Source: Candidatus Symbiothrix dinenymphae (GTDB lineage: Bacteria > Bacteroidota > Bacteroidia > Bacteroidales > Azobacteroidaceae). Taken from it: a DNA stretch of 64,000 bases. The notes beneath the pieces are model-generated. The model was not told the origin of the DNA. It worked only from the letters and a program-made list of their open reading frames with translations, and did no database searches. The stretch is taken from assembly GCA_001417715.1 (NCBI GenBank), contig BBRT01000050.1:1-64000 (forward strand), read 5' to 3'. Position numbers and translations under genes: made by a program. This document shows, piece after piece, positions 1 through 64,000 of the stretch. Within the stretch, counting starts at the first letter, position 1. Every line of letters starts with the position of its first letter.

Positions 1-79
1 TGCAAAAAGAATTAATTCATAACTCAAAAAAAAATCGCAAAAAATTTGATTTGAAATTTGGTAGTTAAAAAAACAATCG

Positions 80-87
80 TACCTTTG
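80..87 (+). promoter_or_regulatory. Promoter of leader ORF and lipoprotein gene
   Basis: TACCTTTG matches the Bacteroidetes -7 consensus. A TTTG about 19 bases upstream (57-60) can act as the -33 element. No other TAnnTTTG is visible before the lipoprotein start at 273, so its transcript probably carries a leader of about 170 bases. Confidence 0.75.
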
Positions 88-112
88 CGCCCGATTTCAA
101 AAAAGAAAAGAT

Positions 113-190
113 ATGAACAAAGTTATCAACAGGTTATCCCCCCCCCCCCCCCTATCTACTGATAATCAGCAAGTTAGGTGGTTTTATTAA
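113..190 (+). CDS. Short leader ORF containing a C15 tract (25 codons)
   Basis: An ATG lies 25 bases after the promoter motif and opens a 25-codon frame. It encodes a basic start, five consecutive prolines from the C tract, and ends at TAA 188-190, directly before a hairpin that starts at 191. I do not recognise a product. Position and size suggest a leader peptide whose translation affects the hairpin. With 14 or 17 C the frame would run into the hairpin and stop at TGA 213-215. With 13 or 16 C it would stop at TGA 160-162. Translation is not proven. It could also be a relic of a gene start. Confidence 0.4.
   Translation: MNKVINRLSPPPPLSTDNQQVRWFY
138..152 (+). repeat. Homopolymeric C15 tract
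   Basis: Fifteen consecutive C inside the leader ORF. Runs of this length are prone to slipped-strand length change, and each one-base change moves the stop codon of the leader ORF relative to the downstream hairpin. Confidence 0.9.
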
Positions 191-228
191 AGCTGTATCG
201 AGGCTTATGCCTTGATATAGCTGTTTTT
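191..228 (+). terminator. Terminator-like hairpin (candidate attenuator)
   Basis: A 14-bp stem (191-204 with 209-222, two G-T pairs) with a TTAT loop is followed by five T. It sits between the only visible promoter and the lipoprotein start, so it would need to be relieved for the gene to be expressed. It could simply end the short leader transcript if the lipoprotein has an unseen promoter. Confidence 0.65.
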
Positions 229-272
229 ATGTGCATTAGGTTGAAATTATAAATTTTTAAAATATAAATGTT

Positions 273-1037
273 ATGAACAAAAAAGTGTTTTTAATGGCTG
301 CTCTGGCAGCAAGTGTGGGTGTTTTTAGTGGGTGTAGCGATGACGACGCTCCGGCGTCGCCGGGTATTACTCCCGAAGGTAATGTTCAGGGTGCAGTGGA
401 TGTGCCTTCTACGGTGAACATTGATTCTGTAGCCGTTCCGTATCAGGGATTGGCTGGTATAACTGCTGCTTTTGCAGGTGGTAATTTGACGGTTGAGTTG
501 CCTAAGCCAGATGATAGTCAGCTTGCTCGCCTTTTTAGTGCTGAAACCGTGACCAATATGAAGGCAGCCGGCTTTCAGATAAGCAATGAAACGGTCAAAA
601 GTTTTGAGTGGTCGCCTTATCTCTACGCATTTAAGAACCAACAAGAGGTTGGACAATTTTATTATGCCAACGCTCCTCGATCCAATGATGGCAATAATAA
701 TAATGGCAATTATTTTAACTGGTACTCTGCGGATAGAGATACATCATTTACAGAAACGGAGGCGAGTGCCACTTTTGTGTATGTTGCAGAAGCTGTTACA
801 GTAACAGGAAATTATGCAGAGAAGGATACTACTGTCAATGGAGCTGTGACTATCTATTACACACAGAATGGCTCGTACAATCTTTCTTTCGTTGAGGGGT
901 GGAATATTCGATATTCCACCGGTACAACTCAGTACGTGATTAAAGAAGGGGAAAGTGCAAAATGCACAAGCACCGAAAATGTTACATCTTCAGCAAGCGG
1001 ATTCAAGTGGTATTTTTATAAGTCCACAGGAAATTAG
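273..1037 (+). CDS. Secreted lipoprotein of unknown function
   Basis: 254 aa. The N-terminus is a lipoprotein signal peptide: two lysines, a hydrophobic stretch and a lipobox ending FSGC at Cys21, followed by an acidic SDDD run. In Bacteroidetes an acidic stretch after the lipid cysteine often marks surface export. The rest is rich in Thr, Ser, Asn, Tyr and Trp, with an Asn-rich patch near residues 138-147, and looks like a beta-rich extracellular domain. I recognise no family. The gene stands alone between a phase-variable-looking leader and a terminator at 1072, which fits a variably expressed surface antigen or binding protein. Confidence 0.8.
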   Translation: MNKKVFLMAALAASVGVFSGCSDDDAPASPGITPEGNVQGAVDVPSTVNIDSVAVPYQGLAGITAAFAGGNLTVELPKPDDSQLARLFSAETVTNMKAAGFQISNETVKSFEWSPYLYAFKNQQEVGQFYYANAPRSNDGNNNNGNYFNWYSADRDTSFTETEASATFVYVAEAVTVTGNYAEKDTTVNGAVTIYYTQNGSYNLSFVEGWNIRYSTGTTQYVIKEGESAKCTSTENVTSSASGFKWYFYKSTGN

Positions 1038-1071
1038 CACACAGCGAAGTAATTGCAAATTGCAATAGCAA

Positions 1072-1109
1072 AGCAGGCTTAACCCACCCACCGTTAAGCC
1101 TGCTTTTTT
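1072..1109 (+). terminator. Intrinsic terminator after the lipoprotein gene
   Basis: An 11-bp perfect stem (1072-1082 with 1094-1104) is followed by a T run through 1109. The rnr stop codon of the opposite strand lies at 1094-1096 inside the stem, so the hairpin may serve both convergent genes. Confidence 0.85.
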
Positions 1110-3265
1110 GTGTGGGTAGATACCAACGCATAATCCAGCATTTTGCGTTCCAGATTGGCGCGTGCCACTTTGATGCGGACGGCGTCGCCGAGGCAGTAGC
1201 GTTTTTTGTTGCGCTTTCCGATGAGGCTGTAGGTTTTGTCGTCGTATTCGTAGAAATCGTCGTCTAATTCGCGCACCGGTACCATGCCTTCGCAGTGATT
1301 TTCGTTTATTTCGACGTACAAACCCCACTCTGTGACACCGGAGATGGTGCCATCGAACTCCATCCCGAGTTTGTCGGACATAAATTCGACCTGTTTGTAT
1401 TTGATGGAGGCGCGTTCGGCTTGTGCGGCGATGGTTTCCATGCGCGAACTGTGTTTGCACTCCTCCTCCGTTTTCGTGGCGTCCACCGACCGCCCACCGG
1501 CGAGGTATTTTTCCAGCAAACGGTGCACCATCATATCAGGATAGCGGCGAATGGGCGACGTGAAGTGCGTGTAGTAGGGAAATGCCAAGCCGTAGTGCCC
1601 AATGTTATTGACCGAATACGCCGCTTTCGACATGGAGCGTACGGCGATGGTTTCTACCAAATTTTGCTCGGGCTTGCCTTGCACTTTCACCAATAAATCG
1701 TTGATACTCTTCGATATATCCGTCGGCGAACCGGTGGTTTTGATTTTGTAACCGAAGCGGTGAACAAATTCCGAGAAATTTTGAAACTTGTCGGTGTCCG
1801 GCAAATCGTGGATACGATAGACAAAAGTCTTCGGCTTTTTCGCCTTTCCAATAGTTTCAGCAACGGTTTTGTTTGCCAACAACATAAATTCTTCAACCAA
1901 TTTGTTGGAATCCTTCGCCTCCTTGAGATGCACAGACAAAGGCTTGCCCGTTTCATCAATATTAAACCCCATCTCACTGCGCTCAAAGGCAACAGCACCG
2001 TTTTTGAAACGCTTGTCGCGCAATAGTTTAGCCAAACGGTCTAATGTCAAAACCGCATCTGCAAGCTCCCCGGGGGAGGCTTGATGCTCAATTATTTCCT
2101 GCGCCTCCTCATAAGTCAGTCGCCTGTTGGAGTGAATTACCGTGCGCAGGATGCGGTGTTTTTTGACTTCGGCGTTGTTGTTGAGTTCAAACACGCAGGA
2201 GAAGGCGAGTTTGTCTTCGTTGGGGCGTAGCGAGCAGAGTTCGTTGCACAGCACTTCGGGCAGCATCGGGACGGTGCGGTCAACCAAATAGACGGATGTG
2301 GCGCGCTCTTCGGCTTCGTTGTCGATGATGCTTCCGGCTTTCACATAGTGAGTTACGTCGGCGATGTGCACGCCCACTTCCCAATTGCCGTTGGATAATT
2401 GCTTGATACTCAACGCGTCGTCAAAATCTTTGGCATCTTTCGGGTCAATCGTTACTGTCAATGTCTGTCGAAAGTCTTCGCGCCCGTTCAAATCTTCCGG
2501 TGTGATTTCTTTGGAGATTTTTTCGGCTGCGTGTTCCACTTTTTCGGGATAGGCGTAGGGCAAGCCGAAGTCCGCCAAAATAGCGTGCATCTCGGTGGTG
2601 TTTTGACCGGCATCTCCCAGAATATCAATCACTTCGCCTTGCGGATTTTTGGAACGTTGCGACCATTTGACAATGCGAACAAGGGCTTTTTGACCGGTTT
2701 TGCCACCTTTTAATTTGTCGCTGGGAATAAAAATGTCGGCGGCGAGAATCCGGCTTTCCAATAAGAGGTAGGCAAAGTTTTTGGAAACCTCCAGCGTGCC
2801 CACGAATGTAGAATCTTTGTGTTCGAGAATTTCAATCACTTCGGCTTCGGTGTCGCAGCCTCGACGTTTGGCGAGGATTTGCACCCGCACCCGGTCGCCG
2901 TTCATGGCGTGCATCGCGTTGCGCTCGGCAACAAAAATGGACTTGCTGCCGCCATCCGGTATAAAAGAGTTTTTACCATTGGAACGGCGCGAAAAAATGC
3001 CTTCTGCCATGTTTCCAAGCCGGTTGAGAATATATTTTCCGTTGTCAATTTTGTTCAGGACATCGTCCTGTGCGAGTGCTTCCAACACTTCGGTCACCAA
3101 CTGCCTGCCGGAGTTTTTGGTGATTCCAAACTCGGCGCTCACCTGCTTGTAGTTCATCGCCATTTTGGGATTTTGGTTAAACAAATCTACTATCAGTGGG
3201 GAAATTTCTTTTTTTGTCATTCTTTTTTTTGAGGACTTTCCGGTCCAAAATATTTTTTCTATCAT
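1094..3265 (-). CDS. rnr: Ribonuclease R (RNB-family 3'-5' exoribonuclease)
   Basis: 723 aa, normal length for RNase R. A winged-helix-like N-terminus is followed by cold-shock/OB domains. The RNB catalytic domain has DPKDAKDFDD at residues 274-283, which supplies the metal-binding aspartates. A C-terminal S1 domain begins near residue 640 and the tail is basic. The enzyme degrades structured RNA and takes part in mRNA and rRNA turnover in the cytoplasm. The chosen ATG lies 7 bases after the TlpA-like gene, so the two probably share a transcript. An alternative ATG at 3220 would drop 15 residues. Confidence 0.93.
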   Translation of the reverse strand: MIEKIFWTGKSSKKRMTKKEISPLIVDLFNQNPKMAMNYKQVSAEFGITKNSGRQLVTEVLEALAQDDVLNKIDNGKYILNRLGNMAEGIFSRRSNGKNSFIPDGGSKSIFVAERNAMHAMNGDRVRVQILAKRRGCDTEAEVIEILEHKDSTFVGTLEVSKNFAYLLLESRILAADIFIPSDKLKGGKTGQKALVRIVKWSQRSKNPQGEVIDILGDAGQNTTEMHAILADFGLPYAYPEKVEHAAEKISKEITPEDLNGREDFRQTLTVTIDPKDAKDFDDALSIKQLSNGNWEVGVHIADVTHYVKAGSIIDNEAEERATSVYLVDRTVPMLPEVLCNELCSLRPNEDKLAFSCVFELNNNAEVKKHRILRTVIHSNRRLTYEEAQEIIEHQASPGELADAVLTLDRLAKLLRDKRFKNGAVAFERSEMGFNIDETGKPLSVHLKEAKDSNKLVEEFMLLANKTVAETIGKAKKPKTFVYRIHDLPDTDKFQNFSEFVHRFGYKIKTTGSPTDISKSINDLLVKVQGKPEQNLVETIAVRSMSKAAYSVNNIGHYGLAFPYYTHFTSPIRRYPDMMVHRLLEKYLAGGRSVDATKTEEECKHSSRMETIAAQAERASIKYKQVEFMSDKLGMEFDGTISGVTEWGLYVEINENHCEGMVPVRELDDDFYEYDDKTYSLIGKRNKKRYCLGDAVRIKVARANLERKMLDYALVSTHTKKQA

Positions 3266-3272
3266 AGAATTT

Positions 3273-4634
3273 TTATTTTTTTTTCGTTTCCATCTCTATC
3301 ATTTTTTCTAATCCGGGGTCGCCAAGACGTGGTGCATCGTCCGATAAAATGTAGCCGTTTTTGTTAAAAACCACATAGCGCGGGCTATCCTGAATTTTGT
3401 AATTTCGCTTGATTTTGCTGTCTTCGCCTGCAAAAAGTTGAACACCGGGTATGGATTCTGTTTTAATTTTTTCTATCCATTTCATTTTGTCCTGTTCGGC
3501 GTCCACAGAAAGTCCGATAAATGTGGCTTTATACTTCTTTTCAAGGGCTTTCAGAACAGCCATTTGCTTGTCGGAAGGGCTGTTTCCGGTCTTCCAAATG
3601 TAGGCTACAACCACTTCTCCTTTGAAATTGGAGAGCGAAACTGTTTTGCCATTGATGTCGGGATAGGCAAAATTATCCGAAGCACCCGCATCCGCATCCG
3701 CTTTGCGAAAAGTGCCTGCAATACTCCCTGCCCTGTTTTTTTGCTCTTTCGTTGTCAGCAGGTAACCATATTCGTCAATCATTTTTTCATATTCCCCCTC
3801 AGTCTGAAGGCGTTGCAGTGCCGACAATAAATACTCAACCTTCAACGTGGGGTTGGGAATTTTGTCCAAGTCGTAACCCAGCGACTTTGTGCTATTGTCC
3901 ACAGGTTTCTTGTTCTCCATGCGGTTATACATCAGATAGGTTTTAAGCATATTCTGCCCGCGCGGAAATTTCAAAACATCGTCCGACGAAAACTTGTCGT
4001 CAGACAGCACTTCGTCATAATAAGGGATTCTATCCGCCTCTGTCGGCTGTTTGGCACGCGGCAAATAGAGAAACGACAAAAAATAGTGGTCTAAATCGTA
4101 CTCAATCATTGTTCTAAGCAAATTGTCGAACTCGGCATTACCTGTTTTTATCGACCGCTTGATTGCCGGCACCTCATCGGCAATTTTTTGCAATACCGGG
4201 AAAAACTCCGTGAATGTGGGCAAATCGCGAAACGCCATGAAATAGATGGAGTTGTTGCGAACCGCTTCCGAGGCATCCCACCATTTGTATAACGCCTTGT
4301 TCTCCTTCGTGTTGTCACCATCCAATGTGGCTTTTTTGTTTTTAATATCCAAACTCACTTTGTCGCCCGCCTTGAGATACACCGGATAGTCGATTGGGGA
4401 AACCCCAATGGTGTAAAATCCGTCCGCAGGAGGCACAAACAAAAAGCCAAAAGTGCCGGATTTCCCTGTCTTTGTGGTCGCAAGCACCTGTGTCGTCCCG
4501 TTTTCGACAGACGACAGCTTGACCTCAATCTGCCGGTTAGTTTTAATAGTGCCCGTTATCTCAGCATACTTCGATTTAGCAAAGCCCGAACCACCTGTAA
4601 GCAGCACTGCAACCACCAAAATTATCTTTTTCAT
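3273..4634 (-). CDS. TlpA/AhpC-like thioredoxin-fold protein lacking the CxxC pair
   Basis: About 453 aa with a Sec signal peptide (MKKIILVVAVLLTGGSGFA). The N-terminal half resembles the DUF4369-type domain that precedes thioredoxin folds in Bacteroidetes. The C-terminal ~140 residues are TlpA-like, but where the active site should read WCxPC the sequence is WKTGNSPSDK. Both cysteines are replaced by Asn and Ser, so it probably does not do thiol-disulfide exchange and may be a periplasmic scaffold or binding protein. An upstream ATG at 4649 adds MTNRA. Both starts follow the promoter at 4672-4679. Confidence 0.8.
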   Translation of the reverse strand: MKKIILVVAVLLTGGSGFAKSKYAEITGTIKTNRQIEVKLSSVENGTTQVLATTKTGKSGTFGFLFVPPADGFYTIGVSPIDYPVYLKAGDKVSLDIKNKKATLDGDNTKENKALYKWWDASEAVRNNSIYFMAFRDLPTFTEFFPVLQKIADEVPAIKRSIKTGNAEFDNLLRTMIEYDLDHYFLSFLYLPRAKQPTEADRIPYYDEVLSDDKFSSDDVLKFPRGQNMLKTYLMYNRMENKKPVDNSTKSLGYDLDKIPNPTLKVEYLLSALQRLQTEGEYEKMIDEYGYLLTTKEQKNRAGSIAGTFRKADADAGASDNFAYPDINGKTVSLSNFKGEVVVAYIWKTGNSPSDKQMAVLKALEKKYKATFIGLSVDAEQDKMKWIEKIKTESIPGVQLFAGEDSKIKRNYKIQDSPRYVVFNKNGYILSDDAPRLGDPGLEKMIEMETKKK

Positions 4635-4671
4635 CGCTCTATTTGTCATAAAAAATATCCAATAACGGTGG

Positions 4672-4679
4672 CAAAGGTA
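4672..4679 (-). promoter_or_regulatory. Promoter of the TlpA-like/rnr operon
   Basis: TACCTTTG on the minus strand, about 38 bases before the chosen start. It rules out in-frame starts further upstream near 4808. Confidence 0.75.
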
Positions 4680-5047
4680 GTGATTTTTTTTTAGACAAAA
4701 CAAAATGGCAAAAATCGGGGCTAAAAAATAATTTCGAGTGCTATGAAAAATAATTCTACTGATATTTGTATGGAAAAATATTTGTGTGTGTGCCGTTAGG
4801 TACAACATATTGGTAGAAAAAAAAACATCACCCCCACCTCATTCGTGCCGTAGGTACGAAATATCAATGGCGGTCATATTCCGTCCCTATACGGGACGGT
4901 GGGGTGTGGAGGGTGGATTCCGGTTTCTACCAACATTTTGTCCCTACGGGACAGCAATATCTTTCCATACAATTTCCTGAAGAACCAAAAAAAAATAGAC
5001 AGGGCATGCCCTGTCTATTCGCGTTTCTACAATTATCCTGCTCTCCT
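4680..5047. repeat. Intergenic stretch with short GTCCC...GGGAC palindromes
   Basis: No convincing gene. It holds CCGTCCC-TATAC-GGGACGG (4881-4899) and GTCCC-TAC-GGGAC (4940-4952), short palindromes of a type often scattered through Bacteroidales intergenic DNA. The terminator of the downstream operon begins at 4994. Confidence 0.6.
4994..5019 (-). terminator. Terminator of the first SusC/D operon
   Basis: A perfect 26-base palindrome (13-bp arms) is followed on the minus strand by a long T run (A run 4987-4995 on plus). It lies 29 bases beyond the last gene of the operon. Confidence 0.85.
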
Positions 5048-5992
5048 CTACTTCAACTCCCGAAACATCCCTTGCATGCGGAAGCGATTGCCACCGTCTT
5101 CATAGTCGTAGCTAAATCTGAAGCCTGAGTCAAAACCGACTGTGACGTATTCTGCGGTGCCTTCGATGATGGGCATGCCGCCGCTACCGCTCTCCCAGGC
5201 TGCTACTGTGAAGTTGTTGCCGGTGGCGCCGGTGCGCACAAATTGGATGCCATACCTTTCCAGTGCTGCAAAATAATCCCCAGCCGGATCCCATGAAGTG
5301 TATTCAGCCAGTGTTTCTTTCGTGGTCCCATGCAAAAAACGGACTGCATCGGCTGACGTCGCCGTCAATATGCGCGAGTAGTTTTGCGTAGCAGGTGCGC
5401 CGTCAGCTACCCAAGTCACGCCGCCGTCGTCAGATTTAAGCCTGGTGCTTGTGGCCTCAAGAGAATAATTTCCCGACCACTCGTTCACTAATTTCAGGAC
5501 AAATACTAACTCCGTTCCCTTCTCGGCTTTTTGGTAACCGGATACCGCATCAATAGCCATGCCGATGGCATACAGCGAATCGCAATGCAGGCTCGACGTA
5601 TTGATTGAGAACGGAAAACGGGTGTAGATTTCCCCCGCAGGAAGGGTCGCTTTCCAAGAGGGAATAGTCACCAAAGCACTCGACAAAGGTCGGTACTTCA
5701 CCGTCGCGTCAAGCATGTATTTGCCGTTATACCAATTGATAAGGCTGTCGGCTTGACGGAGTGTAATTTCTACATCCTGCTCTACGCGCTTCGTACCGCT
5801 TGCCGAAATAGAAACGAAAGTACTCTCCTGAGTGCCAAAAGGCACATTAAAGGTGGCTATCCGCTCGTTTGCGCCGACAATATAAATATCCTTTTGATAT
5901 TGTTCGGAAGCCAAAGGGTCAACCACTTCGCACGCCTGAAAAACCGGCGCCACAAAAAGCATTAAAACTGCTATTTTTCTAAATCTGTTCAT
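5048..5992 (-). CDS. SusC/D-locus lipoprotein, DUF1735 (+DUF4361-like)
   Basis: 314 aa. The signal peptide ends in a lipobox (FQAC, Cys20). The N-terminal half, with a ~90-residue immunoglobulin-like segment, resembles DUF1735 (BT_3987-like N-terminus). The C-terminal half resembles the DUF4361 beta-sandwich usually paired with it. Such proteins are surface glycan-binding or accessory lipoproteins of SusC/D loci. It is the last gene of the minus-strand operon, 140 bases after SusD, and is followed by a strong terminator. Family placement is from memory of typical architecture, and the ligand is unknown. Confidence 0.7.
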   Translation of the reverse strand: MNRFRKIAVLMLFVAPVFQACEVVDPLASEQYQKDIYIVGANERIATFNVPFGTQESTFVSISASGTKRVEQDVEITLRQADSLINWYNGKYMLDATVKYRPLSSALVTIPSWKATLPAGEIYTRFPFSINTSSLHCDSLYAIGMAIDAVSGYQKAEKGTELVFVLKLVNEWSGNYSLEATSTRLKSDDGGVTWVADGAPATQNYSRILTATSADAVRFLHGTTKETLAEYTSWDPAGDYFAALERYGIQFVRTGATGNNFTVAAWESGSGGMPIIEGTAEYVTVGFDSGFRFSYDYEDGGNRFRMQGMFRELK

Positions 5993-6029
5993 AATCTTTA
6001 ATTTTTAATTTCTAATTTCTAATTTTTTT

Positions 6030-6132
6030 GTCTTTGAACCGTGATTTTCACAAGATTTTCAAGATTACCATGATAATCTATTCTCTTTCATCTTGCTAAT
6101 CTTGAAAATCTTGTAAAAATCATGGTTCAGAC
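6030..6132. repeat. Long imperfect inverted repeat between SusD and DUF1735 genes
   Basis: Arms 6030-6067 and 6097-6132 are near-complementary and contain the words CAAGATTTTCAAGATTA and GTCTGAACCATGATTTT. The right arm abuts the SusD stop codon. Related GTCTGAAC..TGATTTT words recur at 63910-64000, so this is a dispersed repeat family. It may moderate transcription between SusD and the last gene. Confidence 0.75.
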
Positions 6133-8153
6133 TACCATCCCGGATTTTGCACTAAATTACTATTATTATTCAGAGCCGTTTTTGGGAGTGGCCAAAAATA
6201 ATTCTTGTAATCGAAATACCGGCGACCCTTATCATCATTGATGGTGGTTAGGGTGTGGAAATCCGTACGGAAAGTAAGAGAACCATTCACGGCTCTAATA
6301 TTCATCCCCGTGACGGGTCGGTTGTAGGCTACGTAGGCATCGCCCCAACGACGGAGGTCGTGGTAGCGGTGACCTTCGCAGGCAAATTCAATGCGCCGTT
6401 CTGCTTTGATAAGGGCGCGCATGTCTTCACGAGACGGAAGGGCAGTTAAACCGGGCAATCCTGCGCGATAGCGTATCTGATTGAAAGCATCCAATATCTC
6501 GCCTTCATCTCTTCCCGCCACGGCGATGCCGTTCTCGCTATAGCTGCCGTCCAATTCGTTCAGAGCCTCCGCATAGTTCAGCAACGTTTCCGCATAGCGA
6601 AAAACAGGGAAGTATTTGATTTTTATGCTCCCGGTACGCACCATATCGTCGGGGTGAACGTATTTTTTGCAGGTGTACCCCGTATGGTTATAGTCCACGG
6701 GGGTTGCCGGACTGGCTCCCGCATTTCCGCCCATACCATAGTCTGTCACGATATTCCTATACGCAGCGTTGCTGGCTGAGGTGCCGGGCCACACACAATA
6801 TTGAAATCCCATGGTCACATAAAAACGCATTTCGCGGTTGTCATACATTTTGGCGGCATCGGTATTTAACGTATAACCCGAAAAAGTTTTATCAGCTCCG
6901 ATGGCGTCTGTCGCATCCGGTTGCATGCTAAAGGGCGTGCCGTCTGCCATGTAAAAAGCGGATGCCACATCGTGTGTCAGGTTCAATCCGTTCATGCCAC
7001 CCATATTCGAAGTCATGGCAATGCCGGCAGGGCTGTCTCCTCCTCCCTGCGTCGGACCGCTGGAATAGATGATTTCGTCATTCATTCGAAGCATCACATC
7101 TCCATTAAATACTTCGGCAAACGAGCTGTATGGGTCAATTACAGAGGGGTTGAACTGAGCAATGGGACGGGCGGCGTATGCCGCTGTTACCGTAGCAGGC
7201 AAAGGTGCGGGGGGAGCACTCGCCTTTATTTTGGCGGTGTGCAGTTCGTATAATCCCGTATTTATCACGCGCTGGGCGGCTACCGCGGCTTTTCCCCACT
7301 TGTCATTGTCTTTGGTTTGACTGATGAAATGTGCGCCATCGCTTTTGCGGGTCCAGTCGCTATACAATCCGCTACTGCCGCCGTTATACCAGGGACTGGC
7401 TGCATACAATCGAACGCGGGAAATAGCTGCCATGGCTGCCTCTTTGACCGGAAAGCTTATGTCGGTCTGCGCCCTGCTTGCGCGTGACGGAAGGTTTTCG
7501 ACCGCTCGTTCCAAATCTTTACAAATTTGTTCTACACATTCATCGTAAGTAGAGCGTTCAACGGCCAATTCGTCCGCTGTGGCGTCCACGGCAAATGCTG
7601 TCTCGGGCAAGACAGGCACCGGACCATACTGCAACAAGAGCAAATAGTAATAATATCCCCTCAGGAAATAACATCTTCCCATGAAATCCCGCCTGTCGAT
7701 GTCGGAAATATCCACCACCTCGTGGAGGCGTTGCAGAATAGTACTTGCTTTTCTTATCCCTATATAACACTTGGAATAATTTTCGAACGGCTGCAATCCC
7801 CCTATCGTAGTGGTCGGCGTGAGTTCGTCAAGCAGAAACAAGTTGGCGGCATGACGGGCGTCGGTGAACGAAGTGAAGTTCTCATCCGATGCGCCCTGAA
7901 AAGGCAAAACAACGATATCAAAAGTTCCCGGAGGGTTCGTCCATAAATTCCCTTCGTTCGGCAAATAACTTGCCGCTTCTTGCATGTACTGTAGCACTTT
8001 ATCTCTTCTGGTGAATATGGAATCCAACTGCTGCGTATTTTTGAAGTGGTCGTCCACATCCAGAAAATCATCACATGAGTACAGGAGTATGCCTGATAGG
8101 CAAATGCTGAGCACTCGCATCTTTAATAATATTTCTTTTATAACTGTTTTCAT
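6132..8153 (-). CDS. SusD-family starch-binding-like outer membrane lipoprotein
   Basis: 673 aa. The signal peptide ends at lipobox LYSC before DDFLDVDD, the usual start of mature SusD proteins. It contains the TPR-rich SusD core. The C-terminal RagB/SusD motif (EGHRYHDLRRWGDAY) and the final LVQNPGW are clear. SusD caps the SusC channel and binds glycans at the cell surface. It starts 24 bases after SusC. An internal ATG at 8120 would give a more compact signal peptide. Confidence 0.92.
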   Translation of the reverse strand: MKTVIKEILLKMRVLSICLSGILLYSCDDFLDVDDHFKNTQQLDSIFTRRDKVLQYMQEAASYLPNEGNLWTNPPGTFDIVVLPFQGASDENFTSFTDARHAANLFLLDELTPTTTIGGLQPFENYSKCYIGIRKASTILQRLHEVVDISDIDRRDFMGRCYFLRGYYYYLLLLQYGPVPVLPETAFAVDATADELAVERSTYDECVEQICKDLERAVENLPSRASRAQTDISFPVKEAAMAAISRVRLYAASPWYNGGSSGLYSDWTRKSDGAHFISQTKDNDKWGKAAVAAQRVINTGLYELHTAKIKASAPPAPLPATVTAAYAARPIAQFNPSVIDPYSSFAEVFNGDVMLRMNDEIIYSSGPTQGGGDSPAGIAMTSNMGGMNGLNLTHDVASAFYMADGTPFSMQPDATDAIGADKTFSGYTLNTDAAKMYDNREMRFYVTMGFQYCVWPGTSASNAAYRNIVTDYGMGGNAGASPATPVDYNHTGYTCKKYVHPDDMVRTGSIKIKYFPVFRYAETLLNYAEALNELDGSYSENGIAVAGRDEGEILDAFNQIRYRAGLPGLTALPSREDMRALIKAERRIEFACEGHRYHDLRRWGDAYVAYNRPVTGMNIRAVNGSLTFRTDFHTLTTINDDKGRRYFDYKNYFWPLPKTALNNNSNLVQNPGW

Positions 8154-8177
8154 AAATCTTTATTTTTATTATGTTAT

Positions 8178-11100
8178 TTAAAATGTTGCCACTAACTGAA
8201 TGGTAAATTTGCGCTGCAGGGGATACACAGCTCCATTGTCCGAAGCCTGTGCAGGGTCCCACAATTTCACACTATCCCACACGTAGAGGTTTTCGCCCAA
8301 CAAACTGAAAGTTGCCGATTCAAAAATTTTAGCTTTTGACAGCCATTTTTGGGGAATGGAGTAAGCCAATTCCACATTTTTCAGGCGCACATACGAACCG
8401 TCAGCCAGCCAGAACGTTGATGCACGATTGTTGTTGAGGTTTGGTCCGTAAGTCAGGCGGGGAAAACGGGCATTGGGATTTTCTGTTGAAGGGTCGCCCG
8501 AATAGGAAGCCGGCGTCCAGCGATTGGCTTGGTCAGCCACTATCGCCAGCACATTGCCGGTTTCGTCTGCTGCAAATGGATAATAACCGGTGCCGCCCAT
8601 AAAATATTCTACACCGCTCACGCCTTCAAGCAGCCCGCTTACAGTGAACCCTTTGTATCGGTACTCCAACGCCACTCCATACTGCATCTGAGGTATGTTG
8701 GAGAACGACAGCGGCACAATATCCTCATCGTCAATTTGTCCGTCGCCATTGACATCTTTGTATTTGATGTCGCCGGGTTGCACATTGCTCATGTAGGTTT
8801 GCTTGGGGCTGCTGAGAACATCCTGTTCATCTTTGAACAACCCTTCGGCAATCAGCCCTCTCAATATCTCGTACGGTTTGCCGGAGTATGCCTGATAGGG
8901 GTAGTTTACGCCTGACTGCTCCCAGTAATCCACTTTGTTTCGCGCCAGCGTATAGTTGCCGCGCACGGTCACACTCATATCTTGTGCAATAGGCTGGGTG
9001 AAAGAGAGTGTCCCGTCAAGCCCCCACGACGACATTTCGCCTATATTGGCATACGGAAGCGTCAAAATAAAGCCCGATTCAAGCGGAACGCTTTCTCGTT
9101 GCTGGAAAATGCCTGTGGTTTTATTCCGGTAAAAGTCCACCACGAAATCAAGCCGGTTGCTAAACAGTTTTCCATCAATACCCAAGTCCAGTTTAGTGGT
9201 GGTCTCCCACTGCATATTGGGTGAGCCGATTTGTGTTTCTTTCAACGTCGGTCCGCCCCATATACCTGCTGTGCCCGCTTGAATAGTGGTAAGGTATGGA
9301 AAGCGAACCTCCAGCCGGTCATTACCCACCTGTCCGTAAGAGCCGCGGAATTTCAGGTAATTGAAGAAGGGCAATGTGCCGGTGAAAAACTCGTACTGAC
9401 TGGGAATCCAACCGAGCGCGATGGAAGGGAACAGACCCCAACGGCTTTCTTTCTTAAAGTTCTCCGAGCCGGTGTATCCCAGATTTCCTTCTATCAGATA
9501 GGTATCCTGATACGAATAGGTAGCCCGCCCCGAATACGCCTGATAGCGTTTCGGTATGACATCGAACATGGTGTCGCCCCATCCGCTGTCTTTTCCTTCC
9601 TGCCTGTAAAAATGGAACAGACCGGTCACGCGGTGGTCGTCATTGAAGACACGATTGTAATTAGCCTGCGCTTCAAAGTAATACTGCCTGTCTGAACGGG
9701 AGGTCTGTATTGACGTCAGCGCAGAGGCAGTTGTCATTCTTCTCGTATTCAGGGAACCATCTTGGTTGCGACCTGACTGGGGAGTGGCAAGAAACAATTC
9801 GGGAGTCATGCTGTTTACGATAATGTGGTTGCCGTTGGTGGTCAGAGAGAACAGCCCCTGTATGGACAATCCTTCCACAAACATACCCAAGTCTTGCTTC
9901 AAGGCAAGATTTGATTTGGCACTGTATCGCTCAATGGCTTTGTAGCCCGTGTAGTTCAACTGTACGTATGGCGACATCTGGTCGGGGGCAATAGCAGTTT
10001 GATAAATACCAAAAGTGGGCAGTTGACCGTTGGAATAACGAACAGGAACAGTGGTTGAAGGCAGATTTGCCTGCGCTGCCCACAAGGCATTGTTATCATC
10101 TCCAAATCCGGGGGCATTTTGGCTGACAAACACGGTCTCCAGATTCATCGAAAGCACGGTCGATTTCGTTATATTGGCGTCCACATTAGCCCGGAAATTG
10201 TATTTGTGATAGTCCACATTGGCTTTGTATGGCGAGGCGGCATCCTGCTTAAACAGTGCCTCGTTGCTAAGCATGCCAAGGCTCACATAGTAACGGGCGT
10301 TTTCACCGCCGCCTGCAATACTCAGGTGGTGCTGTGTATTCCACGCATGGTCTTTCATAATCACATCGCGCCAGTTGACATCGGGATACAAATCCGGGTC
10401 CATTCCCGTCCGGAACAAATCCATTTCGGTGGGAGTATATACGGCAGGATTGCCTCTTACCATCCTTGCTTCATTAGCCAAACCGGCATACTGATAGGCA
10501 TCTACATATTCCGGCATACGCGGCGAATAGGAATAAGTGGCATTCGTCTTGAAATTGATACGCATCTTACCGGATTTTCCCCGTTTGGTGGTTACCACCA
10601 CCACGCCGTTGGCTCCACGCGTGCCATACACCGCGGTGGAGGAAGCGTCTTTTAAGATGGAGAAGCTTTCAATATCGGCAGGGTCCAGGTCATTCAGATT
10701 GCCTTCGACACCGTCAATGAGTATCAGTGCCGATTGACTGGCACCAAAAGTAGCGATACCCCGTATCCAAAATTCGGAAAAATCATTACCCGGCTCACCG
10801 CTGCGTGTGACAGCTATAATTCCCGGCACACGACCGCCCAGCATATTGCTCACCGAAGTGGCAGGCACTTGCAAATCTTTGGCTTCAATGCTGGTGACAG
10901 CACCTACCACCGATATCTTACGCTGAGCACCGCGACCCGATACTACCACCTCTTCCAGTTCGCTCACATCGGGCGTCAGACCTATTCTTTCCCTTTCCTT
11001 GCTGGAGGTATAAGTGATTTCAATCGTTTTATATCCCAAAAAGGAATAGCTCACCACAGAGCCTGAAGAAACGTTGTCTAACCTGAATCTACCATCGACA

Positions 11101-11288
11101 TCCGTAGTGGTGCCTGTGGTTGTTCCTTTTATATTGACCGCCACACCGGGCAGTAAGGCTCCCTGCTAATCCATTACGACACCCGCCACTTTAACTGAAG
11201 AGCCGATTTTTACCTCAATAATTTCACCCTGTGCAAATGCTGTGAGCGACAAAGCGAGTGTCAACACTATTAATATTATATGTTTCAT
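8178..11288 (-). pseudogene. SusC/RagA TonB-dependent transporter interrupted by an in-frame TAG
   Basis: From the ATG at 11288 the frame encodes a good signal peptide (cleavage after AFA), then about 20 residues, then GVVMD, a TAG codon at 11168-11166, and continues in the same frame QGALLPGVAVNIKGTTTG. This is the CarboxypepD_reg-like domain of SusC proteins. The remaining ~990 residues are intact, with the plug motif IESFSILKDASSTAVYGTRG and a full beta-barrel. Without readthrough the product is a 40-residue peptide, since no downstream start would carry a signal peptide. Homologs usually have a small polar residue or Glu at the stop. It may be a real nonsense mutation, a readthrough site or a sequence error. 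Confidence 0.85.
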
Positions 11289-11309
11289 ATTTTTATCTAT
11301 ATTTTAAAA

Positions 11310-12855
11310 TTATTCAATACTATATATGACAATTTGACATTCCCACCATTCGGAGATGTATAAATTACCTTCGCCGTCATACGAAATATCCTGCGGGTCA
11401 AGCAAAACCGACTGAAGCGGCTCTCCTCTTGGTCTTGGAGCCGGACCTTCCACGCCGAGCTTTCCGGCAACGGTGGTTACCTGCCCGTCAATTCCCGATA
11501 TTTTCCGAATCACATCGCCCTGACCGGCTATGCTGGTCCAGCTATCTTCAGCCGTAAAGTTACTTTCGCAAATGTAGAGATTGCCTTCGTCGTCCATACA
11601 CATACCCTTCGGTTGAAAGAAAAGGGCGTCTGTTAAAGCCCCGTCAACAACGCGGCCGTCCGTCGTATTTCCGGCGTAAAGCACCGCCAGTACTCCGTCG
11701 CCCCAGTTGGCTCCGGTTTTGGTGATTTTATAAATGCTGAACCTTTGGAAATAGGAAACATAAAAACAGTCTTTGAACCGGTCATACACCATGTAGGGTC
11801 CCCAACCGGAAGTCGGCAAACCCGCGATGCCTGTGCTTATCTCCTCTGTTACATTCGTATTCACGTTGTAACGTCCGAATATTTGGTCTCTATGACAGAA
11901 ATACAGCCACTCCTGAGCGGGGTCATGAGCTTTATCCATCATGACAAGCGTGCGTATATTATCTACTGTTGATACTTGACTTGGAACAGTAATTACGCCG
12001 ATATTTTCCGGCGTCCACCCTGCTACCTTTGGGTATTGGTAAACCGGATATGGAGGGTTCAGAGTCGTATTATATACGATGGTTTTATCCTCGTTCACAG
12101 CCGGTTTACCCATATACGCGTTATACTGTAAGGTGACAACCTGATTGTCAGGTCCCGATATAAAGCGCGTTCTTGCGGCCGCACCTTGATGAAACCCGAA
12201 AGTCATTACCTGTCCACCGCCAAGGGCAACAATCCCTTGTGGTTTAAAGAAGGTAGCACTCGCCAAGGGTCCATCCAAAGCGGCATTAGCACTGTTATGA
12301 TCATAGTTTCCATTGGCGTTTCCTGCCCCTGCAAACCATGAAACGGTCTCAACAGCCTTGTAGCCAAATGTCTTGGAAGCAGCGACCGCCGAGCCACCGG
12401 CTATGCTCACCTTAATTTGGTTGCTTCCACTACTCTGCTTTGGTGCAAGGCAATAAATAGCAGTACCGTTTACACTGAGCACATTTGCCTTTCTATCGGC
12501 AAAGCCGTCGTTAAACAGCACCTCCACTTGCGAGGCATCATTGCCGAAATTAGACCCGGAAATGAGCACCTTTTCCCGTATCCTGCCCGAGTCGGGCGTG
12601 AATCCGGTAACAGTCACAGGCAAAGCCGGATTGTGAGGGTCACCTCCCACCTGACCTTGCGTAAACTCGTACGTTTCCTCTTTGCAACCGTAGCTAAGAG
12701 CGAAAAGCACCGATACGAAAATCCCACTAAGGAATAACGAAATTTTTCTTCTTGAGGCTCGAAGACTTCGTGCCCCCCCCCCCCAAGAGAACGCCATGTG
12801 GTGGCGTAGTGTTTGCAAAGTTTGCAAACTTCCTGTTTTTAGATTTTTCTTTCAT
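11310..12855 (-). CDS. IPT/TIG + NHL-repeat lipoprotein with a poly-G tract near the start
   Basis: About 500 aa. After lipobox ALSYGC comes an IPT/TIG immunoglobulin-like domain (PVTVTGFTPDSGRIREKVLISG), then an NHL/beta-propeller-like region to the C-terminus. Such proteins head several SusC/D operons and are thought to bind glycans at the surface. The shared cassette ATG is at 12855, but with the G12 run (12784-12773) that frame stops early. ATG 12797 reads MAFSWGGG and is in frame with the lipoprotein at 12 G. With 11 G the 12855 start becomes in frame. So tract length selects which start works. SusC follows 21 bases later. Confidence 0.75.
12773..12784 (-). repeat. Homopolymeric G12 tract (minus strand) in the IPT/NHL gene
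   Basis: Twelve C on plus, read as G on the coding strand, directly after CTCTT. The same tract length and flanking words (GTTTGCAAACTTTGCAAA upstream, TTCTCTT next to it) occur at 47438-47449 in the second locus. Confidence 0.9.
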
Positions 12856-12915
12856 AAATCTTAATTTTAATGTTTAACAAATTTTTTGTGAATTGCCACT
12901 ACGACAACTCGGCGG

Positions 12916-12923
12916 CAAAGGTA
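12916..12923 (-). promoter_or_regulatory. Promoter of the first SusC/D operon
   Basis: TACCTTTG on the minus strand, about 60 bases before ATG 12855. It is preceded by the conserved dyad at 12957-12986. Confidence 0.8.
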
Positions 12924-12956
12924 GTGAAAGTTTTTTTAATAAACAATAGGTTTTCT

Positions 12957-12986
12957 AAACTTTAACACTTCAATATGTTAAAGTTT
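12957..12986. promoter_or_regulatory. Dyad operator candidate, copy 1
   Basis: Arms AAACTTTAACA and TGTTAAAGTTT around an 8-base spacer, upstream of the -33 region. The second cassette keeps the symmetry at 47623-47652 even though the centre differs, which points to a regulator-binding site. Confidence 0.6.
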
Positions 12987-13004
12987 GTTAAATTCGTTAT
13001 TATC

Positions 13005-13102
13005 GTCATTGCGGGCTTGACCCGCAACCCCCTGAAAATGAGGTGAATGTTGTGCTACAGAGCGATGTAGAACAGGGGATTGCGGGTCAAGCCCGCAATG
13101 AC
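13005..13102. repeat. Inverted pair of 28-base REP-like elements
   Basis: 13005-13032 and 13075-13102 are perfect or near-perfect reverse complements separated by ~42 bases. Each contains the internal palindrome GCGGGCTTGACCCGC. Relatives lie at 47671-47692 and 24424-24444. Confidence 0.85.
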
Positions 13103-13149
13103 GGTTCGGGGTGAAAGCCCCGCAATGACGGTTCGGGCTGAAAGCCCAG

Positions 13150-13298
13150 CGCATCGCGTTGGGCTGGGATATGTTGCCCTTTCAGGGCGAAAAACGAGGA
13201 GAGGTGGTGCCTTATACCCCGCACTGCGCTTCGCTTGTACGGGGTTATCGAAATTGTACCCCATACGGGGTAGCAGACGGAAGCAAAACCGTAAAAAA
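13150..13298. repeat. Direct repeat, copy A
   Basis: Shares long identical blocks with 13639-13780: GGGCTGGGATATGTTGCCC, CTTATACCCCGCACTGCGCT and CCCCATACGGGGTA. A fragment recurs at 59780-59805. No coding potential recognised. Confidence 0.85.
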
Positions 13299-13332
13299 AA
13301 TAAAAATGTTTGGTGGATTCAAAAAAATGTTG

Positions 13333-13340
13333 TACCTTTG
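13333..13340 (+). promoter_or_regulatory. Promoter of candidate small RNA
   Basis: TACCTTTG followed by CGCCC, the same context as protein-gene promoters here, but with no start codon before the hairpin at 13388. Confidence 0.6.
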
Positions 13341-13345
13341 CGCCC

Positions 13346-13422
13346 AGATACCGGAAGGTATTTAGCTGTTCTTCGGATCGTGCGCTTGCAGAGGGAGTTT
13401 TTTAGCTCCCTGCTGTATTTTT
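13346..13422 (+). ncRNA. Candidate small RNA of ~77 nt
   Basis: Bounded by a TACCTTTG promoter at 13333-13340 and a terminator-like hairpin: GCAGAGGGAG (13388-13397) pairs with CTCCCTGC (13406-13413), with a two-base bulge and a T run to 13422. The stretch between can form a short stem around ACCGGAAGGT. I do not recognise the family. It lies between two copies of a direct repeat, so it may travel with that repeat. Confidence 0.4.
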
Positions 13423-13638
13423 AAAAGTAGTTAAGGCTGAAAGCCTTGTAGCAATAGCGTAGGGCATCGCCCAGTCGTGGTCGGAAGATTTCATTACGGG
13501 CTGAAAGCCCAGCATATCCCAGCCCAACGCATCGCGTTGGGGGAATGGGTTTTGTGTGTTTTGCGCCCTGAAAGGGCATTATATCATTATGTTGCCCTTT
13601 CAGGGCGCACACAATCATTTATCATCATTCCCCAACGC

Positions 13639-13780
13639 GATGCGTTGGGCTGGGATATGTTGCCCTTTCAGGGCGAAAACGAGGAGAGTGCCTTATACCC
13701 CGCACTGCGCTATCGCTTGTACGGGGTTATCAAAATTGTACCCCATACGGGGTAACAGACGGAAGCTACACTGTAAAAAA
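13639..13780. repeat. Direct repeat, copy B
   Basis: Second copy of 13150-13298, slightly shorter, ending a few bases before the ackA stop codon. Confidence 0.85.
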
Positions 13781-13785
13781 AAAAA

Positions 13786-14979
13786 TCACCCCACCAACTC
13801 TGCTGTATCTTGCGCAATCATCCACTCCTCGTCAGTTGGAATTACCACCACTTTCACTTTCGCGCTGTCTGTGCTGATGATGATTTCTTCGCTGCGTACT
13901 TTGTTGCGTTCGGGGTCGATTTGGATGCCCATGTAGTCTAAGTTTTTGCAGACGGACGCGCGCAGGCCTGTTTGGTTTTCGCCTACGCCGCCGGTGAAGA
14001 CGATGATGTCTACGCCTCCTAAGGCTGCTGCGTAGGCTCCGATGTACTTTTTGATGCGGTATTCATAGACTTTCAATGCCATGATGGCTCTTTCGTTGCC
14101 CGCTTTCACCGCCGTCTCAATTTCGCGCATATCGGACGACACGCCCGACAGCCCGTCCACGCCGCTCTGCTTGTTAATCAACCGGGAAATACCTTGCGCA
14201 TCCAAATGCTCTTTTTCCATCAGAAACGTGAGTACGCCGGCATCCACATCGCCGCAGCGCGTACCCATCAACAGCCCTTCCACAGGGGTCATCCCCATGG
14301 ACGTGTCCACCGACTTGCCGTTTTTAATCGCCGTGATGGAGCCGCCGTTGCCAATATGACAGGTGATGATGCGCTGCTTTTCGTAGGGCACGTTCAGAAA
14401 TTCGCACACGCGCCGGGACACGTAGCGGTGGCTCGTTCCGTGAAACCCGTAGCGACGCACGCCATATTTGGTGTAATACTCGTAGGGCAAACCGTACATA
14501 TACGCCTCCTGCGGCATGGTTTGGTGAAAAGCCGTGTCAAACACAGCCACCTGCGGCGTGCTCGGCAGCAGTTCCTTGATGGCGTAAATGCCTTCGAGGT
14601 TGGGCGGGTTGTGAAGCGGCGCGAGGTCGATGCACTCCGCCACTTGCGCAATCACCTCGTCGGTGACGACCACGCCGGCATTGAATCGTTCGCCGCCGTG
14701 CACCACTCTGTGCCCGACCGCATCAATTTCCGACAGCGACTTGATGCAGCCGTGAGCCGCTCCGGTAATCGTGTCCATGATAAACCGGATGCCCGTTTTG
14801 TGCTCGGGAATATCCTTTTCCAACACCACTTTTTCGCCGTTAGGCAAGGTGAGTTTGAGAAACGAGCCGGACAATCCGATTTTTTCGATGCCCCCCTGAG
14901 CCAGCGTTTCGTTGGCGTTCATGTCCAAAAACTTGTATTTGATGGACGAACTACCACAATTTAATACGAATACTTTCAT
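13786..14979 (-). CDS. ackA: Acetate kinase
   Basis: 397 aa from ATG 14979, the usual ackA length. It begins MKVFVLNCGSSSIKYK, the phosphate-binding start of the ASKHA fold. It also has HRVVHGGERF, a CHIGNGGS ATP-site motif, and VFTGGVGENQ near the C-terminus. It interconverts acetyl phosphate and acetate with ADP/ATP, the last step of acetate fermentation. Phosphotransacetylase (pta) is not adjacent. The frame extends upstream to 15012, but that overlaps the promoter at 15002-15009, so 14979 is preferred. Confidence 0.96.
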   Translation of the reverse strand: MKVFVLNCGSSSIKYKFLDMNANETLAQGGIEKIGLSGSFLKLTLPNGEKVVLEKDIPEHKTGIRFIMDTITGAAHGCIKSLSEIDAVGHRVVHGGERFNAGVVVTDEVIAQVAECIDLAPLHNPPNLEGIYAIKELLPSTPQVAVFDTAFHQTMPQEAYMYGLPYEYYTKYGVRRYGFHGTSHRYVSRRVCEFLNVPYEKQRIITCHIGNGGSITAIKNGKSVDTSMGMTPVEGLLMGTRCGDVDAGVLTFLMEKEHLDAQGISRLINKQSGVDGLSGVSSDMREIETAVKAGNERAIMALKVYEYRIKKYIGAYAAALGGVDIIVFTGGVGENQTGLRASVCKNLDYMGIQIDPERNKVRSEEIIISTDSAKVKVVVIPTDEEWMIAQDTAELVG

Positions 14980-15001
14980 ATAGCATGTTTTTTTCAAGCC
15001 G

Positions 15002-15009
15002 TAAAGGTA
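15002..15009 (-). promoter_or_regulatory. ackA: Promoter of ackA
   Basis: TACCTTTA on the minus strand, 22 bases before ATG 14979. The last base departs from consensus. Confidence 0.6.
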
Positions 15010-15064
15010 CAAACTTATTTTGGATTAAAACAAAATTTATTCCTTTTTTTTCGATTTTTAATAT

Positions 15065-15072
15065 TAACTTTG
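15065..15072 (+). promoter_or_regulatory. Promoter of the 438-aa protein gene
   Basis: TAACTTTG followed by CACCCGC, about 30 bases before ATG 15103. Confidence 0.75.
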
Positions 15073-15102
15073 CACCCGCAAATAACGAAAAAATAAATAA
15101 TT

Positions 15103-16419
15103 ATGTCAAAGAAAACAACAACAACACAATCTCAGGCACTAAGCCCTGAGAACTACATTCGCCAAAAGTCGAGAAGCCTCCCTGTTTACAATTGTTGGGT
15201 AAACACCGAATGGGAGGAGGCCGGACTTGGTCAGGTCGTGGTGGCTCGACAGCATGCCAATGGCAATCTAACTTATTGTTCCTATTTAGCTGACTTAAAG
15301 TGCTTGGGGGTAAAAGAGACAGTCTATGAGTTTAACATTCCGCCGGAAAAGTTGGAGAAGCATCTGACTGAGTTTGCGGACGTTGAATTTGTTCCTATTT
15401 CTTATGAATTGGCACACAATATTATATATGCCGCCATTGAATATGCCGAAAAGTATGGATTTAAACCGCATAAGGATTTCGCCCAAACCACCCGTTTTCT
15501 CTTGGAAGAAGACAGGGATGACATCCCTTTGATTGACATTCCTTGCGGGGGCAAAGATGGCAAGCCTTTGTATGTGAATCCCGGTCGCGAGGCTATGCGC
15601 GCTAAATTTAGCGACTTTCGTGATGAGGTGCTGCAAATGAGTAGAGAAGAGCAGAAAGCATGGTTTCTTGATTTCGCCGGCACTAAAGATATGGATAGAA
15701 ATAGAGACCTGGAGTATGTGAGTAAACTGGTAGTTATAACTCATTTACTTGCAAAAGAATATGCCGGTGACGAGGCGATTGAAAAATACAAGGATGAGCT
15801 GTCACGCGATTTGGACTATCCTTGCGTACCGGTTGGTGAATTGCCTAACGAGTTTTTTGCCGGTGTGCCGCCGAGACTTTATGAAACAATTAACGATTTG
15901 TTTCAGGATACGATTGCTGAAATAGCCAAAGGCAAAAAAGAGGGTCAAAAAGCGATAGAGGCGTTTCGCAAGGAAGTGGGCGAGGCACCAGTTGTTGCTA
16001 CGGTAGAAATATCGTATTACGGTCGATATGAACCGTACAAAAACTGTGTCCAAATTTTAGAAAAATACCGTGCGAAATATCCGGATAATTTTTTTGTAAC
16101 AATGGCCTGGAATGTGCATTTATGCGAAACCCACGAAAATGTCTTCCAAAGAAACATTAACATCAAAAATGTTAAAACGCTGTTGTCCAAATTCCAAACC
16201 ATTACTGATTATGAGAGAAAATTGTTTTTGTCCGCCTATTCTATAGCGTTTTTTTATGAGGCACAGTCCGATATTACGGATAAACTTGCCCGAATTATTG
16301 CGTTTGAAAGCTATCTTACGCCTCAAATTAGAATCACTGACGATAGTGATTGGCTGTCTAAATTTTTTGAGTTGGAAATGGAAACTCTCTTTGAACTGTT
16401 TGGAGTAGATGGTAAATAA
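15103..16419 (+). CDS. Conserved-looking cytoplasmic protein of unknown function
   Basis: 438 aa with no signal peptide or membrane segment. The N-terminus is a Thr/Gln-rich tail. Residues ~25-110 form a compact domain (SLPVYNCWVNTEWEEAGLGQ; ADLKCLGVKETVYEFNIP). The rest is mostly alpha-helical, acidic and rich in aromatic residues, and its last third could be TPR-like. I do not recognise a family. The gene has its own promoter and ends 11 bases before the pseudouridine synthase, so the two may be co-transcribed. Confidence 0.8.
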   Translation: MSKKTTTTQSQALSPENYIRQKSRSLPVYNCWVNTEWEEAGLGQVVVARQHANGNLTYCSYLADLKCLGVKETVYEFNIPPEKLEKHLTEFADVEFVPISYELAHNIIYAAIEYAEKYGFKPHKDFAQTTRFLLEEDRDDIPLIDIPCGGKDGKPLYVNPGREAMRAKFSDFRDEVLQMSREEQKAWFLDFAGTKDMDRNRDLEYVSKLVVITHLLAKEYAGDEAIEKYKDELSRDLDYPCVPVGELPNEFFAGVPPRLYETINDLFQDTIAEIAKGKKEGQKAIEAFRKEVGEAPVVATVEISYYGRYEPYKNCVQILEKYRAKYPDNFFVTMAWNVHLCETHENVFQRNINIKNVKTLLSKFQTITDYERKLFLSAYSIAFFYEAQSDITDKLARIIAFESYLTPQIRITDDSDWLSKFFELEMETLFELFGVDGK

Positions 16420-16430
16420 TCGCACAGCAA

Positions 16431-17108
16431 ATGGAAGTAATTTACGAAGACAACCACATCATCGCGGTGAACAAGACCAATTCGGAGATTGTTCAGGGCG
16501 ATAAAACGGGCGATGAGCCGCTTTCGGAGGTTGTCCGGCAGTGGCTGAAGGCGAAGTACAGCAAGCCCGGCAATGTGTTTATCGGTGTGGTGCATCGCCT
16601 TGACCGTCCTGTTTCGGGTGTGGTCATTTTTGCCAAAACGAGCAAGGCATTGCCGCGATTGTGCGAAATGTTTCGCGAAGGGCAGGTTCAAAAGACATAT
16701 TGGGCAGTCGTGAAAAACCGCCCGCCGCAGGACGAGGGCGAACTGGTGCATTATCTGGTGCGCAACGTGAAGCAAAACAAGTCGTACGCCAACGACAAGG
16801 AGGTGCCAAACTCAAAAAAGGCGATTTTGAGCTATAAACTCATCGCCCGTTCCGACAATTACCATCTGCTGGAAGTAGATTTGAAAACCGGTCGCCACCA
16901 CCAAATCCGGTGTCAGTTGGCGAAAATGGGTTGCCCCATCAAGGGCGACCTGAAATACGGCTTCGACCGCTCCAATCCCGACGGCGGCATCAGCCTCCAC
17001 GCAAGGCAAGCCCAATTCATCCACCCCGTTTCCAAAGAAAAAATCGACATAGTAGCCCCCGCCCCACAAGATAATCTGTGGCAAGCCTTAGAAAATTCTG
17101 CCGGTTAG
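16431..17108 (+). CDS. RluA-family RNA pseudouridine synthase
   Basis: 225 aa, short for the family because the S4 RNA-binding domain is absent. VHRLDRPVSG (near residue 46) holds the catalytic aspartate of the RluA clade, and TGRHHQIRCQLAKMGCPIKGD is the second conserved block. It isomerises specific uridines in rRNA or tRNA. Which site cannot be read from sequence. The 3' end overlaps the convergent gene by 21 bases. Confidence 0.9.
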   Translation: MEVIYEDNHIIAVNKTNSEIVQGDKTGDEPLSEVVRQWLKAKYSKPGNVFIGVVHRLDRPVSGVVIFAKTSKALPRLCEMFREGQVQKTYWAVVKNRPPQDEGELVHYLVRNVKQNKSYANDKEVPNSKKAILSYKLIARSDNYHLLEVDLKTGRHHQIRCQLAKMGCPIKGDLKYGFDRSNPDGGISLHARQAQFIHPVSKEKIDIVAPAPQDNLWQALENSAG

Positions 17109-18002
17109 TTTGAATGAGATGACGGGATAAATTTGCAGGTATCCTGCATATTCGGCAATATTGAAATCGCCACCATCCTTGTTTAGGGCTTTCTTTAATT
17201 TTGCATTGGTGCTGCCAAGTGTTGGCATACCGAGATACATGGCACCAAGTTCAAACTGAAATCCAATGCGGCGTTTGGGGATAGAACGCCCAAAACCAAG
17301 TCCCAGATAGGGTTTCACGGTATTTATGTCAACAGAGGCATCTACTTTCCCATTAAGTTCTTTTGTATCAATCGATTCGCCATTGATGTCAACGGCTGGA
17401 AATAAATCGAATTTTGGTGCACCAGGATTGTCTGCCTCATACTTTTTGACTCTGTCAATGGCATCGTTCAATTTTTGCGGAAGTCTTCCTTCGATGCTCA
17501 CCAAATGGCTTTGTCCGATGTATGCACCGGCGGTCAAATGGAAGCCACTGCTCGCCCACGGATAATAATCCACCAGAATGCGACCATTCATAAGCCCCAG
17601 TTTGGCTTCTACATCCACTTCGCTAGGCACGTCAGCTGATTTTGTAGGCAAGCCCTCGCTTAACAAGGTTGAGTATAGCGGATGACCGCTAAGGTCGAAA
17701 TCTGGGGCAGCAAGATCAAACGTGTTTGTTAGGGCAAAAGGCAGCATTGAAAAACCCGCCTTCAGCACAAAATGGTTGTTCAAAGACGTCGCCACGTCCA
17801 AACCAATACCGGTAGTACCCACGTCTATGTACACACCAAGTCGCTCAAATGGCTTTCCGCCGGTGGGAGCTGCCACAGCTGCTTCACTCTGTAGTCCAAC
17901 AGATTGAGGCTCAAGTGTTTGTACCTCAACAGTTTCAGAATTTTGAGCCTCAACAGCGGCTCCCATGCCCAACAGGGCAAATAATAACATTTCCTTTCTC
18001 AC
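17088..18002 (-). CDS. Predicted outer-membrane or periplasmic beta-rich protein
   Basis: 304 aa with a signal peptide cleaved after VEAQ. After a Val/Glu/Gln-rich linker the chain alternates glycines and hydrophobics in beta-hairpin style (LGVYIDVGTTGIGLDV; KPYLGLGFGRSIP) and ends in an aromatic residue (KLTGRIF), typical of small outer-membrane barrels. No specific family recognised. The gene is monocistronic and converges on the pseudouridine synthase gene. Confidence 0.75.
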   Translation of the reverse strand: MRKEMLLFALLGMGAAVEAQNSETVEVQTLEPQSVGLQSEAAVAAPTGGKPFERLGVYIDVGTTGIGLDVATSLNNHFVLKAGFSMLPFALTNTFDLAAPDFDLSGHPLYSTLLSEGLPTKSADVPSEVDVEAKLGLMNGRILVDYYPWASSGFHLTAGAYIGQSHLVSIEGRLPQKLNDAIDRVKKYEADNPGAPKFDLFPAVDINGESIDTKELNGKVDASVDINTVKPYLGLGFGRSIPKRRIGFQFELGAMYLGMPTLGSTNAKLKKALNKDGGDFNIAEYAGYLQIYPVISFKLTGRIF

Positions 18003-18038
18003 AATTCTAATTTTTTATTTTTTTTTAATATTCGGCGG

Positions 18039-18046
18039 CAAAGGTA
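18039..18046 (-). promoter_or_regulatory. Promoter of the beta-rich protein gene
   Basis: TACCTTTG on the minus strand, 37 bases before ATG 18002. Confidence 0.75.
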
Positions 18047-18076
18047 AGCATTTATTTTTATTCAGCCAATTTTTTG

Positions 18077-18084
18077 TAATTTTG
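18077..18084 (+). promoter_or_regulatory. Promoter of the binding-protein gene
   Basis: TAATTTTG followed by CGC, 23 bases before ATG 18107. It lies back-to-back with the minus-strand promoter at 18039. Confidence 0.65.
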
Positions 18085-18106
18085 CGCAATAATTATTATT
18101 TTTATT

Positions 18107-19264
18107 ATGGCTCAACAAAAAATTTTAGTGTTTGCATTTGCCTTGTTGCTTTCTTGTCAGGGCAAGCAGCCGTTACCGTTGGATAATGCCGATGGGAATG
18201 CTTATGCACTGGGCTTTAGCCTCAAATCGCACCCCGATTATGAGCTGGTGCAAATCAAAAATCCGTGGAAAAACGATGATGTTTTGCAGACCTATATTTT
18301 GGTGCCGCAAAACCTGCCCTTGCCGGACAATTTGCCCGCGGGGACACTGTTGCGCACGCCTCTGACGCACACGGTGGCGTTTTCGTCGGTCGTTTGCAGC
18401 ATGATGGACGAGCTGGGCGTGACCGACAAGTTGGCAGGCGTGGGCGATGCGGCTTACATATTGACGCCCTCCATTCAGGCCGGATTGGCTGCCGGAGCCA
18501 TCCGGGATGTGGGACAGGAGACGCAGCTTGATATTGAAAAATTGCTCCTGCTTGAGCCGCAACTGATTATGACAACGCCAATTAGCGAGTCGGCGGTGGG
18601 CGCATTGAATAAGGTGGGCGCCACAAGTTTCCCGTGTTTGGACTATCTCGAAAATCACCCGCTGGGACGCACGGAGTGGATTCGACTGTTTGGGCGACTG
18701 TTTGGCAAAAAAGAATTGGCTGACTCGCTCTTTTTCGCAACGGTGGATGCCTACGAGGCATTGAGGCAATCAACAGCCGATGTGAAAGTGCGCCCAACGG
18801 TGTTTACGGAAAAGAAATACGGCGACTTTTGGTACATCCCGGGCGGCAAAAGCAATGTGGCATATCTGTTGCGTGATGCGGGTGCAGACTATGTCTGGAA
18901 GGATAATCCGAGCACTACGAATGTTTCCCTGTCGTTTGAAACGGTGTTAGATAAGGCCGAAAAAGCTGATTTTTGGCTGATTAAATATTATTCAGCAGTT
19001 ACCAGTTACCAGTTACCGGTTACCGGTTACCGGTTGCCGGATATTGGTTTGACTTATGGGCAGTTGGTGGATGAGTTTCCTAATTATGGGTTGTTTGGGG
19101 CTTTTAAAAATCGTAATGTTTATGGTTGCAATACGGCGCAATCGAGTTATTACCAGGAAGTTATTTTGCATCCTGACCGGTTGTTGCAGGATTTGATAAA
19201 GGTGTTTCATCCGGAATTGCTGCCGGAGTATGAGTTGCGATTTTATGGAAAGCTTGGACTTTGA
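18107..19264 (+). CDS. Periplasmic binding protein of iron-siderophore/cobalamin ABC type
   Basis: 385 aa lipoprotein (lipobox LLSC, Cys17). The fold is BtuF/FecB-like: PLTHTVAFSSVVCSMMDELG, then DVGQETQLDIEKLLLLEPQL and a second lobe. It should capture a metal chelate or cobalamin for an inner-membrane ABC transporter, but no permease or ATPase gene is adjacent. Residues ~297-311 (SAVTSYQLPVTGYRLP) are encoded by a GTTACC-type tandem repeat that interrupts the second lobe after FWLIKYY. The frame stays open. Other members are found as standalone genes. Confidence 0.85.
   Translation: MAQQKILVFAFALLLSCQGKQPLPLDNADGNAYALGFSLKSHPDYELVQIKNPWKNDDVLQTYILVPQNLPLPDNLPAGTLLRTPLTHTVAFSSVVCSMMDELGVTDKLAGVGDAAYILTPSIQAGLAAGAIRDVGQETQLDIEKLLLLEPQLIMTTPISESAVGALNKVGATSFPCLDYLENHPLGRTEWIRLFGRLFGKKELADSLFFATVDAYEALRQSTADVKVRPTVFTEKKYGDFWYIPGGKSNVAYLLRDAGADYVWKDNPSTTNVSLSFETVLDKAEKADFWLIKYYSAVTSYQLPVTGYRLPDIGLTYGQLVDEFPNYGLFGAFKNRNVYGCNTAQSSYYQEVILHPDRLLQDLIKVFHPELLPEYELRFYGKLGL
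18996..19040 (+). repeat. In-frame CAGTTACC/GGTTACC tandem repeat inside the binding-protein gene
   Basis: About six 7-base units (AGTTACC, then GGTTACC) in a row, ending GGTTGCCGG. The same word builds the intergenic hairpin at 22124-22196. Confidence 0.85.
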
Positions 19265-19295
19265 TGTTGAATCTGCGGCGGCATTTTTTTTCAAA

Positions 19296-19332
19296 TTCAT
19301 AATCAATAATTCATAAATAATGACTATCTTTG
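19296..19332 (+). promoter_or_regulatory. Promoter of the DUF3098-uppP-truB-queA cluster
   Basis: TATCTTTG at 19325-19332, followed by CGCCCGC. An AATTCATAATCAATAATTCATAA tandem-like stretch lies immediately upstream. The four genes that follow overlap or nearly touch. Confidence 0.7.
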
Positions 19333-19369
19333 CGCCCGCAAATATTAGCGTTTTTAAAAACAAAAAAAC

Positions 19370-19600
19370 ATGGATAAAAAAGAATTAGTTTTTGGGGAAA
19401 AGAATTTCATTTTATTGGCGGCGGCAATTGTTGTCATCATTGTGGGCTTTGTGCTGATGGCGGGTGGTCAAACGATTGAGGGAGCAGGCCGGTTTGACCC
19501 CAGTATTTTTAGTTTCAGACGCATTACGGTGGCTCCGATTGTTACGCTATTGGGCTTTGCGTTAGTTGTTTATGCCATTTTATTTAAAGAAAAAGAATGA
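19370..19600 (+). CDS. DUF3098 small membrane protein
   Basis: 76 aa with two transmembrane segments (about residues 13-31 and 54-71) joined by a loop with [12 protein letters not shown], the signature of DUF3098. Function unknown. In Bacteroidetes this gene usually sits beside ftsX and uppP. Here uppP follows with a 4-base overlap, suggesting a link to envelope or cell-wall assembly. Confidence 0.9.
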
Positions 19601-20391
19601 CTATACTGCAAACCATCATTATTGCGATTGTTGAGGGGCTGACGGAGTTTTTGCCGGTGTCTTCGACCGGTCACATGATTATTGCGGAGGCTGTTTGCGG
19701 CGTGGAACCGACCCCTTTCGTGAAGGCGTTTACCGTTATCATCCAGTTTGGGGCAATTCTCGCAGTAGTAGTGCTTTATCATCACCGTTTTTTTGAAAAT
19801 TGGAAGTTTTACAAGACACTTTTGATAGCATTTTTGCCGGCGGCGGTCGTGGGGCTTTTGTTGGGCAAAAAAATTGACCTTTTGCTTGAAAATGTGCCTG
19901 TCATTGCCACGATGCTGATTGCGGGTGGTGTTTTCATGCTGTTTGCCGATAAACTGTTTTCCCATGTGTCGCGAAATCAAGAAATAACTACCAAAAGAGC
20001 CCTGATTATTGGCTTCTGTCAATGTCTTGCGATGATTCCGGGCGTTTCGCGCTCTATGGCAACGACTGTGGGCGGTATGGCGCAAAAATTGAGTCGCCGA
20101 CACGCAGCGGAGTTTTCATTTTTCCTCGCTGTGCCAACGATGTTTGCGGCAACGGCTTACAAACTTTTTGGGTTGCTCAGAGAGCCTGTCGAGCGCGAAG
20201 TATTGTCCGCCAACCTGACTATTTTGCTCATTGGCAACCTTGTAGCGTTCGTAGTGGCATTTTTTGCCATGGGATTGTTTATCAATATTTTGACAAAGTA
20301 CGGGTTCAAGCCGTTTGGATATTATCGCATCATCGTAGGTGGCACAATTTTGATTTTGCTGGCGATGGGTTATGATTTGCAGATTATATGA
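19597..20391 (+). CDS. uppP: Undecaprenyl-diphosphatase
   Basis: 264 aa polytopic membrane protein. [15 protein letters not shown] near the N-terminus and [13 protein letters not shown] in the middle are the two conserved BacA/UppP active-site motifs. It dephosphorylates undecaprenyl pyrophosphate to recycle the lipid carrier for peptidoglycan and other polymers, and raises bacitracin tolerance. It overlaps DUF3098 and truB by 4 bases at each end, so translational coupling is likely. Confidence 0.97.
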
Positions 20392-21098
20392 TGAGTGAGG
20401 AGGGGATTTTATATTTGGATAAGCCTTTGAATTGGACGTCGTTTGATTTGGTCAATAAATTGCGGTACAAACTATCGCGCGAGTGGGGCATAAAAAAGCT
20501 GAAAGTGGGTCATGCGGGCACGTTAGACCCTTTGGCAACGGGTGTGATGATTGTGTGCGTGGGCAAAGCCACGAAGCGGATTGATGAATTTCAATACCAA
20601 ACGAAGGAATATGTTGCCACATTGCGGCTGGGGGCTACAACCCCATCGTTCGACTTGGAAACGGCGATTGACAAAACGTATGAAACGGCGCACATCACGC
20701 GCGAACTTGTAGAGCAGGTTTTGCCAATGTTTGTGGGGACAATTCAGCAAGTGCCGCCTGCGTATTCGGCAGTGAAAGTGAATGGCAATCGCGCTTACGA
20801 CCTCGCTCGCAAGGGTTTGGAGGTGGATTTGAAGGCGAAGGAGTTGGTGATTGATGAGATAGAGTTGTTGGAATTTGAGGGGATGGCATTAAAAATCAGG
20901 GTGGTGTGCAGCAAAGGCACCTACATCAGGGCATTGGCGCGCGACATAGGTACAGCACTCGGCTCCGGTGCTTTTCTGACAAGTTTGGTACGCACCCGCA
21001 TTGGTGATGTTACATTAGATAAATGTTTGAGTATAAACGATTTAGATAAAATGGAGGTACGATATGAAAGAAATGAGATTGTCGAAATTCAAATTTGA
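20388..21098 (+). CDS. truB: tRNA pseudouridine(55) synthase
   Basis: 236 aa. The catalytic motif [14 protein letters not shown] contains the essential aspartate, and [20 protein letters not shown] and [13 protein letters not shown] complete the TruB core. It makes pseudouridine 55 in the T loop of tRNAs. The chain is shorter than E. coli TruB because the PUA domain is missing, as is usual in Bacteroidetes. The start overlaps uppP by 4 bases. Confidence 0.97.
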
Positions 21099-22122
21099 AT
21101 TGCCCAAAGAGTTGATTGCGCAATATCCGTCAGAACGTCGCGATGAGTCGCGCCTGATGGTTCTGAACCGCAAAACGGGTAAAATAGAGCACAAGATATT
21201 CAAGGATATTTTGGGCTATTTTAACGAAGGAGATGCGCTGGTGTTTAATGATTCGCAGGTGTTTCCTGCCCGCTTGTATGGCAACAAGGAGCGTACCAAC
21301 GCGGTTATTGAGGTGTTTTTGTTGCGCGAACTGAGTCAGGAGAAACTGTTTTGGGACGTTCTCGTTGACCCGGCTCGCAAAATTCGCATTGGCAACAAAT
21401 TGTATTTTGGTGAAGGCGAAACGATGGTGGCGGAAGTCATCGACAACACCACCTCGCGCGGTCGCACGTTGCGTTTTCTCTTTGACGGAACGCACGAAGA
21501 GTTTAAAAAAGAACTGTATTCGCTGGGTGGAATGCCCCTGCCGCCCTACATCGAACGCAAGTCTGAGCCGCTCGACATTGAGCGCTACCAGACAATTTTT
21601 GCGAAAAATGAAGGTGCCGTCATCGCACCTGCCGCAGGAGCGCACTTCAGTCGCGAATTGATGAAACGCCTGGAAATCAAGGGTTGCGAACTGGCTTACA
21701 TCACCGTCCACTTCGGCTTGGGCAATTCCCGCGACATCGACGTGGAGGATTTGACGAAGTACAAAATGGACTCCGAACCACTCATCATTGGTGAAGATGC
21801 CGAAAAAATCGTCAACACAGCCAAAGACGCTCGCAAGCAGGTGTGCGCCATTGGCGGCTCTGTGTTGCGTGCAATGGAAACGGCAACCACCGCGCTGGGC
21901 TATCTCAAGCCGTATAATGACTGGACAAACAAGTTCATCTTCCCCGAATACAACTTTGTGCTCGTGACCAGCACGGTAACCAATTTTCACCTGCCCCATT
22001 CCATCATGATGATGCAGGCAGCCGCTTTTGCCGGTTACGACTTCCTGATGGAGGCCTATTCAGTAGCCCTAAAAGAAAAATACCGCTTCGGCGTATATGG
22101 CGACGCAATGCTAATCCTATAG
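21073..22122 (+). CDS. queA: S-adenosylmethionine:tRNA ribosyltransferase-isomerase
   Basis: 349 aa. It begins [19 protein letters not shown], matching the family start, and has [11 protein letters not shown] and, later, [15 protein letters not shown] and [13 protein letters not shown]. It transfers the ribosyl part of SAM to 7-aminomethyl-7-deazaguanine in tRNA in queuosine synthesis. An ATG nine bases earlier (21064) would add MKE. Either start overlaps the truB 3' end. Confidence 0.96.
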
Positions 22123-22123
22123 C

Positions 22124-22196
22124 CAGTTATCAGTTACCAGTTACCAGTTACCAAATAATTGGAAACTGATAACTGGTAACTGGTAACTGATAACTG
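22124..22196. repeat. Large hairpin of GTTACCA/TGGTAAC repeats
   Basis: A ~30-base arm (22124-22153) of CAGTTATCAGTTACC-type units and its near-complement (22168-22196) enclose ~14 bases. It fills the whole queA-folK gap and ends three bases before the folK ATG. It may terminate or stabilise the queA message. Confidence 0.85.
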
Positions 22197-22198
22197 CA

Positions 22199-22597
22199 AT
22201 GGTAGCATATTTGGCATTAGGCAGCAATTTGGGCGAGAAAGAAACCAATTTGCGCACCGCAATCGACTTTCTGAACCAACAGGCGGGCACCATCACCGCC
22301 CGCTCATCTGTCCACCAAACGGCACCATGGGGTTTTGAATCCACAAACAGCTTCCTGAATATGGCGGTCTGCTTGCAAACAGATTTGTCGCCAATAGACC
22401 TCCTGCACACCGTCAAAGCCATCGAACAGCAAATGGGCAGGCGGCCAAAAACGGACAATCACTATCACGACCGCCTCATCGACATCGACATCATCCTCTA
22501 CGATGATGTGGTGATGCAGTCCGACGAACTGACTTTGCCGCATCCGCTCTATAAACAACGTGCATTTGTGCTGGAGCCACTGGAGGAAATCCGCTGA
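22199..22597 (+). CDS. folK: 2-amino-4-hydroxy-6-hydroxymethyldihydropteridine pyrophosphokinase
   Basis: 132 aa, a compact HPPK. It starts MVAYLALGSNLGEKETNLR. PWGFESTNSFLNMAV and RPKTDNHYHDRLIDIDIIL supply the conserved arginines and metal-binding aspartates. It pyrophosphorylates the pterin in folate synthesis. The start codon lies right after the GTTACC hairpin and no own promoter is obvious, so it is probably read from the upstream cluster. Confidence 0.95.
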   Translation: MVAYLALGSNLGEKETNLRTAIDFLNQQAGTITARSSVHQTAPWGFESTNSFLNMAVCLQTDLSPIDLLHTVKAIEQQMGRRPKTDNHYHDRLIDIDIILYDDVVMQSDELTLPHPLYKQRAFVLEPLEEIR

Positions 22598-22682
22598 TGT
22601 TGCGATAGTTGAGTGCTGAATTGAGGGGGGCGCATCGGGCAAGTTTGATTAGAGAAAATTTGGTAAAGTCATTTTAAACAGT

Positions 22683-22690
22683 TACCTTTG
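22683..22690 (+). promoter_or_regulatory. Promoter of the small-protein/GNAT pair
   Basis: TACCTTTG followed by CGCC, 30 bases before ATG 22720. Confidence 0.8.
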
Positions 22691-22719
22691 CGCCATAAAC
22701 ATTTAAAAATAAAAATATT

Positions 22720-22893
22720 ATGGCAATACCGGTTAGAAGCATACCCGTCCTTGAGGGTGAGGTAGCAGAACGATTTGAGCAAAATGCGCGATGGGCAGAG
22801 GAACACCGCGGGTCAATTGATTTTTCCGAACAATTTGTTGCATGTCGGGAAATGATAGAAAAAGCAGTACAAAAAGGTACGTTAAAAAGATAA
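22720..22893 (+). CDS. Small acidic protein upstream of a GNAT acetyltransferase (antitoxin candidate)
   Basis: 57 aa. It begins MAIPVRSIPVLEGEVAERF and ends in a basic VQKGTLKR. The middle is charged and helical. It is directly behind a consensus promoter, and the GNAT ORF begins 4 bases after its stop. This small-gene-first order with a GNAT partner resembles type II toxin-antitoxin pairs in which the acetyltransferase is the toxin. I do not recognise a named antitoxin family, so the role is inferred from context only. Confidence 0.7.
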   Translation: MAIPVRSIPVLEGEVAERFEQNARWAEEHRGSIDFSEQFVACREMIEKAVQKGTLKR

Positions 22894-22897
22894 CTAC

Positions 22898-23497
22898 ATG
22901 GGATTTCTTCAGGAGTTTTGTACCATCCATTCGTTTGACACGGATGTGTTGGGGCAGTGTCAATCGTTTAGCTGCGGTGATGCAGATTTGGACGATTTTT
23001 TTATTAACGATGCTGATAATTTTAATGGGCAATTGCTGGGCAAGTCGTATTGCTATCGGTTGGATGCAGACCCGTCTGTAATAGTTTGTGTTTTCACATT
23101 AGCCAATTCGAGTATGGATGTCAAGCATTTGCCCGGTAGTCGTCGCAAAAAAGTGACAGCGCTCATTCCTCATGAGAAGCATTTAAGTAGTTATCCTGCC
23201 GTATTAGTTTGCCGATTGGGGGTAAATATAGCATTTCGCAAAAAGGGCATTGGCTCGGAGTTATTGGCTATCATTAAATCAGCGGTACTCTTGCCTGCGA
23301 ATTGGGCAGGTTGCCGTTTCCTTACCGTTGATGCCTATAACAACGAAATTACAAGGCATTATTACGAAACAAATGGTTTTCAAAATCTCTTTTCAACGGA
23401 AGAACAGGAGAAGGAATATATCGGAATGCCGCCCGAAAAAGAACTAAAAACAAGATTGATGTACTTCGATTTAATGTTATTGTCGGATAAAGGATAG
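22898..23497 (+). CDS. GNAT-family N-acetyltransferase (possible toxin)
   Basis: 199 aa. The acetyl-CoA binding motif RKKGIGSELL (residues ~109-118) and the following VDAYNNEITRHYYETNGF are typical of the family. The tyrosine in HYYETNGF is in the usual general-acid position. GNAT toxins of the TacT/AtaT type acetylate aminoacyl-tRNA. This protein is longer than most (~160-180 aa) but has the CGDADLDDFF-like start seen in that group. It could equally be a metabolic acetyltransferase. Confidence 0.8.
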   Translation: MGFLQEFCTIHSFDTDVLGQCQSFSCGDADLDDFFINDADNFNGQLLGKSYCYRLDADPSVIVCVFTLANSSMDVKHLPGSRRKKVTALIPHEKHLSSYPAVLVCRLGVNIAFRKKGIGSELLAIIKSAVLLPANWAGCRFLTVDAYNNEITRHYYETNGFQNLFSTEEQEKEYIGMPPEKELKTRLMYFDLMLLSDKG

Positions 23498-23551
23498 ATG
23501 GCTGAGAAAATTTTATCATCAAAAATCATCGTCTATTAAATTTTTTTTCAC

Positions 23552-23559
23552 TACCTTTG
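23552..23559 (+). promoter_or_regulatory. Promoter of the GlgA-like/DUF4270 operon
   Basis: TACCTTTG overlaps the upstream part of the open frame, so translation must begin downstream at ATG 23584 and not at TTG 23557. Confidence 0.8.
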
Positions 23560-23583
23560 CGGTTGATTAAAGGAAATATATGT

Positions 23584-24417
23584 ATGCCTGTTAAAAAAGT
23601 ACTTTTTATTACTACGGAGGTCACCCCCTATTTGGTTGAGTCGGAGCAGTCGCACATTGCGCGCCATTTGCCCCCCGGCATTCGCGACAAGGGCAAGGAA
23701 ATCCGCACTTTTATGCCTAAATTTGGCGCAGTCAACGAGCGGCGCAATCAGTTGCACGAAGTCATCCGCTTGTCCGGCATGAATCTCATTATTGATGACA
23801 CCGACCACCCCCTGATTATCAAGGTGGCATCCATACAAGCGGCGCGAATGCAAGTTTATTTCATTGACAACGATGATTTTTTTCAACGCAAACTGTTGTT
23901 TCACGAAGAAAATGGCGATGAATATGCCGACAACGACGAGCGTGCCATTTTTTATGCGCGTGGCGTGATGGAAACGGTGAAAAAGTTGCGTTGGGCACCC
24001 GATTTAATCCATTGTCACGGCTGGATTTCGGCGTTGGTGCCTCTGTACATCAAGAAACATTACAAAAGTGACCCCTGTTTCAAGCACACCAAAGTGGTGT
24101 ATTCCATCTATGATGATGCTTTGACGACTCCTTTTCCGAACAATTTTTACGAAAAATTGAAGATTGAAAACGTGAAAGACAAGGATGTGGTGGGGCTTAA
24201 AAAACAACCGGATTTTGAGGCATTGAGCAAGCTGGCGATTGATTTTTCGGACGGTGTGATTCAGGGCAGCCCCAAAATTCAGGACGGTTTGAAAGACTAT
24301 GCACTGTCAAAAAATGTGCCGTTCCTTGATTTTCAGTCGGAAGACGTTTATATTGAGAAATTTAATGAGTTTTATGATTTACTTTTATCGGACAAAAAAG
24401 ATGAGGTTAAAAAGTAG
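23584..24417 (+). CDS. Short glycogen/starch synthase-like protein (GT5 N-terminal domain only)
   Basis: 277 aa. It resembles the N-terminal Rossmann domain of GlgA: KKVLFITTEVTPYLVESE, then MPKFGAVNERRNQLHE and DLIHCHGWISALVPLY. The C-terminal GT-B domain that carries the donor site is absent, and the usual ADP-glucose KxGGL loop is replaced by ESEQSH. Such short forms are annotated as glycogen synthase in Bacteroidales, but activity by itself is doubtful. The 3' end overlaps the DUF4270 gene by 17 bases. Confidence 0.85.
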   Translation: MPVKKVLFITTEVTPYLVESEQSHIARHLPPGIRDKGKEIRTFMPKFGAVNERRNQLHEVIRLSGMNLIIDDTDHPLIIKVASIQAARMQVYFIDNDDFFQRKLLFHEENGDEYADNDERAIFYARGVMETVKKLRWAPDLIHCHGWISALVPLYIKKHYKSDPCFKHTKVVYSIYDDALTTPFPNNFYEKLKIENVKDKDVVGLKKQPDFEALSKLAIDFSDGVIQGSPKIQDGLKDYALSKNVPFLDFQSEDVYIEKFNEFYDLLLSDKKDEVKK

Positions 24418-25834
24418 AAGGGGATTGCGAGTCATGCCCGCAATGATAGTATTATTGGCATTTTTTTGCTTGTCATCATGTAGTCAGGATGCTATTGACG
24501 ACATTGGGATGGGTATTCTGCCTCCGGACGACAGAATAGAGGTTAAGAGCGATTCGTTCCGCGTGACCGGCACGACAGTTGGCATGGACAACATTTATGC
24601 CAAGTCGATTTTCGGATTGCTGGGCAAACTTTCCGACCCCACTTACGGCACTGTTGCGGCGGGTTATGCGTGCCAATTTTATCCGACAGCAGGCTTTGAC
24701 AGCGACAGCATCGTAGCAAGGATTGACTCGGTGCAGTTGAAAATTTTATACACCACCTATACCGGCGATTCGATTGCGCCGATGGAGGTGCGCGTGTATC
24801 CTGTGAATAGCGCAACTCCTTTAACGCCGGATTATTACACGCAAAATTTTGACCCTGCGCGTTTTTGCAATATGAGTACTGCGTGGGGGGTGCAGACCTA
24901 CACGGCGCGCGATATGACGATTTCCGATTCGCTTTACGCAGCCACTGCGAGTGGGTATTACCGCGTTGTTTCTATCAATTTGCTCAAAGAAAAGTTTGAT
25001 GATTTTTTGGTGGAGTACAAAAAGCCCGGACATGGGGCTTATGCTTCGCCCGAGGCGATGACAGCGTTTTTCCCGGGCGTTTATGTTGCCTCTACGTTTG
25101 GAACCGGCAGTATGCTGAATGTTGAAAAGACGGAAATTTACATGTATTATCAGCGAAAAAACACGGCAAAAGATGTAAATAGCAATGATTCGGCTTATGT
25201 GGCTACGAGTGCCTCTGTGCTATCGGTGACGAAGGAGATAATTCAGTTGAACCATTACACAACATCCAATGGCACAACCGATTTGTTGGCATCCGATGCC
25301 GAAAAGATGTATATAAAAGCGCCTGCGGGTGTTTGTGCGCAATTAACCATTGATATTGAGGCGATTAAGGCAAAAATGGGCACTCGCAAACTCAGCATTG
25401 TGAACCTTGCAATTGAGGCTGTGCCGAAGGAATATTCGCCGAATTTCAGTTTTGGTTTTCCGGCATTGGGCACGGTGAACATGCTCAATACGACCCGAGC
25501 CAAATTGGTGTTGCTTGAAAAGGACTCGGTGCAGACGTTCTTTGAGGAGAGCAAAACCGCCGACAATATCAGCTACTACTTTGCCATGTTCAATTCAACA
25601 GCGTATGCCTATCAATATTCCAATATTGCGAATGTAGTGCAAAAAGCCATCGACAACGGTTTATCCACGCTGGAGTTGCGGCTGATACCGGTGCAAGTGT
25701 CCTATGTACTCGAATCATCGTATTACAGCACCTCCTACACCGATTATGCCACAGCAAACTACCTCGCACCCTCCGCAGTAACGCTGAAAAAAGACAACAT
25801 CAATATCAGGGTAGTCGCTTCGGATGTGAAATAA
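24401..25834 (+). CDS. DUF4270 lipoprotein
   Basis: 477 aa from ATG 24401, the best start because it gives MRLKSRRGLRVMPAM, then a hydrophobic stretch and lipobox LSSC. DUF4270 proteins are Bacteroidetes-specific, beta-rich envelope lipoproteins of unknown function that commonly follow the short GlgA-like gene. Codons for GLRVMPAM come from a degenerate REP palindrome at 24424-24444. A longer frame back to 24299 overlaps the previous gene deeply and lacks a signal peptide. Confidence 0.85.
   Translation: MRLKSRRGLRVMPAMIVLLAFFCLSSCSQDAIDDIGMGILPPDDRIEVKSDSFRVTGTTVGMDNIYAKSIFGLLGKLSDPTYGTVAAGYACQFYPTAGFDSDSIVARIDSVQLKILYTTYTGDSIAPMEVRVYPVNSATPLTPDYYTQNFDPARFCNMSTAWGVQTYTARDMTISDSLYAATASGYYRVVSINLLKEKFDDFLVEYKKPGHGAYASPEAMTAFFPGVYVASTFGTGSMLNVEKTEIYMYYQRKNTAKDVNSNDSAYVATSASVLSVTKEIIQLNHYTTSNGTTDLLASDAEKMYIKAPAGVCAQLTIDIEAIKAKMGTRKLSIVNLAIEAVPKEYSPNFSFGFPALGTVNMLNTTRAKLVLLEKDSVQTFFEESKTADNISYYFAMFNSTAYAYQYSNIANVVQKAIDNGLSTLELRLIPVQVSYVLESSYYSTSYTDYATANYLAPSAVTLKKDNINIRVVASDVK
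24424..24444. repeat. Degenerate REP-like palindrome in the DUF4270 signal-peptide codons
   Basis: ATTGCG...CGCAAT with a core differing at two positions from the elements at 13005, 13075 and 47671. It is read in frame as part of the signal peptide n-region. Confidence 0.65.
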
Positions 25835-25851
25835 TAGTGTGTCCTCGTCGA

Positions 25852-26256
25852 TTAGTGAAATTTTATTTGACTTAAATCGTTTGCAAATTGACGCACTCCT
25901 TTTTGGATTTTTCTCGTTGTTTGCAATCGCGGACGCTTAGAGCCTGACGAATAGTGCCAAAGTTGTTTTTGACCAACTCCGGTAATTTGTTCCAAGCCTG
26001 ATTTTGAAAGAATTCCGGAATAATAATTCAAAAACGAGCTTAAGTCATATTCAAAATCAAACTCCAATTCAGGCGTTGATTTACCTTCCTTGGCACTCAT
26101 CACTTTTTCTTCATCGTAGCATTCGTAAAAATCCGCGATGGCTTCTTTCGGGGTATCTCCAAATCCCGACAATCCAAAATCGTAATCATAACAATCCATG
26201 ATTGCACTAAATTTGTTGTCGCTTCCGCGTTCAACGATTACTTTCACTTTTTTCAT
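25852..26256 (-). CDS. hicB: HicB-type antitoxin with C-terminal helix-turn-helix
   Basis: 134 aa. The N-terminal half is a HicB partial RNase-H fold (VIVERGSDNKFSAIMDCYD; GFGDTPKEAIADFYECYDE). The C-terminal part (SGLEQITGVGQKQLWHYSSG) is a helix-turn-helix. It should neutralise HicA and repress the operon. It lies 32 bases after hicA on the same strand and converges on DUF4270. Confidence 0.88.
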   Translation of the reverse strand: MKKVKVIVERGSDNKFSAIMDCYDYDFGLSGFGDTPKEAIADFYECYDEEKVMSAKEGKSTPELEFDFEYDLSSFLNYYSGILSKSGLEQITGVGQKQLWHYSSGSKRPRLQTTRKIQKGVRQFANDLSQIKFH

Positions 26257-26288
26257 ATTATTATTATTTATGTGTTTAAATTCAAGAA

Positions 26289-26477
26289 TTAAAATTTAAC
26301 CCCCGAATAATGTTCAATGCTCTCTTTCGTTTTTGGCGTAAGTTCCTGCGTTTGATGTCGTGGAACTTGAAATTTTTTGTTTGTCAGCGGACTAAACCAC
26401 CAATCATGCCTCGTGCCATGCTCGAGAAAGTAGCATCCCGCCTTTTTCAATTTTCTAATAGCTTCGTTAGTTTTCAT
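26289..26477 (-). CDS. hicA: HicA-type mRNA interferase toxin
   Basis: 62 aa, typical size. It has a double-stranded-RNA-binding-like fold with the catalytic histidine in HGTRHDWWFSP (around residue 23) and FQVPRHQTQELTP before the last helix. HicA cleaves mRNA and tmRNA independently of the ribosome until bound by HicB. Toxin-first order is normal for hicAB. Confidence 0.88.
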   Translation of the reverse strand: MKTNEAIRKLKKAGCYFLEHGTRHDWWFSPLTNKKFQVPRHQTQELTPKTKESIEHYSGVKF

Positions 26478-26505
26478 TTCAAATAGTTTTATTGTATAAA
26501 CGCCG

Positions 26506-26513
26506 CAAAGGTA
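26506..26513 (-). promoter_or_regulatory. Promoter of hicAB
   Basis: TACCTTTG on the minus strand, 29 bases before the hicA ATG. Confidence 0.75.
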
Positions 26514-26555
26514 ACTATTTTTCCACCATTATCAAAACACATTTTCAGTGGGCAA

Positions 26556-28328
26556 TCATTCTTTTACCAATTTCTCAATTGCTTTCACCCAGATGGCGTA
26601 GCCTTTGCTGTTCACATGCAAGCCATCGGATGTTAGTTCTTTTCGCAATTCGTTTGTGTTTGGTTCTGTGAATAGTGGGAACAGGTTTACGAACTCTATG
26701 TTGCGGGAGGCTGCCATGGCTTTCAGTTGCGCGTTGAGTCGCGGGAAGACTTCCGTTTTGTTGGTCAGGGCTTTGTAGCGACCAAACGATTCGTTGATGG
26801 GCAGTGAGCCTTGCAGCACCAATTTGGTGTCGGGCGCTTCCGCTCGGATTTTATCCACCACTTGTGTGATTAGCCCTGCGATGCTGTCGGTGCTCAAATC
26901 GTGCGCCACATCGTTTGCGCCCGTTTGCAGGAAGATTTTCTTTGGTTTGTAGGGCAAAATTTGTTCCAGACGGTCGTAGATTCCCATGGCTACATCGCCG
27001 GAAATGCCGCGATTGACGATGCTTTGCTTCGGAAAATAGTTGCTCCATTGTCCGCCTTCGGTGAGGCTGTTGCCCAAAAACACGATGTCGGTGGGGGTAA
27101 TCGGCGGCTCGTGCCTAAACTGCTCGACACGTGCGTAATAGTGCGGAAAATACACGCGGAGAGGGGGGCAGTTGACAGCCGCAGCCACGGCATTGGCGAC
27201 CATTGACCGCAGCCTGACCACTTCGCCCGCATCCTTGGGGTGCACTCGGTGGGTCAGGAGGATGACAGCAATTTCGTTGTCGGGGTCAATCACGAGCGAT
27301 GTGCCGGTGTAGCCGGTGTGTCCAAAGGTGTTTTTGCCCAACAAATCGCCGGTGTTGGAGGCATAGTCGGAACGCACATCCCAACCCAGCGCGCGCCCAA
27401 ATTGGTCAACGGCTCGCGGTACCGTGCGCATCGCCATCACGCCAAACGGACTTAAAATGCGCTTGCCGTTGTACGCGCCGCCGTTGAGCAATGCCGCCGC
27501 CAAAATTGCCAAATCGTTGGCATCCGAAAACACACCCGCATTGCCCGAAATGCCGCCATTCATGACCCTCGCCAATGGGTCGTGCACCACACCGCGAAGC
27601 ACACTGCCGTTTTTCTGTTTTTCGGTGGGAGCCACGCGTTCCAATGTTTCGCCTGTCGGCTTGTAGTCGGTGTGAGTCATGCCCAGGACATCAAATATAT
27701 TGGTTTTAGCATAGTCACGCAGGTTTTGTCCGCTAATGGTTTCAACAATGCGCTGCAAGGTGATGAAATTGAGGCAACTGTATTGAAAGCCTGTTGTCGG
27801 AGCAAAATCCCGCCTGCCGGTGGCAATGTAGGCAATCAAACTGTCGCGATTGGGCGCGCCATATTTCGCTTTCAACGAATCGACCGGCGCATACGGAGGC
27901 AGCCCGGAGGTGTGCGTAAGTAAATCCACCACCCGAATATCGTCCTTAAAGGCAGGGATGTAGAGGCTCACCTTGTCCAACAAACGGAGCCGCCCACGTT
28001 CCACCAACTGCATCACAGAGATGGCTGTGGACATGGATTTGCTCACCGAAGCCATATCAAACACGGTGTTCACATCCATCGGAACGGTCTTCGGATACAC
28101 CTCCTTGTTGCCAAAGGCTCTCAGATATGCCAATTTGTCCTTGTGCACGACAGCCAACACGGCACCGGGTATCTCCTTGTTATCAATAGCCCGCAAAATA
28201 GCCTCATCAGCATAATGCAAACGGCGGGAGTCCATCCCCACCTCTTCGGGCAGCACACGCGCCAAAGGCTGTGCCACAGCAACTTGCAAACTTAAAAGCA
28301 AGCTTAATGAAATAATTGTTTTTTTCAT
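26556..28328 (-). CDS. Class C beta-lactamase-like serine hydrolase fused to an SGNH/GDSL hydrolase
   Basis: 590 aa with a signal peptide cleaved after VAVAQ. Residues ~25-370 are a beta-lactamase/PBP-like esterase domain: SVSK (SxxK), a YSCLN loop and GHTGYTG (HxG). From ~385 a SGNH hydrolase follows: GNSLTEGG with the nucleophilic serine, a GANDVAHD block, and DGLHVNSKGY carrying the C-terminal Asp-His. This would be a two-active-site periplasmic hydrolase for esters or peptidoglycan/glycan decorations. The ATG overlaps the stop of the upstream nucleotidyltransferase gene (ATGA), so translation is probably coupled. Confidence 0.9.
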   Translation of the reverse strand: MKKTIISLSLLLSLQVAVAQPLARVLPEEVGMDSRRLHYADEAILRAIDNKEIPGAVLAVVHKDKLAYLRAFGNKEVYPKTVPMDVNTVFDMASVSKSMSTAISVMQLVERGRLRLLDKVSLYIPAFKDDIRVVDLLTHTSGLPPYAPVDSLKAKYGAPNRDSLIAYIATGRRDFAPTTGFQYSCLNFITLQRIVETISGQNLRDYAKTNIFDVLGMTHTDYKPTGETLERVAPTEKQKNGSVLRGVVHDPLARVMNGGISGNAGVFSDANDLAILAAALLNGGAYNGKRILSPFGVMAMRTVPRAVDQFGRALGWDVRSDYASNTGDLLGKNTFGHTGYTGTSLVIDPDNEIAVILLTHRVHPKDAGEVVRLRSMVANAVAAAVNCPPLRVYFPHYYARVEQFRHEPPITPTDIVFLGNSLTEGGQWSNYFPKQSIVNRGISGDVAMGIYDRLEQILPYKPKKIFLQTGANDVAHDLSTDSIAGLITQVVDKIRAEAPDTKLVLQGSLPINESFGRYKALTNKTEVFPRLNAQLKAMAASRNIEFVNLFPLFTEPNTNELRKELTSDGLHVNSKGYAIWVKAIEKLVKE

Positions 28329-29017
28329 ATTGTGTGGATAAGTTTTAATAATTCATTTTCAGGATATAACACTTTCTTGAAATGTTTTTTTTGTATGCTT
28401 TCAAATTCTTTTGAATAGGCTTCATAATTATCCAGAATATATTGGGATAGCCTGTTTGAAAATTTAACCTTATACTTCTGAGAGTAATAAAATGAATTTA
28501 CAATACACAGTGCCGGTAATGAATTGTTTTCTAACACAATGTCTAATTGTTTATTTTTCAAAAAGTCCAAAAAAGGTTTACCAACAATAAATTGTTTGTT
28601 ATTCAGAGAATATAAGATAGAGGATGAATTAAAAAAAGTTGTTTCAGGCATATATTCTGCAAAAGGTAACAGCGATTGATAGGGTAACCCCCATGTGTTT
28701 TTAATATTCCATAAATCAATTGTGACAGAACCTATTGTTATCTTATAGCCACCATAGTTATTTTTGGTGGTGTCAAAATCCGAAATAAACGCTTCAACAT
28801 CTATGTCATCAACAATAAAATCAACATCTCTGAAGCTGTTCTTTGAGTTTATAAAATAATCCCTAATGATACCACTAAATAAATAAACATTTGTTTTAGT
28901 CATTAACTTATCAGCCAATCTAAGGACATTTGATGGCAACAACTTACGCAGATAATTGTCAAAATCATCTGAACGTGCTTGAATCTTATCATATATGTCA
29001 ACTAATTTTTTGTCCAC
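28325..29017 (-). CDS. Polymerase-beta-like nucleotidyltransferase
   Basis: 230 aa. TNVYLFSGIIRDYFINS followed by FRDVDFIVDD matches the helix-G(G/S)xxRD...DxD pattern of CCA-adding/poly(A)-polymerase-type and MNT-type nucleotidyltransferases. The first glycine of the usual GG is Ser. The C-terminal half is unrecognised, helical and Asn/Lys-rich. It overlaps the dGTPase-like gene by 20 bases. Both are much more AT-rich than their neighbours, suggesting joint acquisition. Substrate unknown: it could modify tRNA, protein or nucleotides. Confidence 0.75.
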   Translation of the reverse strand: MDKKLVDIYDKIQARSDDFDNYLRKLLPSNVLRLADKLMTKTNVYLFSGIIRDYFINSKNSFRDVDFIVDDIDVEAFISDFDTTKNNYGGYKITIGSVTIDLWNIKNTWGLPYQSLLPFAEYMPETTFFNSSSILYSLNNKQFIVGKPFLDFLKNKQLDIVLENNSLPALCIVNSFYYSQKYKVKFSNRLSQYILDNYEAYSKEFESIQKKHFKKVLYPENELLKLIHTI

Positions 29018-30098
29018 TGATTCGTTGATAATGATTTAACGCATATTGGTCGGTCATTCCCGAAATAAAATCTACAATCACTTTCAATTTATAATAAGGT
29101 TCCAAATCATTAAGTCCCTTCTTCCCATCATCACTATTCAAATTATTTTCTTCAAGTGCAGATTTAATAATACTTTTGGAAATTAAAGCCGTTGTTTTTG
29201 TATTGTTGTTTTTATAATATTTTCCCTCGTCATTATAGATTTTGTCTATTTTTTCTTTGATACACGGAATATCCTTGTATTTATCGTACAAATAGTCTAT
29301 ATCAAATAGTTTTTTGTTATAACCGTCTTCTATGTCCATTACCAAATAACAAATTGAATCTGCGGCTTCGATAATATACGACAATGGATGTCTTACAATT
29401 CTGTTATCTTCTTTCAAACCACAATTTTCAACAATTGTGTCAAAATACTCTTTTTCAGAAAGAAAAACGCCGTGTTTTTTCGTTTCAATATGCATCTTGT
29501 CAGGTACTCCGCAATGCGGATATTTCATGTAAGAGGCTAATGTTGCATAAGTTAAATTAAGTCCGTAAGGGTCATTCAGAATTTGCAATTTTGAAAGCAC
29601 TCTCAAACCTTGTGCATTGCCATCAAAATACTCAAAATCATTTTTTTGTTTTTCCGTTAAACCGTATAGAGGGTCGTTGTTTTTCATTTTTTCAAAATAA
29701 TCTTTAAAATAATTTTGAATAACAGTTTCGCCAAAATGTCCAAATGGGGGATTGCCTATGTCGTGAACCAGACAGCAATTTTTTATAATTATAGGGATTT
29801 CTCGGAATAAATCATAAGTTTCTTTATTTGTTTTCTTTTTTAGAACCGCACTTTCACTAATTTTTACGCCCATTGAGTAACCAACAGACATAGTTTCCAT
29901 TGAATGGGTAAGCCTTGAATGGATATTATCATCAGTGGTCAAAGGAAAAACCTGCGCCTTATCGTGCAATCTTCTAATGGCAGGGCTAAAAATAATTCTG
30001 CCAAAATCACTTTCAAAGTCATTTCTTGCACTATTGCCTTTGTCAGCCCTATTAGACTGACGTAATCTACCACTATTTAGTAACTTGTTCCAATCCAT
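28998..30098 (-). CDS. dGTPase-like HD-domain dNTP triphosphohydrolase
   Basis: 366 aa. HD signature: the first His in IHSRLTHSMETMSVG, the His-Asp pair in CLVHDIGNPPFGHFGE, and the last Asp in EAADSICYLVMDIEDGY. The start (RLRQSNRADKGNSARNDFESD) and FSPAIRRLHDKAQVFPL match Dgt-type enzymes, which split dNTPs to deoxynucleoside and triphosphate. It is shorter than E. coli Dgt (~500 aa). dGTPases of this kind are known anti-phage effectors that drain dNTPs. Its pairing with an overlapping nucleotidyltransferase and its AT-rich composition suggest a defence module rather than housekeeping. Confidence 0.85.
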   Translation of the reverse strand: MDWNKLLNSGRLRQSNRADKGNSARNDFESDFGRIIFSPAIRRLHDKAQVFPLTTDDNIHSRLTHSMETMSVGYSMGVKISESAVLKKKTNKETYDLFREIPIIIKNCCLVHDIGNPPFGHFGETVIQNYFKDYFEKMKNNDPLYGLTEKQKNDFEYFDGNAQGLRVLSKLQILNDPYGLNLTYATLASYMKYPHCGVPDKMHIETKKHGVFLSEKEYFDTIVENCGLKEDNRIVRHPLSYIIEAADSICYLVMDIEDGYNKKLFDIDYLYDKYKDIPCIKEKIDKIYNDEGKYYKNNNTKTTALISKSIIKSALEENNLNSDDGKKGLNDLEPYYKLKVIVDFISGMTDQYALNHYQRISGQKIS

Positions 30099-30121
30099 CT
30101 TTTTTTTTCTTAATCACGATG

Positions 30122-30129
30122 CAAATGTA
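30122..30129 (-). promoter_or_regulatory. Promoter of the dGTPase-like operon
   Basis: TACATTTG on the minus strand, 24 bases before ATG 30098, preceded by an A/T-only stretch. Confidence 0.65.
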
Positions 30130-30144
30130 ATGATTTTTTTTGAC

Positions 30145-31461
30145 TTAATATATTTTTCGCAATTCTGCATTTGGGAAATAGTGTGTTAATATGTCTTGAT
30201 AGGGCGTGCCGTTGGCGGCCATGATGGCGGCTCCGATTTGGCAAAGCCCCACGCCGTGCCCCCAGCCTGCGCCTTTGAGGATGAACGCGGCATTTTCATT
30301 GCGGGATTGACCTGCAATCTCCTCTTTTTCCACCACGAAGGCGGAACTGTACAGATGCGACTCCGACAGGGCTTTGCGGATTTCCAATTCCTTACCAATC
30401 ACGGTTGTGCCGCTTGTGCCCACGATTTTCAGGCGAATCAGCCTGCCGGATACGCCGCGCTCTACGGGGATTAAATCCAGCACGTCGCCCACGTCGATGC
30501 CCACTTTGCGCTTCAGGAGGTCTTTGATTTCCGGCTGCGTGAGGCGCACTTCCCAGCGGTAAAAATTCTGCGTTTCCCGATCGTAGTCGTTCAGCACTTG
30601 CGACAGCACTTTGGCATCCTTCGTGTTGCAATGGGCGGGCGGATTGCTCAAAATCCACTTGCGGGCGTTCTCTTCTTGCATGAGGTCGATGTCGTAGTCG
30701 GCTGAAACTTCCTTATTATCAACTACTTGCGTGAGATACGGATGATTGACCGGCTCCCACACATTTTCAAAGGCTTCGGTGATGCCGCCGCAACATTTGT
30801 AGAAACGCGCGTCGCACACCTTTTTATTGTAGGTGAGAACCTCGCCCGCAGTGGCTTTCAATGCCTCATAGACTTGCGTGGAGGTTACTTTGGTGATGCC
30901 CTGATAGCGTTGGCAATGGTCGTCGGCGCAGACATCGAAATGTTTGTGGTCTTCGCGGTCGTACCATTTTATGTAGCCTTCGGCGGTTTTTATCATCGTT
31001 TTATATTCCGCCGTGGAGACGTGGCACGCCACGTCTCTACATTTTTTGATTTGCGCTAATAGCCAGCTGCGGGAAATTATGGCGTGGGCTTTTAGGAGGC
31101 TGAGCGAGGAGGTTGCGCTCATCTCCGAAGAAATTACGCTGAGCAGGTAATCTTCGATGGGGAGAATATTGACGGCGGTAATTTTGCCGTCTTCGACAAA
31201 CAGTTTCAGCTTACCCTTAAAGCGTTGTGTTTCTTCGCGTTCCCAATGGAATTTTACGCCGATGACGACGTGGAACAGTTCAAAGTTGGAGGCATCGGCA
31301 TCCAGAGGCTCAAACAGCAAGGCATCTTTAATGTCCGCAAGCGCAACAGTCCGCTCTGCATCGGCGATTTCTTCGCCTGTGGACGACCTGAAGCTACCAT
31401 TGAGTTTGAAACTGATGCTCGGTGCAGAAAGTATTCCGACTTCGATTGTGGGAGGGGGCAT
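30145..31461 (-). CDS. SpoIID/LytB-domain protein
   Basis: 438 aa without an obvious signal peptide. The N-terminal region is followed by the SpoIID core: FVEDGKITAVNILPIEDYLLSVISSEM, AHAIISRSWLLAQI and KGAGWGHGVGLCQIGA near the C-terminus. SpoIID-type enzymes are lytic transglycosylases on denuded glycan strands. In non-sporulating Bacteroidetes the role is unknown. Residues ~142-148 (RDVACHVS) come from a palindromic repeat at 31016-31037. It follows the GH20 gene by 10 bases, so the two likely form an operon acting on amino-sugar polymers. Confidence 0.87.
   Translation of the reverse strand: MPPPTIEVGILSAPSISFKLNGSFRSSTGEEIADAERTVALADIKDALLFEPLDADASNFELFHVVIGVKFHWEREETQRFKGKLKLFVEDGKITAVNILPIEDYLLSVISSEMSATSSLSLLKAHAIISRSWLLAQIKKCRDVACHVSTAEYKTMIKTAEGYIKWYDREDHKHFDVCADDHCQRYQGITKVTSTQVYEALKATAGEVLTYNKKVCDARFYKCCGGITEAFENVWEPVNHPYLTQVVDNKEVSADYDIDLMQEENARKWILSNPPAHCNTKDAKVLSQVLNDYDRETQNFYRWEVRLTQPEIKDLLKRKVGIDVGDVLDLIPVERGVSGRLIRLKIVGTSGTTVIGKELEIRKALSESHLYSSAFVVEKEEIAGQSRNENAAFILKGAGWGHGVGLCQIGAAIMAANGTPYQDILTHYFPNAELRKIY
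31016..31037. repeat. GAGACGTGGC palindrome inside the SpoIID-like gene
   Basis: GAGACGTGGC-AC-GCCACGTCTC, perfect 10-base arms, within the reading frame. The same element occurs twice in the GH20 gene. Confidence 0.9.
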
Positions 31462-31471
31462 CCGGTAGTAA

Positions 31472-34177
31472 CTATTTGTGATTAAATGGCTTCTCCAACT
31501 TCACCACAGGTGCCTCGCCATTCAAATCCAACTTGACCGCCCCTATCCGCTCTGCACCGCCGCGCCAGCCTTCGCGGGCGTTGAAATACATCAGCAGCGA
31601 ATTTTCCCAACGCACTACGTCCAACTGATAAATAATTGCCGAGCGCCAGGGGATATTCGGGTCGGGTTTGACAATCGGGTTGCAATCGGCTTCTTTCCAT
31701 TGCAGTCCGTCGTCACTTGTCAACAGGCGAATTTCCGAGCGTGATTTGCCTTCCGCATCAATATAAATCGGATTATAAAAAGCCACATACCCTTTTCTGT
31801 AACCAAACACCTTAAAACCGCCGCAACCATAGTTTCGGAACGGCAAATTTACATCAGGCTCCAAAATAGGCTCTTCCCTTTTGATGAACGGACCCAAGGC
31901 ATTATCAGCCTCCGCACAGAAGATATTTTTTGGCTCGCCATAACCGGCATCTTTCAAGTAAACCATGCCGCCACTGTAATACATCCTGTAACGACCATCC
32001 GGCAATTGTATCACACAAGGGTTGCGTGCTTCAACGCCGCTGCCTTCGCGCTCTTTGGGCAGTTCCGGCGTAATAAGCGTAACCGGTTCCGACCAAGTTT
32101 TAAAATCTGTCGTTGTCCGTGCACGTATTACGGTGCTATATTTTTTTCTCATTTCCTGGTCTTTCATATAGCTCGTGCTTGCCGTATAATACTGTATCCA
32201 CCGGTCGCTATCGCAGAAAATGTATTGTATGCCGATTTCTCCTTCTTCGTGGGAAACATCCTTCCAGTGCAGTCCGTCATCTGAAGCGGAATGAAAAAGC
32301 CAAGTATGCCATTTTGTATCATGCGAAAAGCCATGAAAAAAGGCATGCCATTTGTCGTCAAATTTACCGGGCGTCAAAATTTGCGGGTCGCCGATAACCA
32401 ATTCCGGCAGCCCATAAACTTCGGGGTCTATCAGTGGATTTTCAGGCAGGTCTCTCCATCTTTTCTCTCCCCAATCCAGGAAAGTGGGTTGAACCGGACC
32501 ATGCTCAATACCGCGTTTCTCCCATTCTGCCAGAAAATAATCCAGCGCTTTCAGAAAACGCTTGTAATCCTTTTTTTCGGGCGCCGTCCATCCCACTTCG
32601 GCATAAGCGGCTATGCGGGGATAGACCCTGTAATTCAAGGCATTTTCGTCGGGCACCAAATATGTCCACAGCTGACAACCCAATCCCAGCACCTTTTTTT
32701 TCTGCTCTTCCGTCAGACCTTCGGGCACAGGGGCGAATGAATAAGCTTTTTCCAAAGAGATGCTTTTATGGGTATAATCCAGATATGTAAATCGAGCATT
32801 TGAATTGACGACATCATACCCATCTTCTACGGCTTTTTTGACGAGGGACGGGTTTCCCTCCCAAAATTGAACAACGGCACCGGGGGCAAGATGCTTTTCG
32901 GTAGCGTGGTCATCATCTTTTCCCCATCCGTGGATATTCGCACCGGTTATTTCGTTCCAACCCATGAGGCGCCGTCCTTTGGAAGCAAGCCATTGCGACA
33001 TTTTATTGGTAAAGTCAATATGCAGTTCGGCAGGCGTTTTGATACCCTTCTCTTTCATATATTGGCTGACGGCAGGTGAATTTTTCCAATGATTATAATC
33101 CACCTCATCGCCACCGAGATGAATGACCTTACTCGGAAATAAAGCGATTACCTCCGTGAGCACATCTTGCAAAAACTCAATTACTTTGGGGTCTGTGACA
33201 TCGAACACATACGTTCCCATGAGATTGTCGGGTGTTTTTTTTGTACCTTCTTTTGGTATTCCCAGCCACGGATAGATTTCAATCACCTCACTGGCATGTG
33301 CCGGCATTTCTATTTCAGGCACAATGGTGATGTGGCGGGCTGTGGCATAAGCAACCACTTCCTTGATTTCTTCCTGCGTATAGAAACCTCCCTGGGGCTT
33401 GTCCACAAAACCACTTTCATTACCGGTGGCGCCAAATCCTTTTCTATCAGGTGAAATGCGGTAAGCACCGATTTTTGTCAGTTCGGGATACTTTTTGATT
33501 TCGATGCGCCAGCCGGGCATATCCACAAGATGCCAGTGAAAAACATTCATTTTTAACTGAGACATATTATCCAAAAGCCTGCACACAGCCTCTTTCCCCT
33601 TGAAATAGCCGGATTCATCCAGCATTAAGGAACGCCAGCTCAAAGCCGGATAATCCGTAATCGTCCCACATTGTAGAGACGTGGCGTGCCACGTCTCTGC
33701 CGCCTGTCCCGATGCCGCCGATGTCGCTGATGATGAAACCGATGCCGCCGATGCCGTCCCAAGCAACTGCCGCAAAGTCTGTATCCCATGCAAAATCCCG
33801 GCAGGCGCATTGGCTTTAATGACAATGCCTTTCGCCTGAATGTCTAAAATATATCCCTCCGGATGTTTGGGCAATACGGCGGCATCTAACACGAGGGTTA
33901 TGTCGCCTGATTTTTTGCCTTTTTGCAAGATGGGGTTTACGGCGGCGGAGACGTGGCGCGCCACGTCTCTACACAGTGTTGCTTCGTTTGCCAATTTTGG
34001 TGGGAACGCGATTGTTGGGTTATCTTTCAATTTGAAAGAACCGTTGGTGTATGCCACTTGCTGCGGTTCGGGCAGGATGGAATACGGGCGGATTTCGTCT
34101 TGACCGTAGGCATTAAAGCCTGACAGAAGGCATACTGCTAAAAAACACTTACTTAATACTTTCATTTTTGTTTTCAT
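31472..34177 (-). CDS. GH20 beta-N-acetylhexosaminidase fused to a five-bladed beta-propeller domain
   Basis: 901 aa with a signal peptide. The GH20b N-terminal domain is followed by the catalytic barrel with HLGGDEVD (around residue 355, the conserved Asp-Glu pair) and AEVGWTAPE. From ~580 a second domain begins, with VIGDPQILTPGKFDDKWHAF and repeated blades (RYRMYYSGGMVY; YRKGYVAFYNPIY), resembling GH43/GH32-like propellers. The first domain should release terminal GlcNAc or GalNAc. The propeller may be catalytic or binding. Two copies of the GAGACGTGGC palindrome are read in frame near residues 70-77 and 161-167, the second after a Ser/Ala-rich insert. It has its own promoter. Confidence 0.9.
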   Translation of the reverse strand: MKTKMKVLSKCFLAVCLLSGFNAYGQDEIRPYSILPEPQQVAYTNGSFKLKDNPTIAFPPKLANEATLCRDVARHVSAAVNPILQKGKKSGDITLVLDAAVLPKHPEGYILDIQAKGIVIKANAPAGILHGIQTLRQLLGTASAASVSSSATSAASGQAAETWHATSLQCGTITDYPALSWRSLMLDESGYFKGKEAVCRLLDNMSQLKMNVFHWHLVDMPGWRIEIKKYPELTKIGAYRISPDRKGFGATGNESGFVDKPQGGFYTQEEIKEVVAYATARHITIVPEIEMPAHASEVIEIYPWLGIPKEGTKKTPDNLMGTYVFDVTDPKVIEFLQDVLTEVIALFPSKVIHLGGDEVDYNHWKNSPAVSQYMKEKGIKTPAELHIDFTNKMSQWLASKGRRLMGWNEITGANIHGWGKDDDHATEKHLAPGAVVQFWEGNPSLVKKAVEDGYDVVNSNARFTYLDYTHKSISLEKAYSFAPVPEGLTEEQKKKVLGLGCQLWTYLVPDENALNYRVYPRIAAYAEVGWTAPEKKDYKRFLKALDYFLAEWEKRGIEHGPVQPTFLDWGEKRWRDLPENPLIDPEVYGLPELVIGDPQILTPGKFDDKWHAFFHGFSHDTKWHTWLFHSASDDGLHWKDVSHEEGEIGIQYIFCDSDRWIQYYTASTSYMKDQEMRKKYSTVIRARTTTDFKTWSEPVTLITPELPKEREGSGVEARNPCVIQLPDGRYRMYYSGGMVYLKDAGYGEPKNIFCAEADNALGPFIKREEPILEPDVNLPFRNYGCGGFKVFGYRKGYVAFYNPIYIDAEGKSRSEIRLLTSDDGLQWKEADCNPIVKPDPNIPWRSAIIYQLDVVRWENSLLMYFNAREGWRGGAERIGAVKLDLNGEAPVVKLEKPFNHK
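33676..33697. repeat. GAGACGTGGC palindrome in GH20 gene, copy 1
   Basis: GAGACGTGGC-GT-GCCACGTCTC, read as ETWHATS on the coding strand, next to a GATGCCGCC-type microsatellite at ~33710-33760. Confidence 0.9.
33948..33969. repeat. GAGACGTGGC palindrome in GH20 gene, copy 2
   Basis: GAGACGTGGC-GC-GCCACGTCTC, read in another frame as RDVARHVS on the coding strand, in the GH20b domain. Confidence 0.9.
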
Positions 34178-34206
34178 TTTTACTCTTTTTATTTATTAAA
34201 GTTTCG

Positions 34207-34214
34207 CAAAGGTA
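34207..34214 (-). promoter_or_regulatory. Promoter of GH20-SpoIID operon
   Basis: TACCTTTG on the minus strand in the 48-base gap after GH3, so GH20 and the SpoIID-like gene can be expressed apart from the upstream glycosidases. Confidence 0.7.
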
Positions 34215-34225
34215 CATATTTTTTT

Positions 34226-36520
34226 TTAGTCCTTCACTGAAATTGTTTTCTTCAGCAGGATATTGTCGGAAGCGGTTCCTATTTGCAATGTAAAATCGCC
34301 GGGTTCGACCACTTTTTCCATTTTGGCATTGTATAACGCCAATTCTGCTACCGGAAGTTCAAAGTGGACGGTTTTTGTTTCTCCGGCTTTAATGAGCAGT
34401 TTTTCAAAGCGTTTCAATTCTTTGATGGGCGTTACCACAGAGCTGATTTCATCGCGTACATACAACTGCACCACTTCTTTGCCGTCCAGCGTGCCGGTGT
34501 TGGTGATGTCCGCTTCAATGTCTATGACGCCATCCTTCGTTAGCACATCCGATTTCACGCGCAGGTTTTTATACTCAAATGTGGTATAGCTCAAACCTGT
34601 GCCGAACGCCCACAAAGGGTCGGGAGTTGCGAACACATAATCCATTCCGGGTCGCTCCGGTGCGCCGGGTTTTTTGTAATATCCCTTGTCAGTAGGAAAA
34701 TGATTGTAGAAAACGGGGAGATGTCCTGTGCTTTGGGGAAACGACACATTGAGTTTTCCCGATGGATTCACTTTGCCAAACAGGATTTCGGCAATCGCAG
34801 TGCCCTGTTGTTCACCGCCATACCATTGCACCACAATGGCAGGAATATGCTCTTTTTCCCAAGGAATTGCCGATGGTTTTCCTGCCACAAGCACCATTAC
34901 AACAGGCTTTCCTGTAGCATGGATTGCTTTGATTAAATCCTCCTGTGCGCCGCTCAGTGCTATATCCGACAAATCACGACCTTCGCCGCTAATCGCGCTG
35001 GGAGCAGCGGTACTGAGCGGGTCGGGAGCAGAGCTGCTGGCACCGACAAACAAAACGGCTACATCGCTCTTTTTTGCAGCATTGACGGCTTCCGCAATGC
35101 CGCTTTTGTCTTGCAATTGAATTTCGCAACCTTTGGCATAATTGATTTTTATCTTGCCGCCCGTTATCGCTTGTATCCCTTGCAAAGGTGTTACTCCAAA
35201 GGCATTGTCATTCGTCCAAGAATAACCGCCGAACTGTATTTGGTCGGCGTTGGGACCAATCACAGCGATGGAGCGTATCTTGTCTAATTGCAAGGGAAGC
35301 AGCCTGTTGTCGTTTTTCAGAAGGACTGCCGATTCGCGGGCTACTTCCAAAGACAAGCGGATGGCTTCGGGCGTATGAACGACTTTTTTAAGATTTGCTA
35401 TGTCGGGGATATTGGGTTTGTCGAACATGCCGATGGCAAACTTCGCCCTGAGGATTCGTTCTACGCAACGGTCGATGTCGCGTTCCGAAAGTTGTCCGTT
35501 TTTTACCAATTCATTCAAATGCCTGTAACAGTCGCTGGCGACCTCGCTATCAATACCGGCAAGCACGGCTTGACGCGCTGCATCAGCCGGACCGGCGGCT
35601 GTTTTATGAAACGAATAAAGCAACTCAACCGACATCCAGTCAGACGACACATAGCCGCGAAAACCTAATTCACCACGCAAAATATCGTCCATAAACCGTT
35701 TGGAAGAAGCAACAGGAACGCCGTCGTAAGCACTGTAAGGATTCATAATGCTCAACGGCTGACATTCGCGAATGACATCCCTAAAAGGTTTAAGATAAAG
35801 AGAATACAAATCACGGTCGCCACCGGCAACCGATGCCAAATTAAGTCCGCCGCTCGGACTGCCGTGCGCCACATAATGTTTCGGCGTACAGATAATATTG
35901 TGTGCGTTAAAAGCCTTGACAAAAGCAATGCCCATGCGTCCCACCAGATAAGGGTCTTCCCCGTACGTTTCCTCTACGCGACCCCATCTTAATTCTCTTG
36001 CCAAATCGAGGTCGGGTGAGAGTACCTGGTCAATTCCTGCCGCTTTACATTCGGATGCTATGGTGAGAGCGGCTTGATTTATCAGTTCCGTGTTGAAGGT
36101 GCTGCCGAGCGCAATTGCCTGTGGAAATACCGTAGTGCCCGCTTGCTGCAGTCCATGCAAGGCTTCCGCAGCACAGAAGACAGGAATACCCAGCCGGTTG
36201 CGGCTGTTCATGTACTGCCGGAACAGCGCGATTTTTTGGGCGGATTCTTCTACCGCTGATTTTTCGGTAATCAGTATGCCATAACTCATGCCATTCAACT
36301 TGGAATGCACTTTGGCAGTGTCTATCGTGCTGCCGGTTGAGAACTGCGCCATGAACAAATCCTGCATTTGCGCTGTTTTTTCTTCGAGCGTCATACGCTT
36401 CAACAAATCTGCCACACGCGCTTCCACCGGTTTAGACGCATCTTTATAAACAGGGAGTCCGCTATTTCCCGAACACGCGGCGACTAACAGGGTAGTCAAA
36501 ACAACTAAACTTTTTTTCAT
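34226..36520 (-). CDS. GH3 beta-glucosidase-like enzyme
   Basis: 764 aa with a lipoprotein-type signal (VAACSG). The GH3 N-terminal barrel has the nucleophile motif GFRGYVSSDWMSVE (Asp around residue 290). The alpha/beta sandwich follows (AVIGPNADQIQFGGYSW), then a fibronectin III-like C-terminus. It removes beta-linked sugars from non-reducing ends, but exact specificity cannot be read. It starts 12 bases after GH97, so the two are co-transcribed. Confidence 0.93.
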   Translation of the reverse strand: MKKSLVVLTTLLVAACSGNSGLPVYKDASKPVEARVADLLKRMTLEEKTAQMQDLFMAQFSTGSTIDTAKVHSKLNGMSYGILITEKSAVEESAQKIALFRQYMNSRNRLGIPVFCAAEALHGLQQAGTTVFPQAIALGSTFNTELINQAALTIASECKAAGIDQVLSPDLDLARELRWGRVEETYGEDPYLVGRMGIAFVKAFNAHNIICTPKHYVAHGSPSGGLNLASVAGGDRDLYSLYLKPFRDVIRECQPLSIMNPYSAYDGVPVASSKRFMDDILRGELGFRGYVSSDWMSVELLYSFHKTAAGPADAARQAVLAGIDSEVASDCYRHLNELVKNGQLSERDIDRCVERILRAKFAIGMFDKPNIPDIANLKKVVHTPEAIRLSLEVARESAVLLKNDNRLLPLQLDKIRSIAVIGPNADQIQFGGYSWTNDNAFGVTPLQGIQAITGGKIKINYAKGCEIQLQDKSGIAEAVNAAKKSDVAVLFVGASSSAPDPLSTAAPSAISGEGRDLSDIALSGAQEDLIKAIHATGKPVVMVLVAGKPSAIPWEKEHIPAIVVQWYGGEQQGTAIAEILFGKVNPSGKLNVSFPQSTGHLPVFYNHFPTDKGYYKKPGAPERPGMDYVFATPDPLWAFGTGLSYTTFEYKNLRVKSDVLTKDGVIDIEADITNTGTLDGKEVVQLYVRDEISSVVTPIKELKRFEKLLIKAGETKTVHFELPVAELALYNAKMEKVVEPGDFTLQIGTASDNILLKKTISVKD

Positions 36521-36532
36521 TGTGTATATTAT

Positions 36533-38470
36533 TTAAACAGGTTTGATTACCGCCACATATCCTCCTGCCACAGCCAATTTCACTTTCAAGGGTTTGCCGG
36601 CTTCGATGGTCTGAGTTGTTTTTGCGATATTTTTCGGATTTTTGTTGGCATCCTTGGCATCTGCCCAGATTTCGATGGTGTATTTTCCGGCAGACAGGAA
36701 TTTCGTGTTGAGTGTGATTTCCTTTTCCACGCTGTTGTTTAGCACTCCAATAAACCAACTGCTGCCCGATTGCTTGGCAATGGCGACATATTCAGTGGGA
36801 GAACCGCCTAAGAATTTGATGTTGTCCCAAATGTTTGGAACGATTTTCAGAAAGTCGGCGCCCGGCTGTCCCCGAATAAATTTGGGATGGTCGCACACCA
36901 CCATGTATGGACTTTCGTAAACCACGAATTTTGCCAATTCAGCGGCGCGAGTATCGGCTACCAAAGTCGGCGACTGCTGTCTAAAGTTGCTTTGAGTGAC
37001 GTTGTTAAATCCGCCCGGCGTATAATCCATCCCACCGGTCAACATGCGGGTAAAAGCCAGTTTGACATTGTGTTCGGGACTCATATTGTTGGTGAATTTG
37101 TAATATTCGCTCCCCATTACGCCTTCCCGCGTCAGCAGGTTAGGGTAAGTGCGGATGATGCCGTCGGGTTTATTGGCACCGTGAAAATCAACCAATATGT
37201 GGTTGTCCGCAGCACAGCGGACGATGTCGTGAAGCCAGTTCACCATTTCCTGGTCGTCGCGGTCTATGAAATCAATTTTAACCCCTGCAATGCCCCATTC
37301 TTTGTATAAGGGGAATGCTTTTTTGTAGGCGTCGTTGCGATTCACGTCCGCACTGTATATCCACACCCAGATGCGCACATTTTTCGATTTGGCATAAGCC
37401 AATATTTCAGGCATATCGACGTGGGGGGCAGGCTGACAGATGTCGGCTTCCGGACGGTTGTATTGTCCGTACCATTGTGCATCCACCAACATATAGGGCC
37501 AGCCCATTTCGGAAGCAAAGTCGATAAATTCTTTGATGACAGGCATTTCCATTTTTATTCCGCCGCTCCACCAGTTATCCCATGCGCTTATGCCGGGTTT
37601 TATCCAGGATGGGTCTGCGATGGCGCAGGGCGGATTCAGGTTTTGAATGATTTCCGATTCAATCAGCGTTCCGGGCGTGTCGCCAATCATGATAACGCGC
37701 CAGGGCGTTTGGGCATCGTCGGCAAAACGAACTTTCACGCCTTGTTCGTCTTCGCCGGGCAGGGGTGCCAACTTGGTCGTCAGTTGGTTTTTCTGCCCGT
37801 TGGTGCCGAGATAAAACGCTGCGAAATCATTGATTTCCGCTTCGGTGATGGCCACCCAGCAGTCGTCGGCGTACTTCATCAGAAACGGGAGACCGGCAAT
37901 GGTTTTTTCCGATACATAGTCCAATTTCCTTGCCTTAAATTCGTCTTCCTGGAAAGTGGCGTATCCACCGTATTCCACTACCCAGGCATCGGGGTTGCCG
38001 GGAATGGAGAAAGTGGTCAGTTCTTTGGTTAACTGACGGTCGCCGATGCGTTCGCTGCGATACAGTTTGTACCGGAAAGCCACGCCATCGTCATATACGC
38101 GGAAAATAATGTCCAACCGGCGCCGTTTGTCCGCTTTTTCTGCCGTAACCAACGTCAGTTCATTGTAAGTATCCGCAATCTGTGCGTGTTTGCTTTTAAC
38201 TACGGGCTTCCATATTTCATGGTGGGAAGACGGAGTAGCCTGCACCACGTGCAAGCCTTTCTGCAAATCGTTTTCCCCTTTGAAACTGAATCCCAAATCG
38301 GATTTTTCAACAATATTACGTCCATTAAAAGTAACGGAATATTGAATTTGTTCGCCCGCCTCAACCTGAACCCGAATAGACTTGTCGGGAGAAGTCACCG
38401 TATAGGGCTGAGCATTTAATAATGGTGTCGCACAAAGCAACGCTGAGATAAGAAAAAAATGTCTGTTCAT
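36533..38470 (-). CDS. GH97 alpha-glycosidase
   Basis: 645 aa with a signal peptide cleaved after LLNAQ. The N-terminal beta-sandwich (YTVTSPDKSIRVQVEAGEQ) leads into a TIM barrel with WDNWWSGGIKME and GVKIDFIDRDDQE (around residue 398). In GH97 an aspartate in this last motif is the nucleophile of the retaining alpha-galactosidase branch, whereas SusB-type glucosidases invert and use glutamates. That would favour a retaining alpha-galactosidase here (inference). It lies 20 bases after the AAA-ATPase gene and has no promoter of its own. Confidence 0.92.
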   Translation of the reverse strand: MNRHFFLISALLCATPLLNAQPYTVTSPDKSIRVQVEAGEQIQYSVTFNGRNIVEKSDLGFSFKGENDLQKGLHVVQATPSSHHEIWKPVVKSKHAQIADTYNELTLVTAEKADKRRRLDIIFRVYDDGVAFRYKLYRSERIGDRQLTKELTTFSIPGNPDAWVVEYGGYATFQEDEFKARKLDYVSEKTIAGLPFLMKYADDCWVAITEAEINDFAAFYLGTNGQKNQLTTKLAPLPGEDEQGVKVRFADDAQTPWRVIMIGDTPGTLIESEIIQNLNPPCAIADPSWIKPGISAWDNWWSGGIKMEMPVIKEFIDFASEMGWPYMLVDAQWYGQYNRPEADICQPAPHVDMPEILAYAKSKNVRIWVWIYSADVNRNDAYKKAFPLYKEWGIAGVKIDFIDRDDQEMVNWLHDIVRCAADNHILVDFHGANKPDGIIRTYPNLLTREGVMGSEYYKFTNNMSPEHNVKLAFTRMLTGGMDYTPGGFNNVTQSNFRQQSPTLVADTRAAELAKFVVYESPYMVVCDHPKFIRGQPGADFLKIVPNIWDNIKFLGGSPTEYVAIAKQSGSSWFIGVLNNSVEKEITLNTKFLSAGKYTIEIWADAKDANKNPKNIAKTTQTIEAGKPLKVKLAVAGGYVAVIKPV

Positions 38471-38490
38471 ACTTATTTATTTTATTTATT

Positions 38491-40092
38491 TTAATTTATT
38501 TTTAATTGTTCTATCCTGCAACCAACCTCTTTCCCACTGAATGCAATACCCAGCAGAATCACTTTCCGGTCAAGAAACGGCTCATAATACCGCTTCTCGC
38601 GGATTTGCGCGATAGCTTGGTTGAGCAAAGTGTCGGTTTCCGTGGTAGCATGGTATTTCAACTCTACCACTATCGCTACTCCCTCTTGCTGCAGCACGGC
38701 ATCTATACGCCCCCGATTAGTCATCCTTTCGCTCTGAATATTGAAACCAAGCATGGTCATCCACATTTGAAAGATGTTGTGATAAAAGGCTTCACTTGCT
38801 AAATTTTCCGCTTCCGCTTCCGCTTTGTCTTGCGCCTTGGATGGCTGCAAAGTGTAGGGAACATCGGCAAGCATGATACGCATGTTATTTGTAAAGCCTT
38901 TCGCATCGAAAGCAAGGATTTGTTGCAACATTTGTTGTCCAAGTGCCGACATTTTCGAAAGGGGGTAGTTGGTATATGCACTTAACAAATGCTCCATCAG
39001 CGACTCTTTTACCTCCATATTGGGTACTTCCAATGTATATTGAGAACTTTTACCCACTCGTTGTTTGTTTTTGATGGTCAAGTAGCCGGTTTGAAATAAT
39101 AGGGGAATATCTTCCAACTCATCAGGGTCGTAGCTGTTGAATGCCGTCTGACCTGCAATAATCGGTTCCAATACGGTTTTAGCAAGACCGTGTTTTTTGA
39201 GCCGATTGATAAGGAAAGTGGGCGTACCTGTATCAAACCAGTAATTGGAAAAGTCTTTCATTTTGAAGAACAACAAAGTAGAAAACGGATTATAAACCGG
39301 CGTTTTACCATCCCAGGAGTAGCCATCATACCAAGCGCGAATATCTTCCAATAAACTCGCCTTAGTCTGCATGAGATGCTCTGCTGTTTTGTCAATATAT
39401 TCCGAAAAGTCGCTTTCCAGTTCTTCCTGTGTGTAACCACAAATAGAGGCATATCCTTCGTCTAACGTAATGTCTTCGAGACTGTTCAACGCTGAAAATA
39501 TTGACACTTTGGCAACTTTTGTTACGCCTGTCATAAAAACAAATTGCAAATGGTTGTCGGTGGCTTTTAGTATTTTATAAAAGCTTTGAAGAAATTGGCG
39601 AACACCACCCGCTTCAGGTTGATTCATTGTATCCAATATCGGGCTGTCGTACTCGTCAATAAGCACAACCACTTTATTGCCTTTTTTACGGTGCAATGAT
39701 TCTATCAATTCAGAAAAACAATCGGAGGCGTATTCTGAAACAAGTTTTATTTTCTCTAATTTAGCCTGCCGTTTCAGAAATGATGACATACTGCGTTCCA
39801 TCTCTTCTTTACTATCGTGCTTGATATCTGTCCAGTCTATCCGAATAATAGGATAGCGCTGCGTCCAGTCCCATTTATCATAGATATAGAGACCTTCAAA
39901 CAAATGCTGACTGCCTGTGTAAAGCTCCTCCAAGGTGCTCACAAGGAGCGACTTCCCAAAACGGCGCGGACGTGAAAGAAACACGATGTTTGAACTTGTA
40001 AGTTGGAGTATTTCTTTCGTTTTATCCACATACAAACAACCGCCATTGCGCAACTTCTCAAACGACTGAATACCAATTGGTAATTTCTGCAT
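38491..40092 (-). CDS. AAA-ATPase-like protein with C-terminal PD-(D/E)XK nuclease-like domain
   Basis: 533 aa. It begins LPIGIQSFEKLRNGGCLYVDKT, with an atypical Walker A (RPRRFGKSLL) and Walker B VVVLIDEYDSPI, as in the AAA-ATPase_like family. The C-terminal domain has GRIDAVLQQEGVAIVVELKY, a D...ExK nuclease-like core. Bacteroidetes genomes carry many copies of unclear role, possibly selfish or defence-related. It has its own promoter yet leads the GH97-GH3 pair, an unusual arrangement inside a glycan locus. Confidence 0.9.
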   Translation of the reverse strand: MQKLPIGIQSFEKLRNGGCLYVDKTKEILQLTSSNIVFLSRPRRFGKSLLVSTLEELYTGSQHLFEGLYIYDKWDWTQRYPIIRIDWTDIKHDSKEEMERSMSSFLKRQAKLEKIKLVSEYASDCFSELIESLHRKKGNKVVVLIDEYDSPILDTMNQPEAGGVRQFLQSFYKILKATDNHLQFVFMTGVTKVAKVSIFSALNSLEDITLDEGYASICGYTQEELESDFSEYIDKTAEHLMQTKASLLEDIRAWYDGYSWDGKTPVYNPFSTLLFFKMKDFSNYWFDTGTPTFLINRLKKHGLAKTVLEPIIAGQTAFNSYDPDELEDIPLLFQTGYLTIKNKQRVGKSSQYTLEVPNMEVKESLMEHLLSAYTNYPLSKMSALGQQMLQQILAFDAKGFTNNMRIMLADVPYTLQPSKAQDKAEAEAENLASEAFYHNIFQMWMTMLGFNIQSERMTNRGRIDAVLQQEGVAIVVELKYHATTETDTLLNQAIAQIREKRYYEPFLDRKVILLGIAFSGKEVGCRIEQLKIN

Positions 40093-40117
40093 GACTTCTC
40101 ATTCTTATAAATATCCG

Positions 40118-40125
40118 CAAAGGTA
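40118..40125 (-). promoter_or_regulatory. Promoter of AAA-ATPase-GH97-GH3 unit
   Basis: TACCTTTG on the minus strand, 26 bases before ATG 40092. Confidence 0.75.
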
Positions 40126-40150
40126 AGCAAAATTATTCAATAACAATGTA

Positions 40151-40172
40151 GGGGCGCACACAGGTGCGCCCC
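40151..40172. repeat. GGGGCGCAC...GTGCGCCCC hairpin
   Basis: Nine-base arms with a 4-base loop, 17 bases beyond the DUF4998 stop. No T run on either side, so it is more likely a dispersed palindrome than a classical terminator. Confidence 0.7.
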
Positions 40173-40188
40173 CAACATTATCATGCAT

Positions 40189-40887
40189 TTACGGTGCAGG
40201 AATAACCAATGGTCGCTCTAACCATATCTCGTCTAATATCTCCATATTGCTTACTTTCGGCTTCACGCGGTACTGCATGTGCAGGGTATCGCCGACTGCA
40301 ACATTCGCTATGAATGAGGGCTGTTGCGTAGTACCGTCAAGCGTGACTTGCGCACCGCCTCGACCGACGGAATAAACCAATTTGTCGAGATAGGTCAGCA
40401 AAATGGACGTTATATTCTGCTTCCATTCTACCTTTACGTCACCACCACCGAGATGCTCTATAACCGGAGCCGGAATAACCAACAGTTCCTTGTCGGCGGC
40501 GGTAAAAGGTGCCTGAGACACTTCCATCGGCAAAGACTTGTTACCGTGCTCATCCATGGAAGAGATGGTGAACTTGTAGATGGCGGGTTGCGTAAGACCG
40601 GTGATTTTTACCGACGAGCAGACGCTGTCAATCACCAATACTGTATCGCCATATTCAACAACTGTTTTCGTTGCTCGAGCCAGATGTATTTGGCTCGCAG
40701 GCACGTCTCGTCCCACATTGTTCAACAAGTCTATCACTACATTCTCGTAACCGGTATATGCATCCGCCTTATCGAATTTTGCCGGATATACGGTTTCCTC
40801 TGTGACGAAATCTTTAAGAGAGTCGCCCATATCGCTACACGAGCCTAATAACAGGGCTCCCAAAACAAAAAATGCTATTCGTTTCAT
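40189..40887 (-). CDS. SusC/D-locus lipoprotein, DUF4998-like
   Basis: 232 aa with lipobox LLGSC. YPAKFDKADAYTGYENVVIDL and a fibronectin-like ITGLTQPAIYKFTISSMDEHGNKS resemble DUF4998, an accessory surface lipoprotein found after SusD genes. The C-terminal ~80 residues look like a second beta domain. Probably glycan-binding. It follows the DUF5000-type gene by 37 bases. Confidence 0.7.
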   Translation of the reverse strand: MKRIAFFVLGALLLGSCSDMGDSLKDFVTEETVYPAKFDKADAYTGYENVVIDLLNNVGRDVPASQIHLARATKTVVEYGDTVLVIDSVCSSVKITGLTQPAIYKFTISSMDEHGNKSLPMEVSQAPFTAADKELLVIPAPVIEHLGGGDVKVEWKQNITSILLTYLDKLVYSVGRGGAQVTLDGTTQQPSFIANVAVGDTLHMQYRVKPKVSNMEILDEIWLERPLVIPAP

Positions 40888-40924
40888 GTTCTTTTATTTT
40901 TAATATTGTTTATACTTTATATAC

Positions 40925-42208
40925 TCACTGTTTTATACCATACAGGGTTATTTCCGAAGGACAATCATGTGTACGCCCCCCGAGGAAATCGGCGATCGCC
41001 TCGTACCTGAACCAACGGGTCGGTTGTGTATAGTGCGGGTCATCAGGGTACATGATAACTTCATCTCCCGCATGTCCCTGTCGGGAGAGTTCGGCATCGT
41101 TCCCTACCGGAATAGGAATTGTACGTTGCTCCCCGATACGTTCCCATCCGGTCTCGTCCCATTTCCATGGCGATAGACTCGGGTCTCCGGCACCGGTCCA
41201 CACATACATATTGTAAGTACCCACGTTATATTGACCATAATAATTCCCCCTGCTCAATTCGGGATTGGCTTCGTTGCCCAGATGCCTCTGATGGGTAACG
41301 ATACGGCTCAGTTTGTAAGTGGCACCCAAATCAATGATGAAGTCCCATGGGCTTCCTGCTCCGTCACGACCAACACCGCCCGTGTTCAGATAGTTGCGAG
41401 ACATCGAACCATAGTCAACAATTCCGTCTATTACGAAACGGTTTGAACCCTCAGCCATGTCTCCGTTCACCATAGGGATACCTCCAATGGTATCATTTGC
41501 ATTAGGCAGTTTCCAATCTGTTTTGGGAATCACCACGTCCTGCTGCAGTGCAAGCTGCGGTTTGTCGAAGGTTGGCGACACATTACCATACATATCTCCC
41601 ACATATACGCTCACATCCACTGTTGTAAGGTCGGTCAGGTTGATAAACCGTTGTTCAGAGGGACGCTTGGAGGTAAGCACTACGGTGGTTTCGCGACCGA
41701 CGCCTTGCGAGGTATAGTTGAGTGTCACATACACATTTACCAGTGGTGTCGGCTCTACTATATTTTTCCATTTCACTAACACTGAGTTAAACCCCGGTAC
41801 TACGGATATGGAATCACGAACCTGTAAAACAGGCGATTTTAACGGGACCACATTTTCCGAAACGACAGTCGATTTATTTCCCGCCCTGTCCGTAGCATAC
41901 AGCCGGACAGTTTGTTCACCCGTCATCCCTAAAACGTCCAACGAATCAATGAAATAAGAGGCTGAGAAGCGTCTTACATCGCCATTGGCGGCTGTATATT
42001 CAGCATCAATACTCAGCAGGTCTTTGTCGGAAGGAATTTGATAATAGAACCTCACACCACCGTTGAGCGGCAATCTACCTGTCACTGTGGGAGGATTAGG
42101 CGCAACACCATCGTCCGAACCGATAGTGAGCCTGTCCGACTCCTGGCAGGCATAAAAACCCGCCACCGCAAGAAGCAATAAAATTGCTGTTTTCCTAAAA
42201 TTATTCAT
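40925..42208 (-). CDS. SusC/D-locus lipoprotein, DUF4959-DUF5126-DUF5000 type
   Basis: 427 aa. Signal peptide with lipobox FYAC. Two fibronectin-like domains (roughly 30-130 and 130-230, DUF4959/DUF5126-like) precede a C-terminal discoidin-like domain (ITHQRHLGNEANPELSRGNYYG; FRYEAIADFLG). Such triple-domain proteins accompany SusC/D pairs for host or plant glycans and probably bind carbohydrate on the cell surface. It lies between SusD (61 bases) and the DUF4998-like gene. Confidence 0.75.
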   Translation of the reverse strand: MNNFRKTAILLLLAVAGFYACQESDRLTIGSDDGVAPNPPTVTGRLPLNGGVRFYYQIPSDKDLLSIDAEYTAANGDVRRFSASYFIDSLDVLGMTGEQTVRLYATDRAGNKSTVVSENVVPLKSPVLQVRDSISVVPGFNSVLVKWKNIVEPTPLVNVYVTLNYTSQGVGRETTVVLTSKRPSEQRFINLTDLTTVDVSVYVGDMYGNVSPTFDKPQLALQQDVVIPKTDWKLPNANDTIGGIPMVNGDMAEGSNRFVIDGIVDYGSMSRNYLNTGGVGRDGAGSPWDFIIDLGATYKLSRIVTHQRHLGNEANPELSRGNYYGQYNVGTYNMYVWTGAGDPSLSPWKWDETGWERIGEQRTIPIPVGNDAELSRQGHAGDEVIMYPDDPHYTQPTRWFRYEAIADFLGGRTHDCPSEITLYGIKQ

Positions 42209-42269
42209 AATCTATAATTTTTAAATTTTTAATATCTAAACTCTAAACTCTAATAACTAAACTCTAAAT

Positions 42270-44321
42270 TCACCATCCCGGATTTTGAATAAGATTTCCA
42301 TTGGTATTCATTTCCGTGGTAGAAATTGGCCACAAATAGTCCTTAATGGAAAACCTCCTCATCTGCCTCGGTGCGAGCACGAAGAATGACGCTGCATCAT
42401 TGCCTGTAATGTCCCATCCCATTATGTTGCTCGTAAATTCGATGTGTGCTCTTTTGTGGCGGTACATGTCCCAGAAATGCTGTCCTTCGAAAGCCAGCTC
42501 CACAGCTCTTTCCTGCAGGATGATTTCGCGCAACCCATCCTGTCCTGTGTGTTTGCCCGGCGTTTTGGCTGCTGCGCTGTTCCATGCTGTTTCCACATCC
42601 GGTATGCCCGCTCTTCTGCGCACGAGGTTGATGGCGTTCAGCACTTTTTGACCCGACGGACCCGACGGACCCTCATACTCGTTCCATGCCTCGGCCTGCA
42701 TCAGGTACAGGTCTGCCAAACGTATAATAGGAAGAGGCGTTCTGACCGCTCGTATATCGAATGCCGAAGTTGATTCGGGATGAATTAATTTTTGAATGCC
42801 TATTCCTGCCCTAAGACGTCGGTTGTTTGCATTGGGCTGCATATTTCCGGGAGTACCGGCGTAAAACAGGGTTGGAATACGAACACCGTGCGAACGCCAA
42901 TATCCACCGGTGATACCCAAATTGGCATAGAAACGCGGCTCGCGATTCAGATACATTTCCGGTATTTCCACGTTCGGCTGTAGATAACCACGGACGGCAT
43001 CATACGCACCGGAGCCATTATCCAGCGGAGTTGTTATCCGGTTGAACATGGTTGTTTGGTTAAAGGTTAGGTCTTCATCTATCGGGAGCCCTTTACTCGT
43101 ATAAAATCGTTCCATCACATTATAGGTGCCGCTTATATTGTTAAAGGATCCGTTCTGTTCACCGAGAAGATTTCCGGTAGCTCCGGGAGGTGCGTATGCG
43201 GAAGGCAATCCAATTTGGACACCACCTATTAATCCTTGTTCCCAAGCACCCCAGCCACCATACGACGTAAAAACGTATTCCGATTGTCCCCAGAGCAGTT
43301 CTTCGTTCCATGGGTCAGGAATTATCATGCGTAAATCGTACAATGTCTTCATTCTGTCAGGTTGTAGCCTAAAATCTTCCCTGTCGTAAGAATAAGCAAC
43401 TCTTTTGCAAGTATATAAGTCTTTTCCGGCTAATTTTGCCAAGTCAATCGCCTCATCTATGGCATCACCGGCAGCTTTCCATTTCTCCTTGTCATACGTT
43501 TGCGGGAAAAAGTGCTCGTTGTTGTGATTGCGAAAAGTGCTGTAAAACTCGCTATTGCCATTGAAAAACGGACTTGCTCTGAAAAACAGCACTCTTGCCT
43601 TAATAGCGGCAGCACCTACACGGTCTATCTGTCCCAAATCAGCACCAACCCGTTGTTCTTCCAAATTGTCGATGGCATCATTCATGTGACCGAGGATAAA
43701 ATCAAAACACTCGTCTATTGTGGCACGGTGTGGATAGAGTTCGTCATCACCGGCGGTTGGCGTTGTTTCGCTCTTTTTCAACACAATAGGACCCGTTTGC
43801 CGCACCAGGAGGAAATTGTAATAACCGAGCAAGAATTGCGCCTGCGCTTTCCAGTCTTTTTTTTCCGAATCGCCCATATCGCTCACCTTGTCAATATTGG
43901 ATAAAAAGACATAGATGCTGTTAATTGCCTGGTATAAACTCGGTACATTAACATTAGTACCCCAAGTAGCAGGACGCGGGTCAGGCGATTTCATACCTGA
44001 CCAGTAACTCATGAGGGGAAGCGTGGCACTGTTACTTCCTTCCATTACATGCTGGTAGATAGCGCTGGCAATGTAGTTGTCCATATCGGGATACGCCAAG
44101 TATTCATCTCCGAGCAACCATGTGCTGAAGTGCAAGTTGGGATCAGGTGGCAAATAGAAATACAATTTTGCCAGTGCGTTATACGCATCTTTCTTTGCCG
44201 CGAAAATATCATCCAACGTCATAGTATTGTCGGGGACAATGTCTAAATAATCTGAGCACGCCGGGAAAATGAACATCGCGGCGATGATTGTTTTATAAAT
44301 ATTTTTTTTCATATTATTCAT
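42270..44321 (-). CDS. SusD-family outer membrane lipoprotein
   Basis: 683 aa. Lipobox FPAC, then SDYLDIVPDNTMTLDDIFA, typical of SusD mature ends. The C-terminal region has ERAVELAFEGQHFWDMYRHK and finishes NLIQNPGW. It partners the SusC 18 bases upstream. Length and motifs are complete, so this gene itself is intact even if its SusC partner is switched off. Confidence 0.93.
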   Translation of the reverse strand: MNNMKKNIYKTIIAAMFIFPACSDYLDIVPDNTMTLDDIFAAKKDAYNALAKLYFYLPPDPNLHFSTWLLGDEYLAYPDMDNYIASAIYQHVMEGSNSATLPLMSYWSGMKSPDPRPATWGTNVNVPSLYQAINSIYVFLSNIDKVSDMGDSEKKDWKAQAQFLLGYYNFLLVRQTGPIVLKKSETTPTAGDDELYPHRATIDECFDFILGHMNDAIDNLEEQRVGADLGQIDRVGAAAIKARVLFFRASPFFNGNSEFYSTFRNHNNEHFFPQTYDKEKWKAAGDAIDEAIDLAKLAGKDLYTCKRVAYSYDREDFRLQPDRMKTLYDLRMIIPDPWNEELLWGQSEYVFTSYGGWGAWEQGLIGGVQIGLPSAYAPPGATGNLLGEQNGSFNNISGTYNVMERFYTSKGLPIDEDLTFNQTTMFNRITTPLDNGSGAYDAVRGYLQPNVEIPEMYLNREPRFYANLGITGGYWRSHGVRIPTLFYAGTPGNMQPNANNRRLRAGIGIQKLIHPESTSAFDIRAVRTPLPIIRLADLYLMQAEAWNEYEGPSGPSGQKVLNAINLVRRRAGIPDVETAWNSAAAKTPGKHTGQDGLREIILQERAVELAFEGQHFWDMYRHKRAHIEFTSNIMGWDITGNDAASFFVLAPRQMRRFSIKDYLWPISTTEMNTNGNLIQNPGW

Positions 44322-44339
44322 ATTTTTTAATTATTACTA

Positions 44340-47300
44340 CTAAAAGGATACTTGCAATCCCACGTTAAACCTCCTGTTAAGCGGATAGCCAAGTCCGTTG
44401 CCGCCGAGTTCAGGGTCCCACAATTTGAAGGCACTGAACGTAGCCAGGTTTTCGGCACTGAAGTATAGTCGGCAACCTTGCATCTTGATTTTTGCTATTG
44501 CCGGAAAGTTGTAGCCGAGTTCTATTGACTTCAAGCGCAGGAACGAGCCGTCGCGCAACCACCAGGTGGACGAAACCGTATTATTGGGAATTGCCTCCAT
44601 CGACAAGCGGGGCCAGGCAGCATGTACATCGGGATTGGCTTCCGTCCATGAATTTTCGCCTATGAAAGAAAGCGCACCACGGTTGTTGTAGAACGGTGAA
44701 ATAGCTCCGGGGTCAATGAAAAATGATACCCTTGCATTCCCTTGAAAGAAGAAGGAAAAATCAAATTTCTTAAACCCTGCCGACAATCCGAAACCGTACT
44801 GAATTTCCGGCACCGATGGGTAGCCGAGGGGAATTTTGTCGTTAGTATCTACTTTGCCATCACCGTTAATGTCGCTATATTTGATGTCGCCCGCCATGAT
44901 ATTTCCTCCTGCTCCTACGGTCTGTGGGGGCGAATTGCGTATTTCATTCTCGTCCACAAAGAGCCTTTCGGCTGCATAGCCATACAGTTGACTGTAGTTA
45001 CGCCCCACCTGGCTCAAATATTTGTCCTTATAATTCGGCTCATCCAATTTAAGGTATTTATTGACGGAATATGTCAAGTTGCCCCGTCCGGTGAGCCAGA
45101 AATCCTTGTTGAAAAAATGCTGATAGTCGATGGAACCGTCAATTCCCTGCGTTTGCAGTTCGCCGACATTGCCTTTCGGCACGACTTCCAGCCCTGCTGA
45201 TGCGGGGAGATTATTTCTGGACAAATAAATGTTGCTCCGGTTATCGCGGAATATATCCACCTGCAATTTCAAGTCTGTGCCTCTGAAAAAGCCCAATTCC
45301 AGCCCAAGATTGTATTTCGTGGAAACTTCCCAGGTGATGTCGGGATTGGCATAACGGGCGATGCTATATCCGTTGTATGTATTACTTAACGAATTACCCC
45401 ACCGGTATGGACTGCCGGTCGTGTTAATATTCGACAAGAAAAAGAACCTCTCCTCCCGTGTGGCGATGGCGTCGTTGCCCACCTGTCCGTAAGTAAATTT
45501 CAGTTTCAACAAACTGATGGATTCTTTCATCGACTCCCAAAACGCTTCGTTGGAAGCCAACCATCCGGCACCTATGGAGGGGAAAAATCCGAATTGCTTA
45601 TCTCCTGTGAACTTTTCGGAACCATTGTAACCAAATGCAAATTCGGCAAAATAGCGGTTATCGTAATCGTAGGTAGCCCTGCCGGAAATACCAGCATTCC
45701 TTTCGGGCAATGTTTTATAGATGGTACCATTATTACCGTCTGTCAGCACGGACTCCTCCGCCAGAGCCACAACCATCGCTCCTACGGAATGGTTGCCGAA
45801 TTGACGGTCCCAGTTCAGCCGTCCTTCGTAATAATAATGGGTAGTACCTTCGCGAGTGCCTTCCACATTGCCAAGAAAAGCCTGTCCTGTAGTAGGGTTG
45901 AGACCCAGCAAAGTGTATTGCTTCGTAATCGGGTCGTAGGTATTCAACGAATAGTGATATGGAGTTAACTTACGTTTGCTGGAAGCAAGCCCCCATACAT
46001 TGGCAGAAACTTTTGCCTGAAATTTTAATCCTTCGGTAAGGAAATCCAAATCCTGCAGCAGTGTCGCCTGTGTGATAATCGTACTTTCGTCCTGATTGTT
46101 ATATCCCTTCACCATTTCGGCATACGGGTTGGCGCGGAGAGTAGTACCGGATGAATAAACACTTCCAAACAGAGTGTGTCTTGTGGAGCGATTGGCTTCG
46201 TCCGGCTCATATACAGCGGGAAAATCCACCGGATTGCTACCCATCACCATGTCGAAGATGTCGCTTGCCGAGGTGTAGGGTCCGGTATATCTTTCGAAAC
46301 GTCCCTGAATACGGGTGTCCAGTGTGGTGGTTTTGCTCAGTTTGAAAATGACATTACTCCGCAGGTGGAACCGATTGATATCGATATTGTTGTTGTAATT
46401 GTTCCGACCGTCCACTTTCAGCAAACCCGTTTCGTTTTCGTATCCTCCGGCAACATAGTAGGTAGCCACCGTGCCACCGCCTGAAACGTTCAGGTTGGCT
46501 TTGGTGTTTGTGGTCTGCTTCTTGAACAGTGCATCATACCAATTGACATTGGGATAAATCATCGGATTTTCTCCCCGAGCGGTGGAATAGATTTTCTGCT
46601 CGCTGTATTTTGGAGTCGCATTGGGGTTGCGTGACAACTGTGTTTGATTGCTCAAACGCATATAAGCCACCCCATCCATCAGTTCAGGCATTTGTGTAGG
46701 CGTCGCCACATTTACGTCCACCCTTGCGCTGATTTTTGCAGGACCCTCACGTCCCGACTTGGTAGATACCAGAATGATACCATTAGCACCTCTTGCACCG
46801 TAGAGCACGGTTGCCGAAGCGTCTTTCAACACGGAGAAACTCTCAATGTCGTCAGGCTGAATGCGGGCAAGGTCGTCGGTGGTCACCTCAAAGCCGTCAA
46901 TAAGAATCAACGGGTCTTTTTTGTAGCCGAAGGTAGTAACGCCGCGCACAAAGAACTTGGCATTGTCGGCACCCGGCTCACCCGTCGTCTGGTAGGAGAT
47001 AACCCCCGGAATCTTACCGGCAAAAGCGGCGGTAAGGTTGGAGGCAGGCACCCTGAGGTCGGAGGCTTTAATTGTCTCAATGGAGGCAATCACGCTACTC
47101 TTCTTCTGCTTGCCGAAAGCAACCACAGTCACTTCGTCCAACTCATTCGACTTGGGCTTGAGCGGAATCACAAGACTCGTCTTGTCGCCCACCTCCACAG
47201 TGTAGAGGTCATACCCCAAAAACGTAACGTCCAAAACATCCGTCGGCGAAACGTCGATTTTGAACGAACCATCCAAGTCGGTAGCCACTCCACGAGTGCT

Positions 47301-47520
47301 CCCTTTGATGGTGATGTTGACTCCGGGCATTCCATCCCCGGCTTCATCGTACACGAAACCGGTAACGGTCTTTGTCCGTGCCGACGCATTTGTCACTTGC
47401 GGCGCCTCCTGGAGTGCTTCAGCGCGAATGTTTTGCGCCCCCCCCCCCCAAGAGAATGCTGCTTAGAAGCAAACTTTTTGCAAAGTTTGCAAACTTCCTG
47501 TTTTTACACTTTTTCTTCAT
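44340..47520 (-). CDS. SusC/RagA TonB-dependent transporter with poly-G phase tract in its signal peptide (OFF as sequenced)
   Basis: From ATG 47520 the leader encodes MKKKCKNRKFANFAKSLLL, SSILL, then a G12 run (47449-47438). With 12 G the frame hits TGA within ten codons. With 11 or 14 G it reads on through GGGAQNIRAEALQEAPQV into TNASARTKTVTGF and the full 1018-residue transporter. That gives a plausible signal peptide cut after RAEA. The remainder is intact: carboxypeptidase-regulatory-like domain, plug (IESFSVLKDASATVLYGARG) and barrel ending in VGLQVSF. No alternative start downstream of the tract would supply a signal peptide. The family imports oligosaccharides with SusD and TonB energy. 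Confidence 0.88.
47438..47449 (-). repeat. Homopolymeric G12 tract (minus strand) in SusC signal peptide
   Basis: Twelve C on plus between GCG and AAGAGAATG. ATG 47520 is 124 bases upstream of the open transporter frame at 47396, one base too many for in-frame reading. Confidence 0.93.
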
Positions 47521-47581
47521 AAAAATAACTTTTAATGTTTAACAAATTTTTTTGTGAATTGCCACTATAACAATTCGGCGG

Positions 47582-47589
47582 CAAAGGTA
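47582..47589 (-). promoter_or_regulatory. Promoter of the second SusC/D operon
   Basis: TACCTTTG on the minus strand with a TTG about 20 bases upstream. It is identical in context to the promoter at 12916-12923 and lies 55 bases after the lipA stop. Confidence 0.8.
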
Positions 47590-47622
47590 AAGAATGTTTT
47601 TTGAATAAACAATAGGTTTTCT

Positions 47623-47652
47623 AAACTTTAACACTTCGTTGTGTTAAAGTTT
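47623..47652. promoter_or_regulatory. Dyad operator candidate, copy 2
   Basis: AAACTTTAACAC-TTCGTT-GTGTTAAAGTTT. The lipA stop codon (47646-47644) falls inside it. Compared with copy 1, the arms gain one matched pair while the centre differs. Confidence 0.6.
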
Positions 47653-48522
47653 GTTAATTTCGTTATTATCGTCATTGCGGGCTTGACCCGCACCCGCATC
47701 AGAATGATAGGATGAGCGCACCAGCGGACCGCTCTCCACATGCTTAAAGCCCATGGATTGCGCTAATTTTTTGTATGTTGCGAATTGGTCGGGGTGGATG
47801 TATTCTGTCACGGGTACATTGTGCTTCGTTGGTTGCAGGTATTGTCCGATGCTCAGTAGTCGGCATCCTGCGTTGCAGGCGTCGTTCAGGGTTTCTTCAA
47901 CCTCCTCTGAGGTTTCGCCCAAGCCCAGCATTAGCCCTGTTTTGGTTGGGATTTCGGCTTCGGCTACCTGTTTCAGCACTGCCAAGCTGGTTTCGTATTT
48001 TGCTACACTGCGAATTTCGGGGGTCAGTCGGCGCACCGTTTCCAGATTGTGCGAAATGATGTTGGGATGTGTGTCAATCACCTGTGCGACAAGCGATTGA
48101 TTGCCTCGAAAGTCGGGAATTAGCACCTCGATGCTTACCTCGGGAGTTGCCTGTTTAATTGCTTCGATTGTTGCTGCCCAATGTGCTGCGCCGCCGTCGG
48201 GGAGGTCGTCGCGGTCAACAGACGTGACGACGGCGTGTTTCAAGCCTAACTGTTGCACGGCTTCGGCAATTTTGCGTGGTTCATCGCTGTCCAGCGGCAA
48301 CGGACGTCCCGATTTGGTGTTGCAGAACTTGCATGAGCGCGTGCAGATGTCGCCCGCAATCATAAACGTTGCCGTTCGGTGGTTCCAACACTCGCCGCGG
48401 TTGGGGCAGCGACCACTCTCGCAGATGGTGTGGAGCGAATGCCCCCTGAGGATGTTGCCGGTGGTGGAAAAGTCGGCGGTGTTGCCGAGTTTTATTTTGA
48501 GCCAGTCGGGTTTGCGTTGCAT
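47644..48522 (-). CDS. lipA: Lipoyl synthase
   Basis: 292 aa radical-SAM enzyme. CESGRCPNRGEC binds the auxiliary 4Fe-4S cluster, CTRSCKFC binds the SAM cluster, and RSSY near the end is the family C-terminal motif. It inserts two sulfurs into octanoyl groups of lipoate-dependent enzymes. The last ~16 residues after RSSYHSDA (GAGQARNDDNNEINKL) are encoded by the REP element and cassette sequence at 47645-47692, so the native end has been replaced. The start overlaps the upstream gene's stop by one base. Confidence 0.96.
   Translation of the reverse strand: MQRKPDWLKIKLGNTADFSTTGNILRGHSLHTICESGRCPNRGECWNHRTATFMIAGDICTRSCKFCNTKSGRPLPLDSDEPRKIAEAVQQLGLKHAVVTSVDRDDLPDGGAAHWAATIEAIKQATPEVSIEVLIPDFRGNQSLVAQVIDTHPNIISHNLETVRRLTPEIRSVAKYETSLAVLKQVAEAEIPTKTGLMLGLGETSEEVEETLNDACNAGCRLLSIGQYLQPTKHNVPVTEYIHPDQFATYKKLAQSMGFKHVESGPLVRSSYHSDAGAGQARNDDNNEINKL
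47671..47692. repeat. REP-like palindrome at the lipA 3' end
   Basis: Same element as 13005-13026. It marks the outer boundary of the sequence shared by the two SusC/D regulatory cassettes. Confidence 0.85.
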
Positions 48523-50696
48523 TAATTATTGACTTCCAAAAATTTGATGATGCGGTTGTAGAGATGCAACCGCGTTTCGTTGCCGGGCAGGCTGTGATTT
48601 TTGTTGGGGTAGAGTTGCATATCAACGATTTTGTCTGCCTTCATGAGGGCTGTGGCGTACTCCATCGTGTTTTGCAGATGCACATTATCGTCCGAAGTGC
48701 CGTGCACGATGAGCAACCGGCTGTTCAGTTTGCTTGCCAATTCCAATGGCGACCCTTCTTTGTAGCCCTCCGGATTTTCTTGTGGCGTGCGCATGTAACG
48801 CTCCGAATAGACGGTGTCGTAAAACTTCCAGTCAGTGACCGGAGCCACGGCAATGCCCGCTTGGAATATGCCTGTGCTGCGACTTAATGCCATCAACGTG
48901 TTAAATCCGCCAAAGCTCCAGCCCCAGATGGCGATGCGTTTTTTGTCGATAAAGGGCTGCTCGGCAAGGTATTGGGCGGCTGCAATTTGGTCGTCCGACT
49001 CCTTCACGCCCAATTTCATATAGGTGCATTTGCGAAAATCGGTGCCTCGCGCACCTGTGCCACGACCATCCACGCAGGCAATCACATAGCCCTGCTCGGC
49101 GAGGTAGCTCTCCCAAGCCGTTTTGTAAACGTCCAAAACTTCCTGCGAATTGGGTCCCGAATATTGCGTCATCAACACCGGATACTGTTTGGAGGCATCA
49201 AAATCGGTGGGTTTAATCAGCCATCCGTTCAGCTCGTCGCCGTTTGGGGTGGTGAACGTAAAAAACTCTTTGGCAGGCAAAAGCGTTTCTGCCAGAGTGG
49301 TTTTTAGTGCCTTATTGTCTTGCAACACAGCCCATTCCTTGCCCTGCTCGTCCCGAATAGTGGTGACGGGAGGCGTTGTGGTGTTGTGAAAAGTGTGGAC
49401 AAAGTATTTGTAATTGCCGGTGAACGCGGCATCGTTAGTGCCGACTTGTGTGGAGAGTTTTGTTTTAACTCCCTTTGCATCAATCTTATAAATCGCGCGT
49501 TGTAGCGGACTTTCTTCTGCCGACTGGTAATACACCGTCTTTGTGGAGGGGTTAAAACCGTAGAATTTGGTCACATCCCAATCGCCTGTTGTGATTTGCT
49601 TTTCGCCCGCGCCCGTCATCGAATACATATATATATGTGCAAAACCGCTTTTTTCGCTCACATACATGAAATTGTCTGCCGAAAAAGCAATCGCCAAAAT
49701 CCAGTCTTCCGGTATGTATTGTTTGCTTTCTTCGTACAAAACCTGCTTCGCAACCGTTGATTTGGCATTCACAAAATACATCTTGAAGTGGTTTTGTTGC
49801 CGGTTGAGCGTCATCACCGCCAACTGTTCCGCGTTTGGCGTGAATTGGATGCGCGGGATGTAGCCGTCAGCATCCAGTGGCACCTCCATTTTTTTCGTGT
49901 CTTTTGTGCTGATATTGTACACGTAACAGGCTACTGTAGAGTTGTTTTCGCCCGCTTTAGGGTATTTGTAAGTGTGAACACCCGGATATAAATTGCCGTC
50001 GAACAGTTGCATGGAGTAGGTTGGCACCGCCGTTTCATCGGTTTTCAAGTATGCCAAAAACTGATTGTCCTCATCGCACGACCACGACAGCATATTGGTC
50101 TGTGCAAATTCCTCCTCGTAGACCCAGTCGGTGATGCCGTTCAGGATTTTGTCCGCCGCCCCGTCCTTCGTGACCCGAATTTCGGTGTCGAAATCGAATT
50201 TTTTGACCCAAATATCATTGTCGCGCACAAACGCCGCCATCCGTCCGTTGGGCGAAAAAGTTGGAATCATAATTTTGCCTGTGGTGTCGGAAAGGGGTTT
50301 GAGATAGTTGCGGCGCACATCGAAGTCATACACATTGGCTTTCCACGAGCGGCGATAAATTTTTTCCTTTTCGTTCCACACCAAAATCCGAAAGCCGCGT
50401 TCCGGGTCAATCACATAGCCCTCAATGGCATTCAGCTTGGTGTTTCGCACCTTATCCACATGAAAAAGCGTCTCAACCAGCTTCCCCGTCTTGTAAGCAT
50501 ACTTCAAAATAGCCTTGCCGTCGTCGCTCAGCACGCTATAATGCTCGCCATCGGGCATCGGCTGCATAGCAGGAACGCGCTTAGGAGCAAATTTCCCCTC
50601 CACTATGTCTTTCAACTCCAACGAGTTACCGGCAGCCTGCATCTGCAAACCCATCGCGCCCATCAAGCAAATAAACAATATCAATCGTGTTTTCAT
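48522..50696 (-). CDS. Dipeptidyl peptidase IV (S9B family)
   Basis: 724 aa from ATG 50696, which begins a clear signal peptide (MKTRLILFICLMGAMGLQMQ). The DPP-IV beta-propeller leads into an alpha/beta hydrolase domain with IWGWSFGGFNTL (catalytic Ser near residue 594), then TSDDNVHL (Asp) and NKNHSLPG (His). It removes X-Pro dipeptides from peptides in the periplasm, fitting a peptide-fermenting lifestyle. The frame runs back to 50735, but that overlaps the promoter. lipA starts on the last base of its stop. Confidence 0.93.
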   Translation of the reverse strand: MKTRLILFICLMGAMGLQMQAAGNSLELKDIVEGKFAPKRVPAMQPMPDGEHYSVLSDDGKAILKYAYKTGKLVETLFHVDKVRNTKLNAIEGYVIDPERGFRILVWNEKEKIYRRSWKANVYDFDVRRNYLKPLSDTTGKIMIPTFSPNGRMAAFVRDNDIWVKKFDFDTEIRVTKDGAADKILNGITDWVYEEEFAQTNMLSWSCDEDNQFLAYLKTDETAVPTYSMQLFDGNLYPGVHTYKYPKAGENNSTVACYVYNISTKDTKKMEVPLDADGYIPRIQFTPNAEQLAVMTLNRQQNHFKMYFVNAKSTVAKQVLYEESKQYIPEDWILAIAFSADNFMYVSEKSGFAHIYMYSMTGAGEKQITTGDWDVTKFYGFNPSTKTVYYQSAEESPLQRAIYKIDAKGVKTKLSTQVGTNDAAFTGNYKYFVHTFHNTTTPPVTTIRDEQGKEWAVLQDNKALKTTLAETLLPAKEFFTFTTPNGDELNGWLIKPTDFDASKQYPVLMTQYSGPNSQEVLDVYKTAWESYLAEQGYVIACVDGRGTGARGTDFRKCTYMKLGVKESDDQIAAAQYLAEQPFIDKKRIAIWGWSFGGFNTLMALSRSTGIFQAGIAVAPVTDWKFYDTVYSERYMRTPQENPEGYKEGSPLELASKLNSRLLIVHGTSDDNVHLQNTMEYATALMKADKIVDMQLYPNKNHSLPGNETRLHLYNRIIKFLEVNN

Positions 50697-50724
50697 CAAT
50701 CTGTTTTTTTTGAAAATTTTGGGA

Positions 50725-50732
50725 CAAAAGTA
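50725..50732 (-). promoter_or_regulatory. Promoter of the DPP-IV/lipA operon
   Basis: TACTTTTG on the minus strand, 29 bases before ATG 50696. It excludes a start at 50735. Confidence 0.65.
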
Positions 50733-50786
50733 CAAAAATATTTCATACCGTTGTTTCCGCCGGTGAAAAAAAAGATAACCAACATC

Positions 50787-52268
50787 TCAAAAAATCCCCA
50801 GCAGCAACTTCTCCAGCTCTTTCCGAATAGCCTTGTCGGTGCCTGTGAAGTTGTTGGCAATTAGCACTATAGCATACTGCTTCTCGTCTTTTGTGATGTA
50901 GCCTGCATACGCCCTCACCCTGCCCATACTGCCGCTTTTCAGTTGCGCGTGCCCTTGTAGTGGCGTGCCGCGCAGAAAACTTGCCACCGTGCCTTCGAGT
51001 CCGGCTTTGGGGAGGGAGGCTGTGAATGCCTCTGCTTGCTCGGATTTTGTGGCCATATATATCAGGAGGTTGCACAGAAAGGCGGTTGTCAGCTTGTCGG
51101 CGGCTGCTATGCCGCTGCCATCGTGCATCCAGAGCGATGAGGTGTCGATGCCTTTTTTTTTCCAATGCGCATGTATCACTTGGATGCCCTTGCCTGCCGA
51201 TGAAAATACTTCTCCCTTTTGGGGCTTGTAGCGTAAGCCCAGTGTTCGCAGCAGGGCTTCGGCATAGAGATTTTGGCTTTTCTCGTTAGTGATGCGCACA
51301 ATTTGGCTCAGTGGGGGCGAATAGGTTGTGATAAGTTCTGTGCGGCTTTCCGGCATCTGCCGATTTGCCTCTGCCAATAGCCGATAGCAGGTGGGGGTGC
51401 CCTCTATCGTCAGGCTACTATCCGCCGTCAGCTGTGTGTGGAGGTATTGAGCCATGTATAGTGCGGGGTCGGGTATGTCGCCTTTCAGCAAATATGCCAA
51501 TTTGTTTGCGGGAACAACGCCATAGAGATAGCGTTCGTTTGCGAATGGTGAGCCGATGATGAACGTACTGTCCGTAGCCACCGAGTCGGTTTTCAGGTAG
51601 TTGTGAAACCGCAAAGACGGGACAGGTGGCACGCAGGACGCGATTTCAGGCTTACTCCCCACCACGCTGTCGGTATTGAGATAGAGCTGATACCGGTTGT
51701 CGAAGACATTGAGTCCGTAGCAGCCCGCGCCGTAATGGCTGCCCATGTCTTCGCTCACCCATTTCATGGATATGCCCTCCGTATCAAAAATGCTCTCATC
51801 GGCTATCACAGAGCCGCATATCGTGTGGATACCTTGCTCGATAAGCGTTTTTTGCCATATCGGAAAAAAGGTGTTTTGGTCGGGGGTATAGCTGCGGGGG
51901 GATGTTGCCAAATACGAGGAGCCGAGCGTAGGGTCGCCGCTCCCCCGTATGTATAAACTGCCTGTGAGCATGCTGTCGGTCAGTTCGCCATCATATTCCA
52001 AGGTCGTTGGGAAGCGATAGTCGGCACCAAGCACTTCGAGGGCGGTGGCGGTGGTCACCAATTTCAGCACCGAAGCCGGAATCAATTTGCGGTCGGCGTC
52101 GTATGCACAAAGCGTTTTGCCACTGTTCACATCCTTCACCAGCAAAGAAAAACTCGCCCCGCGCATACTCTCATGAGCCAAAAACTGCTTCAGCGCCGGA
52201 GGCGCTTGCGCCGCCGTGAAGGGGATAAAACAGATTAAAAATAGTGCTGTGAGGCATTTGCATTTCAT
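50787..52268 (-). CDS. dacB: D-alanyl-D-alanine carboxypeptidase/endopeptidase (PBP4-type, S13)
   Basis: 493 aa with a signal peptide. Penicillin-binding motifs: PASVLKLVTT (SxxK), DGSGIAAADK (SxN position, here SGI) and KSGSMG (KTG position, here KSG). The insert domain between the first two motifs is of normal PBP4 length. It trims or cleaves peptidoglycan cross-links. The promoter ends five bases before the ATG, so the mRNA may be leaderless. Confidence 0.94.
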   Translation of the reverse strand: MKCKCLTALFLICFIPFTAAQAPPALKQFLAHESMRGASFSLLVKDVNSGKTLCAYDADRKLIPASVLKLVTTATALEVLGADYRFPTTLEYDGELTDSMLTGSLYIRGSGDPTLGSSYLATSPRSYTPDQNTFFPIWQKTLIEQGIHTICGSVIADESIFDTEGISMKWVSEDMGSHYGAGCYGLNVFDNRYQLYLNTDSVVGSKPEIASCVPPVPSLRFHNYLKTDSVATDSTFIIGSPFANERYLYGVVPANKLAYLLKGDIPDPALYMAQYLHTQLTADSSLTIEGTPTCYRLLAEANRQMPESRTELITTYSPPLSQIVRITNEKSQNLYAEALLRTLGLRYKPQKGEVFSSAGKGIQVIHAHWKKKGIDTSSLWMHDGSGIAAADKLTTAFLCNLLIYMATKSEQAEAFTASLPKAGLEGTVASFLRGTPLQGHAQLKSGSMGRVRAYAGYITKDEKQYAIVLIANNFTGTDKAIRKELEKLLLGIF

Positions 52269-52273
52269 GGCTG

Positions 52274-52281
52274 CAAAGGTA
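52274..52281 (-). promoter_or_regulatory. dacB: Promoter of dacB, almost touching the start codon
   Basis: TACCTTTG on the minus strand with only CAGCC between it and ATG 52268. Bacteroidetes transcription usually starts a few bases after this motif, which implies no or almost no 5' leader. Confidence 0.65.
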
Positions 52282-52334
52282 CGAAATAGTTATGAGTTAT
52301 GAGTTGTTTTTTAATTTTTTGGCAAAAAAAGTTG

Positions 52335-52342
52335 TACCTTTG
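52335..52342 (+). promoter_or_regulatory. Promoter of the type IIG restriction-modification gene
   Basis: TACCTTTG followed by CCCC, 27 bases before ATG 52369. TTATGAGTTATGAGTT repeats lie upstream at 52289-52304. Confidence 0.75.
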
Positions 52343-52368
52343 CCCCGATTTAAAATTGCAATTATAAT

Positions 52369-55338
52369 ATGTCCCTTTTTCAACGTTCAATTCTCAGTAA
52401 GCAGCTTGCCGCGCATGCCGGAAAAATTCAGCAGGCGTACAAGTTGTATGTTGCCTATTTCCTCAATCCGGCTGTTCAGGAAAATATCCGCAACAGCAGA
52501 GAAGAGCAGTTTCAGGAAGGTTTTTTGCGGGAATTGTTTGTGAAAATTCTTGGTTACACGCTTTATCCCGACCCTGATTACAACCTGATTACTGAGCAGA
52601 AAAACGAAACCAATTCCAAAAAAGCCGATGGTGCTATCATTGTGAATGGTGAAGTGCGCGGCGTTATTGAACTGAAAGACCACAAAACTACCGACCTTAA
52701 ACAAGTGGAGGTGCAGGCTTTCGGTTACAAAAATAATAACCGCAAAACATCATACGTTGTCATTTCCAATTTTGAGAAACTGCGGTTTTATATTGACAAT
52801 ACCATTGATTTTGAGGAGTTTAATCTGTTTAAATTGTCGCAGGATGATTTTGCTGTTTTGTGGATTTGTCTGGCTTACGAGAATATCGCCAAAGACTCAC
52901 CCAAGCAACTGAAAGCAGAATCACAAAGTAATGAAGACCAAATCACAAACAAGTTGTATAAGGATTATTCCCAATTCAAGCAAAATTTGTTTAACAACAT
53001 TGTAGAAAATAACCCACAGCAGGACAAACTCGAATTGTTCAAAAAGACGCAGAAACTACTCGACCGCTTTTTGTTCGTCTTCTTTGCCGAAGACAAGGGA
53101 TTGCTGCCGCCCAATTCGATGCATCGGATTATTCAGCAGTGGGAGAATCGCAACGATGACCTTCTCAGCGAGTATCAGCCGCTCTATGAGCGTTTCAGAC
53201 TCTATTTCAAGTATTTGAACGAGGGGTACAAGGGCAAAAAAGAAGATATTTTTGGTTACAATGGTGGATTGTTTAAGCCGGATGCGCTACTGGATGAGTT
53301 GATTATCAGCGATGATGTGTTGAAAGCCAATATTCTGAAAATGATTGCGTATGATTTTGATACAGAGGTGGATGTCAATATCTTAGGGCATATTTTTGAA
53401 AATTCGCTGTCGGAAATAGAAGAAATCACCAACCAATTGCAGACCGGCAAAATAACAACCTCCAAACGCAAAAAAGACGGTGTGTTCTATACGCCGCGTT
53501 ACATCACCTCATACATTGTAGAAAATACGCTGGGTAAATTGTGTACGGATAAAAAGGAGGCAATGGGCATCACAAACCTAACAGGTTTTCAAAACCTGTT
53601 AGGTTTACAATCAGGTTTACAATCAGGTTTACAATCCAAGAAAGAGAAAAAACTGCTTTTGGACAGATTAGATAAATACCGCGAATGGCTACTGTCCCTC
53701 TCCATTTGCGACCCTGCTTGCGGTAGCGGTGCATTTTTGAATGCCGCCCTCGATTTTCTGATGAGCGAACACCATCTGATTGACGAAATGACGGCAAAAT
53801 TGTTGGGCAGTGCCATTGTGTTTCCCAACATTGAAAATGCCATCCTGGAAAATAATCTCTACGGCGTGGATATAAACGAGGAAAGTGTAGAGATAGCCCG
53901 CCTGTCGCTGTGGTTGCGCACTGCCAAGCCGCAACGCAAACTTAATTTGCTCAATAACAATATCAAATGCGGCAATTCGCTGATTTCCGACCCCGAAGTG
54001 GCAGGTGAAAAAGCGTTTGACTGGCACAGGGAATTTCCGCAAGTGTTTGAGAACGGTGGCTTTGATGCGGTGATTGGAAATCCGCCGTATGGAGCAAATT
54101 TGACTAAATCCATGCAAAATTATCTTAATCAAACATACATTCAAGGTGGCTCTGAAAGCGTTATCTCATTTACTAAATTGGCATACGACACTTTGTTAGC
54201 AGATAATGCTGAATTTGGGTTTATTATACCAAAATCATTTACTTATGCATCAAATTACAAACCGATACGTGACTATTTGGCTAATTATATATATGAAATT
54301 ATTGACTGCAAAAAAGTTTGGAACGAGGTTAAATTAGAACAAGTTATGTTCTTTTTTAGAAAAAACGTAAATACAAAAGATTATATTACAGGCAAACTCG
54401 CTGAAACTCAAATTGTTAAATTAGGCACAATCAACAAATCTACGTTCGCTGAATTTGGTTTCTTTTTGAATGATATTACAAACGAAGAATTGTGCTTAGC
54501 CCAAAAGATAAAAAGAGATGAATTTTTCATGGGAAATGTGGCACAAAACTCAAGAGGTGGCGCACTTCAAAATGAACTGTCTGATAATGGCGATGTTGAA
54601 GTGTTGGGTGGTGCTGATATTCAAAGATTTGGAATTGTCAGTATCAAAGGCAAGATAGATAAAAAATGTATCAACAATGATGATAAAATTTTTATTGACA
54701 ATAACTCAGTATTAGTGCAAAACATCGTTGCACACATTGAAAATCCAGCAGACCATATCAAAATAATCGCTTGTTATCCAACAAATAAAAATTATGCACT
54801 TGTTGATACCATAAATCAACTAACGTTTGACACAAAATACGATGCTAAATTTTTTTGGTTACTACTGAACTCTAAATTGATAAATTGGTATGCTTATAGA
54901 TTTATTTTTGCAAAAGCGATAAGAACAATGCACTTTGATAACTCCATTACTGACAGATTGCCAATAATTAGAGATTTTGACCAGCAACCATTCATCACCC
55001 TCGCCGATAAAATGCTCGCCCTCACCGCCGAGTTGCAAACCAAACGTCAACACTTCCTAAGACGTTTAACCGACAATTTCAGCAAAATAAAAATAACCGG
55101 CGCATTGGAACATTTCGATGAGTTGGATTTTAAGCAGTTTGTGGCTGAGTTGGGCAAACAAAAAATAAAACTCCCTTTCAAACAGCAAGATGAGTTGGAG
55201 GAATATTTTAATTTTAATGAATACCGCGCAGAATGCAGCGATGTGGCGCGCCGCATTGCTACCACCGATGCCGAGATTGATGCGTTAGTGTATGCGCTGT
55301 ATGGACTGACGGAGGAGGAAATACAAACTGTGGGATAG
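52369..55338 (+). CDS. Type IIG restriction-modification enzyme (Eco57I-like)
   Basis: 989 aa single-chain enzyme. An N-terminal nuclease domain has KKADGAIIVNGEVRGVIELK (PD-(D/E)XK, ELK near residue 100). The methyltransferase has DPACGSGAFLNAALDFL (motif I, near 447), YGVDINEESVEIARLSL and IGNPPYGANL (motif IV NPPY, near 571), so N6-adenine methylation is expected. The C-terminal part is the target-recognition domain. Between nuclease and methyltransferase, residues ~403-424 are encoded by a 31-base palindrome and three 12-base repeats (LQSG units). The frame stays open. No separate specificity or nuclease gene is adjacent. It protects against foreign DNA. Confidence 0.93.
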   Translation: MSLFQRSILSKQLAAHAGKIQQAYKLYVAYFLNPAVQENIRNSREEQFQEGFLRELFVKILGYTLYPDPDYNLITEQKNETNSKKADGAIIVNGEVRGVIELKDHKTTDLKQVEVQAFGYKNNNRKTSYVVISNFEKLRFYIDNTIDFEEFNLFKLSQDDFAVLWICLAYENIAKDSPKQLKAESQSNEDQITNKLYKDYSQFKQNLFNNIVENNPQQDKLELFKKTQKLLDRFLFVFFAEDKGLLPPNSMHRIIQQWENRNDDLLSEYQPLYERFRLYFKYLNEGYKGKKEDIFGYNGGLFKPDALLDELIISDDVLKANILKMIAYDFDTEVDVNILGHIFENSLSEIEEITNQLQTGKITTSKRKKDGVFYTPRYITSYIVENTLGKLCTDKKEAMGITNLTGFQNLLGLQSGLQSGLQSKKEKKLLLDRLDKYREWLLSLSICDPACGSGAFLNAALDFLMSEHHLIDEMTAKLLGSAIVFPNIENAILENNLYGVDINEESVEIARLSLWLRTAKPQRKLNLLNNNIKCGNSLISDPEVAGEKAFDWHREFPQVFENGGFDAVIGNPPYGANLTKSMQNYLNQTYIQGGSESVISFTKLAYDTLLADNAEFGFIIPKSFTYASNYKPIRDYLANYIYEIIDCKKVWNEVKLEQVMFFFRKNVNTKDYITGKLAETQIVKLGTINKSTFAEFGFFLNDITNEELCLAQKIKRDEFFMGNVAQNSRGGALQNELSDNGDVEVLGGADIQRFGIVSIKGKIDKKCINNDDKIFIDNNSVLVQNIVAHIENPADHIKIIACYPTNKNYALVDTINQLTFDTKYDAKFFWLLLNSKLINWYAYRFIFAKAIRTMHFDNSITDRLPIIRDFDQQPFITLADKMLALTAELQTKRQHFLRRLTDNFSKIKITGALEHFDELDFKQFVAELGKQKIKLPFKQQDELEEYFNFNEYRAECSDVARRIATTDAEIDALVYALYGLTEEEIQTVG
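53575..53605. repeat. 31-base palindrome inside the type IIG gene
   Basis: Perfect 15-base arms (AACCTAACAGGTTTT and its complement) around a single C. Read in frame as NLTGFQNLLG. Confidence 0.93.
53604..53637 (+). repeat. 12-base tandem repeat inside the type IIG gene
   Basis: TTTACAATCAGG twice, then a partial third unit TTTACAATCC. Each unit adds four residues without changing frame, and the array starts on the last bases of the adjacent palindrome. Confidence 0.9.
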
Positions 55339-55369
55339 AACATTCAATCCAGCCTCTGCCGGTCGTCCA

Positions 55370-56350
55370 TCACCCCAAAATCTCTCCCGCCTTCTCCCTA
55401 ATCTCCTCCCAAGTCCCCTGAGGCAATTTTGTACCTACCACCTGGATGATGTAATGGGCGAGCAATGTCCCCAAGCGGGCGCATTGCTGCATATCTGCGC
55501 CGCGCACCATGCCGTAGAAGAAGCCTGCTGCGTAGTAGTCGCCTGCTGCGGTGGTGTCGAGGGGTTTGATGTCTTCGCGCACCGGCTCGTGGATGAGGAT
55601 GCCTTTGCTTTTCACATACGAACCTCTGGGACCTTCTTTGATGATGACGGTGGATACTTTGTCGGCTATCTCGTGGATGGCTTCGTTGGGGGCTTTGCGG
55701 GTGAGAGCTTTTGCCTCGTCTTCGTTGGCAAAAAGGATGTCCACATAGTTGTCAATCAACTTTTGGATGAAATCGCGGTCGCCTTCCACCACATTGAAAC
55801 TTGCCAAGTCTAAGGCTACTTCCAATCCCGATGCTTTTGCCATTTGCATCGCTGTTTCTATAAGTGCGTGGTTTTGAACCAGATAGCCCTCGACATACAA
55901 ATGGCTGTATTGCACGAACACATCGGTTTGCAAATCAACATCCCGCATTCCGGCTGCTGCTCCCAGATAGGTGCAAAACGTGCGCTCTCCATCGGGAGTA
56001 ATCATTGCCGTAGCCGTTCCTGAGAAGGCTTTTTCGTAAATCAGATGCAAATTTACGCCGGATTTCTGCAGTTCTTCGATGTAGAATTTGCCGTACTTGT
56101 CGTCGCCCACTTTGCCAATGAAACCCACCGGAACGTTCATTTGCTTCAGTGCCAAAATAGTATTGGATATCGAACCGCCCGTAGTCAGTTTGATATCCAA
56201 TCCCTCGAGTTTTGCAAACACTGCGCGGCGCATTTCCGAATCAATGAGATTCATGCTGCCCTTCGCGACATTCAACTCTTTCAACAATTCATCATTGGGA
56301 AGCTTTGCCAGAATATCCACCAAAGCATTCCCCATGCCAAGTATTTTCAT
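55370..56350 (-). CDS. PfkB-family sugar/nucleoside kinase
   Basis: 326 aa from ATG 56350. It begins [32 protein letters not shown] is the first PfkB signature and [16 protein letters not shown] carries the catalytic Asp. It phosphorylates a ribose-type alcohol, and the sequence most resembles the adenosine-kinase branch. That suits its position: its start overlaps the metK stop (ATGA), and adenosine arises from SAM-dependent methylation. Substrate remains inferred. Confidence 0.9.
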
Positions 56351-57603
56351 ATTTTGAATGCTGCCTTGATTTTTTCTACATAATCGAGTTTCTCCCATGT
56401 AAACAGCTCTACTTCAAGCGTTTTCTCAGTATCGTAGCGCGAAGCAAACGTTTTCTTTTTCGTTTCCGGCTGACGCCCCACATGACCGTAGGCTGCTGTT
56501 TCGAGATAAATAGGATTACGCAGTTTGAGGCGGTCTTCGATGGCTTTGGGGCGCATATCGAACAGTTGAGCCACCTTGTCGGCGATTTGCGCGTCCGTCA
56601 ACTGCACCTTGCTCTTGCCATACGTGTTGACAAAAATATTCATCGGCTTGGCAACACCAATAGCGTATGCCACTTGCACCAAAATTTCGTCGGAAACGCC
56701 TGCTGCCACCAAATTCTTCGCGATGTGGCGGGCGGCATAAGCGGCAGAACGGTCCACTTTCGAAGGGTCTTTGCCCGAAAAGGCACCGCCACCATGTGCG
56801 CCTTTGCCGCCGTAGGTGTCCACGATGATTTTGCGACCCGTCAAACCGGTGTCGCCGTGCGGACCGCCGATGACAAATTTGCCGGTCGGATTGACATGAT
56901 ATTTGATGTCGTCCGTAAACAACGCCTGCACGTGCTGCGGATACTTGGAGGAAACGCGCGGAATCAAAATCGAAATCACATCGTGCTTGATTTTGTCCTG
57001 CATCGCCTTGTCCGAAGCAAAATCGTCGTGCTGTGTCGAAATCACAATCGTGTCGATTTTTTCGGGAACGCCCTCGTCGCTGTACTGAATCGTTACCTGC
57101 GACTTCGCATCGGGACGCAGGTAGGGCATCAGCGCAATCTCTTTTTTGCGGATGGTTGCCAGTTCAATCAGCAGTTGGTGCGACAAATCCAACGGCAGCG
57201 GCATGTAATTTGCCGTTTCGTTGGTCGCGTAACCAAACATCATTCCCTGGTCGCCCGCACCCTGGTCAAGTGCCTCTGAGCGCTCCACACCACGGTTGAT
57301 GTCGCCCGATTGCTCGTGAATGGCATTGAGAATGCCGCACGATTCGGCTTCAAACTGGTACTCACTTTTGGTGTAACCAATCTGCTTAATCACGCGCCGA
57401 GCCACCTCCGGGATGTCCACGTAGGCTTTTGATTTCACTTCTCCGGCAACTACGACCTGCCCGGTGGTCACTAATGTTTCGCAAGCTACCTTAGACTCAG
57501 CATCATAAGCCAGAAACTGGTCCAGTAGAGCATCTGAAATTTGGTCAGCAACCTTGTCAGGGTGACCTTCAGACACAGATTCGGATGTAAATAAATAACT
57601 CAT
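56347..57603 (-). CDS. metK: S-adenosylmethionine synthetase
   Basis: 418 aa. It begins [21 protein letters not shown], then has [12 protein letters not shown] and [20 protein letters not shown], the three MetK signatures. It joins ATP and methionine to make SAM. The N-terminal two-thirds are standard. The chain is ~30 residues longer than E. coli MetK, as common in Bacteroidetes. It heads a two-gene unit with the PfkB kinase. Confidence 0.98.
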
Positions 57604-57640
57604 CTTATTATTTTTTTTTTATAGAATTAAAAATCGGGCG

Positions 57641-57648
57641 CAAAGGTA
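57641..57648 (-). promoter_or_regulatory. metK: Promoter of metK
   Basis: TACCTTTG followed by CGCCCG on the minus strand, 38 bases before ATG 57603. Confidence 0.8.
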
Positions 57649-57718
57649 TAAAATAATTTTGAATTATGAATCATTTTTTGTCATTTATTTTTCCACGCAC
57701 CCCAGTCTCTACGATGCC

Positions 57719-57784
57719 GATAACAAAATGATAACAAAATGATAACAAAACAATAACAAAAAGATAACAAAAAGATAACAAAAA
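57719..57784. repeat. Six tandem 11-base repeats (GATAACAAAAN)
   Basis: Exact 11-base periodicity: GATAACAAAAT twice, GATAACAAAAC, AATAACAAAAA, then GATAACAAAAA twice. The array ends 28 bases before the ORF6N promoter. The spacing is about one helical turn, so all units would face the same side of the DNA. Confidence 0.92.
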
Positions 57785-57811
57785 AAGTTTGGATACTCAA
57801 CAATAACAACC

Positions 57812-57819
57812 TACCTTTG
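57812..57819 (+). promoter_or_regulatory. Promoter of the ORF6N gene pair
   Basis: TACCTTTG, 30 bases before ATG 57849 and just downstream of the 11-base repeat array. Confidence 0.8.
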
Positions 57820-57848
57820 CCACGATTTTAATTTAAAATAAAAAAAAC

Positions 57849-58430
57849 ATGAAAGAAATTGTAAAGTTTAATCAGGTTGAAGACAAGGTTCTCAACTTGC
57901 GAGGTGAGAGTGTTATTCTTGACAGCGATGTCGCAGTGTTGTATGGGGTGGAAACCAGAGATGTTAACAAGGCGGTCAAAAACAATCCGCATAAGTTTCC
58001 TGAGGGATACATCTTGGAACTCGAAAATGAAGAGTTTGAAGATTTGCGGTGGAAAATTTCCACCGCAAACTTCGCAAAAACCAGAGTAATGCCTAAAGCC
58101 TTCACCGAAAAAGGACTCTATATGTTGGCAACAATCTTAAAAAGCCCGAAAGCAGCACAAACAACAATTGAGATTGTCGAAACGTTTGCAAAATTGAAAG
58201 AACTGTCGCGCACCATTGCCGAATGCAGCCAACTGCCCGATGAGCAAGCACGAAAAAGCAGACTGAATCGCAGCGGCGAAATCCTTTCCGACTTAATCGG
58301 CAATGAATTGGGAACCACCGAAACGGAAACAACTCTGGAAGTGAATTTAGCCGTTTTAGCATTCCGGCATACGGTGAAGCGAGAGGGAAAAAGGAGTAAA
58401 AACAAAAAAATATATGAAGAATATGAATGA
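57849..58430 (+). CDS. ORF6N-domain DNA-binding protein, copy 1
   Basis: 193 aa. ORF6N (KilA-N-related) domain at residues ~10-95 (VILDSDVAVLYGVETRDVNKAV; AFTEKGLYMLATILKSP), then a helical C-terminus. Such proteins come from phage or mobile elements and bind DNA; their roles are mostly unknown. The central block (roughly residues 37-75) differs from copy 2, while flanks are nearly identical at the DNA level. Confidence 0.88.
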   Translation: MKEIVKFNQVEDKVLNLRGESVILDSDVAVLYGVETRDVNKAVKNNPHKFPEGYILELENEEFEDLRWKISTANFAKTRVMPKAFTEKGLYMLATILKSPKAAQTTIEIVETFAKLKELSRTIAECSQLPDEQARKSRLNRSGEILSDLIGNELGTTETETTLEVNLAVLAFRHTVKREGKRSKNKKIYEEYE

Positions 58431-59004
58431 AATTGTAAAATTCAATCAAGTTGAGGACAAGGTGCTCAACTTGCGAGGCGAGAGTGTTATTCTTGACAGC
58501 GATGTCGCAGTGTTGTATGGGGTGCAGACGAAGGAAATCAATCAGGCGGTTAAAAACAATCCTGACAAATTTCCGGAAAGCTATCTTTGGGATGTAAGTA
58601 GCGAAGAAAAGATTGAACTGGTCAAAATTTTTGACCGGTTCAATCCATTGAAGCACTCATCGGTTTTGCCAACTGCCTTCACCGAAAAAGGCTTATACAT
58701 GCTGGCAACAATTCTTAAGAGCCCTACCGCAACGCAAACGACCATCGAAATCATCGAAACGTTTGCAAAATTGAAAGAACTGTCGCGCACCATTGCCGAA
58801 TGCAGCCAACTGCCCGATGAGCAAGCACGAAAAAGCAGACTGAATCGTAGCGGCGAAATCCTTTCCGACTTAATTGGCAATGAATTGGGAACCACCGAAA
58901 CAGAAACAACTCTGGAAGTGAATTTAGCCGTTTTAGCATTCCGGCATACGGTAAAGCGCGAAGGAAAAAGGAGTAAAAACAAAAAAATATATGAAGAATT
59001 ATGA
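58423..59004 (+). CDS. ORF6N-domain DNA-binding protein, copy 2
   Basis: 193 aa from ATG 58423, chosen because it mirrors the copy 1 start (MNEIVKF versus MKEIVKF). ATG 58414 is possible. It has the same length as copy 1 but a different central block (VQTKEINQAV; VSSEEKIELVKIFDRF). It overlaps copy 1 by 8 bases, so both are read from one promoter. Identical flanks with divergent cores suggest unequal crossing-over or gene conversion with diversification of the DNA-binding surface. Confidence 0.88.
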   Translation: MNEIVKFNQVEDKVLNLRGESVILDSDVAVLYGVQTKEINQAVKNNPDKFPESYLWDVSSEEKIELVKIFDRFNPLKHSSVLPTAFTEKGLYMLATILKSPTATQTTIEIIETFAKLKELSRTIAECSQLPDEQARKSRLNRSGEILSDLIGNELGTTETETTLEVNLAVLAFRHTVKREGKRSKNKKIYEEL

Positions 59005-59030
59005 ATGAAATTGTAGATTTGGATTTTTAG
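59001..59030 (+). other. Scar of a third ORF6N copy (start only)
   Basis: ATGAATGAAATTGTA repeats the first 15 bases of copy 2 at the same overlapping position, then runs into TAG after ten codons. Probably the residue of a deleted third unit of the tandem array. Confidence 0.6.
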
Positions 59031-59040
59031 CCGGAAAAAA

Positions 59041-59068
59041 AACTCATAACTCAAAACTCATAACTTTT
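59041..59068 (+). repeat. AACTCATAACTCA-type tandem repeat before a promoter
   Basis: Units of ACTCATA/ACTCAAA sit 3-5 bases before the TACCTTTG region at 59072. Relatives lie at 59849-59868 before the purC promoter and, on the opposite strand, at 52289-52304. Confidence 0.7.
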
Positions 59069-59071
59069 TCG

Positions 59072-59079
59072 TACCTTTG
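59072..59079 (+). promoter_or_regulatory. Promoter of the Rpn-type gene
   Basis: TACCTTTG, 55 bases before ATG 59135. Confidence 0.7.
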
Positions 59080-59134
59080 CAGCGATTATTTAATCAAAGC
59101 GATTAAATAGCTGGAACATTATATTCATATTTCT

Positions 59135-59738
59135 ATGAAGACAGTAGAATTTGGGCGTTATTTGGATTTAAAAAATGATTTTGCATTCAAACACATTTTT
59201 GCAAACAAAGTGTTGCTAATCAGCTTTTTGAATGCACTTTTGAAGGGGAAGAAGACGATAGTTTACATCGACTATCTCAATGTGGAACAGTTAGGTCGCC
59301 GAAAAGGGGACCGGAAAGCGTTTTTTGATTTGTATTGCACGGACGAAACGGGTGCGCAGTTCGTGATTGAGATGCAAGTGGGTAGACAAAAGCATTTCAT
59401 GAACAGAAATTTGACCTACGCAGCACGAGCAACCGGCGGCGATACAAGGCGAAATATTCGACGAATTGTTCGAATTAGCAGAATTTGAAAATTTAAAAGA
59501 AGAAGATATGAGAACGTATAAAAAAAATCTGTTGCAGTACAATGATGTGCGAAGCGAAGTAGAATGTGCCCGAGAAGATGGCATAGAAGAGGGCATGCAG
59601 CAAGGTGTACAAAAAGGCATCCGGCAAAACACCTATGAAATTGCACAAAAGTGCATTCAGGAAGGGATGTCCCTTGACTTTGTTATTAGAATAACCGGAC
59701 TCTCCACCGAAGAATTGAATAGCATCGGATTGCTCTGA
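59135..59738 (+). pseudogene. Rpn-family nuclease/transposase-like gene with internal deletion
   Basis: The 5' part (59135-59450) encodes the family N-terminus: YLDLKNDFAFKHIFANK, then AFFDLYCTDETGAQFVIEMQ, which holds the PD-(D/E)XK core. The frame then shifts and ends at 59488. The family C-terminus continues in another frame (59466-59738; LFELAEFENLKEEDMRTYKK, then an Ile-Glu-Glu-Gly-Met-Gln-rich helix). About 120 residues usually present between them are missing, so a deletion removed the middle and shifted the frame. Rpn proteins promote recA-independent recombination. Confidence 0.85.
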
Positions 59739-59873
59739 CCCCTTATTCTCCACCCGCATTTTATGATGAGCAACTACCCCGTATGGGGTAACAGACGGAA
59801 GCAAAATTGCAGGTATCGCTGAAATTTGATGCGGTTGCCCTAAAAGAAAAACTCATAACTCATAACTTTTCAC

Positions 59874-59881
59874 TATCTTTG
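59874..59881 (+). promoter_or_regulatory. Promoter of purC-aroE
   Basis: TATCTTTG followed by TGCCCG. It overlaps the GTG at 59881, so ATG 59902 is the purC start. Confidence 0.75.
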
Positions 59882-59901
59882 TGCCCGAAAATAGAAAGAA
59901 T

Positions 59902-60843
59902 ATGACAAATACGTTGACAACAACAGATTACAAGTTTCCGGGGCAGACGAATGTCTATCACGGCAAGGTACGCGATGTGTATTCCATTGGGCAGGACACG
60001 CTGGTGATGATTGCTACCGACCGCATTTCGGCTTTTGATGTGATTTTGCCGCAGGGTATTCCCTATAAAGGGCAGGTGCTCAATCAGATAGCCGCCAAGT
60101 TTTTGGATGCCACTGCGGACATTGTGCCGAATTGGAAGCAGGCTACCCCCGACCCGATGGTTACGGTGGGTGTGCGTTGCGAACCGTTCAAGGTGGAGAT
60201 GGTGATTCGGGGCTACCTCACCGGTAGTGCTTGGCGCGAATACAAAACGGGCGCACGCACCCTCTGCGGCATTGCTTTGCCCGACGGGATGCGCGAAAAC
60301 GAGAAATTCCCGCACCCCATCATCACGCCGACCACGAAAGCCGACGCCGGACATGACGAAAACATCTCCAAACCGGAAATCATCACACAAGGGCTTGCAG
60401 GCGAGGAAGACTACGAACAATTGGAACGCTATACGCAGGCTTTGTTTCAACGAGGCACCGAAATAGCCGCTCAAAAGGGCTTAATCCTCGTAGACACCAA
60501 ATACGAATTTGGCAAAAAAGACGGCAAAATCTATCTGATTGACGAAATTCACACCCCCGATTCATCGCGCTATTTCTATGCGGAAGGCTACGAGCAACGG
60601 TTTGCACAGGGTGAAGAACAAAAGCAACTCTCCAAAGAATTTGTTCGCAAGTGGTTGATGGAAAACGGTTTCCAAGGACAAACCGGACAAAAAGTGCCGG
60701 AGATGACCACCGCCTATTGCGAAAACGTATCGGAACGCTACATCGAATTGTTTGAAAAAATCACAGGCGAAAAATTCATCAAAGCAGATGCCAACGATGT
60801 AGCCGACCGCATCAAAAAGAACGTGGAGGCATATCTAATATGA
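59902..60843 (+). CDS. purC: Phosphoribosylaminoimidazole-succinocarboxamide synthase
   Basis: 313 aa, of the longer SAICAR synthetase type. [26 protein letters not shown] at the N-terminus, then [14 protein letters not shown] (preceded by EMVI) and [14 protein letters not shown] in the C-terminal half. It condenses CAIR with aspartate in purine synthesis. The stop overlaps the aroE start (ATGA). Confidence 0.96.
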
Positions 60844-61613
60844 AAGATTTATACGGACTGATTGGATTTCCGCTGAAACACTCCTTTTCGAGGAACTATT
60901 TCAATGACAAGTTTGCGGCTGAGAAAATTGATGCGGAATATATCAATTTTGAAATCCCTGCTATTCAGGACTTTAAGTCAGTGATTAAAAATAATCCGAA
61001 CTTGAAGGGGCTGAATGTTACTATTCCGTATAAAGAGCAAGTTATCCCGTTTTTGGATGGCTTAGACAGCCATGCGAAGGCCATTGGTGCCGTCAATGTG
61101 ATTAAATTTGACCGCAGCCAGAAAGGCAAACTCAAATTGATTGGCCACAATTCGGATGTCATCGGCTTCAAAGAGTCCATCGCAACGGAAATCAAATATG
61201 GCAATCACCAACAAGCCCTGATTTTGGGCACCGGTGGGGCGGCGAAAGCGGTGTTTCACGGATTAAAGCAGTTAGGCGTTACCTCAACTTTTGTGTCACG
61301 AAAGAAAGCGCCTTGTCTTTGCGAACTTGACCCGCATTTTCCCCTGACATACAGCGAATTGACCCCCGAAGTGATGGCTTTGCATACGGTGATTGTGAAT
61401 TGCACGCCGGTTGGGATGTGGCCTGATGTGGACGAGTGCCCGGATATTCCATACAATTTGCTGACTGACACGCATTTACTGTATGACCTGCTCTACAATC
61501 CGAACGAAACACAGTTTATGAAGCACGGGCAAAAATGCGGTGCCACCGTCAAAAACGGTTTGGAAATGCTGCTGCTACAAGCCTTTGCGGGCTGGGAGAT
61601 TTGGCAGAAATAA
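60840..61613 (+). CDS. aroE: Shikimate dehydrogenase
   Basis: 257 aa. [17 protein letters not shown] binds shikimate, [15 protein letters not shown] carries the catalytic Lys, and [15 protein letters not shown] is the NADP-binding loop. It reduces 3-dehydroshikimate in aromatic amino-acid synthesis. Coupled to purC by a 4-base overlap. Confidence 0.96.
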
Positions 61614-61654
61614 ATTTGTTTGAAATATTAAAAATTAAGAAAATATAAAACGTT

Positions 61655-61969
61655 ATGGCAAAGCAAGTTACAGACGACAATTTCGAAGAGTTGTTGCATG
61701 GTGACAAATCATTAGTAGTGGATTTTTGGGCGGAATGGTGCGGACCGTGCAGAATGATTAGTCCAATCATCGAGGAATTGGAAGCAGAGTACGCCGGCAG
61801 AGTGGAAATCGGCAAATGCAATGTGGATGATTGCATTGATTTGCCGACCGAATATCGCATCCTGAGCATCCCAACCATCCTTTTTTTCAAAGAAGGCAAG
61901 CAAGTGGACAAAATCGTGGGCGCAGCGAGCAAAGATGCCATCGAAGCTAAAATTAAAGCCCTCCTCTAA
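61655..61969 (+). CDS. trxA: Thioredoxin
   Basis: 104 aa with active site WAEWCGPCRM and the cis-proline loop SIPTILFFKEGK. A cytoplasmic disulfide reductant. No signal peptide. It begins 41 bases after aroE, with no clear promoter between them. Confidence 0.95.
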   Translation: MAKQVTDDNFEELLHGDKSLVVDFWAEWCGPCRMISPIIEELEAEYAGRVEIGKCNVDDCIDLPTEYRILSIPTILFFKEGKQVDKIVGAASKDAIEAKIKALL

Positions 61970-61970
61970 C

Positions 61971-62534
61971 TTGGAAGAAGACATCAAACAAGCCGTGGAG
62001 GTGTTGCGCAAGGGGGGGGTCATCCTCTACCCGACCGACACCGTGTGGGGGATTGGCTGCGACGCCACCAACTCCGAAGCCGTGCGCAGGGTTTACGGCA
62101 TCAAGCAACGGGCAGACAGCAAGGCAATGCTCGTGCTGATTGACACCACCGCCAAATTGGATTATTATGTGGACGAACTGCCGGACATCGCCCTCGATTT
62201 AATCGAAGTGGACGACAAGCCGCTGACCATCATCTATTCCGGTGCGCGAAATGTGGCTCCCGAACTCATTGCAGCAGACGGCACACTCGGCATTCGTGTC
62301 ACCCGCGAGGCATTTTCGCAACAACTGTGTCGTCAGCTGAAAAGCCCGTTAGTGTCCACCTCTGCCAATATCAGCGGGCAACCCACGCCGGCAAATTTTT
62401 CCGAAATTGCGCCCGAAATAAAATCCGCAGTCGATTTTGTAGTGAAATACCGTCAATCGGACAAGCAAAAAAGCATCCCCTCCTCCATTATTCAGCTGGG
62501 GCGAGGGGGGCTTGTGAAGGTCGTGAGGGCATGA
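61971..62534 (+). CDS. tsaC: Threonylcarbamoyl-AMP synthase (Sua5/YrdC)
   Basis: 187 aa. GGVILYPTDTVWGIGCDATN and KQRADSKAMLVLID are the YrdC signatures. SPLVSTSANISGQPTP completes the fold. It makes threonylcarbamoyl-AMP for the t6A37 modification of tRNA. I prefer TTG 61971 (LEEDIKQAVEVL), which matches family starts and sits one base after the thioredoxin stop. ATG 61935 would overlap thioredoxin by 35 bases. An eight-G run lies at 62012-62019. Confidence 0.9.
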   Translation: MEEDIKQAVEVLRKGGVILYPTDTVWGIGCDATNSEAVRRVYGIKQRADSKAMLVLIDTTAKLDYYVDELPDIALDLIEVDDKPLTIIYSGARNVAPELIAADGTLGIRVTREAFSQQLCRQLKSPLVSTSANISGQPTPANFSEIAPEIKSAVDFVVKYRQSDKQKSIPSSIIQLGRGGLVKVVRA

Positions 62535-62571
62535 ATTTACGGGCGTTCTTCAGCTAAATAAAGAAAAAGTG

Positions 62572-62579
62572 TACCTTTG
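62572..62579 (+). promoter_or_regulatory. hflX: Promoter of hflX
   Basis: TACCTTTG, 22 bases before ATG 62602. Confidence 0.75.
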
Positions 62580-62601
62580 CACCTCATAAAAAAAAAACGG
62601 A

Positions 62602-63825
62602 ATGAAAGAATTTATACTTACTGATGCAATTACGGAGAATGCGGTGCTTGTGGGGCTGATTACGCCGGCGCAGAATGAACAAAAAGCCAAAGAATATCTG
62701 GATGAACTGGACTTTTTGGCTGATACTGCCGGCATTCGCACCGTCAAACGCTTCACGCAGCGGCTGGAGCAAGCCCACCCCGTCACGTTCGTTGGCTCCG
62801 GAAAATTGCAGGAAATCAAAGCCTACACCGAAGATGAGAACAACGAAACAGGCATGGTGATTTTCGATGACGAGCTGAGTCCCAAACAGTTGCGCAACAT
62901 CGAAGCCGAACTGAAAGTGAAAATAATGGACAGGACAAGCCTCATCCTCGACATTTTCGCCGCCCGTGCTCAAACGGCTCACGCCAAAACGCAGGTCGAG
63001 TTGGCGCAATACAACTACATGCTCCCCCGTCTGAAACGGCTGTGGACACACCTTGAACGACAAAGCGGCACCGGCAGCGGCGGGATGCGAATGCGCGGAC
63101 CCGGCGAAACGCAGCTGGAAATCGACCGCCGAATCATTCTCAACAAAATTGCCAAACTCAAAGAAGACCTCAAAGAGATTGACAAACAAAAAGCCAACCA
63201 GCGGCAAAACCGCGGCAAACTCGTCCGCGTGGCACTCGTGGGCTATACCAACGTGGGCAAATCCACCCTCATGAACCTGCTCAGCAAGTCCGACGTATTT
63301 GCCGAAAACAAGCTGTTTGCCACCTTAGACACCACTGTACGCAAGATTACCATCGAAAATCTGGCATTCTTAATCACCGACACGGTGGGGTTTATCCGCA
63401 AGTTGCCGACCGAACTCATCGAGTCGTTCAAATCGACCCTCGACGAGGTGCGCGAAGCCGATTTGCTGGTGCACGTGGTCGATATTTCGCATCCCGCCTT
63501 TGAAGAGCAATTGGAAGTGGTCACAAACACCCTCAACGACATCATCAAGACCCCAAAACCCACCATCATCGTCTTCAACAAGACCGACGCTTTCGCACAC
63601 ATCGAAAAAGACAGCGATGACCTCACCCCGCGCACCAAAGCCAACATCCCCTTAGAAGAGCTGAAACGCACATGGATGAACCACCTAAGCGAAAATTGCA
63701 TCTTCATTTCCGCCCAAGAACGCCAAAACATAGAAGAACTGAAAGCCCTACTGTATCAAAAAGTAAAAGAAATTCACATCCGGCGATTTCCATATAACGA
63801 TTTTTTATATCAGGGGGCAGAATAA
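62602..63825 (+). CDS. hflX: Ribosome-associated GTPase HflX
   Basis: 407 aa. The HflX N-terminal domain (FVGSGKLQEIKAYTEDENN) and the linker GPGETQLEIDRRII precede a G domain with GYTNVGKSTLMNLL (G1), DTVGFIRKLP (G3) and VFNKTDAF (G4). It splits or rescues stalled ribosomes under stress. It has its own promoter and is followed by repeat-rich DNA. Confidence 0.96.
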   Translation: MKEFILTDAITENAVLVGLITPAQNEQKAKEYLDELDFLADTAGIRTVKRFTQRLEQAHPVTFVGSGKLQEIKAYTEDENNETGMVIFDDELSPKQLRNIEAELKVKIMDRTSLILDIFAARAQTAHAKTQVELAQYNYMLPRLKRLWTHLERQSGTGSGGMRMRGPGETQLEIDRRIILNKIAKLKEDLKEIDKQKANQRQNRGKLVRVALVGYTNVGKSTLMNLLSKSDVFAENKLFATLDTTVRKITIENLAFLITDTVGFIRKLPTELIESFKSTLDEVREADLLVHVVDISHPAFEEQLEVVTNTLNDIIKTPKPTIIVFNKTDAFAHIEKDSDDLTPRTKANIPLEELKRTWMNHLSENCIFISAQERQNIEELKALLYQKVKEIHIRRFPYNDFLYQGAE

Positions 63826-63830
63826 AAAAT

Positions 63831-64000
63831 ATGATTATCCGCAATCATACCACTTGGCTCTTCAAGATGAAAAGATTGGCAGGATTATTAAAAATCCTGC
63901 CAATCCTCTTGTCTGAACTGTGATTTTCGTGTGATTTTATTGATTTGTATGATTGTTTTAATCATAAAAAATTCTTCTGTCTGAACTTTGATTTTAAGAT
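63831..64000. repeat. Hairpins and GTCTGAAC repeat after hflX
   Basis: ATGATT-ATCCGC-AATCAT (63831-63848) and a 13-base-arm hairpin GATTGGCAGGATT/AATCCTGCCAATC (63874-63905) follow hflX. Two GTCTGAAC-TTGATTTT-type words then run to the window end (63911-, 63981-), the same family as 6030-6132. Confidence 0.75.

Follow-up and report, generated by a model that had tools for sequence, protein, structure and literature searches.

Phase variation by frameshifts in simple repeats is a known class of mechanism, with HmbR, PilC, Opa and OipA as representatives. The phase variation of HmbR and the frameshift in pilC are cited in PMC5084427, and repeat-driven switching within the signal peptide has been described for oipA, outside of the Bacteroidota (PMC10564699). 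The Neisseria proteins HmbR and HpuA are haemoglobin receptors with tracts of the poly-G type, and opa is a multigene family in which each gene has its own repeat. In Bacteroides, phase variation of SusC/SusD is known to occur by DNA inversion (Nakayama-Imaohji 2009, cited in PMC11868660 and PMC12632263), and in these two recent reviews inversion is the only mode of SusC switching given for Bacteroides. In the open-access literature searched, no report was found of the repeat mechanism in Bacteroidota, of homopolymer or poly-G switching of SusC, or of such a repertoire in the genus studied here. In the original prediction, too, no case of homopolymer slippage in a SusC signal peptide was known to be established.

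The G12 tract and the reading frames of the window

The window, i.e., the whole stretch of 64,000 nucleotides that was analysed, contains on its minus strand a SusC gene for which a poly-G tract inside the signal peptide had been predicted to act as a slipped-strand ON/OFF switch. The following features were identified:

47581 to 47589, minus strand (L132 3142-3150): Bacteroidota-type -7 promoter element TACCTTTGC, fits TAnnTTTGC
47450 to 47520, minus strand: leader with start codon, KKK n-region and hydrophobic core (MKKKCKNRKFANFAKSLLLSSIL + TT), from frame reading; conserved and coding across 21 loci
47438 to 47449, minus strand: proposed switch (G12 tract), in the ON state when n = 2 mod 3 (11, 14), from sequence and frame arithmetic
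47397 to 47437, minus strand: post-tract segment, read as (G)AQNIRAEALQEAPQ at ON lengths; c-region of the signal peptide; cleavage site not program-predicted
44340 to 47396, minus strand: SusC/RagA TonB-linked outer membrane protein, intact body of 1018 aa (TIGR04056 with 968.8 bits; Plug, CarbopepD_reg_2)
42270 to 44321, minus strand: partner lipoprotein SusD, which follows SusC after 18 nt (SusD_RagB 7.5e-47, SusD-like_3)
40925 to 42208, minus strand: accessory protein with DUF4959 and DUF5000 in SusE/F position (domain matches)
40189 to 40887, minus strand: DUF4998 accessory protein (domain match)
31472 to 38470, minus strand: GH97, GH3 and GH20 glycoside hydrolases (domain matches)

The curated TIGR04056 cut-off is 368.25 bits, and the match covered positions 1-981 of the 981-position profile, so that membership in the SusC/RagA family is met. 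With the SusD gene directly adjacent, the locus also qualifies as a SusC/SusD pair. The glycoside hydrolase genes are plausible members of the same utilization locus, but this membership is inferred; an unrelated-looking ORF (38491-40092) separates them from the DUF4998 gene.

It was verified by re-reading the sequence that the ATG at 47520 opens a leader of 71 nt, which is followed by exactly 12 G (47449-47438) and then by CGCAAAACATTCGCGCTGAAGCA. With n = 0, 1 or 2 mod 3 G, the leader product has 34, 43 or 1027+ aa, respectively, the last value reaching to the end of the fetched SusC. As assembled, with 12 G, the leader frame thus comprises 34 aa and ends at a TGA, while with 11 or 14 G the leader joins the 1018-aa SusC without any stop codon, reading LLGGG(G)AQNIRAEALQEAPQ; only lengths of n = 2 mod 3 do so. 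Three or four glycines between the hydrophobic core and the cleavage region should be tolerated, as inferred from sequence alone, and hence both 11 and 14 G can represent the ON state. The leader start, the stop at 12 G and the joining at 11 or 14 G had been predicted and all held, as did the RAEA-type cleavage region, for which the sequence was read without a cleavage-site program. One criterion for slipped-strand phase variation, a simple repeat inside a reading frame whose unit changes join or break that frame, is therefore met for this SusC gene.

Two alternative starts were considered and rejected. In the SusC frame of the G12 gene a TAA is situated five codons upstream of the tract, and an upstream start can therefore not rescue the gene. 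The first start past the tract is the GTG at 47396, and no signal peptide follows the tract; exported SusC from a downstream start, which would have refuted the original prediction, was thus looked for and not borne out. By frame arithmetic the locus as given is OFF, as had been claimed, and it is without a rescue start. The accumulation of G-runs in the window exceeds chance, with 19 observed 8-G positions versus 1.25 expected and none of 100 shuffles reaching as high a number.

The original prediction was based on one gene only and missed a second cassette in the window (12855-12773) as well as about 30 copies throughout the genome. The second cassette comprises the following features:

12785 to 12855, minus strand: second copy of the leader cassette (MKEKSKNRKFANFANTTPPHGVL), from sequence match
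12773 to 12784, minus strand: second tract, also G12; the leader is fused to a TIG-domain protein when n = 2 mod 3, while at 12 G the frame is instead that of an internal ATG (12798), from frame reading
11310 to 12772, minus strand: TIG-domain protein gene (TIG PF01833 8e-11; lipoprotein nature by inspection)

The TIG-domain gene stands upstream of a further SusC/SusD pair (8178-11288 / 6132-8153), and a paralogous tract-led copy is present at L079, so that two cassette copies in the genome lead a TIG-domain protein. The second tract is preceded by two starts in different frames, ATG 12798 and ATG 12855 (both on the minus strand). It is possible that the TIG-domain protein is made from the former at 12 G and from the latter at 11 or 14 G, with differing N-termini that would precede its apparent own lipoprotein signal. 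The second SusC of the window (ATG 11288) has an ordinary tract-less signal peptide and an in-frame TAG at 11168-11166 (minus strand) in its first domain, where its paralogue L366 (G000:C96) reads through.

One cassette in front of many SusC genes

The genome of the window (G000) has a size of 3.52 Mb in 346 contigs and is 91% complete. It contains about 30 copies of a cassette that consists of promoter, leader and tract. With the 201-bp cassette ending in the tract as BLAST query, 37 matches were obtained, about 20 of them near full length and most of the latter with a terminal G-run; in total, the genome has 71 G/C runs of 9 or more. In a 32-copy alignment the block CTACCTTTGCCGC, which contains the -7 element, is conserved to about 90% or more, and conservation extends into the leader up to TCTT. 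That TACCTTTGC acts as a promoter is inferred from the known consensus.

The SusC cut-off was passed by 31 stretches of the genome. At least 19 SusC genes are tract-led, 14 with an assembled tract leader (one of which, L125, has an interrupted tract) and five that lie at the edge of a contig or whose tract has disturbed surroundings, and in all 19 the tract is placed at the end of the hydrophobic core of the signal peptide. Among the SusC genes with a visible start, these 19 are accompanied by five with ordinary tract-less signal peptides, including MKKVVKVTIAALLLAFANPVSAQ and that of the second SusC of the window, and by one with a decayed tract (L365). The five tract-less genes represent an internal control, showing that SusC leaders in this genome do not carry G-runs as a rule. 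Uninterrupted assembled SusC tracts have 11-14 G. Some members of the family are broken, i.e., L109 is frameshifted and L066 and L073 are short remnants. Several contigs (C9, C10, C35, C216, C248, C286, C293, C312, C319, C330 and C335) terminate at leader tracts or no more than about 150 bp away from them, as is expected if the assembly breaks at variable or repeated G-runs.

Loss of mismatch repair was rejected as a cause for G000, because MutS (872-aa frame) and MutL (621-aa frame) are both intact; there is thus no hypermutator background to explain the variation, and poly-G slippage does not need one. MutS is split in the assembly of G009, and MutS or MutL is missing or partial in the incomplete genomes G006, G007 and G008, which are hence uninformative in this respect.

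Throughout the genus, five of 41 species use the tract-led SusC design en masse (G000, G006, G007, G008 and G009). A total of 68 tract-led SusC genes were read in these five genomes, 31 in frame and 37 out of frame, and their uninterrupted assembled tracts have 9-15 G. Each of the 68 bodies was followed as far as the retrieved segment extended, over at least about 460 aa; outside of G000 the SusC label rests on N-terminal motifs, and some genomes are only 66-85% complete. G009 carries the same cassette as G000, and its contig 106 has the same SusC start as BNTU01000106 (Bacteroidia bacterium MS499-82), where the tracts of L134 and L149 are G12 each. The tract-led SusC genes of G006, G007 and G008 belong to another subfamily; their leaders (MRKTFKNFANLLLLSGAFV-GGGG-ANHLRAESPQ) are related and have the tract in the same place. 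ATGA followed by a G-run at leader distance was found 24 times in G000, 34 in G007, 24 in G008, 19 in G009 and 20 in G006, versus 3-6 times for the reversed pattern. Other congeners mostly had 0-4 leader and G-run patterns; leader tracts number one to a few in G010, G025 and G026 and are absent from many species. No comparable tract set was present in any other of the 393 Bacteroidales genomes sampled, and in the few of these with several matches they were mostly contig ends or intergenic repeats.

Further G-runs of other kinds were observed. A second tract family is found in the window at 80-175 (plus strand) and also at L069, L072, L108 and L130, with a TACCTTTGC-type promoter, ATGAACAAAGTTATCAACAGGTTAT, C15 and the palindrome-like CTGATAATCAGCAAGTTA. 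Since the lipoprotein-like ORF that follows (273-1037) has a start of its own, the C15 tract is part of an upstream ORF or leader. In G400, which belongs to another family, a similar palindrome is found next to a G-run. An intergenic repeat in four copies (L081, L088, L093 and L104) consists of CATCCCTACGGGATGCTGAAA, G(9-12) and CGATTCTATTTTCTACCGA. Within other long coding frames of the genus, G-runs were seen at L201 (G001:C5:658889-658956), L217, L221, L279 and L283, by inspection in a chromate-transporter-like leader (G001) and in membrane-protein or glycosyltransferase-like ORFs (G007, G008). These may be further switchable genes, a possibility that rests on sequence alone.

Orthologues, coding constraint and frame occupancy

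The original prediction had proposed to compare tract lengths in related genomes, and both lengths and states were found to differ between orthologues. L119 (G14, ON) and L167 (G12, OFF) have bodies with 98.8% identity, L086 (G14, OFF) and L169 (G13, ON) are 98.4% identical, and L234 (G11, ON) and L316 (G12, OFF) are 94.6% identical. Thus a second criterion for slipped-strand phase variation, a repeat number that differs between near-identical genes of related genomes, is met by L119/L167 and L234/L316.

The differences at the three codon positions were determined for 21 loci and amounted to 0.150/0.142/0.299 in the leader, 0.194/0.098/0.262 in the post-tract segment and 0.280/0.205/0.472 in the SusC body, which was free of internal stops in 20 of the 21. 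Indels in leader and post-tract segment comprised whole codons only. The excess at third positions and the whole-codon indels on both flanks indicate that the sequences before and after the tract are both read, in frames that are joined only by an ON length. Close pairs, including OFF genes, had dN/dS values of about 0.01 to 0.28, showing that out-of-frame SusC genes are under purifying selection. Therefore, a third criterion, that the gene stays intact and subject to selection while OFF, is also met.

In the clade of G006-G008, 26 of 44 tracts were in frame, compared to an expectation of one third (p = 6e-4), while the share in the clade of the window (5 of 24) did not deviate from this expectation; the shares of the two clades differ from one another (Fisher p = 0.005). 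The in-frame excess in the former indicates that assembled tract lengths carry a biological signal. The p-values are approximate, because related loci were treated as independent in the ON/OFF counts.

The proposed switch, its rivals and known systems

Slipped-strand phase variation of SusC/SusD glycan importers is the best explanation, and a likely one. It builds on the tract, its frames, the cassette family, the coding constraint and the differences in length and state between orthologues, which are all shown. With 68 tract-bearing SusC genes of five species in both frames, these orthologue differences and the constraint, the comparative evidence supports the original slipped-strand reading and speaks strongly for a real switch. 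That slippage is the cause, that living cells switch reversibly and that SusC protein and glycan uptake are affected is inferred, without reads, clones or expression data. In the proposed mechanism the G-run would be the switch of a contingency locus, and slips during copying would add or remove one or a few G. At the right count (11 or 14 at this locus), leader and SusC body would be translated as a single protein whose Sec signal peptide works, and the importer would arrive at the outer membrane. At other lengths translation would stop after about 34 or 43 codons and exported SusC would be absent; SusD and later genes may drop by polarity, which had also been predicted and remains an inference. 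With the cassette ahead of about 19 SusC genes and two TIG-protein operons, a population would become a shifting mosaic of glycan importers.

Several points speak against such a switch. No population was seen to contain a mixture of lengths, in the absence of read, clone or expression data. Poly-G lengths in assemblies may be wrong by one, and tracts form the ends of several contigs. The 5 of 24 in-frame tracts in the window's own clade by themselves fit random lengths. Some orthologous pairs differ also in the leader, so that cassette exchange adds to the length differences.

As one alternative, recombination could be the main switch, with cassette exchange among copies (gene conversion) bringing in a new tract length. 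In its favour, different leaders are found on orthologous bodies (L070/L181, L125/L177 and L205/L234), and at L177 and L183 upstream flank and body indicate different partners. Cassette and body distances in G000 showed no significant correlation (r = 0.19; 209 of 2000 permutations as high), and the mean distance was lower for cassettes (0.175) than for bodies (0.373). Cassettes that are more alike than bodies, uncorrelated distances and swapped leaders and flanks suggest recombination among the copies. However, L119/L167 and L234/L316 have nearly the same leader and yet differ in tract length, the correlation comprised 12 loci only, and exchange alone cannot account for the upkeep of a pure G-run. 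As the main switch recombination is therefore unlikely; as a second process it is suggested by the data, albeit weakly tested with these 12 loci.

A further alternative is mending at the RNA level, where slippage of RNA polymerase or ribosome on the G-run would yield some full-length SusC at any length, and the tract would set the expression level instead of an ON/OFF state. Transcriptional slippage can arise at long homopolymers, and the purifying selection on OFF-length genes is as expected if they are expressed. On the other hand, in-frame lengths are over-represented in one clade, and the frame thus matters there, although expression data are lacking. This explanation appears improbable, but graded expression by RNA-level slippage is conceivable and not excluded.

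Sequencing or assembly errors, with real tracts always of 11 or 14 G and a gene that is simply ON, are very unlikely. Poly-G is error-prone, and tracts of 15-18 G with disturbed sequence occur at contig ends. However, out-of-frame lengths were found at 37 of 68 loci in five assemblies, pure error does not give the non-random frame occupancy of one clade (26/44, p = 6e-4), and a G-run in the same place of dozens of genes would be left unexplained. A decaying gene family, with the tract as neutral junk and out-of-frame SusC genes as pseudogenes, is all but excluded, because, despite the few broken members (L109, L066 and L073), dN/dS of 0.01-0.3 leads to rejection of simple decay, the 3-kb frames are intact in out-of-frame genes, and leader and post-tract indels are whole-codon only.

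Slipped-strand phase variation thus remains the preferred reading. A bolder version, which may as well prove wrong as right, is a genome-wide, opa-like switchboard in a genus of insect-gut Bacteroidales: one promoter-leader-tract cassette would have been copied in front of some 20-30 SusC or lipoprotein genes per genome and be exchanged by recombination, with importers independently gated by poly-G slippage and bodies and switches reshuffled. Phase variation in Bacteroidota is known mostly through inversions of DNA. If slippage is true, it would be a second route in this phylum that acts directly on SusC importers, and at the scale of most SusC genes of a genome, in uncultured, apparently termite-associated gut symbionts. 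Many importer combinations would then coexist in clonal populations, with consequences for niche partitioning and for phages, for which SusC may serve as a receptor; annotation pipelines would drop out-of-frame SusC genes as pseudogenes.

The proposed switch shares its targets, SusC/SusD outer membrane importers, with the Bacteroides inversion systems. The latter depend on the flipping of DNA by a site-specific invertase, whereas here each gene is proposed to be switched by a frameshift in a homopolymer; a search for inverted repeats or invertases was not performed. As in oipA of Helicobacter pylori and opa and pilC of Neisseria, the repeat is situated in the region encoding the signal peptide, and a frameshift would abolish export. 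However, oipA and opa use CT or CTCTT repeats, and the proteins encoded by all three are adhesins or a pilus protein in other phyla, whereas the genes described here encode SusC importers. The switch resembles that of Neisseria HmbR (and HpuA) in that a frameshift in a G-run would control TonB-dependent uptake across the outer membrane. The receptor family is a different one, and in Neisseria one or two genes are switched without a shared promoter-leader cassette, compared to about 20 genes here.
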